Source: Paracidobacterium acidisoli (GTDB lineage Bacteria; Acidobacteriota; Terriglobia; Terriglobales; Acidobacteriaceae). Taken from it: a stretch of 64,000 nucleotides of DNA. Positions 1 to 64,000 of the stretch are shown in pieces. Within the stretch, counting starts at the first letter, position 1, and each line of letters begins with the position of its first letter. The notes beneath the pieces are model-generated. The model did not search any database. It saw only the letters and a program-made list of their open reading frames with translations, and was not told the origin of the DNA. A program made the position numbers and the translations under genes. The stretch is from assembly GCF_003428625.2 (NCBI RefSeq), contig NZ_QVQT02000007.1, positions 62,001 to 126,000 on the forward strand, written 5' to 3'.

Positions 1-2551
1 ATTGAAACTGCATGGTTTCGGACTTTCCGGAGATCCTGCGTACTGTCGCTCCCCTCGCGGGAGCGTGGATTGAAACAATTGTCCGCAGACCTGATAGGGC
101 GACCGGCGGAATGTCGCTCCCCTCGCGGGAGCGTGGATTGAAACCTACAATGCGCCGCTCGATGGACTGTGATGTATCGTCGCTCCCCTCGCGGGAGCGT
201 GGATTGAAACTAATCCGCCACGAAGAGCATGCAGCTCAGGTTATGTCGCTCCCCTCGCGGGAGCGTGGATTGAAACATGATTCGTCGTGTCGGAGAATTT
301 GCGCCGGAGAAGTCGCTCCCCTCGCGGGAGCGTGGATTGAAACACTTCCGGCACAGTGACAGGAAGCTTCGTCCATACCTGTCGCTCCCCTCGCGGGAGC
401 GTGGATTGAAACTGATCAACTTCGATACGCCGAATCCCGGAGATGGTCGCTCCCCTCGCGGGAGCGTGGATTGAAACCTCTTCGACCCGTCGCAGTACGG
501 TTTCGAGTCGGGTCGCTCCCCTCGCGGGAGCGTGGATTGAAACACGCTCGAAGACAGCAAGCCTGTTCCGCAGATGGCGGTCGCTCCCCTCGCGGGAGCG
601 TGGATTGAAACTGACTATCCAGACCAAACCAGCTTAGGCAATGACTTCGTCGCTCCCCTCGCGGGAGCGTGGATTGAAACTGTTGACCTTTGAACAGGTG
701 TTTGTAAGCACGGTTGTCGCTCCCCTCGCGGGAGCGTGGATTGAAACCTGATGGGAGCGGCGGGCGGATGCGGTTCCGCGCTCGTCGCTCCCCTCGCGGG
801 AGCGTGGATTGAAACTTTCGCGTCCCTTGTTCTTAGCGCCACCGCCATGTCGCTCCCCTCGCGGGAGCGTGGATTGAAACTTTCGCGTCCCTTGTTCTTA
901 GCGCCACCGCCATGTCGCTCCCCTCGCGGGAGCGTGGATTGAAACTGCTCTTTCCTAACCTGGGGCCTTTCCGCTCTCGTCGCTCCCCTCGCGGGAGCGT
1001 GGATTGAAACCGGCTTCAGCGACGTAGCGGAAACAGCCGATACGATGTCGCTCCCCTCGCGGGAGCGTGGATTGAAACCGGTGTGGGTCTGGACGAAGCA
1101 GCCGGCGCATAACGTCGCTCCCCTCGCGGGAGCGTGGATTGAAACGGTCTGAATCTTGCCGCCGTCCAGCCTGTAGTGCACGTCGCTCCCCTCGCGGGAG
1201 CGTGGATTGAAACCAGTATGAGGACACCTCGACTGCGACGTTGAGTTGCGTCGCTCCCCTCGCGGGAGCGTGGATTGAAACAACCTATGTGGGAACGCAT
1301 AGACGGGATTGATTGTCGCTCCCCTCGCGGGAGCGTGGATTGAAACCCGAGATTTATCCGGCTGCGCATCGCCACGCCGACGTCGCTCCCCTCGCGGGAG
1401 CGTGGATTGAAACTAACCTCAACCGTGAGCAAGCGCAGGAGCTGCAGTCGCTCCCCTCGCGGGAGCGTGGATTGAAACATATGGTCGCCGTCTACGGCTA
1501 CGCCGCGGCCGGCGTCGCTCCCCTCGCGGGAGCGTGGATTGAAACACACTGGGCGAATGCGTGAGCGAGGTCCGGTAATGGGTCGCTCCCCTCGCGGGAG
1601 CGTGGATTGAAACCGCATGGGTCGTAAGCATCGCTGATTATGTTGCCGTCGCTCCCCTCGCGGGAGCGTGGATTGAAACACGTTTAACGAGGGCGCGGAG
1701 CACTTACAGACATCGTCGCTCCCCTCGCGGGAGCGTGGATTGAAACGGCCATGTTTGCGAGTGTGGCCAGCGCGTCGTCGTGTCGCTCCCCTCGCGGGAG
1801 CGTGGATTGAAACGTTCCGAGCGCCACGTTGAAAGCAGCCGTGGCGCGTCGCTCCCCTCGCGGGAGCGTGGATTGAAACGCGGTCGGATGGCCGCAGTGA
1901 CGCACTACCCAACGTCGCTCCCCTCGCGGGAGCGTGGATTGAAACAGTATGACTCTGGGGTGATTCGAGCCACAGTTCACGTCGCTCCCCTCGCGGGAGC
2001 GTGGATTGAAACTGAAGCCTGACTCATCCGACCAACCGGTCGAGGGTCGCTCCCCTCGCGGGAGCGTGGATTGAAACGTCTAGCCCCTTTCGGAGGCATG
2101 CGGGAGTCGCAAACGTCGCTCCCCTCGCGGGAGCGTGGATTGAAACCGTGAACGCCGTGGCCATCGTGCGCTGTCCCTGAATGTCGCTCCCCTCGCGGGA
2201 GCGTGGATTGAAACTGCGTGGGCGTCGAAGTCGTCGCACCCTGGGCCGGAGTCGCTCCCCTCGCGGGAGCGTGGATTGAAACGGCGCGAGGTAACGGAGA
2301 ACTCCCAGACCGCCAATGTCGCTCCCCTCGCGGGAGCGTGGATTGAAACCTGACGCTCTCTGCGCTGTTCGCAACCGGATGTTGTCGCTCCCCTCGCGGG
2401 AGCGTGGATTGAAACCGCGGTAGCCATGGGGAGGTGCCCAGCAAGCGCGACGTCGCTCCCCTCGCGGGAGCGTGGATTGAAACGGGCCTCAGCAGGGGCG
2501 ACGCTGAGACTCTTGGGTGGTCGCTCCCCTCGCGGGAGCATCTGACGATTC
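1..2551 (+). CRISPR. Type I-C-like CRISPR array, trailer end
   Basis: Thirty-eight 32-bp repeats begin with GTCGCTCCCC and end with GTGGATTGAAAC. A 39th is cut by the window edge (1-8). Full repeats start at 45, 113, 179, 245, 312, 381 and so on to 2452, separated by spacers of about 33-37 bp. The repeat has an internal palindrome (CGCTCCC/GGGAGCG) and the ATTGAAAC end typical of I-C type repeats. The last repeat (2520-2551) keeps only its first 20 bases and is then degenerate, so this is the trailer end. The leader and any cas genes should lie left of position 1. The spacers at 816-848 and 881-913 are identical. Open reading frames across the array on both strands are repeat translations, not genes. 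Confidence 0.98.
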
Positions 2552-2561
2552 AGCAGCTACG

Positions 2562-2804
2562 ATGGAGTTAAAATACGCTCGAAATTGCTCTTTCATAGTG
2601 AATCTGCTTCACCAGATCGGAGCGGCAGCAGCTAGCGGCAAGACGACGGCCCAGGCTTGCAAGAAAGCGGAGATTGTGGAGCAGACGTATTTCCGCTGAC
2701 GCAAAGAGTATGGCGGGCTGCAGGTTGATTAGACGAAGGGGTGGAAGAAACTGGAGCAGGAGTACGCAAAGCTGAAGCGTCTGGAGTTGGGTGAGCAGAA
2801 GTGA
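2562..2804 (+). pseudogene. IS3-family transposase orfA remnant
   Basis: The frame reads like the helix-turn-helix and leucine-zipper part of an IS3-family OrfA: a segment around EQTYFR, then RKEYGGLQVD, then a coiled-coil ending in KLEQEYAKLKRLELGEQ. It is interrupted by a TGA at 2697-2699, where functional relatives carry the Trp of the YRWRKEYGG motif, and by a TAG after QVD. No orfB follows. The remnant starts about 10 bp after the degenerate final CRISPR repeat, so it is probably the scar of an insertion that eroded the array end. It is not functional. Confidence 0.8.
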
Positions 2805-2812
2805 GGAAGCTC

Positions 2813-2853
2813 AAATCTCCTCCGCACCATTTTGTGGCGCGGAGGAGATTTTT
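2813..2853. terminator. Rho-independent terminator, probably bidirectional
   Basis: Perfect 13-bp arms (2813-2825 and 2839-2851, centred on CTCCTCCGC/GCGGAGGAG) flank a 13-nt loop. A run of five T follows on the plus strand, with AAA/TTT on the other side. It lies just beyond the stop codon of the minus-strand TonB receptor (2872) and beyond the dead orfA, so it can end transcription from both sides. Confidence 0.75.
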
Positions 2854-2871
2854 CGTTACACGGTGTTTGTC

Positions 2872-5800
2872 TTAGAAAATGACCTTTGCGAAGAGTTGGA
2901 TAAAGCGTGGAGTATTTCTCTGGCTGCCATCGAGTGTTCCAAACGTAGCTGCCGATGGTGTGGTATAGGGACTTGAAAACCACGGATGATTGAAAGCATT
3001 GATGAAATTTGCGCTTGTCTCAACCGAGAGTCGATCCGACACGCGGAATTTTTTCTTCGCAGCCAGGTCGATAACGTTCTGTATCGGCGAACGCGTGTTT
3101 CCCATATTGTTTGGCATATAGCGAACGTTGTACTGCAGGTTAATTCTGGAGTCAGCACGCATGGCTGCCGATGAACTCCATGAACCGCCTCCGGGAGCTG
3201 TGGGAAGATAGAAACCGCTTACATCTATCAGCGGTTGTCCGGTTCCAATGAGTGAATGCTTGTAATTGAAATGCAGCTTTTGGGGATCGCCGGAGAAATA
3301 CACATTGCCGAAATCGAGAGGCGTGCCGCTCTCTCCCTGGTACATGCCGGTGGCCTGCCATCCGCCGAGGAAAGCATCCGCCCATCCCGGAAGCGTATTC
3401 AGCCACTTACGACCCCTTCCAATTGGAAGCTCCGCAACGAACGTCGCCGTGAGGTGATTGGGAACGTCGTACGGGGAAAGCGAGCGGACCGGCAGCACCT
3501 GAAAGTCGTTGTTAAATCCACTGCGCTGGATATCCTTTGACCAGTTATAAAGCACGTTGAACGAATATCCATTGCCAAAGCGGCGTATGAGGCGTGCCTC
3601 CATAGCCTGATAATTAAACGATGCGTTAAAGACTGTCTCGGTTACGGAAGTGAACTGAGGCATAGCTCCCAACAGTTGATAGACCGAAGTTGTGCTGCTC
3701 TGATTCAGGCTTGTGGAATTGACGGTGGTAGAGCCCAGGAGCCCCTGAAATGGATTTGGCACCTGTGCGGTCAGTTCGCTGATCAGATTGGTATCCCGGG
3801 TCTTCATTGTGGAGAGATATTGCTCCGGAACCGCGCCGGGAAGATTACTGTTGTTGCTTATGTGCCACCCTGTTGACCCAACATACACGACGTCGGCAAC
3901 CAGTTTGTCAGGCAATGCCTGCTGGACTTCTGCCGTCCAGTGCATTGCATAGGATGTCAGCGGATTCAGAGGGAAAAAGGTTGCACCCTGCCCAAGATTC
4001 TGGGTAAGTCCAAGACTCGAACCTGTTGGTTGGATCACTCCGTTTGGAAATGGATTGCTGATATTGGCGTCAAACGTCAGGCCATTGTTTATGGTAGGCA
4101 CCATGGTTGTGGTCTGGCTGAAGCCGGCGAGGTTGCCGCCGGCATAGTTGTCCATTGTCGTCACCCAGGGTATTTTGTACAGACCGACACCACCGCGCAG
4201 GACGGTTCCGTCATGCACGGTATAGGCCAGGCCAACCCGCGGCATAAAGACCGCGTAATCCGTATTAAAGAAGCTGCGGTGCTGACTATCTGCAAAGGTG
4301 TAACCGCCCAGCACGGAAAGGCTCGACTTCACGGGGAGTCCAGATCCAACATTCAACCCATTCGGAAAACTCGCTGCAAAGGCAGCCTGCGCGCCCGCCT
4401 GTATCGGATTCGCGGAGGTCAGGTCGAATCCGCGTGCATTGCGGTTATAGCGCTCAGTCGGTGCTCCCTCATACTCGTAGCGCAAGCCTGCGGTGAGCGT
4501 GAGCCTGGGCATTATCTTCCATTCATCCTGAACGAAGGCCGCGTGATACAGACTTTGTCCAGCGTAGCTGGCATCCACGTCAATGCTGCCGCTTGTCGGC
4601 AGACCGGTCAGGAGGCTGGCAATTCCCATTCCGAATTCCGTTGCGCTGGTATCCGTCTGGCTTGTGAAATTGCCGTTGAAGGTATACGTGCCATTGTTAT
4701 TCCCTGGCGAATAGGCGTTTATGCGGTAGAGCGTACCTTCATAGCCGAACTTAAGAAGATGCGACCCAAAGCTCTTGGTGATGGCGGCTGCCGCGGTGTA
4801 TATATTGCCAGGTCTGTCAAGGATCGATCTTGAATTCAATTCCGAAAAGTCTGTGCTGGTGAAATACGGAAAGTAGGCGGGAGCGCCGAATTGCCGAACA
4901 ACTGAGCTCGGAAATCCTAAAGATGTGTAATCGAACCCCATGGCTGCGGAGTTATAGCTCTGTTCGTAGCGATTGAAGCCAAGCCGTGCATCCAGAACAG
5001 TGGTTGGAGATAACGTGACCGTATCCGTAATGCCAAACCCGTGGTTATCGATTAGATAGGACGCCGATGATGGATTTATTCCATCAACCGCCTGAGTCCA
5101 GTTATTGATTCCATTTACCCGATGGCTCTGGAAGTAATCTGCCGCCAGATGCTGGTTGGTGCCGATGTAGTGATCTATGCGCAGCAGCCAGGCATGGTAG
5201 TTGTCGGTCTGAGCATCCGGGCTATAGTAGTTGACCGATCCATCTGCCGCAGCTCCGGGAATATTCGGCAACGGGAAGTAAGTCATGTATTTCGATCCAA
5301 TTGAATTGATGAGATTGGAAGGAATCTGATTATTCAGGAATGGGGCGCGAATTACGTGACCTCCGCTCGTTGCGGTGGCGGAAAACGGATTGTAGATCTG
5401 CTGGTTGGGGTTGCTGCAGATACCGTTGACAAAACCCGTCGTGCAAATCTCTGACAGGTCGCCGCCCCGCATCTTCTGCGTCGGAACTGTAAAGTTGGCT
5501 GGCGAGGGAGTGTAATCAAGAACATTATCCAGAAAGAAGAAGAAAAAGGTCTTGTTCCTGCCGTCATAAATATGAGGAATCATGACGGGACCGCCAATTG
5601 TGCCGCCGAAATGATTCGAGCGCTGTTCCGACCGGCGCTGGCCGAGAAGATTTGCTTTAAAGGTATTTGCATTCAATGCTTCGTTTTCAAAATACTCATA
5701 AAGAGCGCCGTGAGGAGTATTTGTGCCGCTCTTTGTATTCAGATTGACGTTTGCGCCTGCTGTATTCCCATCAGATGAGTTGTACCATTGGGATAGCACT

Positions 5801-6519
5801 TTGACTTGATCAATAGCTTCCGTCGGAGGCACAAATGCCATCCTTGTATAAGTATTAATGCTTGTAAAAGTGCTGTCGACGCCGTTATCGGGTATGCCGT
5901 TCAGATAAAACGAGCTTGCTCCGGGAACTCCATTCATTTGAAATGCGGTGATCGCGCCATTGTCAAATACACGGCTGTAATATGGGTTTCCTGTCCACAC
6001 GCCTCCGCCTAACAGACGAAGAACCATAACCGGATTTGAATCGGCAAGCGGGAGCTCGCTCATGTCTTTTTTGTCGAACAGTTGAGATACGTCCGCATTC
6101 GCAGTTTCCAGCACTGCATCTTCACCGCTGACAACCGTGATGTTGGCAGACGTTCCGCTGACTTTCAGCGTCACGTTCACCTTGACCTCCTGAGCGGTAT
6201 CAAGCTTCAGATCGCGCATCTCCCAGTGTTGAAAGCCGGAAGCATCCACGGAAAGCACATACGTCCCAGGGTCGATATAGTTCAGAGCATAATCGCCTCC
6301 CGCATCTGACTTAACAATTGCTTCGACACCCGTTGCCTGATTGTGGAGCGTGACCTTTGCACTGGGAACAGCAGCTCCGGTCTGATCTGCAACAGTACCT
6401 GTGACGCTGGCGCGATATTCCTGAGCGCTTGCAGACACGCTGTAAAGAGAAAAAATTAACACACAGAAAAGCGCGACTCGTCGTGGCCACCCTGCAAAGG
6501 TCCGGCTAAACGCCTGCAT
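2872..6519 (-). CDS. Oar-like TonB-dependent outer-membrane receptor
   Basis: This 1215-residue outer-membrane protein has a signal peptide (residues 1 to about 32, ending SASA), then a carboxypeptidase-regulatory-like beta-sandwich (about 35-119). A plug-like region and a long beta-barrel follow, ending in a C-terminal Phe as outer-membrane proteins do. Such receptors, expanded in Acidobacteriota, are thought to import peptides or glycans with TonB energy; the substrate cannot be told here. The start at 6519 is chosen because AGGAGG lies 4 nt upstream; a reading frame 16 codons longer has no ribosome site. It lies 233 bp downstream of the sigma/anti-sigma pair on the same strand and is their likely target. 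A paralogous receptor lies at 39598-42762. Confidence 0.93.
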   Translation of the reverse strand: MQAFSRTFAGWPRRVALFCVLIFSLYSVSASAQEYRASVTGTVADQTGAAVPSAKVTLHNQATGVEAIVKSDAGGDYALNYIDPGTYVLSVDASGFQHWEMRDLKLDTAQEVKVNVTLKVSGTSANITVVSGEDAVLETANADVSQLFDKKDMSELPLADSNPVMVLRLLGGGVWTGNPYYSRVFDNGAITAFQMNGVPGASSFYLNGIPDNGVDSTFTSINTYTRMAFVPPTEAIDQVKVLSQWYNSSDGNTAGANVNLNTKSGTNTPHGALYEYFENEALNANTFKANLLGQRRSEQRSNHFGGTIGGPVMIPHIYDGRNKTFFFFFLDNVLDYTPSPANFTVPTQKMRGGDLSEICTTGFVNGICSNPNQQIYNPFSATATSGGHVIRAPFLNNQIPSNLINSIGSKYMTYFPLPNIPGAAADGSVNYYSPDAQTDNYHAWLLRIDHYIGTNQHLAADYFQSHRVNGINNWTQAVDGINPSSASYLIDNHGFGITDTVTLSPTTVLDARLGFNRYEQSYNSAAMGFDYTSLGFPSSVVRQFGAPAYFPYFTSTDFSELNSRSILDRPGNIYTAAAAITKSFGSHLLKFGYEGTLYRINAYSPGNNNGTYTFNGNFTSQTDTSATEFGMGIASLLTGLPTSGSIDVDASYAGQSLYHAAFVQDEWKIMPRLTLTAGLRYEYEGAPTERYNRNARGFDLTSANPIQAGAQAAFAASFPNGLNVGSGLPVKSSLSVLGGYTFADSQHRSFFNTDYAVFMPRVGLAYTVHDGTVLRGGVGLYKIPWVTTMDNYAGGNLAGFSQTTTMVPTINNGLTFDANISNPFPNGVIQPTGSSLGLTQNLGQGATFFPLNPLTSYAMHWTAEVQQALPDKLVADVVYVGSTGWHISNNSNLPGAVPEQYLSTMKTRDTNLISELTAQVPNPFQGLLGSTTVNSTSLNQSSTTSVYQLLGAMPQFTSVTETVFNASFNYQAMEARLIRRFGNGYSFNVLYNWSKDIQRSGFNNDFQVLPVRSLSPYDVPNHLTATFVAELPIGRGRKWLNTLPGWADAFLGGWQATGMYQGESGTPLDFGNVYFSGDPQKLHFNYKHSLIGTGQPLIDVSGFYLPTAPGGGSWSSSAAMRADSRINLQYNVRYMPNNMGNTRSPIQNVIDLAAKKKFRVSDRLSVETSANFINAFNHPWFSSPYTTPSAATFGTLDGSQRNTPRFIQLFAKVIF

Positions 6520-6752
6520 ACATCCTCCTAAAAAAATTGAAAAAATGCGCTTCCATGCGCCAGGCAAGACCTGTGGTCGATACAGAAAAGCCGGCTATGT
6601 TTTGCGTGTTGATAAGGTGGAGTTTTTCTAGAGGAGGGTGCAGGATTGATATTAAAGTACGAAGAATTTCGGCTCGTGATAGCGATTTGCTTTCAAGGCA
6701 CGAGAGACAAGCGCACTTGTAACGTGTCGAGCAGCGCCTGTGCTCAGCTATG

Positions 6753-8234
6753 TCAGTTTCGAATCAGAAGGCTGTTCACCTGCTGCAGACTGGCGTCGAA
6801 AGTTGTATCGGCCGAATCTGAGCCGCGCCACAGAAGTTCGTGCAAAGAAGCATCCAGGCGCATTGCTTCGGCAAGCGTAAGCACATGCGAAGAAGAGCCT
6901 GGACGCGCGCTGAACATGGGCTCGATATTTGCAGAGAGTCCGGCCTCCAATTCTCCCAAACTCCGTTTTTCTGCTTCAACAAGCGCGGCCATGTCTTTTT
7001 CGCAGGAGCAATGCGCCAGGGCAGCACGCCGCTTTTCCAGCTTGTCGACAATAAAGGCACGTCCAAGAATCTTCTGAGAAAATCGCAGCGCCTGATTGCT
7101 GAACTCGGCTCTGGCTTCCGAATTCTCGTACTGCTGCCTGAGCCAGTCTGTTGCCAGCGCCGGCGCTTCTCCCGTGATGTGAATCCTGGCGGGAAACAGA
7201 TCGCTGATGTCGCCCGGATTCGCGGCGAAATGAATCTCCAATGAGATGCCGGGGTATGCCGCAAACTCTTTTTCCACTGCCTGTTTCCGGTTATCGTCCG
7301 GGACAACTGCCTTTACCCGGACATCCGGGCCGTTCCGCAGAACGATCGCTTCCCAGCCGGAATCAGCATTTAGTTGATGCAATGCCATCCAGGCCTGTAC
7401 CTCCAATAAGTCGCCCGGATTATCCACATATTGCGGCTTTGGAGGAACTACCTTAGTGACAATGTCAGCTACTGGCAATACCGCCGGCAAAGGCTCAGTA
7501 TCTTCGGAAATACTAACTTCTTCGTCGTCGATGAAATCCAGCGTCAATTTCGTTGGATGGAAATCGGAGGCTCGCAATTCCAGGCTTGCCTCGCGAACGG
7601 TATCATCTTCTTCTGCAATCGTCCGGATTTCCCATGAAGCATTATTTTTTATGACATGGTCCGTACGGTGCTTCAGCGCCGATCGCCACGCCGCATAGGT
7701 TCGCGCTGAAAGCGGGTTCCCGCTGGCCCATCGTGTTTTGTTTATGTGCTGCAATGCGCTGTGGCAGCGCACGGATGTTTCCAGCAAAACCAGTTGCTCG
7801 CTTCGTCTTCCGCTGGCGCAGATTTGCCCGCTCACCTGGATTCGGAATCCTGCAGCTTTGCTCCCATCGGTCTCATGCTGCATCGCATCCGAGAGGAGTT
7901 CGCTGGCGTTTACCGCCGGAATCATGCGCGGATAGAAAAGAAGAATGGCCAGGACACAGAGGCAACCCGCGACCACGGCAAGCGCGGGCGTCCAGGGGAA
8001 CGCAAATTCCTTCCGATTCTTTATCAGATCCCGGGCAGGCTCCCCTAAAGCCTCCTGGTATCCGATCTCCGCCATGTGCCCGATCACAGAATGTACGAAT
8101 TGGAAATCCGCGAACTCCCTGCGGCAGGCAGCGCACTCCACCAGATGCTTTTCCGCTAACTGCCGATCATTCGTCGAGAGCCGTTGCCCGGCCAGTTCCA
8201 GCAACGCTTCTTCTGTAAGGTGTTTAACTCTCAT
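6753..8234 (-). CDS. Zinc-finger anti-sigma factor with periplasmic domain
   Basis: The 493-residue protein has an N-terminal anti-sigma zinc-finger motif (His30, Cys34, Cys37 in KHLVECAACR), one membrane segment (about 82-101) and a 390-residue periplasmic part. It would hold the ECF sigma factor encoded immediately upstream at the membrane. Its ATG overlaps the sigma stop codon (ATGA), so the two are translationally coupled. The periplasmic part shares recognisable blocks with the fused protein at 36537-39566: NASELLSDAMQHE against SARDILNRSIQAE just after the membrane segment, and VPDDNRKQ against VPDDSRKQ later. The two modules are therefore paralogous, one split and one fused. The signal that releases the sigma factor is unknown. 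Confidence 0.88.
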   Translation of the reverse strand: MRVKHLTEEALLELAGQRLSTNDRQLAEKHLVECAACRREFADFQFVHSVIGHMAEIGYQEALGEPARDLIKNRKEFAFPWTPALAVVAGCLCVLAILLFYPRMIPAVNASELLSDAMQHETDGSKAAGFRIQVSGQICASGRRSEQLVLLETSVRCHSALQHINKTRWASGNPLSARTYAAWRSALKHRTDHVIKNNASWEIRTIAEEDDTVREASLELRASDFHPTKLTLDFIDDEEVSISEDTEPLPAVLPVADIVTKVVPPKPQYVDNPGDLLEVQAWMALHQLNADSGWEAIVLRNGPDVRVKAVVPDDNRKQAVEKEFAAYPGISLEIHFAANPGDISDLFPARIHITGEAPALATDWLRQQYENSEARAEFSNQALRFSQKILGRAFIVDKLEKRRAALAHCSCEKDMAALVEAEKRSLGELEAGLSANIEPMFSARPGSSSHVLTLAEAMRLDASLHELLWRGSDSADTTFDASLQQVNSLLIRN

Positions 8235-8950
8235 CGTTTCTGTGCAGGCTGCAACCTGGCGCGAACTTTTTTTACCACACTCAGAGTAACTCTACGCGCC
8301 GTCCATCGGGATATTCCGAGCACCGAGGCAATTCGGGCATAATCATATCCCCGGAAATACATCAGGACGCACTCGCGCTCGCGCTCAGAAAGCTCGCTCA
8401 ATACCTTTGCGCTCAGGCGAACCATGGCCTGGTCAATCACACGCGCTTCTGGAGAAGGCTGACTATCCGGAACATCCAGCACTGTGCGCCTGCCGTCATC
8501 GGTCACGGTATCCAGAGAGGTGTGCAAATCCGGTCGCCGCTCACGAAAACTGCGAGAGGCCAGACGCCTGGTCACAACTCGCATCCATGCCCCCACCCAT
8601 TCCACTGTCTTGCCTGTAGCTTCCGCACGAAACAATTCGACGAATGTTTCCTGCGTCAGGTCCTCTGCTTCAGCCCAGTCATGCACCAGGGAGTATGCGT
8701 AGTGAAAGATTCGCTTCCATGACTCCGCATGAATGCTCTTTGCTGTCGCCCCAAACTCATCCTGGCTCCCATGATTGGGTTCTTCTAAGGGTAATGGGGG
8801 ATTCAACGAAGCACCGCCGCCTGTTCTTAATCTCTCAATGTATTTGCGAAAAGACTGTACCACTCTCACTTGTACAAACGATGAACAATGCGCTGCGCTA
8901 CACTGACAATCTCGCTGGTACAAATTACCGGGCAGGCCACCGTAATCCAT
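8231..8950 (-). CDS. ECF-type RNA polymerase sigma factor
   Basis: This 239-residue protein has sigma region 2 around residues 60-120 (YSLVHDWAEAEDLTQETFVELF) and region 4 near the C-terminus (LSERERECVLMYFRGYDYARIASVLGISRWTARRV, positions about 185-220). It should direct polymerase to the receptor gene downstream and perhaps its own promoter. The start is uncertain: the ATG at 8950 has only a weak AAGAAG upstream, and a GTG at 8869 would remove 27 residues without touching region 2. It overlaps the anti-sigma gene by 4 bp. Confidence 0.88.
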   Translation of the reverse strand: MDYGGLPGNLYQRDCQCSAAHCSSFVQVRVVQSFRKYIERLRTGGGASLNPPLPLEEPNHGSQDEFGATAKSIHAESWKRIFHYAYSLVHDWAEAEDLTQETFVELFRAEATGKTVEWVGAWMRVVTRRLASRSFRERRPDLHTSLDTVTDDGRRTVLDVPDSQPSPEARVIDQAMVRLSAKVLSELSERERECVLMYFRGYDYARIASVLGISRWTARRVTLSVVKKVRARLQPAQKR

Positions 8951-9009
8951 CCATTCTTCTTTTAGAAGAACTGAGATCCTTGATCGGACCCGTTCCAACG
9001 AGGGAGCAG

Positions 9010-9840
9010 ATGACCAAGAGCAGGTTTTTTCGACAGGTGTTCTTAACATTCCTGTGCTGCGTGCCCGCCATGCAGCCTTTGGTTTCACAACAGGCAGAAT
9101 CGGCAAAACCGGCATGGATTGCCGGCATCGAAAGCGCGCGGCTTGTGGACATTACTTCATTGGAAGGAACGGTCTACCATGTGCAAGGCATCGATCTTGA
9201 CCAGGAACATGTCTGGGTGACCTCGGTGGATAGCCAAAACAAAAGGGCATATCTGCATCAGTTCAACCGGACGACAGCAAAGCTGGAACGCACAGTGGAC
9301 CTTACGGATGGCCGGCGTTATCATCCCGGCGGATTTTCCATCTATAAGGATTCCATTTGGGTTCCGGTTGCTGAATATAAGCCTCACAGTTCCGCGGTAT
9401 TGGTGGAACTGGATAAGAATACGCTGAGAGTAAAACGAAGAATTGTGGTTCCTGACCATATTGGCTGCCTGGCGGTGACAGACGACAGCCTCGTCGGCGG
9501 GAACTGGGATAGTGCGCAGCTTTATGTCTGGAACGTAGAAGGGAAGCGGGTGCGTGTGATAGACAACCGCTCCGGGCATGGCTATCAGGACATTAAATTC
9601 GCCGCTGACGGTGATCTTGTCGGCTCAGGCGGCGGTGCCGTCGATTGGTATTCCTGGCCATCGATGAAGCCTGTGCGCAGCCTTCACAGCGGAAGCACTG
9701 ACAGAGGTAAGCCCTATACGAGCGAGGGGATGGCAATTAAGGGAAACGATCTTTACTTTCTTCCGGAGGATGGCCCAGCAGCCCGACTTTTTCACTTTAG
9801 TCTTGCCGAGCCCGGGATATCGCCACTTTTCCACAGGTAA
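9010..9840 (+). CDS. Secreted DUF6454-type beta-propeller-like protein
   Basis: This 276-residue protein has an N-terminal signal peptide (hydrophobic FFRQVFLTFLCCV, cleavage near residue 25). The mature part resembles the DUF6454 family as I remember it: HVQGIDLDQEHVWVTSVD, RYHPGGFS, IWVPVAEYKPHSSAV, DHIGCLAV, GGNWD, YTSEGMAI and FLPEDGP. The repeated short strands suggest a beta-propeller; no enzymatic activity is established. The ATG at 9010 is preceded by AGGGAG. An in-frame extension to 8644 overlaps the divergent sigma gene and is rejected. It is the last gene before the left boundary of the island. Confidence 0.8.
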   Translation: MTKSRFFRQVFLTFLCCVPAMQPLVSQQAESAKPAWIAGIESARLVDITSLEGTVYHVQGIDLDQEHVWVTSVDSQNKRAYLHQFNRTTAKLERTVDLTDGRRYHPGGFSIYKDSIWVPVAEYKPHSSAVLVELDKNTLRVKRRIVVPDHIGCLAVTDDSLVGGNWDSAQLYVWNVEGKRVRVIDNRSGHGYQDIKFAADGDLVGSGGGAVDWYSWPSMKPVRSLHSGSTDRGKPYTSEGMAIKGNDLYFLPEDGPAARLFHFSLAEPGISPLFHR

Positions 9841-10142
9841 AAATCGTTCCCAACCGTTCCCCCAAATACCTACCAGCGCTACGAACTCCTTAGAAGTCGC
9901 TCCTTTCTAATCTATCTAAAACCGCAATATGTAGGACTGGGTACGTTCCAGATTACCCTCTTGTGGTTATCCTGGGCCGCGACCGGTGTTTTCGACTGCA
10001 CAAAACCTGAGGCTGTCATTGCAATCCGACGAATATCGGAACTGGCCAGTCAAAATGGACATATAGTTTTCTGCACCTAACTGAGAACCAGCCTATTATC
10101 CTCAATTGCTCAACCTTGAGCGATCAGCAGCCAAAATTTGTG
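9841..10142. other. Gene-free stretch before the island boundary
   Basis: No convincing coding frame, RNA gene or terminator was seen here. It separates the DUF6454-type gene from the first tRNA-like repeat at 10143. Confidence 0.6.
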
Positions 10143-10171
10143 ATGGTTGCGGGGGATGATTTGAACCTGCG
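10143..10171 (-). repeat. tRNA-fMet 3'-end copy, candidate att site (left, outer)
   Basis: ATGGTTGCGGGGG (10143-10155) is identical to 52601-52613, the 3' end of tRNA-fMet including CCA. The match continues imperfectly through TTTGAACC, the T-arm. The upstream flank (AATTTGTG against AAATTCGG) is also partly alike. This is best explained as a displaced tRNA end left by integration. Confidence 0.65.
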
Positions 10172-10224
10172 TATGCAAGCAATTGATTCTCTTGAGCAAG
10201 CATAAATCTTGCAAATTATTGATT

Positions 10225-11892
10225 CTAAATGCTGGAATGGTTGCGGGGGTCTGCAACGCTCCAAATTTGCGGCGACATTACATTGCCCGTTTCCTCCTCC
10301 CCGCCGACCAGATGCCACGTTCCCTCGGCAACATAGTGCGATTTCCCGTTTCCGTCCCCATCGGCGTCCTGCGGAAACATACGGATCTCCGAAACGTGCT
10401 TCACCAGTTCTTTGCGAGCCTCGGCAGGCTCCCCGGAGATCAACTGTTGAAGGTCCCCCAGCCGCTTTGTGATGAAGCCCCGAATCTCCGACAGGTGTGC
10501 ATCCACAGAATCGGCTCCCCCCGCCAGAAGCTGGTCGGTGATCTCGCGTAATTGCTGCTCCCGTTCGTGGATGGCGGCAACGAGGAACGACGACGGTCCT
10601 GTCTCCGCAGCGGTAGCAGTCAACCGCCGCAACTCCCCTTCGAGTTTCTGCTTGCGCTCACGCATGTGAGCCATCTGATTTGTGAGCTTGGAAAAGGCGC
10701 TCTTCAAATGACTGTCGAACTCGTCCAGCGCGTACTCGACGGCCTCACGCTTTAGAACCTCATTTTGCAACTCTTCCAGCAGTCGCCTTTCCAGCCAGTC
10801 ACGCCGGATCGTGACGGAGTTGCCGCAAGCCCCACGATTGAAATGCTGCGAGCAGCCGTATCTCGGGTAGTGACCATAAGAGGTGTATCCGGTGACAATG
10901 ATCAAGTTGCCGCCACACAAGCCGCATTTCAGAATTCCGCTCAGAAGGTATGGACTGGTAATAGAGCGAGGCAAAAGACCCTTCTTCGCGCCGCTGTACA
11001 TGGCCATCAGGCGCTTCTGACGATCCTGAACCCGCCGCCAGACCTCATCGCTGACAATCTGGAGTTCGGGGTGGGGAACAACGCGCCATTCGCTCTCCGG
11101 CCTTGCACGGCGTACCCGCTTGTTTGTACCGGGGGTCTTCACGAACCGCGAACTGTTCCAAACCACTTTTCCTACATAGAGATCGCGGCGAAGCATCTCC
11201 CGAATACAGGTCGGACTCCATGTCGCGTACTGATTTCCCGACCGCGGTCGTGGCGAAGGAACACACTCGTGATTCAGAGTCTTTGCGATAGTCTTCAGGG
11301 ACTGGCCACTAGCCGACATATCGAAAATTCGGCGGATCACAACCGCCTCTTTTTCATTGATAACGAGTTGTTTAGCCGTAGTTCCGTCCACGGCCACCGT
11401 GTCATAGCCGAAGCAGCGACCTCCGGTATGGTGGCCTCGTAGTACGCGCCCCTCCAGCCCACGATGTGTTTTCTTGGCAAGCTCCTTCACATACAGGCTG
11501 TCCACCATGCCGTGAACGGTGACCAGCACATGCGCCTGCTCATTATCCGAGTCGATGCCCTGACTGACGGCGATGAGCCGGATGCCGGCAAAGTTCAGCT
11601 TCTCGAAGAAGGTGAGGGCATCCTTCGTATTTCGCGCCAGGCGGCTGCTGTCGTCGAGCAGGATCACATCGAAGGGACGGGCAGCGGACAGAGCCGCATT
11701 GAGCAGACGACCCAGCCCTGGACGATCCGCGCCCACGCCACTTACCGCTTCATCGACGTAGACGTGTTCCTCCAGAAAGACGAACCCGCGAGACTTCGCG
11801 TATTCGCGGCAGATGCGGAGTTGGTCGTCGATCGAGAGTGGGCTCTGAAGATCGCTGGAGTAGCGGGCATAGGCGGCGCAACGCAGAATCAT
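10225..11892 (-). CDS. Large serine recombinase (site-specific integrase)
   Basis: This 555-residue recombinase has an N-terminal resolvase domain with the catalytic Ser12 in YARYSSDLQ, the LDDSSRLAR motif and helix E, then the recombinase domain (about 170-300). A zinc ribbon (CGLCGG followed by YGCSQHFNRGACGNS) and a coiled-coil segment (about 385-450) follow, as in integrases of phages and conjugative elements. It is the only integrase visible in the island and should catalyse integration and excision. Its last codons run into the second tRNA-like repeat (10237-10249), so the gene abuts the candidate att site. It overlaps the preceding small gene by 4 bp (ATGA). Confidence 0.95.
   Translation of the reverse strand: MILRCAAYARYSSDLQSPLSIDDQLRICREYAKSRGFVFLEEHVYVDEAVSGVGADRPGLGRLLNAALSAARPFDVILLDDSSRLARNTKDALTFFEKLNFAGIRLIAVSQGIDSDNEQAHVLVTVHGMVDSLYVKELAKKTHRGLEGRVLRGHHTGGRCFGYDTVAVDGTTAKQLVINEKEAVVIRRIFDMSASGQSLKTIAKTLNHECVPSPRPRSGNQYATWSPTCIREMLRRDLYVGKVVWNSSRFVKTPGTNKRVRRARPESEWRVVPHPELQIVSDEVWRRVQDRQKRLMAMYSGAKKGLLPRSITSPYLLSGILKCGLCGGNLIIVTGYTSYGHYPRYGCSQHFNRGACGNSVTIRRDWLERRLLEELQNEVLKREAVEYALDEFDSHLKSAFSKLTNQMAHMRERKQKLEGELRRLTATAAETGPSSFLVAAIHEREQQLREITDQLLAGGADSVDAHLSEIRGFITKRLGDLQQLISGEPAEARKELVKHVSEIRMFPQDADGDGNGKSHYVAEGTWHLVGGEEETGNVMSPQIWSVADPRNHSSI
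10237..10249 (-). repeat. tRNA-fMet 3'-end copy, candidate att site (left, inner)
   Basis: A second exact copy of ATGGTTGCGGGGG lies inside the last codons of the recombinase gene, 94 bp from the outer copy. Two left copies could mean two successive insertions or a duplicated att core. Confidence 0.6.
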
Positions 11893-12122
11893 GGCTCATT
11901 ACCGTCCTTGTCGGACGTTACCTCTGTATTGCCGGTGGTTGCAAGTCGATTCCGCTTCTCGATTTCGGCCAGATACTCCCGCACCAGCGCAGGGATAATT
12001 ACATTGTCCATCCAGGACTTGAGAGCAGGGTCGAGTCGCTTCCCAAGGCCCGACGACCGCGCTGAACGGGACTGGCGCTCCAACGCCGCTTCATCTTCTT
12101 TTTGAGTGTTCCTAGTCTCCAC
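11889..12122 (-). CDS. Small recombinase-linked protein
   Basis: This is a 77-residue protein with a charged N-terminus and a C-terminal helix (LDPALKSWMDNVIIPALVREYLAEIE). I do not recognise a named family. The GTG at 12122 is chosen because GAGGGG lies 5 nt upstream; reading further upstream would run into the palindromes at 12182-12218. The stop overlaps the recombinase start (ATGA), so the two are translated together. It may be a recombination directionality or control factor; that is inference from position only. Confidence 0.6.
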   Translation of the reverse strand: METRNTQKEDEAALERQSRSARSSGLGKRLDPALKSWMDNVIIPALVREYLAEIEKRNRLATTGNTEVTSDKDGNEP

Positions 12123-12181
12123 GCAACCCCTCAAACGGTTCCTGCCGAGAAGAAGCGTAGAGCGCACGGGGAGCACAAAAC

Positions 12182-12218
12182 GTGGAATAACTTTCCACTC
12201 GGTGTCCTGAACGGACAC
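12182..12218 (-). promoter_or_regulatory. Tandem-palindrome operator upstream of the recombinase
   Basis: Two 17-bp palindromes of identical design lie 3 bp apart: GTGGAA-N5-TTCCAC (12182-12198) and GTGTCC-N5-GGACAC (12202-12218). The same pair in the opposite orientation precedes the pilus operon (16349-16385). The distance to the GTG at 12122 is about 60 bp. A further palindrome (CGCTTGA-GT-TCAAGCG) sits at 12223-12238. This is probably a binding site for a dimeric regulator of the mobile element. Confidence 0.65.
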
Positions 12219-12387
12219 CTTACGCTTGAGTTCAAGCGCGATCTGTCCTCCCCCGGAAGCGCGCTGAAAGCCACCGTTGCCGAAATGACAAGTTTTTTAT
12301 TGTCATAGTCAACACGAATGACTAGCTATACCTTGTCGCAACCAGAGTCGACTCCCAGAAGCGCAGCGTCAAACGCGGGCTTGATGT

Positions 12388-12425
12388 ATTACGCAATATG
12401 CGTAATAATATACGCGATATGCGTA
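12388..12425 (+). promoter_or_regulatory. Palindromic repeats over the start of the MNT gene
   Basis: ATTACGCA-ATA-TGCGTAAT (12388-12406) and TACGC-GATAT-GCGTA (12411-12425) are adjacent inverted repeats covering the possible start codons of the wHTH-nucleotidyltransferase gene. They are probably autoregulatory sites for its winged-helix domain. Confidence 0.55.
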
Positions 12426-13060
12426 AGGATTTCACTCTCGCGGCGCTGATCAGTCCGACCCGGCAAGGGGTTTTGACCACCTTGTTCCTTCGGCCTGAAA
12501 AGGAATGGTATCTGAGCGAGTTGGCGGCTTCGCTCGGAACCGGCCCCTCGTCTCTGCAGCGAGAGGTGGATGCGCTCATCCGCGTCGGCATCCTCAAGAA
12601 GCGTGTGGATGGCCGTAGAAGCTACGTTCAGGCCAATGAAGACTCTCCGATCTTTCCAGAGCTGCGCGGACTGGTTGAAAAGACCAGCGGCATCGTCCCC
12701 ATGCTCGTAGACGCGGTTAAGCGCACCAAGGGATTGAAGATTGCCTTTATCTATGGGTCGCTCGCCCGTGGCGAAGAGGGGGCCGAGAGCGACGTGGACG
12801 TGATGCTGCTGGGCAATGTAAGCACGATGGAATTGAGTCCGAAGTTGCGGGCAGTGGAAGTAGCGGTCGGACGACAGGTCAACCCGACCGTTTTCTCTCT
12901 CGACGAGTTTGCAAAGAAGGTTACTGAGAAAAACCACTTTTTGCGGACGGTCCTGAGAAATAAGAAAATAATGCTGGTAGGGACCGAGGATGAGTTGGAA
13001 AACATTGCTCGCCGCGCGGAAGATTCACGCGCACCAGTCGAGCAAACAGGAACTCGATGA
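12419..13060 (+). CDS. wHTH-MNT nucleotidyltransferase (antitoxin/regulator)
   Basis: This protein of about 213 residues has an N-terminal ArsR-like winged helix (LSELAASLGTGPSSLQREVDALIRVGILKK) and a minimal nucleotidyltransferase domain with GSLARGEEGAESDVDVMLLG, the GSxxRG/DxD catalytic signature. In MNT/HEPN pairs the nucleotidyltransferase neutralises the HEPN RNase by adding nucleotides to it. The partner gene starts 71 bp before this one ends. An in-frame ATG at 12398 also exists, but it and the next codons lie within palindromic DNA, so the ATG at 12419 is preferred. Neither has a clear ribosome site; the transcript may be leaderless. Confidence 0.82.
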   Translation: MRKDFTLAALISPTRQGVLTTLFLRPEKEWYLSELAASLGTGPSSLQREVDALIRVGILKKRVDGRRSYVQANEDSPIFPELRGLVEKTSGIVPMLVDAVKRTKGLKIAFIYGSLARGEEGAESDVDVMLLGNVSTMELSPKLRAVEVAVGRQVNPTVFSLDEFAKKVTEKNHFLRTVLRNKKIMLVGTEDELENIARRAEDSRAPVEQTGTR

Positions 13061-13433
13061 ACTCCGGGCTGTAGTCAAGCGGGATCTGGCTGACGCAGCT
13101 CTTCCGGCGCTTTCAGAGGATCGCCGATTCGCAACTGCGTATAACGCGGCCTTGCAAGTGGCGAGAATGGCAACGGCCTGCGCGGGCTACCGTGTGGCCG
13201 CTGTTCCTGGGCATCATGCTCTCAGTTTCGAGTGCGCCGGCTTCGCCCTTGGGAAACGAGCCGACAAGCTGGTGCTGTTTTTCGATGGATGCAGACGCAA
13301 GCGGAACGTGATCGACTACACCGGAGTACAGATTGCCACGGCCACCGAAGCGGCTGAACTTCTCCAACGCGCTCAGGAGTTCAGCACTCTGGTCGAGGCG
13401 TGGATTAAGAGCACGCACCCTCACCTGAGCTAA
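12990..13433 (+). CDS. HEPN-domain toxin
   Basis: This 147-residue all-helical HEPN protein contains DRRFATAYNAALQVARMAT and the C-terminal RRKRNVIDY motif, the Rx-RN signature of HEPN RNases. The usual His is replaced by Asp/Tyr as in several MNT-linked families. It overlaps the MNT gene by 71 bp in another frame, the common organisation of these toxin-antitoxin pairs. The likely role is RNA cleavage when unmodified, stabilising the element or aborting phage infection. Confidence 0.78.
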   Translation: MSWKTLLAARKIHAHQSSKQELDELRAVVKRDLADAALPALSEDRRFATAYNAALQVARMATACAGYRVAAVPGHHALSFECAGFALGKRADKLVLFFDGCRRKRNVIDYTGVQIATATEAAELLQRAQEFSTLVEAWIKSTHPHLS

Positions 13434-13448
13434 TCCACGAACTGGACG

Positions 13449-13700
13449 CTACGCTAAATGTTCTGAGCTGGACAGCACCTGCACCTCGCCGAGAACCTTC
13501 AACTCCAGAATCTCCGTGCTCTGCTGACGCCGACGCACATAGGCAATGATTTCCTCCAGACTGAGCGCGGCGAATAGCTCAGTCGTGACCGTCGCTGCAT
13601 TACCATCTTCGGCGGTCTGCTCGCCCTTGAGTTCAAACAGAAGCGCTCTGTGCGGCTGACCCAATGATGAAACTACCTCGTGATCCTTGCTCTTTGCCAT
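13449..13700 (-). CDS. Small hypothetical protein
   Basis: This 83-residue acidic protein begins MAKSKDHEVV and contains two short strands and a helix (LSLEEIIAYVRRRQQ). I do not recognise a family. It is convergent with the HEPN gene and lies within the accessory region. No signal peptide or membrane segment is seen. Confidence 0.45.
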   Translation of the reverse strand: MAKSKDHEVVSSLGQPHRALLFELKGEQTAEDGNAATVTTELFAALSLEEIIAYVRRRQQSTEILELKVLGEVQVLSSSEHLA

Positions 13701-13856
13701 AACAGACTCCGTGGGAAGAAATTGCGGCGCCCAACTCCCGACACTGGCGAATCAGACGCCGCTACATGGCAGCTCCACCCCTGGAACCACCGAGCCGTAC
13801 AAACAATGTGTCGCATAATACCTCTGTTATGCAGTGCGGTAGTACCATAAAAGCCG

Positions 13857-14048
13857 GTGGCCAAAAAGGATCACATTCCTTCCCGGCGCACCGGCAAGAC
13901 CCTGCTTGGAGCGAAAGTGTTCTCCTACTACACCCAGGAAGAACGTCGGCTGCTGGAAAAGGCTGCGAAGCAGGAACGTCGCAGTCTGAGCAGCTTTGTC
14001 GCCCTCGCCGCCATTGAGCGGGCACAGCGGATTATTGCCGGCAAGTAA
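13857..14048 (+). CDS. Small ribbon-helix-helix-like DNA-binding protein
   Basis: This 63-residue basic protein contains SYYTQEERRLLEKAAKQERRSLSSFVALAAIERAQR, the strand-helix-helix pattern of DUF1778-like or MobC-like ribbon-helix-helix proteins. It starts at GTG 13857. It lies 390 bp before the methyltransferase and its structured leader, so an accessory transfer or antitoxin role is possible. No partner toxin is adjacent. Confidence 0.6.
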   Translation: MAKKDHIPSRRTGKTLLGAKVFSYYTQEERRLLEKAAKQERRSLSSFVALAAIERAQRIIAGK

Positions 14049-14231
14049 GCGCCTCCTACAGCGTCTACCTTACTTCCGATCTCTTAATGCTACCATTATG
14101 CAGTATTGACCCCCCTCACAGATGAGTGCCCAGCGTACCTGTGGCATCTGACCTGAACTGTCCCATGCTTGCAAAAGCAGTACATCACCTTGTGCCCTGC
14201 ATGTTCTCTCAGGCACCGCGAGAGAGAGACA

Positions 14232-14430
14232 GGCCGCGCCCGGCGACACGGCGCGCCTCTGCTTTTTCGGCTTTCAGAAAATCTTTTCGGCAATACCCGC
14301 AAAGAACGCGGTGACGGAAAAGATTTTCCGAACCTTCCGAAAAAGCGGCGCTGGGTCTTGGGAGCGGCCTTCTCTCGCGCCCTTGCGGGAGGGTGTCCTG
14401 AGAGATCACTCCGGGACCACAAAGGAGATC
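14232..14430 (+). promoter_or_regulatory. Structured leader element, copy A (before the methyltransferase)
   Basis: A long imperfect hairpin (core 14264-14346) is built from CTTTCAGAAAATCTTTTCGG and GAAAAGATTTTCCGAA around an inner CCGC/GCGG stem. A second GC-rich hairpin and a ribosome site follow. The same arrangement, with blocks of up to about 25 identical bases, occurs at 27229-27450 before ssb. Candidate roles are a single-strand promoter active during conjugation or a structured leader RNA. No coding frame is convincing between 14049 and 14436. Confidence 0.6.
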
Positions 14431-14436
14431 AAGGTC

Positions 14437-15153
14437 ATGCAAGCACAAACTACAGTTCAGCATCAGTTCATCAACAGCATCACGCAGGGCGACTGCATCC
14501 AGGTCATGCGCAAGATGCCCGCAAACAGCGTCGATTTCATCCTCACCGATCCGCCGTATCTAGTGAACTACCGCGACCGCGATGGACGCACCATCCAGAA
14601 CGACGCCAAAGCAGATTGGCTTAAACCGGCGATGCGAGAAGCGTACCGCGTGCTGAAGCAGAACCGCGTAGCAGTCATGTTCTACGGCTGGACGAAGGTT
14701 GATGCTTTCTTCGAGGCATGGAAAGAAGCAGGTTTTCAGCCGGTCGGACACATCGTGTTCCGCAAGGCATATAGCTCCAAGAGCCGCTTCTTTAGCTATC
14801 AGCATGAACAGGCATACTTGCTGGCGAAGGGCAGTCAACCGCTGCCGAAGCAACCGCTGGCAGATGTGATGGATATGCCGTACAGCGGCAACAAGCTGCA
14901 TCCGACGCAGAAGCCGGTCGTAGCATTGGCTCCCCTGGTTCGCAGCTTCACGTTGTCGGGTGAGTTGGTACTCGATCCATTTGCAGGCAGCGGAAGCTCA
15001 TGCGCAGCAGCGTTGCTGACAGGCCGCAGGTACATCGGCGTAGAGCTGGATGCAGAGTATTTTCATCAAGCGTCGGCTCGGTTGGAGCGCGTACAAGAGA
15101 GGGTCGCCGCAAAGATGCGGTCCTCTCAGGTTCTCATTCCCACCATGCGGTGA
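14437..15153 (+). CDS. Orphan DNA methyltransferase (N6-adenine/N4-cytosine)
   Basis: This 238-residue enzyme has the catalytic DPPY motif at residues 38-41 and the SAM-binding DPFAGSG motif at about 179-185. The order DPPY then FxGxG marks a beta-class adenine or N4-cytosine methyltransferase. HPTQKP precedes motif I, as usual. No restriction enzyme is nearby, so it is likely a protective methylase of the mobile element, useful after entry into a new host. The ATG at 14437 follows AAAGGAGATC. The upstream leader is shared with ssb, suggesting co-regulation. Confidence 0.92.
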   Translation: MQAQTTVQHQFINSITQGDCIQVMRKMPANSVDFILTDPPYLVNYRDRDGRTIQNDAKADWLKPAMREAYRVLKQNRVAVMFYGWTKVDAFFEAWKEAGFQPVGHIVFRKAYSSKSRFFSYQHEQAYLLAKGSQPLPKQPLADVMDMPYSGNKLHPTQKPVVALAPLVRSFTLSGELVLDPFAGSGSSCAAALLTGRRYIGVELDAEYFHQASARLERVQERVAAKMRSSQVLIPTMR

Positions 15154-15305
15154 GTGTGCCCGCGTGCCCAGCGCGCCTCAAGGCGACCTCTCTTCTGAGT
15201 TGTGATTCCCGCAGCCTTGACCCGCACCGCGCCCGCGCTTTCTTTGCCTGACATGGTGGGAATGAGCATCTCCGCGCAGTTGCGCGCGCGAATTCATCAA
15301 TGCGT

Positions 15306-15854
15306 TTAGCCACGCTGCTGGCCTTTGATCCCCTTGCGGTCCTCTATCGGATCTGCTGGCAAAATTCGCGCCAGTTGTTCTTCGCAAGTCAAGTCATACG
15401 CTGCCATAAGCAGGCTAAGTGCAAGCCCAACCGCGGCACGCAATTCGCCGAGTGCTGTAAAGAACTTCCAGCTATCTGGTCCACCCTGAAACCCATTTTC
15501 GATGATGACTCTATGAGGGCCATCATGGTCGCCCACGGTATCAAGAAACTTTCTGCAGGCTGCACGCATTGACCGAAGTTGACTTGTCAGTGCGCCCTCG
15601 TCCCGCGAGACAAGTAGTTTCTGATGGAAAACATCTCGCATCTGCCGTACAGACTCAACGACCCAGCGTGGCACCTCAAGTTCGTAATCGTTATAGAGCG
15701 TGCGGCGGTTCTCAAGCTCCTTCACAATTTCGACGGCGAGATCCCGTTCGGAAGGAATCCACACTGGCGATTCGTAGATATGAGCGACATTTGTGACTAT
15801 CGCTTTTTGAGCACGGAGTGAGCCGACTAATGGGCGTTGGTCTTTCGATGCCAT
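15306..15854 (-). CDS. Uncharacterised protein (DUF6650-like)
   Basis: This 182-residue soluble, helical protein has the segment SERDLAVEIVKELENRRTLYNDYELEVPRWVVESV, which resembles from memory the DUF6650 family start (LEDRRVLY...EVP). There are no catalytic motifs I can name. It follows the 110-residue gene on the same strand after 14 bp, so the two probably form one operon. Proteins of this type often sit beside small sensor-like proteins in accessory regions; its function is unknown. Confidence 0.6.
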   Translation of the reverse strand: MASKDQRPLVGSLRAQKAIVTNVAHIYESPVWIPSERDLAVEIVKELENRRTLYNDYELEVPRWVVESVRQMRDVFHQKLLVSRDEGALTSQLRSMRAACRKFLDTVGDHDGPHRVIIENGFQGGPDSWKFFTALGELRAAVGLALSLLMAAYDLTCEEQLARILPADPIEDRKGIKGQQRG

Positions 15855-15868
15855 TCGTATCTCCGAAA

Positions 15869-16201
15869 TTACATTGTTATGTCGCCATCGATTTTCTGGG
15901 CAACAATGGTTTTCTCCGACTTCAAGTTGCCGACCAACGAGCTGGCAATCTGAGTGGACTGGTCCCGAGCGGGAGCATCTGCAAGCAGCTTCAAAGCCTG
16001 AGACAACAGTTCTTCATCGCCGTGAAGTTTTGTGGCGATCACTTGCGGAAGCTGGTCTGGCTCAGGCTCCTTCGTCCAACCTAAAAGACTCTTTGCCTTC
16101 GACCAAACGTCTTTACCTGCCTCGGATGCCAGCCCTTTGGCGCACTCGGTTCCAAGCACCGTCAGAGCAGAGGTGGCTGTTGCCAATGTGATTGGGTCCA
16201 C
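15869..16201 (-). CDS. Small helical adaptor-like protein with beta-rich C-terminal tail
   Basis: This 110-residue protein starts at GTG 16201, with GGAGG 6 nt upstream (a GGAGGTTCGCG spacer). The sequence begins VDPITLATATSALTVLG and is helical, with a WSKAKSLLG block. It ends in a short polar-hydrophobic tail (EKTIVAQKIDGDITM), which recalls the amyloid-type signalling tails of small bacterial adaptor proteins. That resemblance is weak and untested. It is co-transcribed with the gene at 15306-15854. Confidence 0.6.
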   Translation of the reverse strand: MDPITLATATSALTVLGTECAKGLASEAGKDVWSKAKSLLGWTKEPEPDQLPQVIATKLHGDEELLSQALKLLADAPARDQSTQIASSLVGNLKSEKTIVAQKIDGDITM

Positions 16202-16348
16202 CGCGAACCTCCAAATGAGAGTTAGCCATTCATTATATTTGTCCGGCACGCTACGCAGGAGCCCGAAGCCGTCCACGCGTGTTTGTTCTGTCTAGCACAC
16301 GGCACAAGCTGAACGCCTAGAGCTTCGCTCTCGCCGACGGCGGAGATG

Positions 16349-16385
16349 GTGTCCTCACAGGACACCGAGTGGAAAACAATTCCAC
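16349..16385 (+). promoter_or_regulatory. Tandem-palindrome operator upstream of the pilus operon
   Basis: GTGTCC-N5-GGACAC (16349-16365), a CGA spacer, then GTGGAA-N5-TTCCAC (16369-16385). This is the same pair of 17-bp palindromes as at 12182-12218, inverted. It lies 90 bp before the first conjugation gene. One regulator could control both integration and transfer through the two sites. Confidence 0.7.
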
Positions 16386-16474
16386 TCAATCGCACCCGTC
16401 CTCGCCCTACCTTCACATCCAGCACGTTGCACCGAGAGTGGCCACTCGACGGCAAACCACCAAAGGAGACTCCT

Positions 16475-16807
16475 GTGGAGAGCACCCGTTCGTCGAAGCT
16501 GCGCTCTTTCTTCCGTTGGGCGCGCAGCCGCCCCCTAGCCCGCTATGCAGTCCCGTTATTTCTGCTATCCGCTGTGCCGCTCTACGCACAGCAAGGCAGC
16601 GATCCGTGGGACAACGCAGTCAACGTCCTCAAAACCGCGTTTACCGGCACGATTGCGACCGGGCTGTCGCTGGTCGCAATCGTTGTCGGCGGACTGATGT
16701 TCGCCTACGGCGAAGGCCAGTCCAAAAAGACCATTGCCGGGATCGTCTTCGGCGTGGGTATGGCAATCGGCGCAGTTAACTTCATGGCCTGGCTCTTCCC
16801 GAGCTAG
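16475..16807 (+). CDS. VirB2/TrbC-like conjugative pilin
   Basis: This 110-residue pre-pilin has a long basic N-terminus, a signal segment (YAVPLFLLSAVPLYAQ) and two membrane helices (TGTIATGLSLVAIVVGGLMFAYG and IAGIVFGVGMAIGAVNFMAWLF), the usual TrbC/VirB2 layout. The GTG start at 16475 follows AAAGGAG. It is the first gene of an eight-gene transfer operon with very short spacers. Confidence 0.85.
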   Translation: MESTRSSKLRSFFRWARSRPLARYAVPLFLLSAVPLYAQQGSDPWDNAVNVLKTAFTGTIATGLSLVAIVVGGLMFAYGEGQSKKTIAGIVFGVGMAIGAVNFMAWLFPS

Positions 16808-16821
16808 AGAGGAGGTGATCC

Positions 16822-17136
16822 ATGTCTAAGCCAGCGGACGCGAGAGTGAGTCCGGTATTCAAGGCCATGAACCGTCCGTTGACTGTTCTCGGAGCGGAGC
16901 GGCGGTTGTTCTTCGTCGCTCTGATCTCCGGGGGCGCCATCTTCTCTCTGCTCCATTCATTGCTCGGCGGAATCGGCCTGTTCATCGTCGGCGTCGTTAT
17001 CGCCCGCATTGCTACAAAGCACGACGTGGAGATTCTGCGCGTGCTCTTCAACTCCGGCAAGTTCCGCAGACGCTACGACCCGATGAAGCCCGATACCGCA
17101 GAACTCCGCATTGCGAGGCGCAATGGTCAAGGTTGA
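16822..17136 (+). CDS. virB3: VirB3/TrbD-like inner-membrane protein
   Basis: This 104-residue protein has two closely spaced membrane segments (LFFVALISGGAIFSLLH and GGIGLFIVGVVIARIA) after the typical VFKAMNRPLTVLGAERR N-terminus. In type IV secretion systems VirB3 anchors VirB4 at the inner membrane, and the virB4 gene overlaps its end by 14 bp here. GAGGAGGTGATCC provides the ribosome site. Confidence 0.85.
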   Translation: MSKPADARVSPVFKAMNRPLTVLGAERRLFFVALISGGAIFSLLHSLLGGIGLFIVGVVIARIATKHDVEILRVLFNSGKFRRRYDPMKPDTAELRIARRNGQG

Positions 17137-19576
17137 ATACATCACGAAGGATTGGAAGGAGGCTGGATCGTTCGCCGCCCAGGTAAACCTGTATGGTTTT
17201 TGGGACGAACACTGCTTTCTCACAAAATCGGGCGACCTCGGCGCCGTGCTGCGAATCGGCGGGATTGATTACGAGAGCATCGACCATACCGGCAGAGACT
17301 ACGCAGTTAGACGGCTTGAGGCCGCGTTCCGTTCCCTCGACGACAAATGCCGCCTCTATCAAATCCTGTTCAAGCGCAACCGGCCAGCGATCCCACACGC
17401 CGAGTATGACAGTCCTCTGGTGCGTGCAGCAGTAGAGCAGCGCAGCTCTTTTCTGCAATCGAAGGCGGACCGGCTCTACAGTATCGAGATTTATTGGGTT
17501 GTGATGGTCGATGGCAGCTATGCCAAGACCGGCCTGCTGCATGCCCTCGCGCAGTTACCGAAAAAGCCGCGCTCGTCTCTGCGCGACTTGCGTGCTATGT
17601 TCTCCGGTAACAACGAACGCACTCTGATTTACGAACAGATCGAGCGTGACCGCCTGCGCCTGCAGCAGAAGATCAACAGTTTGAGTGGGCAGCTAAACGA
17701 CCTGATGACGGTCGAGCTGTCAGGGGCGGAAGAGACGTTTCGCATACTGCGCCGTCTTGTGAACTTCCGCCCCTCCAAGATCAACGACGCGCCTCTCTGC
17801 GGAGCGCGTCATCTGGACTGGCAGATATGCGGTTCGGAGTTGGAAGCCCATCGCGGTTTCCTCCGCATGGATGACGACTATCTCCGCGTCCTGACACTGA
17901 AAGAGCTTCCCGGCGAGACCCGGCCACTGATCCTCAATGGCCTGCTCGACATTCCGGCGAACTTCCATGTCGTCACGGAATGGCATCCGGTAGACAATGC
18001 CAAGGCCCGCAAAGAGATTGCATCCCGGCGCCGGCACCACCACAACTCCAAGACCAGCTTCGTCTCGAACCTTCAGGACCAACAAAACACCGGCAATCAG
18101 GACAACCTTGTAGACGACTCCAAGGCCGCCGCCGTCGCGGAGCTTGGCAACGCCCTCACCGCGATGGGCATGGAGGGTAAGAACTTCGGTGAGTTCACGC
18201 TCTCCGTCGTGATCTACGACGAGGACCGCCTGAAAGTGGAGCACGCCGTCGCCGAGTTCCAGAAGCTATTTACGCAGCACGATGGCCTGCTGTATGAGGA
18301 ACGCTACAACCTGCTCAACGCGTTCTTCGCCACCGTCCCAGGCAATAAGCAGTTCAATCTCCGCAAGCAGTGGGCGCTCAACTCCAACTACGCGGACCTG
18401 TCGTTTCTCTTTACCGTCGATACCGGCTTCCGCTGGAACCCGCATCTCGAACGCGAGTACCTCGCTGTCCTCGAATCGACACATGGCACTCCTTACTTCC
18501 TGAACCTGCACGCGGGCGATGTGGCCCACACCCTGATGCTTGGGGCAACGGGCGCCGGTAAGAGCTTCTGCGCATCGACGCTTCTCCAGTCCGCACAGAA
18601 GTATGAGCCGCTCACCTTTGTCTTTGACCTCGGCGGTAGTTATGAGACGCTGACGCGGGCCTTCGGCGGGACATATCTGAACGTCGGCCTGAAAGACCCA
18701 GGCTTCAGCATCAATCCGTTTTCGCTGGAACCCACGCACGAGAACCTGAACTTCCTGTATCTCTTCCTGCGTGTGCTCATCGAAGGCGGTGGGCGCTATG
18801 AGCTGACCACCGCCGATGAGAGGGCGCTCTACGCTGCGCTGGAGCGCATCTATAAACTGCCCCGCGAGATTCGGACGCTCACTAATTTCGCATCCATCCT
18901 CGGGCCGCTGGGTGAGCGCCTGCACCGTTGGACCCAGGCCGGACAGTTCGGCTACCTCTTCGACAACGTAGACGACACCCTGACGTTTTCGCGCTTCCAG
19001 ACCTTCAACTTCGATGGCTGGTCCGATTATCCCGACATTCTGGAACCGCTGCTGTTCTACGTCCTGCAGCGCGCCTCTGCAGAGATAGAAAGGCCGGAGA
19101 ACGTCGGGATATTCAAGATATTTCTGATCGACGAAGGATGGATCTTCCTTAAAAACCGGATCATCCGTGACTGGATTATTCGTGCTGAAAAGACGTGGAG
19201 GAAAAAGAACGCGGCCATGATTCTCGCCACGCAGTCCGTGGTGGAGCTGGCCGCTTCGGACATGCTGCACATTGTCAATGAGTCCTGCCAGACCAAGATA
19301 TTTCTGTCGAACCCCAACATCGACCGCAGGCTCTACACAGAAACCTTCCAGTTGAACGATACCCAGCTTGAGTTGCTGGAGTCGCTTGTGCCGAAGCGGG
19401 AGCTTCTGCTGATCCAGCCGCGCGGCACCAAAAAGCTGGTGCTCGAAGTCGATGCCCTCGGCTACTGGATGGCGACCAACAACTCCCGCGACAACATCCG
19501 CAAACAGGATTACTTCGCCCGCTTCGGGCCGGAGCAGGGCTTAATCCGGCTCGCCCACGATTACCCCAACCCATAA
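17123..19576 (+). CDS. virB4: VirB4/TrbE conjugation ATPase
   Basis: This 817-residue protein has an N-terminal CagE/TrbE/VirB domain and a C-terminal ATPase with the Walker A motif GATGAGKS (about residue 475) and Walker B in FLIDEGW. It energises pilus assembly and substrate transfer at the inner membrane. The ATG at 17123 is chosen; a TTG four codons upstream is less likely. The size and context match TrbE/VirB4 of conjugative elements. Confidence 0.95.
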   Translation: MVKVEYITKDWKEAGSFAAQVNLYGFWDEHCFLTKSGDLGAVLRIGGIDYESIDHTGRDYAVRRLEAAFRSLDDKCRLYQILFKRNRPAIPHAEYDSPLVRAAVEQRSSFLQSKADRLYSIEIYWVVMVDGSYAKTGLLHALAQLPKKPRSSLRDLRAMFSGNNERTLIYEQIERDRLRLQQKINSLSGQLNDLMTVELSGAEETFRILRRLVNFRPSKINDAPLCGARHLDWQICGSELEAHRGFLRMDDDYLRVLTLKELPGETRPLILNGLLDIPANFHVVTEWHPVDNAKARKEIASRRRHHHNSKTSFVSNLQDQQNTGNQDNLVDDSKAAAVAELGNALTAMGMEGKNFGEFTLSVVIYDEDRLKVEHAVAEFQKLFTQHDGLLYEERYNLLNAFFATVPGNKQFNLRKQWALNSNYADLSFLFTVDTGFRWNPHLEREYLAVLESTHGTPYFLNLHAGDVAHTLMLGATGAGKSFCASTLLQSAQKYEPLTFVFDLGGSYETLTRAFGGTYLNVGLKDPGFSINPFSLEPTHENLNFLYLFLRVLIEGGGRYELTTADERALYAALERIYKLPREIRTLTNFASILGPLGERLHRWTQAGQFGYLFDNVDDTLTFSRFQTFNFDGWSDYPDILEPLLFYVLQRASAEIERPENVGIFKIFLIDEGWIFLKNRIIRDWIIRAEKTWRKKNAAMILATQSVVELAASDMLHIVNESCQTKIFLSNPNIDRRLYTETFQLNDTQLELLESLVPKRELLLIQPRGTKKLVLEVDALGYWMATNNSRDNIRKQDYFARFGPEQGLIRLAHDYPNP

Positions 19577-19584
19577 GGAGAACC

Positions 19585-20340
19585 ATGCGCCCTTCACCCA
19601 TCGTCCCGTTGCTGCTCGGCCTCGCCGCTACCGTGGCCCACGGCCAGCAGACCACCGCTCGCCTGGTCAAGTACCACGCCAACGACATCGTTTCCGTGCG
19701 CGCCAAGATGCGCTACACCACACTCATCCAGCTTCCTGGCACAGAGAAGATTCTCGAAGTCGCTACCGGCGACAAAGACTTCTGGATCATCGACACGGTC
19801 GGCAACTACTGCTTCCTGCACCCCGCCAAGGAAGGCATTCACTCCAATCTCAACCTCATCACCGATAAAGGTACGGTGTATTCGTTCGTGCTCGACGATG
19901 TCGAGTCCGGCGACCCCGACCTTAAGGTCGTCATCGAGCCGTCCGACCCGTCCTCGCTGGCTGCCGCCAACGGCGTCCGGCAGCTTGTCCCCGCCAGTGA
20001 AGTGGAGGTCGCTCGCACCGCGGCGCAGATCGCTCAGACCCGCGCCGCCACAGCGGTCGAGCAGTTCCGCTCCGAGTACCCGACGAAGGCGCTGCAGTTC
20101 GACTACACCTTCCACAACGAAAGCCCCTTCGACGTCTCCGCCATCTATCACGACGACAAGTTCACCTACATCAAGTCGTCGGCCACCGAAAAGTTCTCCA
20201 TCTACGAGCTCAAAGATGGCAAGCCAGACCTCATCACTTTTCAGTTGCAGAACGGCACCTACGTCATCCCCACCGTTGTCGATAAGGGCTACCTCGAAAT
20301 CGGCAAGCGCAAGCTCGACTTTCAACGGAAGGCGCAATAA
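19585..20340 (+). CDS. virB9: VirB9/TrbG-like outer-core protein
   Basis: This 251-residue secreted protein has a signal peptide ending AHGQ. The N-terminal part contains GTEKILEVATGDKDFWIIDTVGNYCFLHP, and a beta-rich C-terminal domain has FDVSAIYHDDKFTYIK, matching VirB9. It forms the periplasmic/outer-membrane core of the secretion channel together with VirB10. It follows virB4 by 8 bp. Confidence 0.88.
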   Translation: MRPSPIVPLLLGLAATVAHGQQTTARLVKYHANDIVSVRAKMRYTTLIQLPGTEKILEVATGDKDFWIIDTVGNYCFLHPAKEGIHSNLNLITDKGTVYSFVLDDVESGDPDLKVVIEPSDPSSLAAANGVRQLVPASEVEVARTAAQIAQTRAATAVEQFRSEYPTKALQFDYTFHNESPFDVSAIYHDDKFTYIKSSATEKFSIYELKDGKPDLITFQLQNGTYVIPTVVDKGYLEIGKRKLDFQRKAQ

Positions 20341-20349
20341 GGGGGCGTG

Positions 20350-21627
20350 ATGACCGACAACAAACAGATCATCGCAGCGCCGGAAACGGAGTCACAAACA
20401 ACATCCCCGGCAGAGGAGAACGCTTCTGGCCTACGCGATAAGCGCGTCCGGCCTGAAGGCGTCGTTCCCAAGCAGGCGCAGGGCTACGTTGTTGCCGGAC
20501 TCGCCGTGCTCATCCTCATGGCCGTCATGTTCTCGAAGAACCATGCGAAACCTGCTGCTAAGGGCGCTGCGTCCGCTCCCGTCGCCATGTCCACGGACAT
20601 GAACCAGCGAAAGATTCAGGAGCTGGAACAGGACCTGAGCGCCGATCAGCGTCAGATTCAGCAGCAGGCTACGACTCAGCGGACAGGTACAGCAGCGTCA
20701 CCGGCAAGCATGACGAATCTGAGTAATCCTGCACAACCAGGCGTCGTGGCTCCTGCTGCGCAGTTGCCACCGCCTGTGCCGGCCCAGGTTACGGAACCAC
20801 CCCGTGATCCTGTCGCGGATGCCGAAAAAGCAATGGCCTTCAAAGCCCGCTTTGCTTCCAATCTTGTCACGCCGGCGGACAACGCCTCGCGTCCATTGGC
20901 GGAATCGTCCAACAGCCCGGACAACTCCCCGGCTCGCTCTTCTAGCTTGCCGCCGACCCTGCCAACGCAGGCCTCCTCCACTTCCGCCGCGACCCCCAAT
21001 AAGCGTGCGCCGGAGGTCAATCTGAACGCCGCGCATGGTCAGCCCTATGCCGTCTTCGAGGGCACGACCATCGACACTGTCCTGGTGGACCGTCTCGATG
21101 GCGAGTTTGCCGGAGACGTCAAGGTGATGGTCACGAATCCTGTCTACTCCCAGGATCGCCAGCACATTCTGGTCCCGGAAGGCACGTTCATCCTTGGCAC
21201 CGCGCAGAAGGTGTCAGGGCTCGGCCAGAAGCGCCTCGCCCTTACCTTCCACCGGATGCTCATGCCCGACAAATACTCGGTTGACCTCGACCAGTTCCAC
21301 GGTCTCGACCAAGCGGGTGAGAGCGGCGTCAAGGACAAGATCAACAACCACTACGTCGAGATATTCGGCGCGTCGATTGCGCTCGGGATCATCTCCGGCG
21401 CTGCCGAGGCGACCAACGCCAACCAGGGCTACAACGAAACCGGCACCGAGGCATACAAGGCCGGTATTGCTTCGAGCCTCTCGCAGTCGAGCGCGAACGT
21501 GCTCGACCGCTTCATTAATATCCCGCCCGCCATCACCATCCGCGAAGGTCACCGGATCAAGATTTACATCACCCAGGACATGCTTCTGCCCGCCTACGAG
21601 AACCACGATATGTCACCCGTCATGTGA
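20350..21627 (+). CDS. virB10: VirB10/TrbI-like channel core protein
   Basis: This protein of about 425 residues has a single N-terminal membrane anchor (VVAGLAVLILMAVMFS), a long Pro/Ala/Ser-rich periplasmic linker, and the conserved C-terminal TrbI domain (VFEGTTIDTVLVDRLDGEFAGDVKVMV, LVPEGTFILGTAQKV, IKIYITQDMLLPAY). It spans both membranes in the secretion system. The ATG at 20350 follows AAGGGGGC. Confidence 0.92.
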   Translation: MTDNKQIIAAPETESQTTSPAEENASGLRDKRVRPEGVVPKQAQGYVVAGLAVLILMAVMFSKNHAKPAAKGAASAPVAMSTDMNQRKIQELEQDLSADQRQIQQQATTQRTGTAASPASMTNLSNPAQPGVVAPAAQLPPPVPAQVTEPPRDPVADAEKAMAFKARFASNLVTPADNASRPLAESSNSPDNSPARSSSLPPTLPTQASSTSAATPNKRAPEVNLNAAHGQPYAVFEGTTIDTVLVDRLDGEFAGDVKVMVTNPVYSQDRQHILVPEGTFILGTAQKVSGLGQKRLALTFHRMLMPDKYSVDLDQFHGLDQAGESGVKDKINNHYVEIFGASIALGIISGAAEATNANQGYNETGTEAYKAGIASSLSQSSANVLDRFINIPPAITIREGHRIKIYITQDMLLPAYENHDMSPVM

Positions 21628-21681
21628 TGTGCGTGGCCCTCTTCAACTCACTCTCCTAACCGTTTTCACGGAGGTTTCACC

Positions 21682-22590
21682 ATGAAGTCAATCAAGCAGT
21701 ATGGCCTTATCCTCGCCGTCCTCACCGCGCTCGCGCCGATGGCGCACGCGCAGTTTGGCAGCGGCATCGTCTACGACCCTACCCAGAGCGCCCACGCTGT
21801 TCAGGAGATCGAGCAGGGGGAGCAGCAGCTCCAGAAGTGGGCCACCGAGCTCAACAACTGGCAGCAGCACCTCCTCAAAGAGGCGCAGATTTACACGACC
21901 GCCGAACAGACCCGCACGCAGGTCGTCACCATGTACAACCTCGCCTACCAGATGGCGACGATGCCGCAGAACCTCGAAGCCAGGTATAAGGCGGATTGGG
22001 CGAAGTGGCAGAGCCTTGCCGCACCGCCCAATGTCTATGGCAACACCTCACCGCTCGTGAACGCCCTCAACTTCGGCGCTCTGCCACAGGCGCAGCAGGG
22101 ATACAGCAGCGCCTTCGTGCAGGCGCAGAGTTATCCCTCCGGCGCGTACTCATCCCTCGACTCCCGTACCCAGGCCACCGTCGCCAACCAGTACGCGACC
22201 TCCGAGCTGGCGCAAACGACAACCACCAACACACTCTCGACCCTCGGCACCATCCGCACCAACGAACAGGCGTTCGCCACGAAGCTGGCGAACCTTGACT
22301 CCGATACCTTCTCCACCGATTCCAGCCAGCAGAGCACCAACGCGCTGCTCGCCAAGATCAACTCCGCCACGCTGCTGCAGATTCACTCGCAGCAAGACAC
22401 CAACCAGCTTCTCTCCGCCGAGATTCAGCAGCAGCTCCTCGCGCAGAAACAGCAGATCGATACGCAGAACCGTTCCCTTAACAACTCTGTGTACTTCCAG
22501 CAGAACTTTCCAACCACCATGCAGAACCTGAACAGCGGCGTGAGCACCTCGCTCCACAACATTTCTCTCAGCCTTAACGGGAGCAACTGA
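21682..22590 (+). CDS. TrbJ/VirB5-like periplasmic protein
   Basis: This 302-residue secreted protein has a signal peptide (ILAVLTALAPMAHAQ) and a long alpha-helical, Gln-rich coiled-coil mature part, as in TrbJ, the VirB5-like minor pilus component. GGAGGTTTCACC precedes the ATG. The stop codon overlaps the virB6 start. Confidence 0.8.
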   Translation: MKSIKQYGLILAVLTALAPMAHAQFGSGIVYDPTQSAHAVQEIEQGEQQLQKWATELNNWQQHLLKEAQIYTTAEQTRTQVVTMYNLAYQMATMPQNLEARYKADWAKWQSLAAPPNVYGNTSPLVNALNFGALPQAQQGYSSAFVQAQSYPSGAYSSLDSRTQATVANQYATSELAQTTTTNTLSTLGTIRTNEQAFATKLANLDSDTFSTDSSQQSTNALLAKINSATLLQIHSQQDTNQLLSAEIQQQLLAQKQQIDTQNRSLNNSVYFQQNFPTTMQNLNSGVSTSLHNISLSLNGSN

Positions 22591-23411
22591 TGGGACAGAA
22601 CGTCTTTTCGGCGCTCTCACAGGCCATTACCCAGTTGCTCTCCTCGCAGGGCAACACACTCCAGGCCACGGGACTCGACATCTTCCGTGGCCTGGCAGTG
22701 ATCCTCATCGTCTGGTTCGGCGTGAAATCCGCCCTGTCCGCTTCACAGGGACACGGCGGCTTTCACTTCGCTAAATTCGCCGACCTGATCCTCATGATCG
22801 CCTTCGGCCTCGGGATGCTGACCTATTACTCGACACCCATCCCCGGCACCAGCTATAGCTTCTCGGACCTCATCACCAAAGAGGGTCTGAATCTTTCCAA
22901 CCAGATCGAGTCCAGCCAGACGCAGGAGATTGCCGACACCATTACCGGCGCCGAGCAACAACTTGGCGCACCTCCGGGCAGCTTCAACATCCTCGAAGAT
23001 CTGACCTATCTGCTCATCGTCGTGATCCTTGCGGCGATGGAGGCGACGGCCTTCTGCGTCATCGCCTACGGCTATGTCGCCGCAGCCGTCTGCGTGCTCG
23101 TCGGCCCCATCTTCATTCCGTGGTTCATCGTGCCCAAGATGGACTGGCTCTTCTGGGGCTGGCTCAAGGCATTCATCGGCTTCAGCTTCTATCAGGTCGT
23201 GGCCTCGGCCTTCATCTATGTCTTCGCCAAGGTGCTGGCCTCGATGTTCCAGGTTATCGGGACCATCAGCATCTCGAACGCATTCACCATCCTGCCTGCC
23301 CTGCTGGTCACGCTTGCTGTCTGCATTTACGGCCTCGTCAAGATACCGGAGCTGACGGCGTCGATTCTCAGCGGTCGCGTGGGCACCTGGGTCAACCTCT
23401 TGGGGAACTAA
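22590..23411 (+). CDS. virB6: VirB6/TrbL-like polytopic membrane protein
   Basis: This 273-residue protein has five or six membrane segments, including GLAVILIVWFGVKSAL, LTYLLIVVILAAMEATAFCVIAYGYVAAAVCVLVGPIFIPWFIV and ILPALLVTLAVCIYGLV. It fits TrbL/VirB6, which forms the inner-membrane channel. It overlaps neighbours at both ends by 1 bp. Confidence 0.85.
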   Translation: MGQNVFSALSQAITQLLSSQGNTLQATGLDIFRGLAVILIVWFGVKSALSASQGHGGFHFAKFADLILMIAFGLGMLTYYSTPIPGTSYSFSDLITKEGLNLSNQIESSQTQEIADTITGAEQQLGAPPGSFNILEDLTYLLIVVILAAMEATAFCVIAYGYVAAAVCVLVGPIFIPWFIVPKMDWLFWGWLKAFIGFSFYQVVASAFIYVFAKVLASMFQVIGTISISNAFTILPALLVTLAVCIYGLVKIPELTASILSGRVGTWVNLLGN

Positions 23412-24094
23412 TGATGGCTAAACAAACCACCTTCGCCACCACAGATGCCGGCCACAAGTTTCTGGAGCTGTACGCCGAGCCGGTCGTCACCAACACCTAC
23501 CTCAAGGTCGCTCTCCTTGTGCTCTCCGTCGTCGCGCTCGCTTCGCTTGCGCTTCTCTATCGAGCACAGACCGCTGCCTTGCGGCTGAAGCCGCTCGTCA
23601 TCTCGGTTTCCGACATCGGGCGTGGCCAGGTCGTGAACTATGCCGACTTCTCTCATGTGCCCGTCGAGCGCGTCAGCAAATACTACCTCGCTCGTTGGGC
23701 GCAGCTGTACTACGGGCGCAATCACGCCACGCTGCAGCGAGACTTCGCCGAGTCCCTCAATTTCTTCTCGAACGAAATGCAGTCGGCGACGCTCGTGCGG
23801 GTGAACAAAGCCAAGACGCTCGAAACCTTCCTGCTCGACCCCAGCGCGGCCAATGTAGACATCGAGATCAAAGCCGTGGTACTGGATGACACGCGGCAGG
23901 CGCCGTATCGCGCCCACATCGAGTTTCAAAAGGTCTTCTACTCGCCGGGTGACCAGCAGGAGCAGAGCCAGGAACGCTGGACGGCAAACGTCGTCTATGG
24001 CTTCCGCGATGAAGTCCCGAACGCGATGCTGCTGACCAATCCGCTCGGCGTCGTCATCAGCTATATCCACGAAGACCAGGCATTCGGGAACTGA
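23411..24094 (+). CDS. virB8: VirB8/TrbF-like inner-membrane protein
   Basis: This 227-residue protein has one membrane segment near residues 32-52 and a periplasmic NTF2-like domain (VERVSKYYLARWAQLYYGRNHATLQRDFAESLNFFS...VNKAKTLETFLL) typical of VirB8/TrbF. It is the last structural gene of the first transfer operon. ATG 23411 overlaps the preceding stop (TAATG); ATG 23414 is an equal candidate. Confidence 0.88.
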   Translation: MMAKQTTFATTDAGHKFLELYAEPVVTNTYLKVALLVLSVVALASLALLYRAQTAALRLKPLVISVSDIGRGQVVNYADFSHVPVERVSKYYLARWAQLYYGRNHATLQRDFAESLNFFSNEMQSATLVRVNKAKTLETFLLDPSAANVDIEIKAVVLDDTRQAPYRAHIEFQKVFYSPGDQQEQSQERWTANVVYGFRDEVPNAMLLTNPLGVVISYIHEDQAFGN

Positions 24095-24099
24095 CGACG

Positions 24100-24486
24100 A
24101 TGCGAGCGAAGAAGTCTGTCCTCGTTTATTGCCCCGACCGCGAACTGTTGTCTTCGACGGCCTTCGCATTGCGCCTGCACCCCTATGAGGTCATCGCGGC
24201 CCACGAAGTGGGCGATGCACTAAGGGTGAGTGTGCGCGGCTTCGCCGCCTGCGGCGTGCTCATCCATGCACAACAGGGCGACTTTGCCGGTCGCCTGGTC
24301 CACAGCATCCTCGAGTGTGCGCCGCGTATGCCGCTCTTGCTCGTGGACCGTGCGGGGGATCTTGCACCCGTCCGCTACGCGGACATCGTGCTCTATGGCC
24401 GTAACACCTCGATGGTTCATATCCTCGCCGCCCTTCGTGTGCTTTGCCAGCACAAACCGGGACCGGCATCACGGAGCGCGGCTTGA
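24100..24486 (+). CDS. Receiver-like protein without phosphoacceptor Asp
   Basis: This 128-residue protein resembles a CheY-type receiver in strand order (SVLVYC, EVIAAHE, CGVLIHA, MPLLLVD, DIVLYG). It lacks the paired acidic residues after strand 1 and the phosphorylatable Asp after strand 3. It may therefore be a pseudo-receiver used for binding. It follows virB8 by 5 bp and overlaps the next gene, so it is part of the same transcript. Confidence 0.6.
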   Translation: MRAKKSVLVYCPDRELLSSTAFALRLHPYEVIAAHEVGDALRVSVRGFAACGVLIHAQQGDFAGRLVHSILECAPRMPLLLVDRAGDLAPVRYADIVLYGRNTSMVHILAALRVLCQHKPGPASRSAA

Positions 24487-25328
24487 GCCAGCTTCTTTAC
24501 ATCGGCGGGTTTTCAGGCGGCATCGACTCGCAGGCTGCCGCGCGGTTCATGCTGAACCGCTACGGCGCTGCCTGCGTAATCCTCGTGAACTCGGATGCAG
24601 GAGGCAACGAGCATCCGCTTACCATCGAGCACATCGGCTGGTACTCCGAGCATGTGCATCCCGTCGTGCGCATCCAGGCTATCGTCCGCGATATGTGGAT
24701 GGATGTCGATACCGCGGCGGAACGCGGCTTCGATCCCAACGAGCCTTTGACGTTCGTTCGCATGGCCGAGATACGCGGCATCTTCCCATCGCGCAAGCGT
24801 CAGTTCTGCACTGACAAACTGAAGCTGCAGCCGATACGCCGCTGGCTACGCGCGGCGTATCCCGACGGCAATTATGCCCGTTTCTCGGGCGTGCGCCGCG
24901 ATGAATCGCTGGCACGCGCCGACCGCCAGTGGCTTGAGTGGGACGACTTCTACGACTGCGAGTTATTCAACCCCGTCTATGACTGGTCGAAGCAGATGTG
25001 CTTCGACTACGTCCGCCTGCACAAAGAGCAGATCAATCCTCTGTACTCGCTCGGGTTCACGCGCGTGGGCTGTGCTCCGTGCATCAACTCCGGCAAAGAC
25101 GATGTGCTCAATTGGGCAACACGCTTCCCGGAGATGATCGACAAGGTCCGCGCGTGGGAACAACAGGTAGGACGCACATTCTTCGCGCCGTGCGTCCCCG
25201 GCATGGTCATCAACTGGATTGACGACGTGGTCGCCTGGTCGAAGACCGACCACGGCGGCAGGCAGAGCAACCTCTTCCGCATCCTGCCGCCGCCGGCCTG
25301 CGAGTCCAGATATGGGTTGTGCGAATGA
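24483..25328 (+). CDS. PAPS-reductase-like PP-loop protein
   Basis: This 281-residue protein has the N-terminal PP-loop SGGIDSQ, which binds ATP/adenylyl groups, a conserved RQFCTDKLKLQPIRRWL block and a C-terminal GCAPCINSGKDD cysteine motif. This resembles phage and element PAPS-reductase/DndC-like proteins rather than a housekeeping sulfate-assimilation enzyme. TTG 24483 is preferred because GGAG lies 7 nt upstream and it overlaps the preceding stop; TTG 24444 would add 13 residues. It overlaps the following cytosine methylase gene by ATGA, so the pair is probably expressed together. Confidence 0.85.
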   Translation: MSQLLYIGGFSGGIDSQAAARFMLNRYGAACVILVNSDAGGNEHPLTIEHIGWYSEHVHPVVRIQAIVRDMWMDVDTAAERGFDPNEPLTFVRMAEIRGIFPSRKRQFCTDKLKLQPIRRWLRAAYPDGNYARFSGVRRDESLARADRQWLEWDDFYDCELFNPVYDWSKQMCFDYVRLHKEQINPLYSLGFTRVGCAPCINSGKDDVLNWATRFPEMIDKVRAWEQQVGRTFFAPCVPGMVINWIDDVVAWSKTDHGGRQSNLFRILPPPACESRYGLCE

Positions 25329-26860
25329 GATACCTCTCCGTGTGCTCAGGGATAGAGGCCGTCTCGGTTGCATGGCAACCTCTCGGCTGGGAGCCCGCGA
25401 TGTTCGCCGAGATCGACCCGTTCTGCTGCTGGCTTCTGCGCTCGCGTTATCGCGCATCGCGGCCCGTTCACATGCCGAGTCCGCATGACGCTTCGTCGCG
25501 CAAAGAGGCGAAGCAGCGCGCGGCAGCCATTCGCAACATCTTTGCTCTGCCTGCCGATGGCGCTGTCATCAATGCCGGAGACTTCACTCGCATAGGAGCA
25601 GACGATGTCGGATCAATTGATGTTTTGGCAGGAGGCACACCTTGCCAGTCTTTCTCCATCGCCGGTAAGCGAGCAGGATTGGACGACCCGCGTGGCAACC
25701 TCACCATCGAATTTGCTCGGCTTGCTGGCAGGCTCCGCCCCTTATGGCTGGTGTGGGAGAACGTCCCCGGAGTCCTGTCGATCGACGACGGACGCACGTT
25801 TGGAGCCTTCCTCGGGATGCTGGTCGAACTCGGGTATGGGATCGCCTACCGAATTCTTGACGCTCAGTATTTCGGAGTACCCCAGCGACGGCGCCGCGTC
25901 TTCGTTGTCGGATGTGCTGGAAACTGGCGAGCTGCCGCAGCGGTATTACTTGAGCGGTCGAGCCTGTCGGGGTATCCTCCGCCGCGCCGAGAAGCGAGGA
26001 AAGACATTGCCCCCACCCTTAGCGCACGCGCTCATGGCGGTGGCGGACCGGGATCGCACTTCGATATCGACGGCGGCCTGATTCCCAGCACTGAAAATGT
26101 CTCACACTGCCTGAACGCGGGTGGCATGGGCAGGCAGGATTACGAGACTGAGACACTGATCGCGCACGCGCTCTCAGCCGATGGTTTCGACGCCAGTGAG
26201 GACGGTACAGGACGCGGTGTGCCGATGGTTCCGGTCGCCATCATGACGGCTCACACGCAGAGCAATGGAGCCGGATTCTCAGATCATATTGCACACACTC
26301 TGGAGAGTGGAGGTGCCCAGGCGGTTGCGTTCAATCTGCGCGGACGCGCTGGTGGCGCCATGCCAGAACCGGCAGACGCAGCCAGTGTGCGTGCGGCATC
26401 CGGCGGCAGCAGCAACAGCTATGTCGCCTTCTCCGCGAAGGATTACGGCGCGGACGCCGATGAGATCTCGCCCACGCTGCGCGGCATGGGACACGATGCC
26501 AGCCATGCCAATGGTGGCGGCCAGGTAGCCGTCGCCGTCAGCAGCAATCAGCGCGGTGAGTTTCGAGAGCGTCCGGTACACGGAAGCCTGAACAGCTCGC
26601 GCGGCGGTGGCAACCAGTTCGACGGAGTCATGCAGCAGATGGCTGTGCGTCGGCTGACCCCGCGTGAGTGTGAGCGCCTGCAGGGGTTCCCTGACGACTA
26701 CACCCTGGCCGAGTACCGCGGCAAGCTCGCATCCGATGGGCCGCGTTACAAGTCGCTCGGCAATTCAATGGCTGTTCCCGTCATGCGGTGGATCGGACAA
26801 CGCATCGAAGCGGTCGATGCGATCCTCCATGACCGGCTCGGCGTCGAGGAGGACGCATGA
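25325..26860 (+). CDS. C5-cytosine DNA methyltransferase (Dcm-like)
   Basis: This 511-residue methyltransferase has motif I (SVCSGIEAVSVAW), the catalytic Cys107 in GGTPCQSFSIAG, the ENV motif at 145-147, QRRRR (motif VIII) and the C-terminal LTPRECERLQGFP (motif IX) with SLGNSMAVPV (motif X). Between about 220 and 440 lies a long Gly/Ala/Ser-rich variable region, common in phage-type Dcm. No cognate restriction enzyme is present, so it is likely a protective methylase of the element. Confidence 0.94.
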   Translation: MRYLSVCSGIEAVSVAWQPLGWEPAMFAEIDPFCCWLLRSRYRASRPVHMPSPHDASSRKEAKQRAAAIRNIFALPADGAVINAGDFTRIGADDVGSIDVLAGGTPCQSFSIAGKRAGLDDPRGNLTIEFARLAGRLRPLWLVWENVPGVLSIDDGRTFGAFLGMLVELGYGIAYRILDAQYFGVPQRRRRVFVVGCAGNWRAAAAVLLERSSLSGYPPPRREARKDIAPTLSARAHGGGGPGSHFDIDGGLIPSTENVSHCLNAGGMGRQDYETETLIAHALSADGFDASEDGTGRGVPMVPVAIMTAHTQSNGAGFSDHIAHTLESGGAQAVAFNLRGRAGGAMPEPADAASVRAASGGSSNSYVAFSAKDYGADADEISPTLRGMGHDASHANGGGQVAVAVSSNQRGEFRERPVHGSLNSSRGGGNQFDGVMQQMAVRRLTPRECERLQGFPDDYTLAEYRGKLASDGPRYKSLGNSMAVPVMRWIGQRIEAVDAILHDRLGVEEDA

Positions 26861-26869
26861 ACTCGTGGG

Positions 26870-27175
26870 CACAGCAGATGATACTGGCGCGTACCTCTTT
26901 GTCGCGGGGAGACGGTTTTATTCTTGCCGTCGCCGACCTCCGTATCGGAAGCGCACAGCTCGCCCTCCACTTCGTCGCCCGGAAACAGGTTCCTCGCATG
27001 GCAGGCAGCGGAGGCCGATGGGAGGTGGAGATCGTTGTAGTTCACCCGCTCTCCGCTTTTGCAGTCGGACTTGGTAGCGAGAAGACCGCCAGTGCAGATT
27101 CTTCTGCTTCCTTGATTGCGTCGGCGTCTTGGGCAACGAGCCTTCACCGAACAACCCGTTTCCATAGAGCGCCAT
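26870..27175 (-). pseudogene. Degenerate ssb relic in inverted orientation
   Basis: On the minus strand an ATG at 27175 with GGGAGAA upstream opens MALYGNGLFGEG, like the MALYENEQKVKGF start of the intact ssb at 27451. After a frameshift the reading continues as ATKSDCKSGERVNYNDLHL...ACHARNLFPGDEVEGEL, matching ATKSGYKDKRTNEWVNHTEW...EHARNLKKGDYVEVKGE. After another shift it reads PRDKEVRAS, matching FRDKEVRASY. At least two frame changes mean it cannot make a full protein. It occupies most of the apparent gap between the Dcm gene and ssb. Confidence 0.75.
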
Positions 27176-27228
27176 TTCTCCCGTATTTTCCCTGCTTTCC
27201 CTCGGTCACTCGCTTCGGTGCTTATCCC

Positions 27229-27450
27229 GCGCCCGGCGGCCTAGCCGTTCTGCTTCGCACTGCGTGCGCCCTCCGGGTTTCGGCTTTCAGAAAATCTTTT
27301 CGGCTCTTTCCGCAAAGAGCGCGGAAAGAAAAGATTTTCCGAACCTTCCGAAAAAGCACGTCTTCGGCCTTGGGAGCGGGGCACACTCGCGTCGCTTCGC
27401 GCAAGAGTGTCCCGAGGGAACTTCGGGCAAATACAAACAGGAGAAAAGCA
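27229..27450 (+). promoter_or_regulatory. Structured leader element, copy B (before ssb)
   Basis: The core at 27278-27357 repeats copy A (14232-14430): CGGCTTTCAGAAAATCTTTT, an inner CTTTCCGC/GCGGAAAG hairpin, AAAAGATTTTCCGAACCTTC and CTTGGGAGCGG. A second hairpin (ACACTC...GAGTGT) follows, then a CCCGAGGGAACTTCGGG stem and the AGGAGA ribosome site of ssb. Confidence 0.6.
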
Positions 27451-27864
27451 ATGGCACTCTACGAAAACGAGCAGAAAGTGAAGGGCTTCGTCGGCAAGGA
27501 CGCCGAGAGCTTCGCAACCAAGAACCAGAGCACCTGCGTGGTCTTCTCGGTCGCTACTAAGTCCGGCTACAAGGACAAGCGGACGAACGAGTGGGTGAAC
27601 CACACCGAATGGCACCGCATCGTCGCCTTCGGCCAGCCCGCCGAACACGCGAGGAACCTGAAGAAGGGCGACTACGTGGAGGTGAAAGGCGAGCAGTTCA
27701 CCACCGAATACCCGAAGGAGATCGTGCAGGGCAAGAACAAGGTAAAAGTGACTTTCCGCGACAAAGAGGTACGCGCCAGCTACGTGAAGCGGCTGGAGCA
27801 GCCCAAGAGCTCACGCGCCGGGAACCCCGACGCCGAGCCGGTCAGGGAGGATGACGCGGCTTAG
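27451..27864 (+). CDS. ssb: Single-stranded DNA-binding protein
   Basis: This 137-residue OB-fold SSB has the conserved GFVGKDAE, FSVATKS, WHRIVAFGQPAE and KGDYVEVKGE blocks. The C-terminus ends in EPVREDDAA, acidic but without the classical DDDIPF tail, so interaction with host repair proteins may be reduced. It probably coats transferred single strands during conjugation. The ATG follows AGGAGAAAAGCA. An in-frame extension back to 26857 crosses the leader and the ssb relic and is rejected. Confidence 0.9.
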   Translation: MALYENEQKVKGFVGKDAESFATKNQSTCVVFSVATKSGYKDKRTNEWVNHTEWHRIVAFGQPAEHARNLKKGDYVEVKGEQFTTEYPKEIVQGKNKVKVTFRDKEVRASYVKRLEQPKSSRAGNPDAEPVREDDAA

Positions 27865-27894
27865 GCCGCGTTGTCCTCCCTCGGGAGGTGACTT

Positions 27895-28293
27895 ATGCAA
27901 CTCTTTGAAAACACCGTCAAGCTCCGTGGCTTCCTCGGCAAAGATGCCGAGGCTCCCTCGTCCGACCACATCAAAGAAGATTCGTTCGCGGTCCTGCTGC
28001 TGGCAACTGTCTCCGGTGTGTGGGACCTCGGCAACAACCAGTGGAATCCACGCACCGACTGGCATCGCATCATCTGCCCCGGCCCGTTCTTCTGCGGCAT
28101 GGTTCGCGGGATGCGGCGCGGCGATTACCTGGAAGTTGAAGGTGAGCTGCGTAATCAAGGCGAGCCTCGCACGGTCGTCATCGCGGGCGAGTCCCACACG
28201 GTCAGCAAAACCACTGACACCGTCCATGCGATACACATCCAGCGACTGGACCGCCCCGATGCCCTCGTCGATTTCAGCGACAGCGACACCTAA
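27895..28293 (+). CDS. SSB-like OB-fold paralogue
   Basis: This 132-residue protein starts MQLFENTVKLRGFLGKDAEA and contains TDWHRIICPG and GDYLEVEGELRNQ. It follows the SSB pattern but has diverged, with no acidic C-terminal tip motif. It is the second ssb-type gene in tandem, 30 bp after ssb. Its GGGAGG ribosome site lies within a short CCTCC/GGAGG hairpin (27875-27888) that could limit translation. A strong terminator follows at 28308-28339. Confidence 0.8.
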   Translation: MQLFENTVKLRGFLGKDAEAPSSDHIKEDSFAVLLLATVSGVWDLGNNQWNPRTDWHRIICPGPFFCGMVRGMRRGDYLEVEGELRNQGEPRTVVIAGESHTVSKTTDTVHAIHIQRLDRPDALVDFSDSDT

Positions 28294-28307
28294 CGTCGGT
28301 CGCCTTT

Positions 28308-28339
28308 AGCGGAGAGGCTAACGCCTCTCCGCTTTTCTT
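28308..28339 (+). terminator. Rho-independent terminator after the ssb pair
   Basis: Perfect 11-bp arms AGCGGAGAGGC and GCCTCTCCGCT surround a TAAC loop and are followed by TTTCTTC. It ends the transcript carrying the two ssb genes. Confidence 0.85.
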
Positions 28340-28379
28340 CTGACAATGCCGCGCACCGATCGCGGCGGAAAGGACACCG

Positions 28380-28685
28380 ATGATTGCCAATGCTACCTTC
28401 GTCGCCACACTCATCTTTCTCGCGCTAGGTTTCTGGCTCATGCACGCGCTGCACTTCCTCACTCCGTGGCGCAGCCTGATCGTCCACAGCTACCTCAAGA
28501 GCATCGCGCTCTACTGCGCTCTGCTCTTCGCCAATATTCTCGGCCTCACCATCTGGATCGAGCGCAAGTTCTTCCTGCGCGACACAGGCCGCAAGCTCAG
28601 GCACTTCGACCAGGAGATACATACCGGGAAGAACGAGCTCTCCGACGAGATACGCTCGCGCTTCGGGGATGAGGAAGGACAGTAG
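28380..28685 (+). CDS. Small two-helix membrane protein
   Basis: This 101-residue protein has two membrane helices (ATLIFLALGFWLMHALHFL and SIALYCALLFANILGLTIWI) and a charged cytoplasmic tail. AAAGGACACCG precedes the ATG. I recognise no family. It starts a tight run of five genes leading to the candidate oriT, so a role in transfer or entry exclusion is possible but unproven. Confidence 0.65.
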   Translation: MIANATFVATLIFLALGFWLMHALHFLTPWRSLIVHSYLKSIALYCALLFANILGLTIWIERKFFLRDTGRKLRHFDQEIHTGKNELSDEIRSRFGDEEGQ

Positions 28686-28687
28686 CG

Positions 28688-28978
28688 ATGAGTGAAGATC
28701 AATACCTCGACCGCACGCCGGACCTTGTCGCCAAGGTCCGCGCGATGCGCGAGGCCGCCGAGAAAGAGATGGACCGCTTCACGCGCGTGGCCGATTACTA
28801 CGTGCGTCGTGTCGTCGGCCAAGGCTCGAAGGCATCGCCGGTTTCTGTCGAAAACGTCCCGCCTTCTTCCGTCAGCGAGCGCGCTAAGAAGCGCGTCACT
28901 TCATCCGCCTCTGCTCAGGCTTCGATTGAGTTTGCGTCTGCTCCTGCGGAGCGAGCCGATGAGGAGGAGGGTGCATGA
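28688..28978 (+). CDS. Small hypothetical protein
   Basis: This 96-residue protein has a helical N-terminal half (LVAKVRAMREAAEKEMDRFTRVADYYVRRVV) and a disordered Ser/Ala-rich acidic C-terminus. There is no recognisable family. It lies 2 bp after the membrane-protein gene and overlaps the next start by ATGA, so it is part of that operon. Confidence 0.6.
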   Translation: MSEDQYLDRTPDLVAKVRAMREAAEKEMDRFTRVADYYVRRVVGQGSKASPVSVENVPPSSVSERAKKRVTSSASAQASIEFASAPAERADEEEGA

Positions 28979-30027
28979 GGCTGGATATTCCGCAGGAACA
29001 GCCCCGGCGCCGCGAAGGGAGCGACTCGACTTCTGGATCATCCAGCAATCACACTATCGCCCGCCGAGTGCCGGACAACCCCATCCTCCATCGCCTGAAG
29101 TCTCTGGAGCAACGCCCTGCGAACCCTCGCGGGCCGCAGCCCCAGGCGGCTCGCAAGCGTGCGGAACAGTCGCGCGATATTCCGCGCGAGCGTCGCCGCC
29201 CTGTTGCCTCGGCGGACCCGCGCCGTCCAGCGCGTGCCACCGGCAACGTCGTCGGCCTTGAATTGCGCTCGGAGGAGAAACAACTCCTGCGCGAGGCTGG
29301 CCGCTTTCGCGTCGTCCGCACGGCGGACCTCCGCGAGACGCTTTACAACGGCAAAGCCCGTCCACTGGAGAACGACCTCCGTTATCTCCGCGACAAGGGG
29401 TTGGTCGAAACCACGCACATCAATCTGCGCCGCGACGGGCAACGGCGCTCGATCGAACGTGCCGAGGTTGTCACGCTCACCAAAGACGGTCGCCGCCTGC
29501 TGCTGAAGCAGGGCGACCTCCCCAAAGACCAGTGGATCTACGCCGGCCTGGTCAAGCCGCGCGAGGCCGAGCACGATTCGCAGATTTACCGTGCCTACCG
29601 TAAAGAAGCCGAACGCATCGAGGACAAAGGCGGTAGCAACCTGCGCGTGCGCCTCGACTTCGAGATGAAAGCAGATGTCCAGAAGGCCATCTACGCGGCG
29701 CGCAAAGCAGACCCGAAGCGCGACATGGCAGAGATCAAAGAGGAAGTGGCCGAGCGGTTAGAGCTCCCCTTGGTCGATGGAAAGATTCAGATTCCCGACG
29801 CGCGGATCGACTACGACCTCCCGCGCGAAGAGGGGCAGGACGCTAGTCAGGGTTCCCGTACCGGCCACGAGGACATCGAGGTATTGACGGCTGCGTATCA
29901 CGCGGGTCACCTGCGCGCCAAGGCGCAGGCAGGTTTCCGCGCTTACGCATCGGCCTCCGACCGCGCCTCACTCACCGCCAAGATCGAAGACGACCACGGA
30001 TTGATGGAGGACATTCTGGACCTATGA
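28975..30027 (+). CDS. Winged-helix protein, replication-relaxation-like
   Basis: This 350-residue protein has a disordered basic N-terminus (to about 85). A winged-helix segment follows (EEKQLLREAGRFRVVRTADLRETLYNGKARPLENDLRYLRDKGLVE), then a C-terminal domain with EHDSQIYRAYRKEAERI, RVRLDFEMKADV and IPDARIDYDL. The last blocks recall the PDDEXK-like part of the Replic_Relax family. No MOB-type relaxase is visible in the element, so this is a candidate DNA-processing protein for transfer. That is inference; the catalytic residues are not certain. Confidence 0.6.
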   Translation: MRLDIPQEQPRRREGSDSTSGSSSNHTIARRVPDNPILHRLKSLEQRPANPRGPQPQAARKRAEQSRDIPRERRRPVASADPRRPARATGNVVGLELRSEEKQLLREAGRFRVVRTADLRETLYNGKARPLENDLRYLRDKGLVETTHINLRRDGQRRSIERAEVVTLTKDGRRLLLKQGDLPKDQWIYAGLVKPREAEHDSQIYRAYRKEAERIEDKGGSNLRVRLDFEMKADVQKAIYAARKADPKRDMAEIKEEVAERLELPLVDGKIQIPDARIDYDLPREEGQDASQGSRTGHEDIEVLTAAYHAGHLRAKAQAGFRAYASASDRASLTAKIEDDHGLMEDILDL

Positions 30028-31034
30028 CGATGGACTACGACCCAATCTCATCGCTCGAAGCTATCGGTTATCTCGAACGAGAAGCCTCGTTCCTGTATCT
30101 GGTCGCCATTCACTCCGGGTACTTCCTGCGCCGGCAGTACAGCCAGTTCGCGCAGTGCGATCGCGGAGCGATGTCCACGCGCTTCCTTGAGAAAGCATCC
30201 CGGTTTCATCATCTCCGTGTGATCGAGTGCGGCCAGGGCAGGCACATCTATCATCTGGCCTCGAAGCCGGTCTATGAAGCGGTCGGGAGGCCTGACTCAC
30301 AGAACCGGCGCCTTAAAGGTGATAGCTATATTAAGGCCCGGCTCATGGTGCTCGACTTCGTCCTCGCACGCCTGAGCGCGAACATTCTGGAGGATGAAGC
30401 GGGCAAGGTCGATTTCTTTACCACGCAGTGTGGCGTCCGCTCCGAGTTATTGCCTCGGAGCTACGCCGGACGCCTCATGTATTTCCCCGATGGGTTTCCG
30501 ATTCTCGTCTCGAACGCTGGCGTTCCACGCTTCACGTTCTTCGACGAGGGGCAGGTCACCGCTACTCGCTTCGAGCGATACCTCAAGCAGTACAATCCGC
30601 TGTTTGCCGCGCTCGGCGAGTTCGAGCTAGTCTTCATCGCCGACAACGAGAGCAACTCGGACCGCGCGAAAGCTGCCTTCGGTCGCTTTCTGCCTGCGGA
30701 CCGGATGCGCGGCGTCACCCCGATGACGCCCCTCGGTGTCGATCACTTCATCCGGTTTCTCGGGGTCCGGCAGCAGTCCGAGGTGGGTGGGCGTGGCGTT
30801 CTTTCGAGTGATCTGCAGACTCTGCGGGAGGGAGAGAACCTCTACGCCTCGCTCGAACACCAGGCTCTCTACGCGGCGTGGAAGCTGGGAAGCACCAGCG
30901 AGGAGAAGATACGGCAGCGATTTCTTCAGACGTCCATGCGTGCGACGTTCTCCACCGTAGTTCTGCCGTACGGCTATCCCACTTCGGCGATGGAACATAG
31001 GCAGCCAGTACACGAGGGGCTGCGGGCACGATAG
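30024..31034 (+). CDS. Winged-helix-like transfer-region protein
   Basis: This 336-residue protein has an N-terminal helix-turn-helix-like block (EREASFLYLVAIHSGYFLRRQYSQFAQCDRGAMSTRFLEKASRFHHLRVIE). A mixed alpha/beta remainder contains FELVFIADNE and GVDHFIRFLG. No named family is recognised. It overlaps the previous winged-helix gene by ATGA and ends just before the inverted repeats at 31123-31220. The two proteins probably act together on DNA there. Confidence 0.6.
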   Translation: MTMDYDPISSLEAIGYLEREASFLYLVAIHSGYFLRRQYSQFAQCDRGAMSTRFLEKASRFHHLRVIECGQGRHIYHLASKPVYEAVGRPDSQNRRLKGDSYIKARLMVLDFVLARLSANILEDEAGKVDFFTTQCGVRSELLPRSYAGRLMYFPDGFPILVSNAGVPRFTFFDEGQVTATRFERYLKQYNPLFAALGEFELVFIADNESNSDRAKAAFGRFLPADRMRGVTPMTPLGVDHFIRFLGVRQQSEVGGRGVLSSDLQTLREGENLYASLEHQALYAAWKLGSTSEEKIRQRFLQTSMRATFSTVVLPYGYPTSAMEHRQPVHEGLRAR

Positions 31035-31122
31035 CGGGCACGCGAGTGGACTCACACAAAAGGAGCTTACCGATGCAAGTACAACGAGTTACGCGGGTAG
31101 ATGGGGTCAGGGAAAGTATGTG

Positions 31123-31220
31123 CGTGGGGTGGGAGCGACCCGGTGCTGCGCACCTCCCGCGTCGGCTCCGCCGCGCTGGTCGCTCCCACCCCACGTACAT
31201 CACATATCCGGCGCGGATAT
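31123..31220. other. Candidate oriT: 18-bp inverted repeat plus 17-bp palindrome
   Basis: Perfect 18-bp arms (31123-31140, starting CGTGGGGTGGGAGCG, and 31178-31195) enclose a GC-rich 37-nt loop. They are followed by ATATCCG-GCG-CGGATAT (31204-31220). They sit in the 276-bp gap (31035-31310) between the winged-helix genes and a ribbon-helix-helix-like gene followed by virD4, the usual place for a transfer origin. A transcription terminator is less likely because no T-run follows the stem. Confidence 0.5.
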
Positions 31221-31310
31221 TTCACGCATCTGCGCTGGATACAAACCGGGTCAGTTCAGCATCCATCGCCGATCCACATCAGATACACACTTCATCGACA
31301 GGAGATACCC

Positions 31311-31598
31311 ATGAGCAAACTTAAACTGGAGCACGGCATCAGCAGGATTCGACGCGCGAAGCTGCAATCTTCCATCGACCAGACCGTAGCCGATGACATC
31401 GAGCTGATGGCGGAGTGGTCGAACAACGAAACCAACTATGTCGTCAATGAACTGCTGCGGTTCGCGCTCACCCATGAAGAGGACTTCCAGAAGTACAAGG
31501 CCAGCGCAGCCGCGACTGCTTCACGGCCCGCCGTCAGCGCCAAGCAATCTCCGGCCAAGCCCGAACCATCGCCAACCAGCACCGCAGCCCACGCATAG
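31311..31598 (+). CDS. Ribbon-helix-helix-like accessory transfer protein
   Basis: This 95-residue protein has an N-terminal basic part, then a helical pair (IDQTVADDIELMAEWSNNETNYVVNELLRFAL) like ribbon-helix-helix DNA-binding proteins, and a Pro/Ala-rich tail. GGAGATACCC precedes the ATG. It lies directly between the inverted repeats and virD4, so it may be a relaxosome accessory protein. Confidence 0.65.
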   Translation: MSKLKLEHGISRIRRAKLQSSIDQTVADDIELMAEWSNNETNYVVNELLRFALTHEEDFQKYKASAAATASRPAVSAKQSPAKPEPSPTSTAAHA

Positions 31599-31610
31599 GA
31601 GGAATACCGT

Positions 31611-33659
31611 ATGCGTGAGTCTCCACGCCTTCAGAAGTACGTCCGGCTGTTAGTCGAGCATCGCTTGATCCTGTCGCTCGGATTGAGCACGGCCTGCGGC
31701 ATCGTTCTCCATAGCCTCTATCCCATCCACGCCGACGATCCCTTGCTGCTCCTGATCGCCTACGAACGCCCGCCCATCTTCCACGCGCTGGCGCACGGCT
31801 ACGACCTGTTTCTCTACACCACGCCGTTCCTGTTCTTCTCGCTCATGTTCTCGCTGGCATATATCCACCTCTACAGGAAGGATTCAGAGCTGGCGCTTGG
31901 CGTCCTTCCGACTTATCTCGATCCGCGCGCACGCCGGAAGCTATCTCTCATCCTCGGTGAGGTGCATCGGCAACTCGTCCCGAATCCCGGCCCGTTCCCA
32001 TACTGGCTCACGATCCCTGAGCGCGGCCTCTATACCGGCATCGCCTCCTTCGGCTCTATCGGCTCAGGAAAAACCTATGGGCTGATTCTGCCGGCAATGC
32101 GCCAGTTGTTCTCCTATCGCGCGGACGACCCCGAACGCAAACTCTCCGGCATCGTCCTTGAGGTCAAGGGCGACCTCTGCCGGCAGCTTCAGCGCATCCT
32201 TAAATGGTGCGGGCGAGAACAGGACTATGTCGAAGTGTCGCTCGACGGCGACGTTCGCTATAACCCGCTCAATAACTCCCTCGATCCTTACGCGCAGGCG
32301 TTCAACATCGCCTCCATCATTACCTCGATATGGGGCAAGGGCCGCGAGCCGTTCTGGCAGCAGTCCTATACCGACCTCATGCGGCACGTCATCCTGCTTC
32401 ATCGCATCCGCGATGGATACCTCACGATGGTCGATCTCTTCCGCACCGTCATCAGCGCGGGCACGCTGGAGGCGATGCTGTCGGAGGTTGGTTCACGCTT
32501 CAGCACCGCCAGCTACATCGGCATCGCTAAGGACGCATATCACGGACAGGAGTCCATCCTGTCTCCGCTCGGCTTCGAGTGGCGACAGGACGCCGACCTC
32601 TATCTTGCCGGTTGGACGGAGCAGCTAGAGCAGTTGCTGGTCCAGCAAACCTCCGCCGAGTTCGGTGTCTACACCCGCAAACCCTACCGTCCCGACCAGC
32701 GCGAACGCTTCGAGAGTGTCCGGTACTGGTATTGGGAGCACTGGAAGTTCTTTCGTTCCGAGATCAAGACCTCGATCATCCAGGGTATCGTCGTGTTCCT
32801 CTCCTTATTCGAGACAGACCCGCAAGTCCGCCGCGTCTTCTGCCCGCCGAAAGAACTGTATGACGGCAAGCCATGTGCCGTAGATCCCAACGGTCGTGTC
32901 CTGCCTCCATTCGATGAGTTGATCGAGTCGGGTGCAGTCGTGGGCCTGAACTTTCCTGTCGCCCTGAACCCGGCACTTGCGAAGACTATTGGCACCATGA
33001 TGAAGGTGGACTACCAGCGGGCCGTGCTGTTGCGCATCCCAAGGATGGATGCAGAACCCAATAGGCACTACCGGCCTACCGTTTTCATCTGCGATGAATA
33101 TCAGAACTTCGCCACAGTCGGCGGCGACAACCCGACCGGGGATGATAGGTTTTTAAGTTTATCCCGACAGCCAAAGTGCATCCCGATTGTCGCTACGCAG
33201 AGTGTATCGAGCCTTAAGGAAGCATTGCCCAATGAGGGTGTGAAGACGCTGCTCCAAGCGTTTCGCTCGAAAATCTTCCTCACGACCTCAGACCCGGAGA
33301 CAGCTCGGTACGCATCCGAGCTGTGCGGGAAAGAGGACCGCACCCACATCAGCTACATCGTCTCCGAGTCCTCCACCAACGCCAATGTCGGCTTGCTCTC
33401 GGGACGGACATCCTCCAGCAAAGGTTCCGTCTCCGCCTCTAAGCAGTATCAGAAGCACAAGGAACCGCTTTTTGAGGAGAAGATATTTTTTGATCTCAAG
33501 AATGCGCAATCCGTGGTCGTGGCCTTCGATGGCGTCAGCCCGTTGCCGCCGACATACTGCTATCTCAAGCCGGACTTCCTGCCCGTGCAGATGAGTTGGT
33601 TCGAGCAGGAGCAGATTAACTTCGAGCCAGGCGCGATACAGAAGGAGGCACTTAAATGA
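31611..33659 (+). CDS. virD4: VirD4/TraG type IV coupling protein
   Basis: This 682-residue protein has two N-terminal membrane helices (about 18-36 and 60-85), Walker A GSIGSGKT (about residue 147), Walker B VFICDEYQ (about 490) and the TraM-recognition-type C-terminal half (CIPIVATQSVSSLKEALP...SKIFLTTSDPETARYASEL). It links the DNA-processing complex to the secretion channel and pumps DNA. It overlaps virB11 by 4 bp. Confidence 0.93.
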   Translation: MRESPRLQKYVRLLVEHRLILSLGLSTACGIVLHSLYPIHADDPLLLLIAYERPPIFHALAHGYDLFLYTTPFLFFSLMFSLAYIHLYRKDSELALGVLPTYLDPRARRKLSLILGEVHRQLVPNPGPFPYWLTIPERGLYTGIASFGSIGSGKTYGLILPAMRQLFSYRADDPERKLSGIVLEVKGDLCRQLQRILKWCGREQDYVEVSLDGDVRYNPLNNSLDPYAQAFNIASIITSIWGKGREPFWQQSYTDLMRHVILLHRIRDGYLTMVDLFRTVISAGTLEAMLSEVGSRFSTASYIGIAKDAYHGQESILSPLGFEWRQDADLYLAGWTEQLEQLLVQQTSAEFGVYTRKPYRPDQRERFESVRYWYWEHWKFFRSEIKTSIIQGIVVFLSLFETDPQVRRVFCPPKELYDGKPCAVDPNGRVLPPFDELIESGAVVGLNFPVALNPALAKTIGTMMKVDYQRAVLLRIPRMDAEPNRHYRPTVFICDEYQNFATVGGDNPTGDDRFLSLSRQPKCIPIVATQSVSSLKEALPNEGVKTLLQAFRSKIFLTTSDPETARYASELCGKEDRTHISYIVSESSTNANVGLLSGRTSSSKGSVSASKQYQKHKEPLFEEKIFFDLKNAQSVVVAFDGVSPLPPTYCYLKPDFLPVQMSWFEQEQINFEPGAIQKEALK

Positions 33660-34582
33660 GCTTCGAGGTCATCATCCCTTTTCTGAAGCCAATAGAACAT
33701 CTACTGAGGAGTGCAACGATCTCCGAAATCATGGTCAATCCCGATGGGTCGGTCTGGATCGAAGAGAACGGAGACATTGTTCGGCAGTCTGGCGTTCGCT
33801 TTGACGACGGAGCCTTGATGACGGGCCTCGAAGTCATCGCCAATCGCTTCGGCAAAAAGCTCGATGCAGATTCCCCCATCCTGAATCTTCGCTTGCCTGA
33901 CGGCAGCCGCATGGCGGCCCTTATACCGCCGGTCGTCAATCCAGAACCGATGGTGACTATCCGTAAGCATACCGGGCGCAACTTCACGATCCATGACCTG
34001 ATCGAACGGAAGGCGCTCACCGAAGCCCAGGCCGAAGTATTGACGGAACACGTCCGTCAGGGAGACAACGTCTTGATCTCTGGAAGCACCTCATCAGGAA
34101 AAACCACGCTCGCTAATGTGCTCGCTACCTTCATACCGGATAACAAACGCATCCTGATCATTGAGGATGTCGCCGAACTCCATATCAATAAGCCCCACGT
34201 TGTCTCTGCCGAGGTCCAACTTGATACTCACAAAAGCCAGATTGATTTCTCCGATTTGCTCCGGGCCATTCTCCGTCACAGTCCGGGCCGGATCATCATA
34301 GGAGAGATTCGTGGACCGGAGGCACGGGTCTTCCTCGATGCTCTGAATACAGGCCATCGCGGATCGTTGACAACCATTCATGCCAACAGCGCAGCGGATG
34401 CGCTCCGGCGTCTGGCGCAGCTTGCGATGCGCGGCTCAGGAGACGGTGTCCCGCTGCACGATGTAGAGGAAGAATGTGGTCGGTCCATAGATATGATCGT
34501 GCAAGTTGTGAACCAGGATGGATGGCGTCACGTTACAGAGATTCGCACATCGGCAGAACATGCCGATGCGCGTCCCTCGTGA
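33656..34582 (+). CDS. virB11: VirB11/TrbB traffic ATPase
   Basis: This 308-residue secretion ATPase has Walker A SGSTSSGKTTL (about residues 142-152), the Asp box ILIIEDVAELH, and the Walker B/His boxes GRIIIGEIRGPEARVFLDALNTGHRGSLTTIHANSA. It drives pilus assembly and DNA transfer at the inner membrane. Unlike in typical trb clusters it is separated from virB2-B4 and lies with virD4, probably as the last gene of that operon. Confidence 0.94.
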   Translation: MSFEVIIPFLKPIEHLLRSATISEIMVNPDGSVWIEENGDIVRQSGVRFDDGALMTGLEVIANRFGKKLDADSPILNLRLPDGSRMAALIPPVVNPEPMVTIRKHTGRNFTIHDLIERKALTEAQAEVLTEHVRQGDNVLISGSTSSGKTTLANVLATFIPDNKRILIIEDVAELHINKPHVVSAEVQLDTHKSQIDFSDLLRAILRHSPGRIIIGEIRGPEARVFLDALNTGHRGSLTTIHANSAADALRRLAQLAMRGSGDGVPLHDVEEECGRSIDMIVQVVNQDGWRHVTEIRTSAEHADARPS

Positions 34583-34602
34583 TTTGGATCATGCTGCGGG
34601 AG

Positions 34603-35235
34603 TCATTGCCCCGGAACTTCCCAACCCTTGCTAGTCAACTGCAGCCCAGCAACCTCGGTTGTCCTGGATACGCCATTGACCGTTGTTCGTATGTCTGCGA
34701 ACGCCTGCTGTACCTCCGGGCTCTGTGCCCACGGAGCAGAGTCCACAAGTTTGTAAGTGTATGTGACCTCGCTCTGTGACGAAACACCCACCTTCGCTGG
34801 CTCGGTCCATTTGACGATTGCATCGACGCTCTTCCGCCCATAGCAGAACCCGTCGGTCTGTCCGAACGTGCCGGGGATTTGGTGAAAATACTTCCTGCCT
34901 GACTCCGTTAGTTCATACCTCTTCACAGGTTGTGCGGGGCCGGAACCGCGCAGAGGATCGAGCATCCCGTGAACCACTGCAGTCGTCTCGGTCGCTTGCA
35001 CCAGGCCGGCCTGTTCCAGAGCCGCCAGCTTTGGTCCGATCCCATACTGTTCGTTTTGCTCCGACCGGGGAAGGTCGATGGGAAACTGCCGGCCGATCAC
35101 CGTGCAGGCTTCGCCGTGCTTGGTCAGATATTCATTGATCGCCGTAGTAAAATTTGTGTCGCTTGGCTTCTTTGCACTGTTGCACGCAGCGAGGGTGATT
35201 AGACCGGCAATAGAAACGAGATGGGGCCAGCGCAT
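34603..35235 (-). CDS. Lipoprotein of unknown function
   Basis: This 210-residue lipoprotein has a signal sequence with the lipobox LAAC (IAGLITLAACNSAKK). The mature part shows a wHTH-like LAALEQAGLVQATE...RYELTESGRKYFHQ block and two Cys residues. The ATG at 35235 follows GGAG. It is convergent with virB11 and downstream of the LysR gene on the same strand. No family is recognised. Confidence 0.75.
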   Translation of the reverse strand: MRWPHLVSIAGLITLAACNSAKKPSDTNFTTAINEYLTKHGEACTVIGRQFPIDLPRSEQNEQYGIGPKLAALEQAGLVQATETTAVVHGMLDPLRGSGPAQPVKRYELTESGRKYFHQIPGTFGQTDGFCYGRKSVDAIVKWTEPAKVGVSSQSEVTYTYKLVDSAPWAQSPEVQQAFADIRTTVNGVSRTTEVAGLQLTSKGWEVPGQ

Positions 35236-35291
35236 GAGTGAACTCTCCGAAAAGTTGGTTGAGTGGTCGTTGTGGCAGTTGAGCTGCCAGG

Positions 35292-36188
35292 TCAATTCAC
35301 GTTTGTCCGCAGAACGGCAGTTTCAGCCAATGCCAATTCCACAAAGTCACTTATGAGTTTCTGGTCGTGATCCCGGCGAGTGAATATCCCGCTCTTCACC
35401 GTGAGCAGCCTGTCGGAAAGCGGCCTGACCACGACATCGTAACGGTGGGACATAGCGGAGAATCTGGTCATCAGCGCGATGCCGACGTTCTGCGTCACGA
35501 GCCACAGGGCCTCCTTCAAAGAAAAGGCCTCAGATGAGAACTTGAGCGAAATGCCCAGGCTCTCAAAGTGCGCCACGATGTCATCGTGCCTGCCCGGAAG
35601 CACCTTCCTCAGGACTGAAATCAGAGGTTCGTCCGCTAAATCCTCTGGCCGGATCGAGGACCTTGTTGCGAGGCGATGGCCTACAGGCAAACAGGCCATC
35701 AATGGTTCTTCAAAGAGCAGACGGGCAGACAAGTCAGGTTCGAGAATCGGCAGAATTCCGAACCCGACATGGAGATCACCCTGGAGAATGCCCTCGACGA
35801 TCTGATGTGTCATGAGGCTTTCTCTCGTTACGGACAAAGAACCATTACCGTCCGGATGAATGTGGCGCACGATATCAAGCAGCTTCGTGTTCAGATAGGT
35901 CGAGTAACCGATGCGAAGGTCGTTCGTCTGCGCACGAAGAAATGCCTGCACACGATCAAGTCCGAGCCATGCTTGCCTAACGGACTCTTTCGCTGACAGT
36001 AGATAGAGACTTCCGGCTTCAGTCAGCACCATCCGTCTACCCACGACCAGAAACACCGGCGTCCCGATTTCTGCTTCCACGCTCTGAACGCGCTTACGCA
36101 CAGCGGACTTTCCGATGCCGAGATACTTGCCTGCGGCTCCGAATGAACCCTTCTCCGCTACCGCGAGGACGGCGATCTGGCCGTCCAT
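35292..36188 (-). CDS. LysR-family transcriptional regulator
   Basis: This 298-residue LTTR has an N-terminal helix-turn-helix (VLAVAEKGSFGAAGKYLGIGKSAVRKRVQSVEAEIGTPVF) and a periplasmic-binding-protein-like effector domain (about 90-290). The ATG at 36188 follows CGGAG by 5 nt; an upstream ATG (36209) has none. It is divergent from the fused sigma gene, with 350 bp between them, and may control either that gene or the lipoprotein downstream. The ligand is unknown. Confidence 0.88.
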   Translation of the reverse strand: MDGQIAVLAVAEKGSFGAAGKYLGIGKSAVRKRVQSVEAEIGTPVFLVVGRRMVLTEAGSLYLLSAKESVRQAWLGLDRVQAFLRAQTNDLRIGYSTYLNTKLLDIVRHIHPDGNGSLSVTRESLMTHQIVEGILQGDLHVGFGILPILEPDLSARLLFEEPLMACLPVGHRLATRSSIRPEDLADEPLISVLRKVLPGRHDDIVAHFESLGISLKFSSEAFSLKEALWLVTQNVGIALMTRFSAMSHRYDVVVRPLSDRLLTVKSGIFTRRDHDQKLISDFVELALAETAVLRTNVN

Positions 36189-36209
36189 AGTTACTCCGAG
36201 TCGACGCAT

Positions 36210-36536
36210 AGCTGGGCCGTGAGCGCAGGTACAGGCCAGCCACTGGTCGGTCGTGGGGGGCGCCCGACATGCTTTTCCTCGATTGTTAAAGAGTGAAAAA
36301 TCACCCCTAAACTACCCTCGCCCAGTGAAAAAACTTGCAGAAAGGCCGATTGTGGCGGCTGAGGGGCCACTCCACATCACACATTGCCTGTCTCATCTAT
36401 GTCTAAGGGGATAAGAGGGTTGAGCGGGAACCGCACTCTGATGAGGTCGAATTGCCTGGTCTTCGGCGCAACTGTAACAGAATATTTATAAGGTGCGAGG
36501 GTAGATTGGCTCCCAAAAACCACTCTTTAAGGGCAA
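36210..36536. other. Gene-free divergent promoter region
   Basis: No coding frame is convincing. A 10-bp inverted pair CTACCCTCGC (36312-36321) and GCGAGGGTAG (36495-36504) flanks the middle. The second arm is 33 bp before the sigma-fusion ATG, so it could be a looping operator. The evidence is weak. Confidence 0.4.
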
Positions 36537-39500
36537 ATGGATCAAAACAGGCAACAGCGACAAGCGCCGGCATCGGCGCCAGCGGTCAGGACTGAGCAGG
36601 TCCTCGAACGCTACTACGGTCAGCTCGTAGAATGGGGCACCCTTCTGACGCGAGGCGATCAGAACAAGGCCCAGGATCTCGTTCACGATTTTTGCCTGCA
36701 CCTTACTGTTACGAAACCAGACCTGAGCGCCGTTCGGGATATGGACGGCTACCTCTACAAATCCCTTCGGAATATTTACGTTTCAGGGCTGGCCCAATCG
36801 TCTCGTGAGGCCTTACAGCTCGTAAGCATTGCCGAATACGATTCGGTTCAGCTTGCCGCGATGCCGCGTCATGCGGGGGACCCGTTACAGCGCCAGAACG
36901 ATCTGCGCAGAATTTGTTGTTACGCGGTTTGGCGCAAAGCTCAGACCAAGAGCGCCAGTTATTTCATCCTCCGCTACTTTCACGGCTATCACCATCAGGA
37001 GATTGCCGATCTCGCCTGCGTGCCGATCTCCGCAATCTACAACAAGTTCAGAGCATTCCGAGTAGAGGTTCGATCCTATCTCGAAGCTCCGCGAAAATTA
37101 CAATTCACCAGCCGCGAAGTTCCGCCTGTGCCGGCGCTGCGTTGGACTCCGCTGTCTTCGATTGACCTCTTCAAAGAACTACGCAAGAGCATTCTCGATG
37201 CACGAACAGGGGATTGTTTACCTGAAGAGGAGCTGATTGCGTTTTACACCTCGGAGCGTCCAAAGCCGCTCTCCTGCTCACTCCTGTCCCACATCGTTAG
37301 CTGTGAACACTGCCTCGCGCTGGTTGACAGTCACCTGCAGCGTCCGACGCTGAAGGATCGTGAACCGCTCGACGAGGTGGGGGATATTTCCGATGGCGCG
37401 GGTACTGAAGCAGGCAAGCCTGCCGGAATGTCCCGCGAGAGACTGCTGCGGTCGGTTCGTCGGTACAGGACTGAGGTTCTCGAACATCGACCGAGGACGC
37501 TGTCGATTGCTGTCGATGGCAAGATTCTTGCGTCGCACGATGTGCAGGCGCAACGGAATGTGCTGTCGGCCAGGATTGACCGCCCGGAAAACGCCAGCTT
37601 TGTCGAGGTGTTCAGCGAACAGGGCATTCGTCTCGCGCTGATCTCCATTGGCGAGCTGCCGCCGGAAGGCCCACACGGCCAGACACAACGCGTAGACCTT
37701 AGTGATGACCGCTGGCTGGATCTGAGCCTCTCATTCGATGGCCTCGGGTTGAATAGCGAGGTCGTCTACTTCGATCCAGCACTCGCGCCCGAGCTGATGG
37801 AGGAGGACGATTCGGATGAATTCGTAAGAATCCTGCCCCGGCCAGAACCGAGCCGTGCAGGTGACGGAAACATACTGTCGTGGCCCCGCACCTCGGCCTG
37901 GCTCGCAGCCGTTCGTAAATTCCTCCGTCCAATTACGCCCTCCCCTGTGATTGCTTGGTCGTTGGTCATTGCCAGCGTATTCTGCGTTGCTGGCTATTTC
38001 GTGCTCCGCAATGACAAGACTGTGCCTGTTCTAAGCGCCCGCGACATTCTCAATCGGTCTATCCAGGCGGAAGCGGCAAGTCTGGAGGGACAGACCGAGC
38101 ATCAGGTGTTCCGCTTTGAGGAAGCAACCGCCGATGGCAGCATCCTTAAGCAAGGAACCATCGATCTGTGGAAGGATGGCGACGGCAAGAGGTACATGCG
38201 CCGTCTCTATGATGTGCAGCATCGGCTCATTGCGGCTGAATGGTCACAGCGCAATGGCGACCGCGGCGAGTATCCCGTGGCCGAAGACTCACAGGCCTCC
38301 GGTGCAAACCGTGAGATGCTGGCTGACAATCTCTGGAAACAGGATGTCTCGCCCAGCGCATTCCGCGAATTGAACGGCGAAAACGCTCAGATTCGTGCTA
38401 CTGAAGATGGATATGAGCTAACAGCTACCGAAACGGGAGTCTCCCACCCGCAGCTCATTTCTGCGACTCTCGTCCTCGACCATCACTACCATCCCATTCG
38501 TGAAGTGATGCGAGTGCGCAACGGCGGCGAGGTCCGTTTCGTACAGGCTGACTATGAGCGCAGGCCGTCTTCATCTGTTCCTGATGCAATCTTCGATCCG
38601 CAAGATCAGGGACTACGCTCTAAAGTGGAGCGGCGCCCATTCTTCTCTAAAAGCGTTATCAGCGATGTGCAGTTGGCCGAGCTGCACATCGCTGTGCTGT
38701 ATCAACTCAATAACCTCGGCGCCGACACAAGTGAACCTATAGACGTCGAAGAAACTCCCGATGGGCGAGTGCGCGTCACCGGAGCTGTACCGGATGACTC
38801 TCGCAAGCAGCAGATACTCGCACGTCTCAATCTGCTGGAGAACCATCAGCTTCTCGAAGCACATCTGTTCTCTCCAACCGATGTCCAGAAACCCGGATTC
38901 AAGCGTCCTCGGGTCATCGGTAGCACGATAAGCACATACGATGTTGGCCAGACAAAAGCCCCGGCAGACGCAGCTCTGCGTGGATTCTTCCAAGCGCAAG
39001 GCATGTCGGGAACAGCGTTAGATGCTGCTGTCGTCGGGTTCTCGCGTGATGCGCTGGGGCACTCGCAACGCGCACTGCAACATGCCTCCGCGCTGAATCG
39101 TCTCGGCAGCACTTTCCCGATCTTCGAGCTTGGCTACGTTAGCCTCCCGTCACAGCAACAGTGGACGGAACTGGTGGCGAAGCACACCATGGCGTTAGAA
39201 GTTGAATTGCGTGCTCTGCATGACCAGTTAGCTCCGCTAACTCCCCTCCGCGATCAGCAACCGAGTATTGGCCAAACTAATCCCGCGATCGAGAACCCCG
39301 CACAATTTGCCCGTCAAGCAAACCAGCTTCTCGGCAAAACCCAGGACTTGAATCGAACTGTCGGTAGCATCTTCGCATCCGGCCAAGAGCCAGAGGAACA
39401 ACCACCTGGCCTCGATTCCTTGGTAGCTGCTACCAGCAAGGCAATCCCACTGCAGGAAGCAGTGGAGTTAACAAGTTTCGCTGTTCAGTTGAACGCATCA

Positions 39501-39566
39501 GGGAGAACAGCATCGATAAGCCGGCAACAAAGCAGGCCCGATAAGCAGACCCCTAACCAACCATAG
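36537..39566 (+). CDS. ECF sigma factor fused to a transmembrane anti-sigma factor
   Basis: This 1009-residue fusion has sigma region 2 at about 21-90 (RYYGQLVEWGTLLTRGDQNKAQDLVHDF), region 4 at about 138-182 (FILRYFHGYHHQEIADLACVPISAIYNKF) and a zinc-finger anti-sigma motif with His252, Cys256 and Cys259. A cytosolic beta-rich domain (about 318-415), one membrane segment (471-490) and a 520-residue periplasmic domain follow. The periplasmic part is homologous to that of the separate anti-sigma factor at 6753-8234 (VPDDSRK block near 760). A sigma factor tied to the membrane would need proteolysis to act. The next gene (31 bp on) is the TonB receptor, the likely target. The ATG at 36537 follows AAGGGC. 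Confidence 0.88.
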   Translation: MDQNRQQRQAPASAPAVRTEQVLERYYGQLVEWGTLLTRGDQNKAQDLVHDFCLHLTVTKPDLSAVRDMDGYLYKSLRNIYVSGLAQSSREALQLVSIAEYDSVQLAAMPRHAGDPLQRQNDLRRICCYAVWRKAQTKSASYFILRYFHGYHHQEIADLACVPISAIYNKFRAFRVEVRSYLEAPRKLQFTSREVPPVPALRWTPLSSIDLFKELRKSILDARTGDCLPEEELIAFYTSERPKPLSCSLLSHIVSCEHCLALVDSHLQRPTLKDREPLDEVGDISDGAGTEAGKPAGMSRERLLRSVRRYRTEVLEHRPRTLSIAVDGKILASHDVQAQRNVLSARIDRPENASFVEVFSEQGIRLALISIGELPPEGPHGQTQRVDLSDDRWLDLSLSFDGLGLNSEVVYFDPALAPELMEEDDSDEFVRILPRPEPSRAGDGNILSWPRTSAWLAAVRKFLRPITPSPVIAWSLVIASVFCVAGYFVLRNDKTVPVLSARDILNRSIQAEAASLEGQTEHQVFRFEEATADGSILKQGTIDLWKDGDGKRYMRRLYDVQHRLIAAEWSQRNGDRGEYPVAEDSQASGANREMLADNLWKQDVSPSAFRELNGENAQIRATEDGYELTATETGVSHPQLISATLVLDHHYHPIREVMRVRNGGEVRFVQADYERRPSSSVPDAIFDPQDQGLRSKVERRPFFSKSVISDVQLAELHIAVLYQLNNLGADTSEPIDVEETPDGRVRVTGAVPDDSRKQQILARLNLLENHQLLEAHLFSPTDVQKPGFKRPRVIGSTISTYDVGQTKAPADAALRGFFQAQGMSGTALDAAVVGFSRDALGHSQRALQHASALNRLGSTFPIFELGYVSLPSQQQWTELVAKHTMALEVELRALHDQLAPLTPLRDQQPSIGQTNPAIENPAQFARQANQLLGKTQDLNRTVGSIFASGQEPEEQPPGLDSLVAATSKAIPLQEAVELTSFAVQLNASGRTASISRQQSRPDKQTPNQP

Positions 39567-39597
39567 CAATTAGAAGAACACACAATTTGGAGGACCA

Positions 39598-42500
39598 ATG
39601 TCTCGACAGATTCATGCCGTATACCTGAAGTGTCTTTTCTCCCCGGTGCTGCTACTCGCAATCGCGTTGCCCGCGCTGGGCCAGTCCACCGCTACTGTCA
39701 CTGGTATCGTGCAGGATACATCCGATGCGCGCATTCCACATGCGAACGTCAAGCTGATCAACACGCAGACTGGGACAGAGAGCACTTCACAAACAAATAA
39801 CGCCGGCGATTTCGCTCTGCCAAATGTGATGCCAGGTCATTACACCTTGCAGATCGAGCGCGATGGATTCGACACAACCCAGCTCACCGGAATTACCCTC
39901 AATGTCGGCGATAACAAGAGTGTAATCATCCGAATGAAAGTCGGTTCAAAAAATGAAACCGTCACAGTTGATGGCAGAGGCCTCACGATTAACACCACAG
40001 ACGCTTCGGTAAGCACGGTCATTGACAGAAAGTTTGTCGAGAACACTCCGCTTAATGGACGTAGTTTCCAAAGCCTGATTTTGCTTACGCCCGGCTCAGT
40101 GACAAATACCCCTCAGCAGGCCGCGAGCATCGGCAACTCCGGCGAATTCAGTATCAATGGCCAGCGAACAGAATCTAACTATTACACCGTTGATGGAGTA
40201 AGCGCGAATGCAGGTATTGCTGTAGGTGTAGGCGGCGGCGGGACGAGCGGCTCCTTGCCGGCATCGACGGCATTGGGGACAACTCAAGCCTTAGTCTCGG
40301 TGGATGCACTACAGGAATTCCGAGTCGAAAGTTCGACGTACTCAGCTGAATACGGCCGCAATCCGGGGGGACAATTTTCAATGGTGACCCGATCGGGAGC
40401 AAATGACCTACACGGGTCCTTATTCGACTATTTCCGAAACGATGCACTTGATGCAAACAATTGGTTCAATGACAACACCGACCCAATCACAAGGAGGACT
40501 GCGGAACATCAAAATGATTTCGGAGGGACCCTAGGTGGCCCGATTCGTTTGGGGAAACTTTACAACGGCACCAATAAGAGCTTCTTTTTCGTTTCTTATG
40601 AGGGGTTGCGTCTATTAGAACCAGTGGCGGCGTCAATAAACCCGGTGCCAGATGCCGCATTGCGCCAATCCGCGGTCGGTTTGATGCAAAACGTTCTAAA
40701 CGCGTTTCCAAAGCCGACGATGAGCACTGATTTGACGCCAGGATTAGCGGCCTTTGTTGGCAGTTGGTCGAACCCAAGTCAGGAAGATGCGACGAGTATA
40801 CGAGTCGACCACTCCCTTGGATCAAGAGATCACTTATTCTTTCGGTTCAGTGATACCCCTTCAAACTCGTCGACGCGCGGTACTTCCACAAATTCCAGCC
40901 CGTCTGTCGTGTCTACTTATCAATATGCGACAAAAACATACACCTTCGGCAATACCTTCGTCCTCAAACCCTGGCTGACGACAGAAACGCGTCTCAATTT
41001 CAGTTCGAACAACGTTACAGCGCACGAGACAAATGACAACTTCGGCGGCGCTGTCCCTGTCGATCTGGCCGCCCTAGAAGGCATTAGTACAGATTCGCAA
41101 TCGCAGGTAGCTCTTGTCATTGGGGGGTATGATCCAACTCTCATTCAACTGTACGCAACGAGCCAGCAGCAACAGTGGAATGTCGTGCAGACGTTGATCG
41201 CACAACGAGGAAGACACACAATCAAAGTCGGCATTGACTGGAGGCGCGTCGCTCCGTTTGCAAACGTAGGATCGCCCTCCGCCGCCTATTACTTTTACAG
41301 TCCAACAACAGCAGCGAATAACAGTGTCGATATAGGCCTGGGTGAATCCAGCGCGAAATTTTATCCGGTCTATATGAACTTTTCTGTATTCGTACAAGAC
41401 GAGTGGCGAATCAGTCAGCGCCTTTCGTTATCGGGAGGTATCCGCTGGGATGTTAATCCTGCTCCTGGAGTTAGGCAAGGGCTGATGCCATACACGGTCA
41501 AGGGACTTTCAAATCTTTCAACCATGACCCTCGCTCCACAGGGGACGCCTTTGTGGAGCACAGCTTGGTACAACTTTGCTCCTCGCCTTGGTGTAGCGTA
41601 CACCCTGGACACCGTACCTGCTCACCTTACCGTTTTGAGAGCGGGGGCTGGGGTCTTTTTCGATACCGGTCAGCAAGTCGGATCAGCCGGATATTCGGGT
41701 GTTGGCCTAAGTGCCAGAAACTATTTCGGATCCGAGTTCGGGACCACCGCGGCTTTTCCTGCGCCTGTAAGCGAGGTAACACCAGCAATTAACCCACCGA
41801 CACCAACGTACTCGACGGTATACACAAATCCAGCCAACCTTCAGGTTCCCTACACCTATCAATGGAACGTCAGCCTAGAGCAAGCCTTGGGAAATCTCCA
41901 GTCGCTGACTATGTCCTACGTTGGGTCGAACGGAAGAAAGCTTCTCCAGGAAACAGAGCTCAGCGTAGGCGCACTCAATCCTTCGTTTTCGTCACTTGTG
42001 GTCTACACGAATGGGCTGACCTCCAACTACAATGCCTTGCAGGTTCAGTTCAAACGCCAAGTGAGCCATGGGCTTCAGGCTCTTGCGTCGTACACATGGT
42101 CTCATTCTCTTGACTATGGCTCATACAACACTGATTTCCCCTATCAATATGGCAACTCCGATTTTGATGTGCGTCACAATGCTACGGGCGCGTTGTCGTA
42201 TGACATTGGCGGACTAAAGGGGAAATCCTGGCAACACATGCTCAGTTCCGGATGGGGGTTGGATGGACGCTTCACTGCCAGAACAGGTTTCCCGGTCACT
42301 TTGGAGGGGAATTCATCGTTTGATCCGGTTACCCAAGAACTATATTTCGGCGGTTTGGATCGCGTACCGAATGTTCCGGTTTATATTTCGGGCACCACGA
42401 TCTATGGCAAACAACGCATAAATCCGCTTGCATTCACTGTACCGGCAGACGGAGTTGTAGGGAATGCGCCGCGGAATTTTGTCACCGGTTTCGGCGCCGT

Positions 42501-42762
42501 GCAAACCGATTTGGCAGTCAGGCGCTCCTTCAGCATTTTTGAGCGATTGAATGGGCAGTTCCGTATCGAGGCATTCAATCTACTGAATCATCCAAACTTC
42601 GGAATTATTGGATCTACATGTTCGTACTCTGAGGGCCCTTGCACGAATGTTCAGTTCGGACAAGCGACTGCGACGCTGTCTCAAAGCCTTGGAGGATTGA
42701 GCCCTATCTATCAAATGGGCGGTCCTCGCTCCCTGCAAGCGTCTCTGCGCTTGAGCTTCTGA
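39598..42762 (+). CDS. Oar-like TonB-dependent receptor (second)
   Basis: This 1054-residue outer-membrane receptor has a signal peptide ending ALG, a carboxypeptidase-regulatory domain (about 33-115), a plug with PLNGRSFQSLILLTPG, and a large beta-barrel ending in SLRLSF with C-terminal Phe. GGAGGACCA precedes the ATG. It is encoded directly behind the sigma/anti-sigma fusion and before an S9 peptidase, which suggests uptake of peptides. It is a paralogue of the receptor at 2872-6519. Confidence 0.94.
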   Translation: MSRQIHAVYLKCLFSPVLLLAIALPALGQSTATVTGIVQDTSDARIPHANVKLINTQTGTESTSQTNNAGDFALPNVMPGHYTLQIERDGFDTTQLTGITLNVGDNKSVIIRMKVGSKNETVTVDGRGLTINTTDASVSTVIDRKFVENTPLNGRSFQSLILLTPGSVTNTPQQAASIGNSGEFSINGQRTESNYYTVDGVSANAGIAVGVGGGGTSGSLPASTALGTTQALVSVDALQEFRVESSTYSAEYGRNPGGQFSMVTRSGANDLHGSLFDYFRNDALDANNWFNDNTDPITRRTAEHQNDFGGTLGGPIRLGKLYNGTNKSFFFVSYEGLRLLEPVAASINPVPDAALRQSAVGLMQNVLNAFPKPTMSTDLTPGLAAFVGSWSNPSQEDATSIRVDHSLGSRDHLFFRFSDTPSNSSTRGTSTNSSPSVVSTYQYATKTYTFGNTFVLKPWLTTETRLNFSSNNVTAHETNDNFGGAVPVDLAALEGISTDSQSQVALVIGGYDPTLIQLYATSQQQQWNVVQTLIAQRGRHTIKVGIDWRRVAPFANVGSPSAAYYFYSPTTAANNSVDIGLGESSAKFYPVYMNFSVFVQDEWRISQRLSLSGGIRWDVNPAPGVRQGLMPYTVKGLSNLSTMTLAPQGTPLWSTAWYNFAPRLGVAYTLDTVPAHLTVLRAGAGVFFDTGQQVGSAGYSGVGLSARNYFGSEFGTTAAFPAPVSEVTPAINPPTPTYSTVYTNPANLQVPYTYQWNVSLEQALGNLQSLTMSYVGSNGRKLLQETELSVGALNPSFSSLVVYTNGLTSNYNALQVQFKRQVSHGLQALASYTWSHSLDYGSYNTDFPYQYGNSDFDVRHNATGALSYDIGGLKGKSWQHMLSSGWGLDGRFTARTGFPVTLEGNSSFDPVTQELYFGGLDRVPNVPVYISGTTIYGKQRINPLAFTVPADGVVGNAPRNFVTGFGAVQTDLAVRRSFSIFERLNGQFRIEAFNLLNHPNFGIIGSTCSYSEGPCTNVQFGQATATLSQSLGGLSPIYQMGGPRSLQASLRLSF

Positions 42763-42773
42763 ACGTAACAGAC

Positions 42774-45084
42774 ATGGAACAGAACAAAATGACGAAACAG
42801 ATTTCAGCCTTTATAGGTATGCTGACATGGCTCGCTGCACTAACCCCCTTCATGCTAGGGCAGCGAGCCCTCATTCTTCCGAAAGATTGCGTGGAAGTTC
42901 GCTATATTCAGGGTCTTTGGCCGAGCCCTAATGGCGAACATCTCGCATATCTTGTCAAAGTACCGAACCTCGCTACCAATCAGAACGAATTTGAACTTTT
43001 CGTCCGTGATACGGATTTAGACAAGCAATCCTCGGGGCGACTACTCGTTACTGCACAAGATGTTAGCAGTGTCATGTGGTTACGCAATGAACATGCGATA
43101 GCTATCGCTCGCAAACCTAGACGGCAAGCGCCAGATCATGATCGTCGACGTGCTTTCTGGAAGTATTACCCGTGTTCTTGTTTCCCCCGACACAGACTCG
43201 TTCAGCATTAGTGGGCATGGTACAACGATCGCTTATAGTGTCTTGAACAGAGAACCCGAGAGAAAGAAGCCTGGCGGTGCTGAGGCTGAGGGCTACCGAA
43301 TTGCTTTTGATGAGGATACAGAGGTATTGCATCCAACGCACTCATTTTATGTTCTGAAACAAGGACAAGACGATACGTGGACACAACCCCAACTTCTCAC
43401 GATACGAAATCCGATCACCAATGCGCGTGAGACGCAGTTGGTGGTCAACTCTCATTTCACCGAAATCAGCCTCTCACCGGACGGGAATCAGTTGTTGTTT
43501 CAATACATGACGCCAGCTCTACCTAAAAGTTGGTATGACGATCCGATAGTGAAGCTATATGCCGTCCAAAATACCTTTTTCGAAATTCTTGTTCGATATG
43601 ACCTTACAAGGAAGGAGACTTCACTAGCCTTCGACTCCATTTCCACGTCGAGCGTCCCTGTGTGGTCCGATGACAGCAAGACATTCTTTGTCAATGCGTA
43701 CTCACCTGTTGCAAGCGCATGGCAGGCAGACGATGTGCATGACAATCTCGCTCGTCCAAATAATGCCAATCTGTTTGCTGTGAACTTTGAAAGCGACACA
43801 ACCGTCGAACTTGTTCGCCACATCAGCTTTTACCATGAGGCTCCAAGCCTTGGAAGCAATGGTAGAAACCTCGTCGTTCACGTAGCTGGAAATATGATCG
43901 CACGAGTCGACTTTGATCGGAACGGATGGCGCGAAACTGGACGTGAAAGTATTCCGAGCGGCGAACTGAATAGAATTTCTGCTGTTGCGTCGAATGGCCA
44001 CACTACGTTTGTTGTCGCGGAGGCTGTAACAAGACCAGAGGATATATTTGGATATAGATCAGGAGAGCAACGCTTACACGTATTGACGGATTTGAATCCT
44101 GAAATTCGCTCGCTTGAATTCGCGAAAATTAAACAAGTCGATTGGAGTGTCGACGGCAAATACACGGCAAGTGGGTTGCTCTTCCTCCCGCCTGACTATA
44201 CACCTGGCAAGCGCTATCCCCTTGTCATTCAGACCAAGGGAGAGCAAGGATGGTTTGCTTGCGACTCTGGTTTCAGCCACTCTCCATCCTTCGCTCCCGA
44301 GCCCCTTGCCACTGCAGGAATCGCATACCTCGCACCATTTTCTAAGCCTTCGGCGGGTGGACCGACGACACCACATCAGCTGGATGGTCAGTATCCAGGA
44401 GGTGTAGCAGAAGCTGTTGACCAAATGAAGATGTGGGACAGCGCGGTGGATGACCTAGCCCGCCAAGGGCTGATCGATCCATCGAAGGTCGGCATAATTG
44501 GGTTCAGTCGTACTGGGTTTCACGTTGAATTCAACTTGGCCCATGCCAAAACACATTACGCGGCGGCGACCGTTGCTGACAATGTCTCATATAGCCTTGC
44601 AGAGTATCTGTATCTACCCGATGATTCTCATGCCGCAGATGCTATGTTTGGCGGCCCGCCTTTCGGGGCAAGTCTTGTGAATTGGGAGCGGTATTCAGTG
44701 TCCTACAACTTGGATAAAATCCGGACGCCTCTGCTCATGGAAGAGATGGGCTATGGAGTTCATGATGACAATTCAGAGAAAATTCCGCTCGATCTCGTGC
44801 TCAGCTATGAAATCTATCGAGGGTTGCGCATTCGAAAGAAGCCTGTAGAGATGTACTACTACCCCGATGAAGAGCACCAGCCTGACCATCCTAAAGCACG
44901 GCTTGCTAGCATTACACGCAATCTGGATTGGTATAGATTTTGGCTCCAGGGATATGAGCATCCCAATCCCGAAGACCCAGATCAATACAAACGCTGGGAG
45001 CATTTGCGCGAGTTGCGAGATGCCGACCAAAAGGCCACTGGGCCAATCAACAATGATTCCCAAACATCCGAGGCCCCGCGCTAG
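42774..45084 (+). pseudogene. S9 (prolyl-oligopeptidase-type) peptidase with a frameshift
   Basis: The N-terminal part (MEQNKMTKQISAF, signal peptide ending MLG, then propeller strands) is read from 42774. The rest, from about 43105 to 45084, is in the +1 frame (LANLDGKRQIMIVDVLSGS onward). It keeps the catalytic Ser in GFSRTG and a plausible Asp/His near the end (YYYPDEEHQ). The break lies near 43101-43125: upstream the frame reads WLRNEHAIAIA and runs on to a stop at 43211. It is a disrupted gene or a sequencing error. The intact enzyme would cleave imported peptides outside the cytoplasm. Confidence 0.82.
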
Positions 45085-45123
45085 TTGTTGTGGTGTTTGT
45101 AGGTATCTAAACGAATCCTAATC

Positions 45124-45378
45124 ATGACAGAGCAACAGCGACAAACGGAGCTTCAACGGATTGATTGCGCCATTGATGAGTGCAGTTCGGCGATTGCGCA
45201 GCTGCTGCAAGGTTGCGGATCAAATCGGAACTTCGGTGAAAACCAGATGCGGGAGTTCCAGCGGTTATTTCGCTCTCGCAGACGCCTGATCGTTCGACTT
45301 GCGCGGCTCGAACGAGGTCGAGCCGCGCAACCCCATCACAAATTCGGGTCATCGGCAGGCGTTGAAGCAAAGCCATGA
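45124..45378 (+). CDS. Small hypothetical protein
   Basis: This is an 84-residue, Arg/Gln-rich helical protein (REFQRLFRSRRRLIVRLARLER) without a known family. Its stop overlaps the next ATG (ATGA), so both small genes are probably expressed together. It starts 39 bp after the S9 peptidase. Confidence 0.5.
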   Translation: MTEQQRQTELQRIDCAIDECSSAIAQLLQGCGSNRNFGENQMREFQRLFRSRRRLIVRLARLERGRAAQPHHKFGSSAGVEAKP

Positions 45379-45665
45379 CTCTTGCCTGGGAGCACCTAAT
45401 ATGGCGACGCAGAGCCCGGCTGCAGATTGAACTGCCACAGCACGGCCCATCGTTTGTGACCCTCATCAAGTTGCTCGCAAAGAGCCAGGTACTCATCACA
45501 GATGTCGATGAGGAGAGACTATCGTCGTTCTTGGCCTTTGAACCAGGAGTGTTTGCCCATAGACCGGCTGTCGTCACACTTGTAATCAGAACGAAGGGCC
45601 ACAGCCACGAAGAGCGGCTGCTCCATACACTTGCCAGTTTCGGCTATACCTGCAGCAGAGTCTGA
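45375..45665 (+). CDS. Small ACT-like domain protein
   Basis: This 96-residue protein is RARLQIELPQHGPSFVTLIKLLAKSQVLITDVDEERL, then VVTLVIRTKGHSHEERLLHTLASFGY. It resembles the C-terminal ACT-like regulatory domain of threonine dehydratases (LP...L..L....VLxxxHER, then VxLxIETRGxxHxxxLLxxLxxxGY). No catalytic PLP domain is present in the region. It is either a free-standing sensor or the surviving end of a lost gene. Confidence 0.55.
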   Translation: MTLAWEHLIWRRRARLQIELPQHGPSFVTLIKLLAKSQVLITDVDEERLSSFLAFEPGVFAHRPAVVTLVIRTKGHSHEERLLHTLASFGYTCSRV

Positions 45666-45915
45666 GGAACAAATTTTTGGCAACTCTTGCGCGCTGCCGA
45701 AACTCCACGGAACGAGAGAGCGCATGTGGTTGAAAAGGTGAGCCGTGCGCAAGTATTGCGGGCGGAAACAATCGCTCTGTCTGCCGGCAGAAGTAGTCGC
45801 TTGGACCACCGGCGAAGGCAGTCGCGCCGGGAAGTCGAAGTCGCGTTGCAGCCCCCGCAGTGACGTAAATTTACCGACACGCGCAATGACCGTAAAACCC
45901 AAAGCGTGACCTAGA
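45666..45915. other. Convergent gene-free stretch
   Basis: This 250-bp gap separates the plus-strand ACT-like gene from the end of the E2-E1-JAB operon on the minus strand. No strong hairpin terminator was seen. Confidence 0.5.
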
Positions 45916-46734
45916 TTAGAGCTTCACACCGATCGCCACCGAAGTCGGACGCCCAGCCTCTTTGGTAAGTCTGATGTGGCCATCACATCTTGTCGTCAAC
46001 ACCCGCCTGGTCTGCCCGTTGGACCATACAATCCCTGTTGCATGCTTCGAGTAGTCATGCTCCTGAGAATCATGGACTATGCTCTTGTCGGACAACAATA
46101 CGATATGCGGCTTGCAGTAGCTAAAGACCTCTTCTGCGTATCCAGCGTTTCGTCCGTGATGGGATGCTATGAAGAAGTTGGTTTCCTTCAAGCATTGGCA
46201 GAAAGCTGGTTGCTTCATAAGCTCTAGCCAGCCTTCACGCTCCAAGTCCCCAGGAATCACGATTCCGCAGCCGTTATATTCTAGAAATGTTACGAGGCTG
46301 AGATTGTTCATGTCTGTGAACGCTGGATATTGATTGTGGAAGTAGGTAACCTTCACTCCTCCATAGTTTGGTTGCACCGTCACAGGATGTATCCAGTGCT
46401 CGTGCATATCGAGGGCACTGGCCATTGCAGTCGTAATTCCTCCATTGCTTTCCTTTTGCCTCCGAATGAAGTCGACCGGGATGCTACGGTTGCGCGCGAC
46501 TGTACTGAAACTGACGACCTTGCGAAGGGCAGGGAGAATCGCTACATGGTCCTGGTCAAAATGGCTGAGTGCAAGACCGTACATGGTCTCGATCTTACGA
46601 TCAGAAAAGTATCTGGAGGGGTAGAACTGAAGTCCATCGTCGTATCCGCAGTCAAAGAGAAGGGCTAATCCACCCGGCGTTGTGGCATACGCGCAGAATC
46701 CGTGACCGACGTTGAATAGTGTGAAGGTGAACAT
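45916..46734 (-). CDS. MBL-fold hydrolase (ComEC-like), second in operon
   Basis: This 272-residue metallo-beta-lactamase-fold protein begins MFTFTLFNVGHGFCAYA. It has the metal motif HFDQDH, then CGIVIPGDLE and ASHHGR, as in ComEC/Rec2-type soluble hydrolases. The likely activity is metal-dependent hydrolysis, perhaps of nucleic acid or a nucleotide signal; the substrate is unknown. It starts directly after the stop of the four-TM gene with no spacing and is the last gene of the operon. Confidence 0.85.
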   Translation of the reverse strand: MFTFTLFNVGHGFCAYATTPGGLALLFDCGYDDGLQFYPSRYFSDRKIETMYGLALSHFDQDHVAILPALRKVVSFSTVARNRSIPVDFIRRQKESNGGITTAMASALDMHEHWIHPVTVQPNYGGVKVTYFHNQYPAFTDMNNLSLVTFLEYNGCGIVIPGDLEREGWLELMKQPAFCQCLKETNFFIASHHGRNAGYAEEVFSYCKPHIVLLSDKSIVHDSQEHDYSKHATGIVWSNGQTRRVLTTRCDGHIRLTKEAGRPTSVAIGVKL

Positions 46735-47508
46735 TCAGGCGGTTCCTTTCCTAGCCCGCCCTTTGCTAGATGGCGAGTCACCGTTGATGGAGTCTGCAGT
46801 CTCAGCCAAGCGTTCTGCATAGGCGTCTGCGGGGATGCGAACCCAATCGGGAGTGAACCGAAATGCCCAAAGCAGAAGAATCGCAAAGACGCATATCAAG
46901 GCGCCTATGGATTCTGTGGTGATTATTTCCGAGATTGAGTGCAGGTGGTAAAGCCATACAGCGCCGCCTGCGAATGAAAGAGAACTCACAACGATGCCCA
47001 ATGGTCGGAGGCCGCAAACGTTACGGCGATAGCCGTAACTGATGTTCTCTTGGAAGACCAGCGGGTACTTCTTCGTATCGCGAGTGTGAATTCGGAGATA
47101 GGACGACCATGCGCTATACACTTGGTCAGCAATAGCCGGGTCGGCGGCTTCTTCTTCAGGAGAAGGTGCTTTCGTGCCTTTGACAAGTGTTGACAACTGC
47201 TTGTGATAGCGCGTCTTGGTTATTGCATCTATCCGAGTGTCCCGATGGCGAAAGATTGCGGCCGATGGAAGCCCTCCCCATGCCTCGAAGAATTGCTCCT
47301 CACGTTTCTTGCCGGCATCACGGGCAAGCTGAGTCAGCAAGAACGCGCCGCCACATCCCGCTAAGACCGTAGCGAACGACTCAAGCGTAGATAGTTTTGT
47401 TGAGGCCACTCCGACGATAGTGATGACGATCGGCGCAATCAGCAACAACGCTGGATAGAGGCGTGCCTTTCGCTCATAGCCGTCCGTGATTAGATTGAGC
47501 GGAGTCAT
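46735..47508 (-). CDS. Four-helix membrane protein, putative effector
   Basis: This 257-residue protein has two N-terminal membrane helices (about 17-34 and 42-61) and two C-terminal ones (about 173-195 and 203-222), separated by a cytosolic domain of 110 residues with TRYHKQLSTLVKG and YSAWSSYLRIHTRD. I recognise no family. The start overlaps the stop of the E2-E1-JAB gene (ATGA). In defence operons a membrane protein in this position is often the killing effector; here that is inference. Confidence 0.75.
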   Translation of the reverse strand: MTPLNLITDGYERKARLYPALLLIAPIVITIVGVASTKLSTLESFATVLAGCGGAFLLTQLARDAGKKREEQFFEAWGGLPSAAIFRHRDTRIDAITKTRYHKQLSTLVKGTKAPSPEEEAADPAIADQVYSAWSSYLRIHTRDTKKYPLVFQENISYGYRRNVCGLRPLGIVVSSLSFAGGAVWLYHLHSISEIITTESIGALICVFAILLLWAFRFTPDWVRIPADAYAERLAETADSINGDSPSSKGRARKGTA

Positions 47509-49772
47509 TTGGCCTCACCCAAATCCACGTTCTGTTGAGAGCTAATTGATTCGACGAACCATCTCGCTTCGAGTTCACCGACGATGGCCATGACTGGCTG
47601 GTAGCCGTCCTCGGTGGCCTTTTCAGTAATCCACTCAAACACCTTGCGATCATCGCCGCTGGGGCCGGTTCCGAAGCCGTTCGGATGCGAGTGCCACTCT
47701 CCAACATATTGGAGCATGCCGCTTGTGGCCCTTCCTGCATGTGCCACCTTGTCCAACAGCCCCTCACAGCCTCGGATAAACGAAGTTACCCGCTTCTTCG
47801 AGTCCGGCGGCGCTGGGATTGTATCTGCGATGTAGACAATACGGCTGGTCAGATCCCATGTACCTAAAAGCACACCTCCCGTTTCCGCAGGAAGACCTGT
47901 CAATCTTAGAAGCTTCAGCTTGTTCAGCAAGCCACGATCCGTTACGAGCTTCCAGTCACCGATCTGGCGCTCGATCATGTCTTCTGGCGGAATCTGCAAC
48001 GCTTGAACTGCGTCTTCTTCGTCGGCTATCCACACCCGTATGCACGCGCCGTCAGAGGAAAGAGCCTTCTTAATCGCTGCCGAGGTCAACGCAGCGTGAA
48101 GAGCTACCCGATGAGCAGGCAACGTGTTGGAGACATCACGACAAGAGGTTCCGTAGCGAATGGACCTAGGAACAACTGCGAAGTGATTGCCCAACTCTGT
48201 GCGGGACAGGATTGCCCGGTAATACTGCATCTCCAAGGAGTCGAGTCTGGTGAGCCGCTGAGCGTCTTCGCACAGGAGGATCGAAGAAGAACCCGACGGG
48301 TTCATGAATACCGACGCGCGACGACCCTGCGCAAACGTCTCCAGGGCCAGCTTTCGGGCTACCGGCACCGACGCCGAGAAGTCGAGGATAGCGTCGGCCG
48401 CCTCAAGAACACGACGAATATCATCTTCCTTCTCTCCAGCATTCAGCACATCTGCAAAGACAACTCCTTCGACGATTGGCTCGGCAATAATCATGTCAAG
48501 GTGCATTTTCATCGCGTCTACTTTAGACATGCCGACCAGGGAATGGACCAATGCATGTCGAGCAAAATTGTGAGGTAGCAGGACGTCACTATCGACCAAG
48601 GACCACTTGCCATAGCCGCTGCGCGCGAGTAGATTGGCGATCTGCGAGCCTAGCGCCCCCATTCCCACAGCAGAGATTCTTCTGAGATCGACGGCAGAAC
48701 CATTAATCGATGCGGCTCGCTGCCGGTCCAACGCGAACGTGGGGTTGAGGGGAACGAGGGTGATATGGTCCAGCCTCTCGTGGTCGATGGTTCCACCGAT
48801 CACATGCCCTGGCACTCCGTTGTTCAGTTGCCAAATACCCAATATCTCGCCGATTTCCCCAACAGTCGGGTTCGTCACAAACACTCGCGTCTCTAATGCC
48901 TCGACAGTATGTCCCACTTCTCGTGCCTTCGGGAAAAAGACGATCAAAGCCAAGTGGCACGCTAAGAGCCAACTCTCTCTCGGCCAGTTGCTTAACTGAT
49001 CCCTGAGAGATGTCACCAAGTCGCCTCTTGCCGCTATCGAAGCAGACTGGAGATCGGAAAGAGTCTGCGGAGTCCAGTTCATGACACCGTGTAGGACGGG
49101 TGGACAGAAGTAGGTAGCGGCCACAAATGCGGCTCCTTGCCCCTGAACGCCCCCGGCGAGATAGCGTGCGATATAAATCTCCCCCCACGGTTTCCTGTCG
49201 ACGCGCGCGATGAGCAGTTGTGTCGGTCCCAGCGCTGTTTTCGCATAGATATCGGCAGGCAACACAATCGTGTCGCGCGTGCCTAGAAACAGTGGTTCGA
49301 GCGGCTGATCGTCTTTGTGTAAGGCTCCCTGCGCTGTTTCACTCAACCAGGTGCGAATGCGCTCTACGATGCTGACTGCTGTCCAACGAAGCTGGCCCTC
49401 AGAGTACGCTTCCTCATAGAGGCAGAGGCTGCGTGGAAACTCAACTGGCCGCAGATACAGGTGTGGCACGACGGGGAAGTTTTGACGCAATGCCAGCACT
49501 TCAGGCCAAGCGTCATTCTTCGGTGGGAACGACACACTGATGCGTTCCGTTGGATGGATGTCGAACTTTGTGATCTGGCTCAGTTCAACATCTACATCAA
49601 AAACAATCGTCTCGATTCGATCTGCTCCCTCAACAGCTACCCTCGCCTCAACAAAACGAGCATACGGATTAATTTGGCGCACCAAATGGCGCGCCAGACC
49701 CTGTGCGTGCGCACCCACGAGCGTATCCACAGCCACGCTCTCGCCGGGAGCTGCAAAAAGAGCGTCAGTCAC
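47505..49772 (-). CDS. E2-E1-JAB ubiquitin-like conjugation fusion protein
   Basis: This 755-residue protein carries three modules. First is an E2-like domain with probable active Cys117 in FPRSLCLYE, followed by WTAVSIVERIRTWL. Next is a ThiF/E1 adenylation domain with VGMGALGSQIANLLARSG (369-386), SLVDSDVLLPHNFARH and probable catalytic Cys544 in GTSCRD. Last is a JAB/MPN peptidase with Glu630 (AETGGVLLG), EWHSHP (His694, His696) and SGDD (705-708). It could activate, transfer and remove a ubiquitin-like modifier. No modifier gene is recognised nearby, and the target is unknown. The GTG at 49772 overlaps the end of the first MBL gene by 8 bp. Confidence 0.88.
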   Translation of the reverse strand: MTDALFAAPGESVAVDTLVGAHAQGLARHLVRQINPYARFVEARVAVEGADRIETIVFDVDVELSQITKFDIHPTERISVSFPPKNDAWPEVLALRQNFPVVPHLYLRPVEFPRSLCLYEEAYSEGQLRWTAVSIVERIRTWLSETAQGALHKDDQPLEPLFLGTRDTIVLPADIYAKTALGPTQLLIARVDRKPWGEIYIARYLAGGVQGQGAAFVAATYFCPPVLHGVMNWTPQTLSDLQSASIAARGDLVTSLRDQLSNWPRESWLLACHLALIVFFPKAREVGHTVEALETRVFVTNPTVGEIGEILGIWQLNNGVPGHVIGGTIDHERLDHITLVPLNPTFALDRQRAASINGSAVDLRRISAVGMGALGSQIANLLARSGYGKWSLVDSDVLLPHNFARHALVHSLVGMSKVDAMKMHLDMIIAEPIVEGVVFADVLNAGEKEDDIRRVLEAADAILDFSASVPVARKLALETFAQGRRASVFMNPSGSSSILLCEDAQRLTRLDSLEMQYYRAILSRTELGNHFAVVPRSIRYGTSCRDVSNTLPAHRVALHAALTSAAIKKALSSDGACIRVWIADEEDAVQALQIPPEDMIERQIGDWKLVTDRGLLNKLKLLRLTGLPAETGGVLLGTWDLTSRIVYIADTIPAPPDSKKRVTSFIRGCEGLLDKVAHAGRATSGMLQYVGEWHSHPNGFGTGPSGDDRKVFEWITEKATEDGYQPVMAIVGELEARWFVESISSQQNVDLGEAK

Positions 49773-50907
49773 CGTTGCCAGCCCTCGGCGCGGGCTGGCT
49801 TACAGCTGATACCAAGCCAGCCGAGTAGCTCTTCTTCTGCTTCGCCTTTGATCCAGTAATTTCGATAACGAGTGTCTCCGGAGACGATGCTTTTGGATTC
49901 TCCATCGTCACAATGTATGTACCGCCCTGGGCGTCTGCCTGCTCGCGGTAATAATTTGCCGCCTGCCTATGCGGAGGCTGGGGGTCATCATCATTGGTCG
50001 GTATTGGTTTGCTTGTCGAAATCAACGTGGCGCGCCACAGGAGCTTTTTCTCGTAGAAGTACGCGATATCCTCCGTGGGCTTCGTCTTCGTCGTGCCCTT
50101 GTCGGGGCCGAGCGAAAGATAGCTGGAGTGGTGAGGGATCTTAACAATATCCGACTCCAGACGTTCCTCCCGGTTCTTCGAGCGCGTAATGCGAACGATC
50201 TCGCTGAGCGGTTCCTGCCGGATGTCCGCGCCGAAGAACACCCTGGTCTTGGTGCCGTCGGCGGAGAAGGTTGCATGAAGGACGAGGCACCCGTCGTTGC
50301 GCTCAACGTAGCTGCCGTCATCGGTGCGGCAGGCAAACGGCGAATGTACAAAGAATTCGACTCCCTGAATCTCGGCCAGCCAGCCAGGAACGAGTTGACC
50401 GGCATCTGTGATGAGGGAACGGCGGTCAGCGACCGACAGGCCTTCGCCTTCGAGCCAATTCTTGAGTTCTTCCGGGCGCGAAAAGACGCGGATTCCGGTG
50501 CCCTCCTTAAGTCGGTAGCGAGCTTCCTGGCGGATGATCCGATCTTCTTCCGTGCAACCTTCTTCTGTGATCACCGCCGCCGGCACCCACATCTCGTCCA
50601 TCTTGATGCGGCTTTTTCCGTCGACTTGGCCTTGGTATTTCTGCGCATGCCGCAGGTAGAAGAAGTTCGAGGTCCCGCGAATGTGGTCATCATCAAGATG
50701 GGTGAACATGACCACCTTGTAAGAGTCACGCTTGCAGGAATCGAGGTCTTTCCGCAGCTCGGACGGGAGATCGATGCGCAGGTCATCTTTGCAGGCCGGG
50801 TCCCGCATCGCGGCATAGTCAATAAGGATCTGATCGCCGTTGTCGAGATCGATCCGGCAGCAATCTGCATTACCCAAGGGGAAAAAGCTCAATCGATGCG
50901 TGGCCAT
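49765..50907 (-). CDS. MBL-fold hydrolase (ComEC-like), first in operon
   Basis: This 380-residue MBL-fold protein (MATHRLSFFPLGNADCCRIDL) has the metal motif THLDDDH, then RVFFGADIRQEP and KIPHHSS. The ATG at 50907 is chosen because GGAG lies just upstream (GGAGCAGTA); a longer frame from 51054 would cross the promoter. It opens the four-gene operon. It is larger than the second MBL protein and diverged from it, so the two are probably not a recent duplication. Confidence 0.85.
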   Translation of the reverse strand: MATHRLSFFPLGNADCCRIDLDNGDQILIDYAAMRDPACKDDLRIDLPSELRKDLDSCKRDSYKVVMFTHLDDDHIRGTSNFFYLRHAQKYQGQVDGKSRIKMDEMWVPAAVITEEGCTEEDRIIRQEARYRLKEGTGIRVFSRPEELKNWLEGEGLSVADRRSLITDAGQLVPGWLAEIQGVEFFVHSPFACRTDDGSYVERNDGCLVLHATFSADGTKTRVFFGADIRQEPLSEIVRITRSKNREERLESDIVKIPHHSSYLSLGPDKGTTKTKPTEDIAYFYEKKLLWRATLISTSKPIPTNDDDPQPPHRQAANYYREQADAQGGTYIVTMENPKASSPETLVIEITGSKAKQKKSYSAGLVSAVSQPAPRAGNGD

Positions 50908-51005
50908 TACTGCTCCATGAAGTGAATTTGAGTCAGAAAGCGGGGCCCAATTGTCACAGATCGAATCCTCTTGCAAATCCCCCGAAGGCGTTTTACAGTT
51001 GGGTA

Positions 51006-51051
51006 TATCCGACTGGTTGTAATTATCCGACGAAGAGTCAGTCTGGGTCAA
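51006..51051 (-). promoter_or_regulatory. Promoter of the E2-E1-JAB operon with operator repeats
   Basis: On the minus strand TTGACC (51046-51051) and GATAAT (51022-51027) are separated by 18 bp. Direct repeats TATCCGAC at 51024-51031 (over the -10 box) and 51006-51013 (at about the start point) are 18 bp apart, fitting repression by the XRE protein encoded divergently. Confidence 0.6.
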
Positions 51052-51078
51052 CACTTTTTTACGACGGGTTGCTAAATA

Positions 51079-51516
51079 GTGGAAAAATCAGCCATCGACC
51101 TCAAACGGCTCGGCGAAAACGTCCGATTTCGGCGTCAAGGCAAGGGTTGGACTTTGAATGATCTGGCGGAGAAAAGCGGGATAAGCAAGGCATACATCTC
51201 GGACTTGGAGAACGGCGCCGCTGGCAAGCCAAACATTCAATATGTGTTCGCTATTGCCAATGCGCTGGGTGTGACGCTGGACGAACTTTTGGACAACGCA
51301 GCGCCGAGGCAGGTCGATTCTTCACGGAAGAAACGACCTACAGAAGATCTCCCACCGGGGCTGAAAGAGTTGCAGATGGAGATGAACCTCTCCGACTCGG
51401 AAGTAGAAATGTTAGCTCAGGTGAATTTTAGGGGAAACAGACCCAAAGACATGGAAGGATGGCGATTCTTGCTCGAAGCGATCAAGATGCTGAGTCAACG
51501 AACCGCACAACGATAG
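51079..51516 (+). CDS. XRE-family repressor
   Basis: This 145-residue protein has an N-terminal Cro/C1 helix-turn-helix (LGENVRFRRQGKGWTLNDLAEKSGISKAYISDLENG, about 10-45) and a helical C-terminal part. The GTG at 51079 is the likely start. It is divergent from the E2-E1-JAB operon and followed after 4 bp by the ImmA/IrrE gene. This is the common pairing in which the peptidase cuts the repressor to switch on mobile or defence genes. Confidence 0.88.
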   Translation: MEKSAIDLKRLGENVRFRRQGKGWTLNDLAEKSGISKAYISDLENGAAGKPNIQYVFAIANALGVTLDELLDNAAPRQVDSSRKKRPTEDLPPGLKELQMEMNLSDSEVEMLAQVNFRGNRPKDMEGWRFLLEAIKMLSQRTAQR

Positions 51517-51520
51517 CACG

Positions 51521-52495
51521 ATGGAAACAATACGGGTCGGCGGCAGGAGGTATTCAGATCCCGATGTTCTCTCCCTCATCAAGGCGACCGGCAGCCTAGT
51601 TGACCCGCGGTCCTCTGTGCTTACGCAAGCTCGCAAGCGTCTCCAAACGCTCAACAAATTTCATGACATACCAAAAGACCCGATAGAACGGCTGACCATC
51701 CTCGCTTCTATTTGCGGGATTGCCGAAGTCGTTCCGATGAATATTGAACAGCGGAAGGGCGATAAGAGAGACGCTCTCCTTGTGCCTAACGTATCGGGTG
51801 GGCGTTCGATTATCTACAACCCTACTGCCCCCCGGGCCCGCGTGGCATTTTCTATTGCCCACGAGATCATCCATACTTTTTTCCCAAATAGCATCAACGG
51901 TGCGCGCTTCCGCAACATCTGTGCCAGCGAATCCAGGGAAGCAAACGAGCTGGAGAGGCTTTGCGATCTGGGAGCCTCCGAGTTGTTGATGCCGCTTAGC
52001 GATTTTCAGAGGGCGGCAGCCACGACCGGCTACACCCTCTCTGCGGTTTCGACGCTGATGGAAATTTTCGGTAGTTCGTTCGAGGCGACAGCTTTCCGCC
52101 TTGCCTCTGCCCACCCCGGTATCGCGGCCGCAGGTCTGCTCCGTTATCGCCTTCGTCTCGAAGAGCAGCGTCGCAAGAAGGCTATATCCCAAACACTCCT
52201 TTTTTCATCGTCTGCAACCAGCAGAGGCGGAGAAGAAGCGGAACCGAAGTATCGGCGGCAGTCGCTCCATTTGTCGGAAGCATGCAGCGATGCCCATACG
52301 ATTCGCTGGAATAAGTCATTTCCTGTGGAATCTATAGTTAATAGCGCGGCTACCAGCGGCGATGTTCAGGTTGGATTTGAAGGCTTACCGAACCAAGTGA
52401 CAAAGAAAGGCCGTCTTGAGGCAGTAAGGGCTCCCTATCAGCGAGATGAGGCAGACCCTGTGTTCGGAGATGTGCTGTTTTTCTGGTCCGCGTAA
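51521..52495 (+). CDS. ImmA/IrrE-type metallopeptidase
   Basis: This 324-residue protein has a zinc-peptidase HEIIH motif (FSIAHEIIHTFFP, about residues 112-125), the downstream ERLCDLGASELLMP helix with the third ligand region, and a C-terminal extension of unknown function. It would cleave the adjacent XRE repressor in response to a signal. It is the rightmost protein gene of the island, 106 bp before the tRNA 3' end. Confidence 0.88.
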   Translation: METIRVGGRRYSDPDVLSLIKATGSLVDPRSSVLTQARKRLQTLNKFHDIPKDPIERLTILASICGIAEVVPMNIEQRKGDKRDALLVPNVSGGRSIIYNPTAPRARVAFSIAHEIIHTFFPNSINGARFRNICASESREANELERLCDLGASELLMPLSDFQRAAATTGYTLSAVSTLMEIFGSSFEATAFRLASAHPGIAAAGLLRYRLRLEEQRRKKAISQTLLFSSSATSRGGEEAEPKYRRQSLHLSEACSDAHTIRWNKSFPVESIVNSAATSGDVQVGFEGLPNQVTKKGRLEAVRAPYQRDEADPVFGDVLFFWSA

Positions 52496-52601
52496 AAGAT
52501 GGCAGTTACCCACCTCTAATGGGGATAAGCAGCCTGGCGGTGCTATTCAGGCCACACCTTCAACAAGCGGCCTTCTGAAAGGGATCGATAGCAAATTCGG
52601 A

Positions 52602-52678
<77 letters not shown>

Positions 52679-52683
52679 TTGCT

Positions 52684-52712
52684 ATAGTAGCAAGGCCTGC
52701 GGGGTGGGTCAA
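52684..52712 (-). promoter_or_regulatory. Sigma-70 promoter of tRNA-fMet
   Basis: On the minus strand TTGACC (52707-52712) and TACTAT (52684-52689) are 17 bp apart, with transcription starting just before the tRNA 5' end at 52678. Confidence 0.8.
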
Positions 52713-52756
52713 ACCACTTTGTAACACTGCTGCAATCAGCGAAATCCGCTATAACC

Positions 52757-52794
52757 CCAGCGACCTTTGGGTTATGAGCCCAACGAGCGGGCTG
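52757..52794 (-). pseudogene. Partial tRNA-fMet copy
   Basis: The anticodon-arm region of tRNA-fMet is repeated exactly over 31 bp (52757-52787). After a 4-base deletion the copy continues with CGGGCTG. Both acceptor halves are missing, so it cannot be a functional tRNA. It lies 78 bp beyond the 5' end of the intact gene, in the same orientation. Confidence 0.8.
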
Positions 52795-52938
52795 TGAGTC
52801 CGGCGAGCGATGCGGCCCGCCGGACTGGATTTCTGCCTTTACGAAAAGACAGGATTTCTTCTTCTCGCGAAAAGAGCCGTTCTTCCTTTCTCGAAAATTT
52901 TCTGAAAAAGGATTATCTGTCTTTCAAGAAAACGTGGA

Positions 52939-54537
52939 TCACTTTGCCGGTGTCAGCCGAAATGCGTAGGCATACATGCCGACGTGCTGCTGAGGAAACT
53001 GCAGGTGCAGCCCATCTGCATCCTGGCTCCAGCGAATCTTCGCCGTCGAGCCCAGCATGGCCACCTCTCCCACGCGGAATCCGCCTGTGCTCACGGCGTG
53101 TACCGTCAGCTTTCCATCTGTCGGCCAGCCCAGCGCAATCGCGTAGAGATCGCCGCTTTTTGTCGTGAAACGAATATCCTGCGGCTGGTATGGGCTTGTC
53201 GCCGTATCGTGGAACGATCCGGCCACCGTCTTTGTCGGTCCCTCACCGTACATGGTCCATGGACGCGTCCCGTAGATGGCGTCTCCGTTGATCTTCAGCC
53301 ATGCGCCCATGTGTTGCAGAATCGAGACGGCCTCGTCGGGAATCGTTCCGTCAGATTTTGGCCCGATATTCAGCAGAAGATTTCCGTTCTTGCTCACGAT
53401 GTCGATCAGCTGCCAGACCAGCGACTCCGGCGACTTATAGGTATCGCCCTTCACATAGCCCCAGCTTTTGTCGCTGACCGACGTATCCGTCTGCCAGTGC
53501 AGCGGATCAACATGATCGAGGCCACCGCGCTCGATATCCAGCACCACCGTGCCTTCAGGCGTCGCACCATTCTTCAGAAAGAGCACCGGCTGTTGTCCGC
53601 GTTTTGCTGCTTCGTTGTAGTAGAAGGCCATAAAGCGCCTCAGATACGGCTGAAACTCCGGCTGCTCGACCCACCAGTCGAAATACATCAGCTCCGGATG
53701 CAGCTTTTCCACCAGCTCACCGGAGCGTGCCAGCCAGTCGTTCAGATAGGCCGCATCGGGGTGCAGCACGCCTTTGGTTCCTGGTTCTTTGCCCTGCGGC
53801 GCCACATGCGCGGGTCCATACAGCGATGCATTCTTCGGGTCCTGCACATCGGAGGGAAATGCCCGCCCGCTATCCATAAACCAGTAGTGCTCCGCCCGGT
53901 GCGATGAGGCTCCAAAGTGCAGCCCATCTGCACGAACCGCATCCGCCAGCTCGCCCACCAGGTCCCGCTTCGGTCCCATCGCTGCCGCGTTCCAGTCGCT
54001 CAGCTTTGAGGCATACATCTGGAATCCATCGTGGTGCTCCGCAACCGGAATCACATACTTCGCGCCGGACTCCTTAAACAGCGCCGCCCATGCCTGCGGA
54101 TCGAAGTGTTCGGCATGGAACATAGGGATGAAATCCTTGTAACCGAACTTCGTCTCCGGCCCATACGTCGCAATCTGATGTTTGAATTCCGGCGAGCCCT
54201 GGATATACATTTTGCGCGGATACCATTCGTCCCCAAACGCCGGCACCGAATACACGCCCCAGTGGATGAAAATCCCGAACTTGGCATCTTGATACCAGTC
54301 AGGCACTTTGTACTTCTTCAGCGAGTCCCAGTTCAGTAGAAACGGCCCTTCTTCCGCCTGCCTGTCCACCGAGTTCAGAATCGCCGCGCGCGTATGGTCG
54401 TACTTCGCAACGGATTTCTGCCACACCAGATCATCCGCATTCGGGGTTTGTGCAACCGTTATCATTGCAGGCGCTAAAAAAAGGCCCGCGGAGATCAGGA
54501 TCGTGCAGCGCCGGGTCCATCCATTCCACAGAGGCAT
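52939..54537 (-). CDS. Secreted alpha-L-fucosidase (GH29-like)
   Basis: This 532-residue enzyme has a signal peptide (LISAGLFLAPAMITVAQ). The mature part shows GH29 blocks: WYQDAKFGIFIHWGVYSVPAFGDEWYPRKMY, YVIPVAEHHDGFQMYASKLSDWN and LMYFDWWVEQP, where the Asp is the likely nucleophile, plus NGNLLLNIGPKSDGTIP. It removes terminal fucose from glycans outside the cytoplasm. The ATG at 54537 is preferred; AAGGAG lies 13 nt upstream, a somewhat long distance. A much longer open frame on this strand runs beneath ffh and is not coding. Confidence 0.94.
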   Translation of the reverse strand: MPLWNGWTRRCTILISAGLFLAPAMITVAQTPNADDLVWQKSVAKYDHTRAAILNSVDRQAEEGPFLLNWDSLKKYKVPDWYQDAKFGIFIHWGVYSVPAFGDEWYPRKMYIQGSPEFKHQIATYGPETKFGYKDFIPMFHAEHFDPQAWAALFKESGAKYVIPVAEHHDGFQMYASKLSDWNAAAMGPKRDLVGELADAVRADGLHFGASSHRAEHYWFMDSGRAFPSDVQDPKNASLYGPAHVAPQGKEPGTKGVLHPDAAYLNDWLARSGELVEKLHPELMYFDWWVEQPEFQPYLRRFMAFYYNEAAKRGQQPVLFLKNGATPEGTVVLDIERGGLDHVDPLHWQTDTSVSDKSWGYVKGDTYKSPESLVWQLIDIVSKNGNLLLNIGPKSDGTIPDEAVSILQHMGAWLKINGDAIYGTRPWTMYGEGPTKTVAGSFHDTATSPYQPQDIRFTTKSGDLYAIALGWPTDGKLTVHAVSTGGFRVGEVAMLGSTAKIRWSQDADGLHLQFPQQHVGMYAYAFRLTPAK

Positions 54538-54678
54538 TGGTTCTGGCCACTCCTTCAAGGGGGAATTTTTCAGAAGGGACAGCTTATACCCCGGCGGGCG
54601 TCTTCGCCCACCGCAGCTTTCGTTTTCCTGCCGGGAGCCTCCCCGTTCGCTCCGCTGATAAACTGACAGGGCCACCTT

Positions 54679-56058
54679 ATGTTTGAGAATCTTTCCGAGA
54701 AACTGCAGCGCGCCTTCAAGAATCTCCGCGGCCAGGGCACCATGACCGAGGAGAACATCCAGGAAGCGCTGCGCGAAATTCGCGTCGCCCTGCTGGAAGC
54801 CGACGTCAACCTGAACGTCGTGAAGGACCTTATCGATCACATCCGCGAGAAGGCCATCGGTCAGGAAGTGATGACCGCCCTCTCGCCGACCGAGCAGGTC
54901 ATCAAGATCGTGCACGATGAGCTGGTCACCCTGCTCGGCAAAGACACGGCGCGCTTTCAGTTCGCTTCGCGTCCGCCGACCGTCATTCTGATGGCCGGCC
55001 TGCAGGGCTCCGGTAAAACGACGACCTCCGGCAAGCTCGCCGCATGGCTGCAGAAGGGTGGTCATCGCCCCATGCTGGTCTCGGTCGACGTCTACCGCCC
55101 CGCTGCCCGTGAGCAGCTTCGCGTCGTGGCGCAGTCCATCAAGGCAAATATCTATCAGGGCGATACCAAAGGTGAGCCCGCAGGCACGCCGCTCGTCGAG
55201 CGCCTCGCGAAAGAGGCGCGCCGCGAAGCCGTCATCACCGGCTGCGACACGCTGATCGTCGATACCGCCGGACGTCTGCACATCGACTCCGATCTGATGG
55301 ACGAGATGGCGAAGCTCAAGGCTCTGCTCAGCCCGCAGGAGATCCTCTTCGTTGCCGACGCCATGACCGGACAGGATGCCGTTCGCTCCGCTGAGGAGTT
55401 CCACAGACGCCTCGCCCTCACCGGCATCGTCCTTACCAAGATGGATGGCGACGCCCGCGGTGGTGCTGCGCTCTCGATACGCCATGTCACCGGCCAGCCG
55501 GTGAAGTTTATCGGCATGGGCGAAAAGCCGGATGCCTTCGAGCCCTTTCACCCCGACCGCATCGTCGGCCGCATTCTCGGCCACGGCGACATTATGTCGC
55601 TCATGGAGCGGGCCGAGGAGAAGCTCGACCGCAAAAAGTCGGAAGAGTTTGCCCGCAAGGCTCTCAGCGGCGATGGCTTCTCGCTTGAAGACTTTCGCGA
55701 CCAGCTCCGCCAGATCAAAAAACTCGGCTCGCTCCAGAGCATTATGAAGATGCTGCCCTCGGTCGGTCCCTTTGCCGGCATGCAGCAGATGGCCGATCAG
55801 GTGGACGAGAAGCAGTTCACGCGCGTTGAAGCCATCATCAACTCCATGACGCAGAAGGAGCGGAACCATCACGAGATCATCTCGGGAAGCCGCCGCAAGC
55901 GCATTGCCAATGGCTCCGGCACAACCGTTCAGGAAGTGAATCAGCTTCTGCGCCAGTACGCGCAGATGCGCAAGATGTTCAAGGGCATGGGCAAGGGCGG
56001 CATGATGCAGCGCCGCGCCATGGGTATGCTCGGCGGGATGAAGGGCATGGGGCGGTAG
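54679..56058 (+). CDS. ffh: Signal recognition particle protein Ffh
   Basis: This 459-residue SRP GTPase has an N-domain (1-90), a G-domain with GLQGSGKTTTSGKLA (about 108-122), DVYRPAAREQL, DTAGRLHID and TKMDGDARGGAAL, and a Met-rich M-domain (about 300-459, ending FKGMGKGGMMQRRAMGMLGGMKGMGR). It binds signal peptides with SRP RNA and targets them to the membrane. It lies alone on the plus strand here, separated from the rpsP operon with which it is often linked. Confidence 0.98.
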   Translation: MFENLSEKLQRAFKNLRGQGTMTEENIQEALREIRVALLEADVNLNVVKDLIDHIREKAIGQEVMTALSPTEQVIKIVHDELVTLLGKDTARFQFASRPPTVILMAGLQGSGKTTTSGKLAAWLQKGGHRPMLVSVDVYRPAAREQLRVVAQSIKANIYQGDTKGEPAGTPLVERLAKEARREAVITGCDTLIVDTAGRLHIDSDLMDEMAKLKALLSPQEILFVADAMTGQDAVRSAEEFHRRLALTGIVLTKMDGDARGGAALSIRHVTGQPVKFIGMGEKPDAFEPFHPDRIVGRILGHGDIMSLMERAEEKLDRKKSEEFARKALSGDGFSLEDFRDQLRQIKKLGSLQSIMKMLPSVGPFAGMQQMADQVDEKQFTRVEAIINSMTQKERNHHEIISGSRRKRIANGSGTTVQEVNQLLRQYAQMRKMFKGMGKGGMMQRRAMGMLGGMKGMGR

Positions 56059-56134
56059 ACCGGCCTTTCTGCCCGTAACAGGCGGAGAGGCGTATGCTGG
56101 TCGGGCGTAAAAACCCTCCACTGCAGGACGGTCC

Positions 56135-57313
56135 ATGATCCAGCACTCTGTCCGAATTCGCCTGACCCCATTCTGCCTTTCCGCGCTTCTTCTCGCTGCC
56201 TCGACGACACTGACTATGGCCTCCGCTCACGCGCAGCAGGAGAGCGCCGCGTGGCCTTCTCTGACGCAGCCGCAGGATTACGTCGTAAAGCGCGTCTCCA
56301 GCGCAGACCCCACCGGAGCCAATGCCGATGCGCGTCCGGTCGCGCCAGGAGCGACCATCACCCTGCTCGATGCTGATGGCCCCGGCATCGTCTCGCATGT
56401 GTGGATGACCATCGCCGACTCCGAAGAGTGGTCGCTCAAAAAGATTGTGCTGCGCATGTACTGGGATAACGAGACAGACCCCAGCGTCGAAACGCCCGTC
56501 GGTGATTTCTTCGGCCTCGGACTCGGCGATTATCACAACTGGCAGTCGGCGATGCTCTCGGTCGCGCCTGAAAAGGCTCTGAACAGTTTCTTTCCCATGC
56601 CCTTTCAGCATCACGCGCGCATCACCATCACCAACCAGGGCAGCCAGCCCATCCACTCGCTCTACTGGAACATCGACTATCGCGCGTATCCTCATCCCCT
56701 GCCCGCAGACACACTTTACTTTCACGCGCAGTATCATCAGGCCCAGCCCAATCACGGAGCCTTCAACACCTGGACCTCCAACGGCGACCCGGCGGTGAAC
56801 AGCCGCACCAACCTCACCGGCGAAGACAACTACGTCTTTCTCGACGCGAAGGGCCGCGGCCAGTATGTCGGCGTCACTCTTTCGGTGCTGCAGAATCAGG
56901 ACAACTGGTGGGGCGAGGGCGATGACATGTTTTTTGTCGACGGCGAAAAGAAGCCGTCCATCGCCGGCACCGGTTCAGAGGATTACTTCCTCGGCGCGTG
57001 GGACTTCGGCAGCCACGCCTTCTCTTATCCTCTTTATGGCGCTCCTTATATAGAAGGCGATGAGCATGAAGGCTCGCGCGCCAGCGTCTATCGCTTTCAC
57101 CTCGACGCGCCCATCACCTTCACCCGATCCATTCGCGCCACGATCGAGCATGGGCACGCCAACGTGCGCTCCGATAACTACTATTCGGTCGCCTACTGGT
57201 ATCAGACCGAGCCGCATGCTCCCTTCCCGCCGCTGCCTCCGGTCGCCGATCGCATCCCCGCACTGCAGCCAACCGGAGGCCCCGGCAATCATCTGGTACA
57301 GCCTGCTCCCTGA
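56135..57313 (+). CDS. Secreted DUF2961 / GH172-like protein
   Basis: This 392-residue secreted protein has a signal peptide ending AHAQ. Conserved DUF2961 blocks are GPGIVSHVWMTIAD, MYWDNETDPSVETPVGDFFGLG, PMPFQHHARITITNQG, WWGEGDDMFFVDGEKKPSIAGTGSEDYFLGAWDFG and RFHLDAPITFTRSI. The family includes glycoside hydrolase GH172 (fructan-type glycosidases). It probably acts on sugars with the neighbouring fucosidase; the substrate is unknown. Confidence 0.9.
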   Translation: MIQHSVRIRLTPFCLSALLLAASTTLTMASAHAQQESAAWPSLTQPQDYVVKRVSSADPTGANADARPVAPGATITLLDADGPGIVSHVWMTIADSEEWSLKKIVLRMYWDNETDPSVETPVGDFFGLGLGDYHNWQSAMLSVAPEKALNSFFPMPFQHHARITITNQGSQPIHSLYWNIDYRAYPHPLPADTLYFHAQYHQAQPNHGAFNTWTSNGDPAVNSRTNLTGEDNYVFLDAKGRGQYVGVTLSVLQNQDNWWGEGDDMFFVDGEKKPSIAGTGSEDYFLGAWDFGSHAFSYPLYGAPYIEGDEHEGSRASVYRFHLDAPITFTRSIRATIEHGHANVRSDNYYSVAYWYQTEPHAPFPPLPPVADRIPALQPTGGPGNHLVQPAP

Positions 57314-57443
57314 GCGGGAAAGCAGCGTGCGGCAAAGAGGAATGAGGCGATTCCATGCCATGACCCTCTGAAAATGAGAGGATGGAGAGGATCGCTATCT
57401 TCTCACTGAGGCTGCTTCGCATGCCTCGCCATGCAGGACACGA

Positions 57444-58103
57444 ATGCCGCACCTTCAGAACCAGCTCGACCAGATTACGCAGAACACGCGCACCCTTGTG
57501 CAGCCGGAGCGGCTGGAGATCAACGAGCGCTCCATCGCCGAGCTCTTTGCCACCGGCATCGAAGAGAACATCCTGCCCGCCGGTGAGCAGGCTCCCGATT
57601 TCGCGCTTCCCGATGCTTCAGGCCGTCAGGTCCGTCTTTCGGATCTGCTGGCCCTCGGTCCGCTGGTCCTCAATTTCTTCCGCGGCCGCTGGTGCCCTTA
57701 CTGCATAACCGAGCTTGAAGCCTGGCGCGATCTCTATCCGGTCATCCGCGAGCGCGGAGCCCTCGTCATCGGCATCTCTCCTCAGCTCGAGCGACAGAAC
57801 GACTTCACCGCCGGCCAGCATTCGGTTCCCTTCCCTCTGCTGACCGACAAGGAATGCTTCGTCGCGAACAAGTTCGGCCTGGTCTGGACGGTTCCGCTCT
57901 ATCTGCAGAACTACTATCGCAGCATTCTGGTGAATATTCCGTACATCAACGGTGAATCGAGCTGGAAGCTGCCGCTTCCGGCGACCTATATCATCGCGCA
58001 GGACGGGAAGATTCTTTATGCCGAGGCGCATGCCGACTTCCGTGTTCGCCCCGAGCCCGAAGAGGTACTGCGCGCGCTGCCCGCCTTTGCGCGGCCGGAG
58101 TAA
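57444..58103 (+). CDS. Peroxiredoxin-like (AhpC/TSA-type) protein
   Basis: This 219-residue cytosolic protein has a thioredoxin-fold domain from about residue 50: AGEQAPDFALPDASGRQVRLSDLLALGPLVLNFFRGRWCPYCITELEAW. The CPYC motif sits at the AhpC/TSA active site and probably reduces peroxides. AGGACACGA precedes the ATG. Confidence 0.88.
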   Translation: MPHLQNQLDQITQNTRTLVQPERLEINERSIAELFATGIEENILPAGEQAPDFALPDASGRQVRLSDLLALGPLVLNFFRGRWCPYCITELEAWRDLYPVIRERGALVIGISPQLERQNDFTAGQHSVPFPLLTDKECFVANKFGLVWTVPLYLQNYYRSILVNIPYINGESSWKLPLPATYIIAQDGKILYAEAHADFRVRPEPEEVLRALPAFARPE

Positions 58104-58125
58104 TTCTTCCAAACAGGCGTTTCCG

Positions 58126-58887
58126 TCAGTCCCCGGTGATTCCCGCAAACAGCGCACGATCCTCGCTGACCGGAACGATCCCTCGTGTTGCCACCAGCAG
58201 AAATCGCTCGCGCGCCATGGCGTTGCGCACATGCTCACCCACCCGCTCCAGCACGCCGCTTTGCGAGCTGTGCTGGCGGAAAGCCTCCAGCTTGCGCGCG
58301 CTCAGCTCCGGATTCAGCTCCAGCGTGAGCGAGTACGGCATTGTTGAAGATCCACTGAGTTCCGGCCGTCCGCGCACGGAAATAAACGGCGTGCTGGAGT
58401 AGTACAGCTTCTGCGGAGCATACGTCTCCAGCCCTTCAGCGAGCTGCTCTGGAAAAAACTCCGGCCGGCCGGCCCAGTGAAACGCCGCCGTCGCCGTTAC
58501 GGAGACCATCGTGTGATCGCGGTGCAGATTCACGCTGCCGTCCCCGCCGAAGGTCAGCACCACATGCGGGCGCCACCGCCGGATTCGCGCCGCGATCGCT
58601 CCCGCAAGCTCATAGAAATCCTGCCGCGGCAGCTCTCCATCCGGATAGTGCAGCACCTCATGATGCGCGATGGCCAGCACGGCCGCCGCAGCCTCAAGCT
58701 CGGCGCGCCGCACCTTTCCCAGATCCTCACCGGCTGCGACCTCTCCGCGAAAGTGCGCCGCTTCTCCATTGGTCAGGCAGAGAACGCCGGTTTCCACGCC
58801 CTGCTGGTGCGCCGTCAGCAGCGCTCCGCCAAAGGCTCCGCTTTCATCATCGGGGTGCGCGGTCACGCACATCAAACGCAGAGGCAA
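58126..58887 (-). CDS. PIG-L/LmbE-family deacetylase
   Basis: This 253-residue protein has the zinc-binding motif AHPDDE (residues 9-14) and a later HRDH (about 120), diagnostic of the PIG-L family of N-acetylglucosaminyl deacetylases, which includes MshB and BshB. The natural substrate is not clear; no bacillithiol genes are nearby. It lies 12 bp after rnhB and may be co-transcribed. Confidence 0.9.
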   Translation of the reverse strand: MPLRLMCVTAHPDDESGAFGGALLTAHQQGVETGVLCLTNGEAAHFRGEVAAGEDLGKVRRAELEAAAAVLAIAHHEVLHYPDGELPRQDFYELAGAIAARIRRWRPHVVLTFGGDGSVNLHRDHTMVSVTATAAFHWAGRPEFFPEQLAEGLETYAPQKLYYSSTPFISVRGRPELSGSSTMPYSLTLELNPELSARKLEAFRQHSSQSGVLERVGEHVRNAMARERFLLVATRGIVPVSEDRALFAGITGD

Positions 58888-58899
58888 TCGATCATCTCC

Positions 58900-59643
58900 T
58901 CAGGAGGAAAGCTGCTCGTCCCAGGGCAGCGATGTCTGGGCAACGGGACGAAAGCTGCGCCGGTGCAGCGGGCACGGCCCGTGCTTCTCAAGCGCCGCCA
59001 GATGTTCCGGAGTGCTGTATCCCTTGTGCGAGGCCAGCCCGTACTGCGGATACTCGTGATCCAGCTCACGCATGCGCCCGTCGCGATAGACCTTGGCGAC
59101 GACCGACGCCGCCGCGATGGAAATGCTCAGCGAATCGCCATAAATAATGCTGGTCTGCGGGCAGGTCAGGTCGAGCTTCATCGCGTCGATCAGGAGATGA
59201 TCGGGAGCAGGCGACAGCTTCGTCACCGCCGCGGTCATCGCCAGCCGCGTCGCCTGATAAATATTGACGCGGTCAATCGTCTCCGCATCGATCTCTTCGA
59301 TGACGATGGCAATGGCCTTCTTCTTCACCACGCCGGCCAGCCGCTCGCGGTCTTCGCGCAGAAGCTGCTTCGAGTCACGCAGCCCGCGAATGCGCGTGTC
59401 GATGGGAAGAATGACCGCCGCCGCCACCACCGGTCCAAACAGCGCGCCGCGGCCTACCTCATCCACACCGGCAATGACGGTGGCGCCCTGCAGCCGCGCG
59501 GCTTTCTCGTACTTGTTGCCGCAGACCAAGGTTCGCAGCATGCGCAGCTTGCGCGCAGCCGCCGAGATACTTTTCTCGCCGTTCCCGCTGAGAATCTCAG
59601 CGTCGAGCCCAGGTTCGGGGATGGGTTCGAAAAGCTCCGCCAT
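58900..59643 (-). CDS. rnhB: Ribonuclease HII
   Basis: This 247-residue enzyme has the RNase HII signature IAGVDEVGRGALFGPVVAAAVIL with catalytic Asp/Glu, then LLIDAMKLDL and IAAASVVAKVYRDGRM. It removes ribonucleotides from DNA. The N-terminus is about 45 residues longer than the core fold. A terminator-like hairpin lies between rplS and this gene. Confidence 0.96.
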   Translation of the reverse strand: MAELFEPIPEPGLDAEILSGNGEKSISAAARKLRMLRTLVCGNKYEKAARLQGATVIAGVDEVGRGALFGPVVAAAVILPIDTRIRGLRDSKQLLREDRERLAGVVKKKAIAIVIEEIDAETIDRVNIYQATRLAMTAAVTKLSPAPDHLLIDAMKLDLTCPQTSIIYGDSLSISIAAASVVAKVYRDGRMRELDHEYPQYGLASHKGYSTPEHLAALEKHGPCPLHRRSFRPVAQTSLPWDEQLSS

Positions 59644-59705
59644 GCCTCAAAGTGTAAATCGCAGTGTGCTGCGGAAGGTGGTGGAAATTCGGGCAGACAC
59701 ACAAA

Positions 59706-59728
59706 CGCCCCGGCGGAACACCGGGGCG
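59706..59728 (-). terminator. Terminator/attenuator after rplS
   Basis: CGCCCCGG and CCGGGGCG form a perfect stem around a 7-nt loop, with TTTGTGTG following on the minus strand. It lies between rplS and rnhB. Confidence 0.7.
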
Positions 59729-59742
59729 CAGCGGGAAAAGAC

Positions 59743-60096
59743 CTATGCCTTCTCTACTTCCTTCAGACGGGCAGCCTTGCCGCGCAGTCCGCGCAGGTAG
59801 AAGAGCTTCGCGCGGCGAACCTTCGCGGAGCGAATCTTCTCAACCTTGTCGATCACTCTGGAATTGAACGGGAAGATGCGCTCGACCCCCTGGCCGAAGC
59901 TCATTTTGCGGACAGTGAAGCTGCCCTGCGCACCGTTCCTGCGGGCAATCACGATGCCCTCAAACGCCTGAAGACGCTCTTTGTCGCCTTCCTTGATCCT
60001 GACCTGGACACGCACCGTGTCACCGGGCGCAAACGCCGGCAGATCGGTACGGTTCAGCTTGTCGGCAAGCCGCTGCATTACTGGATGAATAGACAT
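59743..60096 (-). CDS. rplS: Ribosomal protein L19
   Basis: This 117-residue protein has the L19 sequence [34 protein letters not shown]...[52 protein letters not shown]. It is part of the rpsP-khpA-rimM-trmD-rplS cluster, separated from trmD here by a toxin-antitoxin pair. Confidence 0.98.
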
Positions 60097-60159
60097 AACT
60101 CTTCCTGATGATGAAATCCGAACTCTCAGTTTACAGGAAAAACTGTACCTTTGACGACT

Positions 60160-60459
60160 TCAGACGCGATTTCGCCAGTATCCCGGGCGTCTGTACCTAT
60201 GCGCAAAAGCCAGTATCTGGATCGTTGTTTCCGTTTCGCGGTACACAACAGCGAATGGGAAGTGGCTCAATATAAATCTGCGTGTGCCGTCAGCTCGGAG
60301 TGGCCAGCGTTGCGGAGATGCACTTACCAGTGCAATGCAGCGGTCAATTTCCGCGGCCAGTCTGTTTGCTGCAATCACACTGCGCTCGCGATACCACGAC
60401 AGTGCAGACTTTAGTTCTTCAAGCGCAGCGGGATGAAACTCCAGCGTCTTACCTGGCAT
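60160..60459 (-). CDS. RelE/ParE-type toxin
   Basis: This 99-residue protein begins MPGKTLEFHPAALEELKSALSWYRER, contains RWPLRADGTRRFILSHFPFAVVYRE and ends ILAFAHRYRRPGYWRNR, the RelE/ParE superfamily fold. The ATG at 60459 overlaps the antitoxin gene by 11 bp. It may cut mRNA or block gyrase; which cannot be told from the sequence. Confidence 0.88.
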   Translation of the reverse strand: MPGKTLEFHPAALEELKSALSWYRERSVIAANRLAAEIDRCIALVSASPQRWPLRADGTRRFILSHFPFAVVYRETETTIQILAFAHRYRRPGYWRNRV

Positions 60460-60685
60460 GGAGAATAGCTGACATCTGACGACGCGCTTCAGCCCATGCA
60501 ACCGGCTTTACCCTGCCGCTGTCCAGCTCCGCCCTGCGACTGGCAATCTCTTTCTCCCACGCCTCTTCCGCTGATTCATCCACGGTGTCATCGAGACTGT
60601 CCAGTAATGAATCCGCCAGCGCCGCGCGTGCTTCGGATGGCAATTCCAAGGCCTTTTTCAGAAGTTCAGAAACCTCATGCGCCAT
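60449..60685 (-). CDS. Unstable antitoxin of the addiction-module type
   Basis: This 78-residue acidic protein (EVSELLKKALELPSEARAALADSLLDSLDD, then EEAWEKEIASRRAELDSGRVKPVAWAEARRQM) matches the addiction-module antitoxin family usually paired with RelE/ParE. It overlaps its toxin gene and starts 35 bp after the trmD stop. Confidence 0.85.
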   Translation of the reverse strand: MAHEVSELLKKALELPSEARAALADSLLDSLDDTVDESAEEAWEKEIASRRAELDSGRVKPVAWAEARRQMSAILHAR

Positions 60686-60720
60686 ACAAACAGTGTAGAC
60701 GGGAATGTCAGGATTCCGCC

Positions 60721-61530
60721 TCACCTGGACTGATTCATGTTCAGGAGAAACTTCCTGTCTTCTTTGGTCAGCTCCGCCTTCTCGAGCAGATCAGGCCGGT
60801 TGCGCAGCGTCTTTTCAAGCGCCTTCTGCCGCCGCCACTTCCGGATCGCCGCATGGTCTCCGCCCGCCAGCACCTCAGGCACAGCGAGCCCGCGAAACTC
60901 CGCCGGCCGCGTGTAGTGCGGGTAATCGAGCAGACCGCCTGCTCCGTGCGTGGAGCGCGGCGGCCCATCCGGATCATCGGCGAACTCGGCATCCGCCACT
61001 CCAAAGCTCTCGTACGCGCTCGAGGCCTCGTTACCCAGAACGCCCGGCAGCAGCCGCATCGTGGCATCGACGATGACCGCCGCACCCAGTTCTCCACCCG
61101 AGAGCACATAGTCTCCGATCGAGAGCTCGCGATCGCAGAACAACTCGTTCACCCGCTCATCGACGCCTTCATAGCGGCCACAGATCAGGGTCACGCGCTC
61201 CAGCTTCGACAGCTCCCGCGCCACCGGCTGGGTGAACCGCGCTCCCTGCGCCGAGAGCAGAATCACCGATTCCTTCGTCGTGTCGCGTTCCGGCTTCGCT
61301 GCGATGCCCAGCGACTCGATCGCCTCCGCCAGCGGCTCCGGCTTCAGCACCATGCCTTCGCCGCCGCCGAAGGGGCGATCGTCGACGGTGCGGTGCCGGT
61401 CATATGTGAACTCCCGCAGGTCATGCATGCTGACCTGCACCCGCTCCTGCGCGATGGCGCGGCGCACCACTCCATATCCGAGAATGCCGGTAAAAAAGTC
61501 GGGAAAGATGGTGATGATGTCAAAACGCAT
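60721..61530 (-). CDS. trmD: tRNA (guanine-N1)-methyltransferase
   Basis: This 269-residue enzyme has the TrmD knot motifs: [34 protein letters not shown] and [19 protein letters not shown]. It methylates G37 of tRNAs and prevents frameshifting. Confidence 0.98.
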
Positions 61531-61619
61531 ATAAGATTTCCGGCGAAAATTACTCCGGAGGAGCGCAGAGTCCGGCCGGCACGAGCACGGGGAAAGACAG
61601 GCTATACCTGGACGAGATT

Positions 61620-62234
61620 CTATTCTTTGTTCCTTGTCTCGATCTCGCGCTGTTCCTCTTTCGTCATCGGCGCGTTGATCTCAAGCAGGCCCGCCGGCAG
61701 GCGCATCTCGATACGCTGCTGTTCCACGTCGATCGCCTCCAGCCACGCCTTCGCAAAAGGAATCAGAGCGTCCTGCTCCTTCCTTTTTCCGGGACCCGAT
61801 GAGGGACGCCGCACTACCAGCAGCGAGGTGCTCGACGACGCGCTGTCCACGTCCACGACCTCGCCGATGTCCACGCCGTTCCGGCCCAGGTCGATCACAT
61901 GACAGCCGATCAGATCGCCGACGTAGACCGATCCCTCCTCGAGGGGAGCCCGTTCGCTCTGCGGGACAGCGACCTCAAATCCGCGCAGAGGCTCGGCATC
62001 GTTGATCGACTCGATGCCTTTAAATTTAAAGACGATTTTGCTGCGGAAGAACCAGTGACTCTCCAGCTCGATCTCGCGCGGGCGGGAGTGCAGTCTCTCC
62101 GGGGGAATGAGAAACAGCCTGCGCCGCTCTTCGAAGCGTTCAGGGAAATCCGTGAGAATGTCGGCTATGATCTCGCCGCGTCGTCCGTGCGTACGAAGGA
62201 GCCTGGCAACGATCACCCAATCAGACGGCGGCAT
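61620..62234 (-). CDS. rimM: 16S rRNA processing protein RimM
   Basis: This 204-residue protein has an N-terminal RimM domain ([36 protein letters not shown]) and a C-terminal PRC-like domain ([15 protein letters not shown]...[30 protein letters not shown]). It assists 30S subunit maturation. It lies between khpA and trmD. Confidence 0.97.
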
Positions 62235-62251
62235 GTGGGGGGAGGGGACCG

Positions 62252-62542
62252 TTATTCTGCCTTGGCTGCCTGCTGGTTCTCTTCGAGAATGTCGAGCGTG
62301 TAGCGATGATGATGCTTCATGCTGACGGCGCCGAGAATCGTGCGCATCGAACGCGCAGTCCGGCCCTGCTTGCCGATCACCTTACCTACGTCAGCAGGCG
62401 CTACCCGCAGTCGAAGCACAGTGCTTTCGTCGCGCTCCACAGCCTCAACGATTACCGCGCCCGGTTCATCCACCAGTGCGCGAGCGATTTCCGTTACCAG
62501 TTCCTGCATGTTGTCGGGTTTATCTTGCGAACTCATCTTCAT
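62252..62542 (-). CDS. khpA: KH-domain RNA-binding protein
   Basis: This 96-residue protein (MKMSSQDKPDNMQELVTEI) has a KH domain with the GxxG loop VIGKQGRTARSMRTIL. The ATG at 62542 follows a run of six G. It is the usual partner of rpsP and rimM and binds RNA. Confidence 0.94.
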   Translation of the reverse strand: MKMSSQDKPDNMQELVTEIARALVDEPGAVIVEAVERDESTVLRLRVAPADVGKVIGKQGRTARSMRTILGAVSMKHHHRYTLDILEENQQAAKAE

Positions 62543-62722
62543 GGCCCCCCTTTGCGAGATCGCCTTCCGTCTCCAAGGGCTTGTCGCGCAATAGTACCGC
62601 AAGCCCAGGAAAGGAAGACAGCGTATTTCCTGAGTTTTTACGCCGTACCACAGCAAACATCTGTCAAGGGGGAACTTTTTTGATCCGTACTACTTACTAC
62701 ACCCACGGAACTGGTACAGAAA

Positions 62723-62965
62723 CTACGCTGCGACCGGAGCGCCCTGCTTCGCCACCAGAATGGCGACCCGATCGGACAACTGAGCACCCTTCGCGGTCCA
62801 GTAATCGATGCGATCCTGCTTCAGCGTGACGGAAGCCGGGTTGGTACGCGGATTATAGGTACCGACCACTTCTACGGAACGGCCATTACGCGCGCGGCTC
62901 TTCTCGATCACCACGACCCGGTAATATGGCTGCTTGCGCGCACCGACGCGCGCCAGACGAATCAT
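62723..62965 (-). CDS. rpsP: Ribosomal protein S16
   Basis: This is an 80-residue S16: MIRLARVGARKQPYYRVVVIEKSRARNGRSVEVVGTYNP. The start at 62965 is the family start; a longer frame to 63001 is rejected. It is the first gene of the rpsP-khpA-rimM-trmD-(TA)-rplS cluster. Confidence 0.98.
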   Translation of the reverse strand: MIRLARVGARKQPYYRVVVIEKSRARNGRSVEVVGTYNPRTNPASVTLKQDRIDYWTAKGAQLSDRVAILVAKQGAPVAA

Positions 62966-63147
62966 CAACACAGTCAAACATCCTTTCAAATACAGCTGCA
63001 ATTTCAGGGGATACCAGCGGCTGCTGCGCCCGTCAAACAGGCGTTAACGCATACTCCTGGAAGTTAAGTATAGCAGCAGGAATGGCCTGCGGACAGAGAA
63101 TCTCTCACAGGAACATTCCCTTCCCGTGAAACATTTTCTTCGCGCAC

Positions 63148-64000
63148 TCAGTCTTCGACAGCGGCCAGCACCTGCTCTGACGGAGCTTCGCTGCGGAACT
63201 CACCCTCCCACCGGGCTACGACTGCCGCAGCCAGACAATTCCCCACCACATTCACCGTCGTCCGTCCCATGTCCATCAGCGCGTCGATGCCCAGGACCAC
63301 GAAGATCGGACCCTCCGGCAAGCCGAAGATCGAAGACATCGCCATCAGCACCACCAGCCCTGCCCGCGGCACGCCTGCCAGGCCTTTGCTCATCAGCATC
63401 AGCGTTCCCAGCATCACGATCTGCGTGCGGAGTTCCATCCGGAACCCCGCGGCCTGCGCCACGAAGACCGATGCCAGCGACAGGTAAAGCGCCGAGCCCG
63501 CGAGGTTGAAGCTGTATCCGGTCGGAATCACAAAGGCGACGATGCGGCGCGGAACGCCGAAGGCCTCCATCACCTCCATCGACCGCGGCAGTGCTGCCTC
63601 CGACGTGCTGGTGGCGAAGGCAATCGTCGCCGGCTCCGCAACGGCGCGCAGAAACTCCCGCACCGGGATGCGCGCGATCAGCGCGGCCGGCAGCATCGCC
63701 AGCAGAGCAAAGGCAATGAGCGCGATATAGAGCAGCAGCAGCAGACGGCCCAGGCTCAGCATCACGCCCAGCCCCGACTGCGCCACCGTATAGGCCAGCG
63801 CCGCTCCCACGCCGAAGGGCGCAAAATACATCACCAGATTGGTGAAGGCGAACATCGTCTCGGTCAGCGATTCCGCCAGCCGCATCATCGGAGCGCGCCG
63901 CTCCTCATTGAGCCGCGCCAGCGCCAGACCGAAGAGGATGGCGAAGACCGCCACCTGCAGAATCTGATTGTCGGCCATCGATTTCGCGATGCTCTCGGGA
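63148..64000 (-). CDS. Dicarboxylate/amino-acid:cation symporter (partial)
   Basis: The frame is open to the window edge (PESIAKSMADNQILQVAVFAILFGLAL), so the N-terminus is missing. The C-terminal 280 residues have the DAACS transporter features: GYSFNLAGSALYLSL, MLGTLMLMSKGLAGVPRAGLVVLMA and LGIDALMDMGRTTVNVVGNCLAAAVVARWEGEF. It imports dicarboxylates or acidic amino acids with sodium or protons through the inner membrane. Confidence 0.93.
   Translation of the reverse strand, partial: PESIAKSMADNQILQVAVFAILFGLALARLNEERRAPMMRLAESLTETMFAFTNLVMYFAPFGVGAALAYTVAQSGLGVMLSLGRLLLLLYIALIAFALLAMLPAALIARIPVREFLRAVAEPATIAFATSTSEAALPRSMEVMEAFGVPRRIVAFVIPTGYSFNLAGSALYLSLASVFVAQAAGFRMELRTQIVMLGTLMLMSKGLAGVPRAGLVVLMAMSSIFGLPEGPIFVVLGIDALMDMGRTTVNVVGNCLAAAVVARWEGEFRSEAPSEQVLAAVED

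Follow-up and report, generated by a model that had tools for sequence, protein, structure and literature searches.

Cell-surface signalling of the Fec type (FecI/FecR/FecA) relies on separate proteins with FecR and STN domains. IutY (ECF243), a protein of 374 aa from Pseudomonas putida whose receptor is IutA, is described in the available text of PMC5411451 and PMC9249621 as a single-chain sigma/anti-sigma factor that is released by Prc and then RseP, and both papers call it unique. The fused sigma/anti-sigma kinds given in the available part of PMC8999054 are IutY in ECF243, the groups ECF48, ECF52, and ECF53 with a zinc finger and membrane helices in Actinobacteria, and some members of ECF36. 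ECF52 proteins, e.g., SCO4117 of Streptomyces coelicolor, contain a proline-rich region and a carbohydrate-binding module (PMC5826349, available part).

Here, a window of 64,000 nucleotides (the whole stretch of DNA that was analyzed) from Paracidobacterium acidisoli was examined, in which positions 36537–39566 on the + strand form a single open frame of 1009 codons. A preliminary description of this DNA had proposed that the frame joins a sigma factor, a zinc motif, a beta-rich domain, one membrane helix, and a 520-residue periplasmic part. This architecture was borne out, with 21 intact relatives of 929–1031 aa, and the encoded protein consists, in this order, of a divergent ECF sigma domain, a zinc-ligand motif, a conserved beta-sandwich, a membrane helix, and a 520-aa periplasmic sensor:

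36537..37085, + strand: divergent ECF sigma domain (regions 2 and 4), residues 1 to about 183 (NCBIfam sigma70-ECF, family profiles)
37149..37349, + strand: zinc-ligand anti-sigma-like domain, C227-x24-H252-x3-C256-x2-C259 (motif, invariance)
37461..37790, + strand: cytoplasmic beta-sandwich, residues about 309–418 (alignment A5, occurrence, model)
37947..38003, + strand: transmembrane helix, residues 471–489 (mean hydropathy 2.27)
38004..39563, + strand: periplasmic sensor, 520 residues (homologous to split anti-sigma sensors)
38670..38873, + strand: BON-like stretch within the sensor, residues 712–779 (weak Pfam YscD BON-like match, residues 735–765, E 0.041)

A search for the same fusion in other Acidobacteriota, as suggested in the preliminary description, brought the number of intact fused genes to 21 in 13 genomes of this phylum, and the window's own genome holds six fused paralogues. 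The beta-sandwich profile, run against 399 genomes of the class, had matches in 12 of them, every one belonging to the window's family. The matched places number 21, namely 19 fused frames that are intact, a broken fused copy, and a remnant. At the level of the phylum, 10 of 396 genomes gave a match; two intact fused genes from two further families and a multicopper oxidase were among these matches. Because some genomes belong to both the class and the phylum draw, the two draws are not independent. A scan of genome contigs with five members gave two loci only, and the verrucomicrobial one of these (L033) turned out to be an ordinary ECF-like frame of 163 aa. Alignment A1 comprised 15 fused genes, with later finds and a cut copy in G084 left out. 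No description of the fused family was present among the literature matches listed, from whose scope subscription papers mostly fell. That a sequencing error joined two genes in the assembly has a negligible probability: a related copy from a lichen metagenome assembly (G401/L032, contig CAHJWL010000007.1) is indeed broken into several frames and its receptor is also broken, but its first frame still joins sigma domain, zinc motif, and beta-sandwich, the breaks coming later and in the receptor, and the intact frames recovered from the 13 genomes already refute such an artefact for the family.

The sigma identity is weak in the window copy alone, where residues 20–169 match the NCBIfam sigma70-ECF model at E 2.4e-5, under that model's curated cut-off, and where the Pfam model of sigma region 2 is silent even at E 1. 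It is firm in the family, since Sigma70_r2 (Pfam, E 0.1 or better) and sigma70-ECF (E 0.001 or better) are each matched by 13 of 15 fused members. Region 4 is weaker, with Pfam Sigma70_r4_2 in 2/15 members; in a PDB sequence search the whole fused family led to ECF sigma factors, with profile positions 134–179 matching region 4 of a solved sigma factor (E 8.8e-4) and the other parts giving nothing significant. The DLVHD stretch, which we take to be core-binding, and the helix-turn-helix are retained in most fused members of the alignment. By its regions 2 and 4, the fused protein is classed from sequence as an ECF sigma factor, and an ECF group number already in existence may cover these sigma domains.

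The same window contains a two-gene arrangement, which the preliminary description had regarded as the split form of the same module:

8231..9115, − strand: ECF sigma factor of the split form, longest possible start (Sigma70_r2 E 1e-9, r4_2 E 7e-8)
6753..8234, − strand: transmembrane anti-sigma factor of the split form, 4-nt overlap with the sigma gene (frame overlap, helix)
2872..6567, − strand: TonB-dependent receptor next after the split pair (Pfam OMP_b-brl_4 E 4e-170)

The ATGA overlap reported for the pair is indeed present (sigma stop 8233–8231, anti-sigma start 8234–8232). The idea of a split and a fused form of one module held for the sensors, which are homologous (fused vs. split, hhalign probability 100, E 3.1e-75), but not for the remainder, as the sigma halves belong to far-separated lineages and the beta-sandwich was found only in the fused form. 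In the proposed alignment of the two loci, the best match of the window's split anti-sigma protein was a 46-residue sensor stretch (E 1e-4), while the best sigma match (E 0.075) was insignificant, and the beta-sandwich profile found no split anti-sigma protein in the 399 class genomes. The acidobacterial split pairs (6753–9115 in the window) thus share with the fused genes a homologous sensor, a membrane helix, and HxxxCxxC, with a receptor next in 6/12, and differ in having two genes, a sigma factor of another ECF lineage, and no beta-sandwich found. Because the sigma lineages differ, the beta-sandwich was found in no split anti-sigma protein, and only the sensors are clearly homologous, the two are not two states of one module. 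A sigma tree took in 19 fused genes, the sigma factors of 12 split pairs, and 14 further ECFs encoded by the genome, three duplicates and all frames of at least 330 aa having been removed; the split locus L021 was left out because the stretch examined did not yield its sigma gene. The sigma domains of the fused proteins cluster together in this tree (support 100/99), separated from the split sigmas, and the stem of their group measures 1.79 changes per site.

Such a long stem, together with a region 2 that Pfam does not recognize in the window copy, could mean that the sigma-like part no longer initiates transcription and serves as a decoy or scaffold, so that the protein would regulate another sigma factor. 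We regard this as quite improbable, as region 2 is recognized in most members, DLVHD and the helix-turn-helix are kept, and the upstream DNA is conserved within subclades (4/5 and 3/3 genes):

36498..36507, + strand: conserved upstream block AGGGTAGATT, candidate promoter element (identical in 4/5 genes of the window's sigma subclade)

Aligned within the subclade, these ten bases are identical upstream of the window gene, L063, L065, and L070, and were not seen upstream of L055, the fifth gene. In a second subclade, GGCGAATAT and GATTCGC are kept upstream at the same spacing in all three genes. These three blocks are candidates for promoter elements and could be a sign of autoregulation. They emerged only on within-subclade alignment (18 of 21 genes, the starts of three genes being moved by hand); an unbiased upstream motif count over 20 genes barely exceeded shuffled sequences.

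All 21 fused proteins contain the motif HxxxCxxC, preceded at a distance of 20–26 residues by a Cys or His, and H252, C256, and C259 are invariant in the 15 aligned ones. A profile comparison with the split anti-sigma proteins aligned the ligands, but at a probability of 2% and E 0.023, and the Pfam zinc-finger model matched none of 15 fused members; by motif and position, we consider this part a putative zinc anti-sigma (ZAS) domain. Separate synthesis of the anti-sigma half is unsupported in the window gene, because the tested stretch before the zinc motif contains a single GTG, which lacks a Shine-Dalgarno match; an internal start with such a match lies in the same stretch in 4/21 fused genes. 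The beta-sandwich was modelled as eight-stranded (best of five models pLDDT 86.7 and pTM 0.79, the other four 62.7–68.2; two sequences). The model had no PDB match at a Foldseek E-value of 0.001 or better, its best VIA-align rows were Ig-like domains (Z 5.8, rmsd 2.6, 72 aligned), a common arrangement, and the PDB sequence search yielded no hit up to E 0.04 for either the beta-sandwich profile or the sensor profile on its own. Within its own phylum, where the beta-sandwich profile was searched, the sole match outside the fused family in the class and phylum searches was the multicopper oxidase, which is encoded in G585 and matched at E 6.9e-5 (by hhalign, probability 84% and E 8e-6); we left it aside as perhaps related in fold. 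A full-length structure prediction (four sequences) had a mean pLDDT of 39.5 and was discarded for fold assignment. Residues 471–489 are the only stretch of the window protein above the hydropathy threshold, and a peak occurs at the matching place in 19/19 fused proteins; a further, weaker cytoplasmic stretch lies just above the threshold in 9/19 and is about equally strong in L058 and L068. Hydropathy thus points to the topology given here, with sigma domain, zinc motif, and beta-sandwich in the predicted cytoplasmic half.

The periplasmic half, whose BON-like stretch is arranged as helix-strand-strand-helix-strand in a low-confidence model, followed another course than the sigma domain. A single clade of fused sensors was rejected at p 2e-5 (31 rows), a result that weakens to p 0.029 without six long rows. 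The clearest case is the paralogue L055 (= L002) of the window's own genome, which is 51.7% identical to the window protein in the cytoplasmic half and 27.4% in the periplasmic half, while its sensor shares 41.7–46.5% identity with those of seven other fused proteins (L056–L062) and about 43% with the sensors of two split anti-sigma proteins from the same genome. Identity between L055 and the window protein, taken over 60-column windows, stays at 47–65% up to residue ~425–448, except for a dip (36%) in the linker that precedes the beta-sandwich; at the membrane helix it drops to ~20%, and there L055 becomes more similar to the other sensors. Sister placement of the two sensors was rejected (p 2.8e-41), the pair having been picked after viewing the trees. 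In these alignments, the exchange point of L055 lies in the juxtamembrane linker. Judged by the trees, cytoplasmic and sensor halves have different histories, the sensor has been swapped between relatives, and it is exchangeable between different cytoplasmic halves.

Directly downstream of the fused gene lie two further genes:

39598..42762, + strand: TonB-dependent receptor with CarboxypepD_reg and OMP_b-brl_4, no STN match (Pfam; starts 31 nt past the fused gene)
43138..45084, + strand: S9 prolyl-oligopeptidase-like protein, downstream of the receptor (Peptidase_S9 E 7.7e-8)

An S9 prolyl-oligopeptidase-like gene is likewise found downstream at the paralogue locus L057. The preliminary description had spoken of receptor stimulation without naming this receptor gene, whose position 31 nt downstream indicates the likely function of the fused protein. 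A TonB-dependent receptor is next downstream in 20/20 assessable fused genes; the receptor frame is complete in 19 of the 21, that of L056 runs off its contig, and the contig of L055 ends before the neighbour can be judged. Fused gene and receptor overlap by 4 nt at four loci (L063, L065, L070, and L113). All eight fused-gene receptors scanned with Pfam contain CarboxypepD_reg and OMP_b-brl_4, and STN was detected in none of them. Sensor and receptor distances covary (Mantel r 0.46, p 0.0003) and still do so once sigma distance is controlled for (r 0.42, p 0.001); sigma and receptor distances, with sensor distance controlled for, do not (r −0.03, p 0.60); these tests used 17 of the 19 fused genes then known, L055 and L056 being left out for want of a full receptor. 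This covariation fits direct communication between sensor and receptor, the alternative being simple linkage of neighbouring segments, as the genes are adjacent.

It could also be that the sensor reads something else, such as the state of the envelope or a soluble ligand, and that the neighbouring receptor is merely a member of the regulon. The next frames after the 12 split homologues are receptors in six cases and frames without a detected receptor domain in six (two complete ones of 1309 and 1374 aa, four judged on their first 296–387 residues), and since these latter six homologues carry a closely related sensor, of fused type B, such a sensor need not read a receptor. With STN detected in none of eight receptors and FecR in none of 15 fused proteins, a receptor contact of the known kind is also not seen. 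We nevertheless consider non-receptor sensing unlikely, given the invariable adjacency of the receptor in assessable fused genes and a sensor-receptor covariation that goes beyond sigma distance.

Compared with the described systems, the fused genes resemble the Fec type in that receptor, membrane anti-sigma, and ECF sigma functions are encoded together, and differ from it by their single chain, with neither FecR nor STN detected. With IutY, as far as it is covered by the available text of PMC5411451 and PMC9249621, they share sigma and anti-sigma functions in one chain, one membrane helix, and a TonB-dependent receptor as partner. The differences are in length (374 aa vs. 1009 aa here), in the periplasmic part, which is FecR-like in IutY, whereas the FecR family was absent from the Pfam matches of 15 fused members (E 0.1), in the zinc motif and beta-sandwich, which that text does not mention for IutY, and in the STN-free receptors (8 scanned). 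The ECF52 (PMC5826349) and ECF53/ECF48 (PMC8999054) proteins are alike in combining sigma domain, zinc finger, helix, and a long extracytoplasmic part in one chain, with proteolytic activation proposed; in the available parts of these papers they are reported only in Actinobacteria and with no outer-membrane receptor, whereas the fused family is acidobacterial and has one. No carbohydrate-binding module was matched by Pfam in 15 fused members. Since the family has no detected FecR or STN domain and no such module and is not actinobacterial, it is best read as working like IutY with an anatomy like that of actinobacterial ECF52, while being a member of neither.

We favour, by analogy and with a probability of roughly 0.6, cell-surface signalling within one polypeptide, with covalent inhibition, a receptor trigger, proteolytic release, and transcription of the operon; the direction of regulation, the receptor contact, the release, and autoregulation are what we infer in this scheme, and the strong divergence of the sigma domain counts against it. 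In unstimulated cells, the attached zinc-motif domain, together with the beta-sandwich, would keep the sigma domain at the inner membrane and away from RNA polymerase. The adjacent TonB-dependent receptor would bind an outside ligand and touch the periplasmic sensor with its N-terminal region, upon which the ligand-bound receptor would unfold or expose the sensor and a periplasmic protease would trim it. An RseP-like site-2 protease would then cut the helix and free the sigma-containing cytoplasmic piece, which would transcribe the operon and hence the receptor. The own genome encodes an M50 frame of 475 aa, a second, weaker M50 match, and five S41 proteases. Because the inhibitory domain would stay on the chain after the membrane cut, an extra activation step would be required, either a cut in the variable linker between sigma and zinc domain after region 4 or a conformational change.

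The retained inhibitor also leaves room for a sigma factor that acts while anchored, with a transmembrane conformational change in place of cleavage and transcription starting at the membrane, as cleavage alone may not activate the protein; the additional cytoplasmic beta-sandwich between zinc motif and helix, absent from the split forms searched, would suit such a device. This seems rather improbable to us, since the known fused sigma/anti-sigma factor gets released and, in the alignment, zinc motif and helix are flanked by long, variable linkers. Proteolytic release is favoured because IutY, a single-chain sigma/anti-sigma factor with a receptor, is released by two successive proteases.

A wider reading, which we put forward tentatively and hold to be somewhat less probable than its contrary, is that of a modular acidobacterial family of transmembrane sigma factors, in which a cassette of sigma domain, zinc motif, and beta-sandwich would have been recombined at the juxtamembrane linker onto varied sensors, some of them shared with two-protein pairs. 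Activation would need a step not known from IutY: once the helix is cut, the sigma domain would still have to be detached from an inhibitor in its own chain, a process gated by the beta-sandwich. The receptor would signal via its carboxypeptidase-regulatory-like domain and not via STN.

Whereas IutY has been called unique among receptor-coupled systems in the available text of the papers that describe it, a fused family is now known, with six copies in one genome. Two questions become testable with it, namely by what means a sigma factor covalently joined to its inhibitor gets freed and in what way a TonB receptor that lacks STN passes a signal inwards; freeing the sigma domain from an inhibitor retained after the membrane cut, a step that we infer, is the most interesting point. 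The natural chimera L055 shows that sensor and switch are separable at the membrane, and the exchange of sensors implies that a given sigma switch can probably be rewired to other signals from outside.

A decayed fused gene was present as a beta-sandwich piece at locus L074 of genome G010 (3678-10001), with 57% identity to the window protein over 123 residues. Near this remnant lie two frames, one of 275 aa that resembles the split sigma factor and one of 407 aa, together with a receptor that shares 39% identity with the window receptor; the arrangement looks as if a split system adjoined a decayed fused one.

The sensors of six split pairs (L075, L076, L018, L020, L029, and L031) were similar to the type B sensors of fused proteins. 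No receptor domain was found in the frames following these pairs, two of them complete (1309 and 1374 aa) and four seen for their first 296-387 residues; the frame downstream of L075 matched NHL/Reg_prop repeats weakly. Close to the window's own split sigma module lies the following frame, its sequence judged by eye:

Window 10225-11892 (-): 555-aa frame, putative large serine recombinase

A match to the beta-sandwich profile, and a possible distant fold relative, was encoded at locus L115 (E 6.9e-5 with that genome searched, hhalign probability 84%):

L115 4557-6023: multicopper-oxidase-like protein, named by eye

Past the fused locus, the window carries:

45916-51054 (-): several genes grouped together, encoding an E1-E2/JAB protein as well as proteins that resemble metallo-beta-lactamases
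51521-52495 (+): capP-like protein

The former is a candidate anti-phage system based on PADLOC matches (E1-E2, JAB, PDC-M48B, and RTasMBL/LmuA).

At two fused loci of the window's genome, the receptor is followed by an S9 peptidase (window 43138-45084; fused paralogue locus L057, 3-2097), which hints that peptides may be the substrate.
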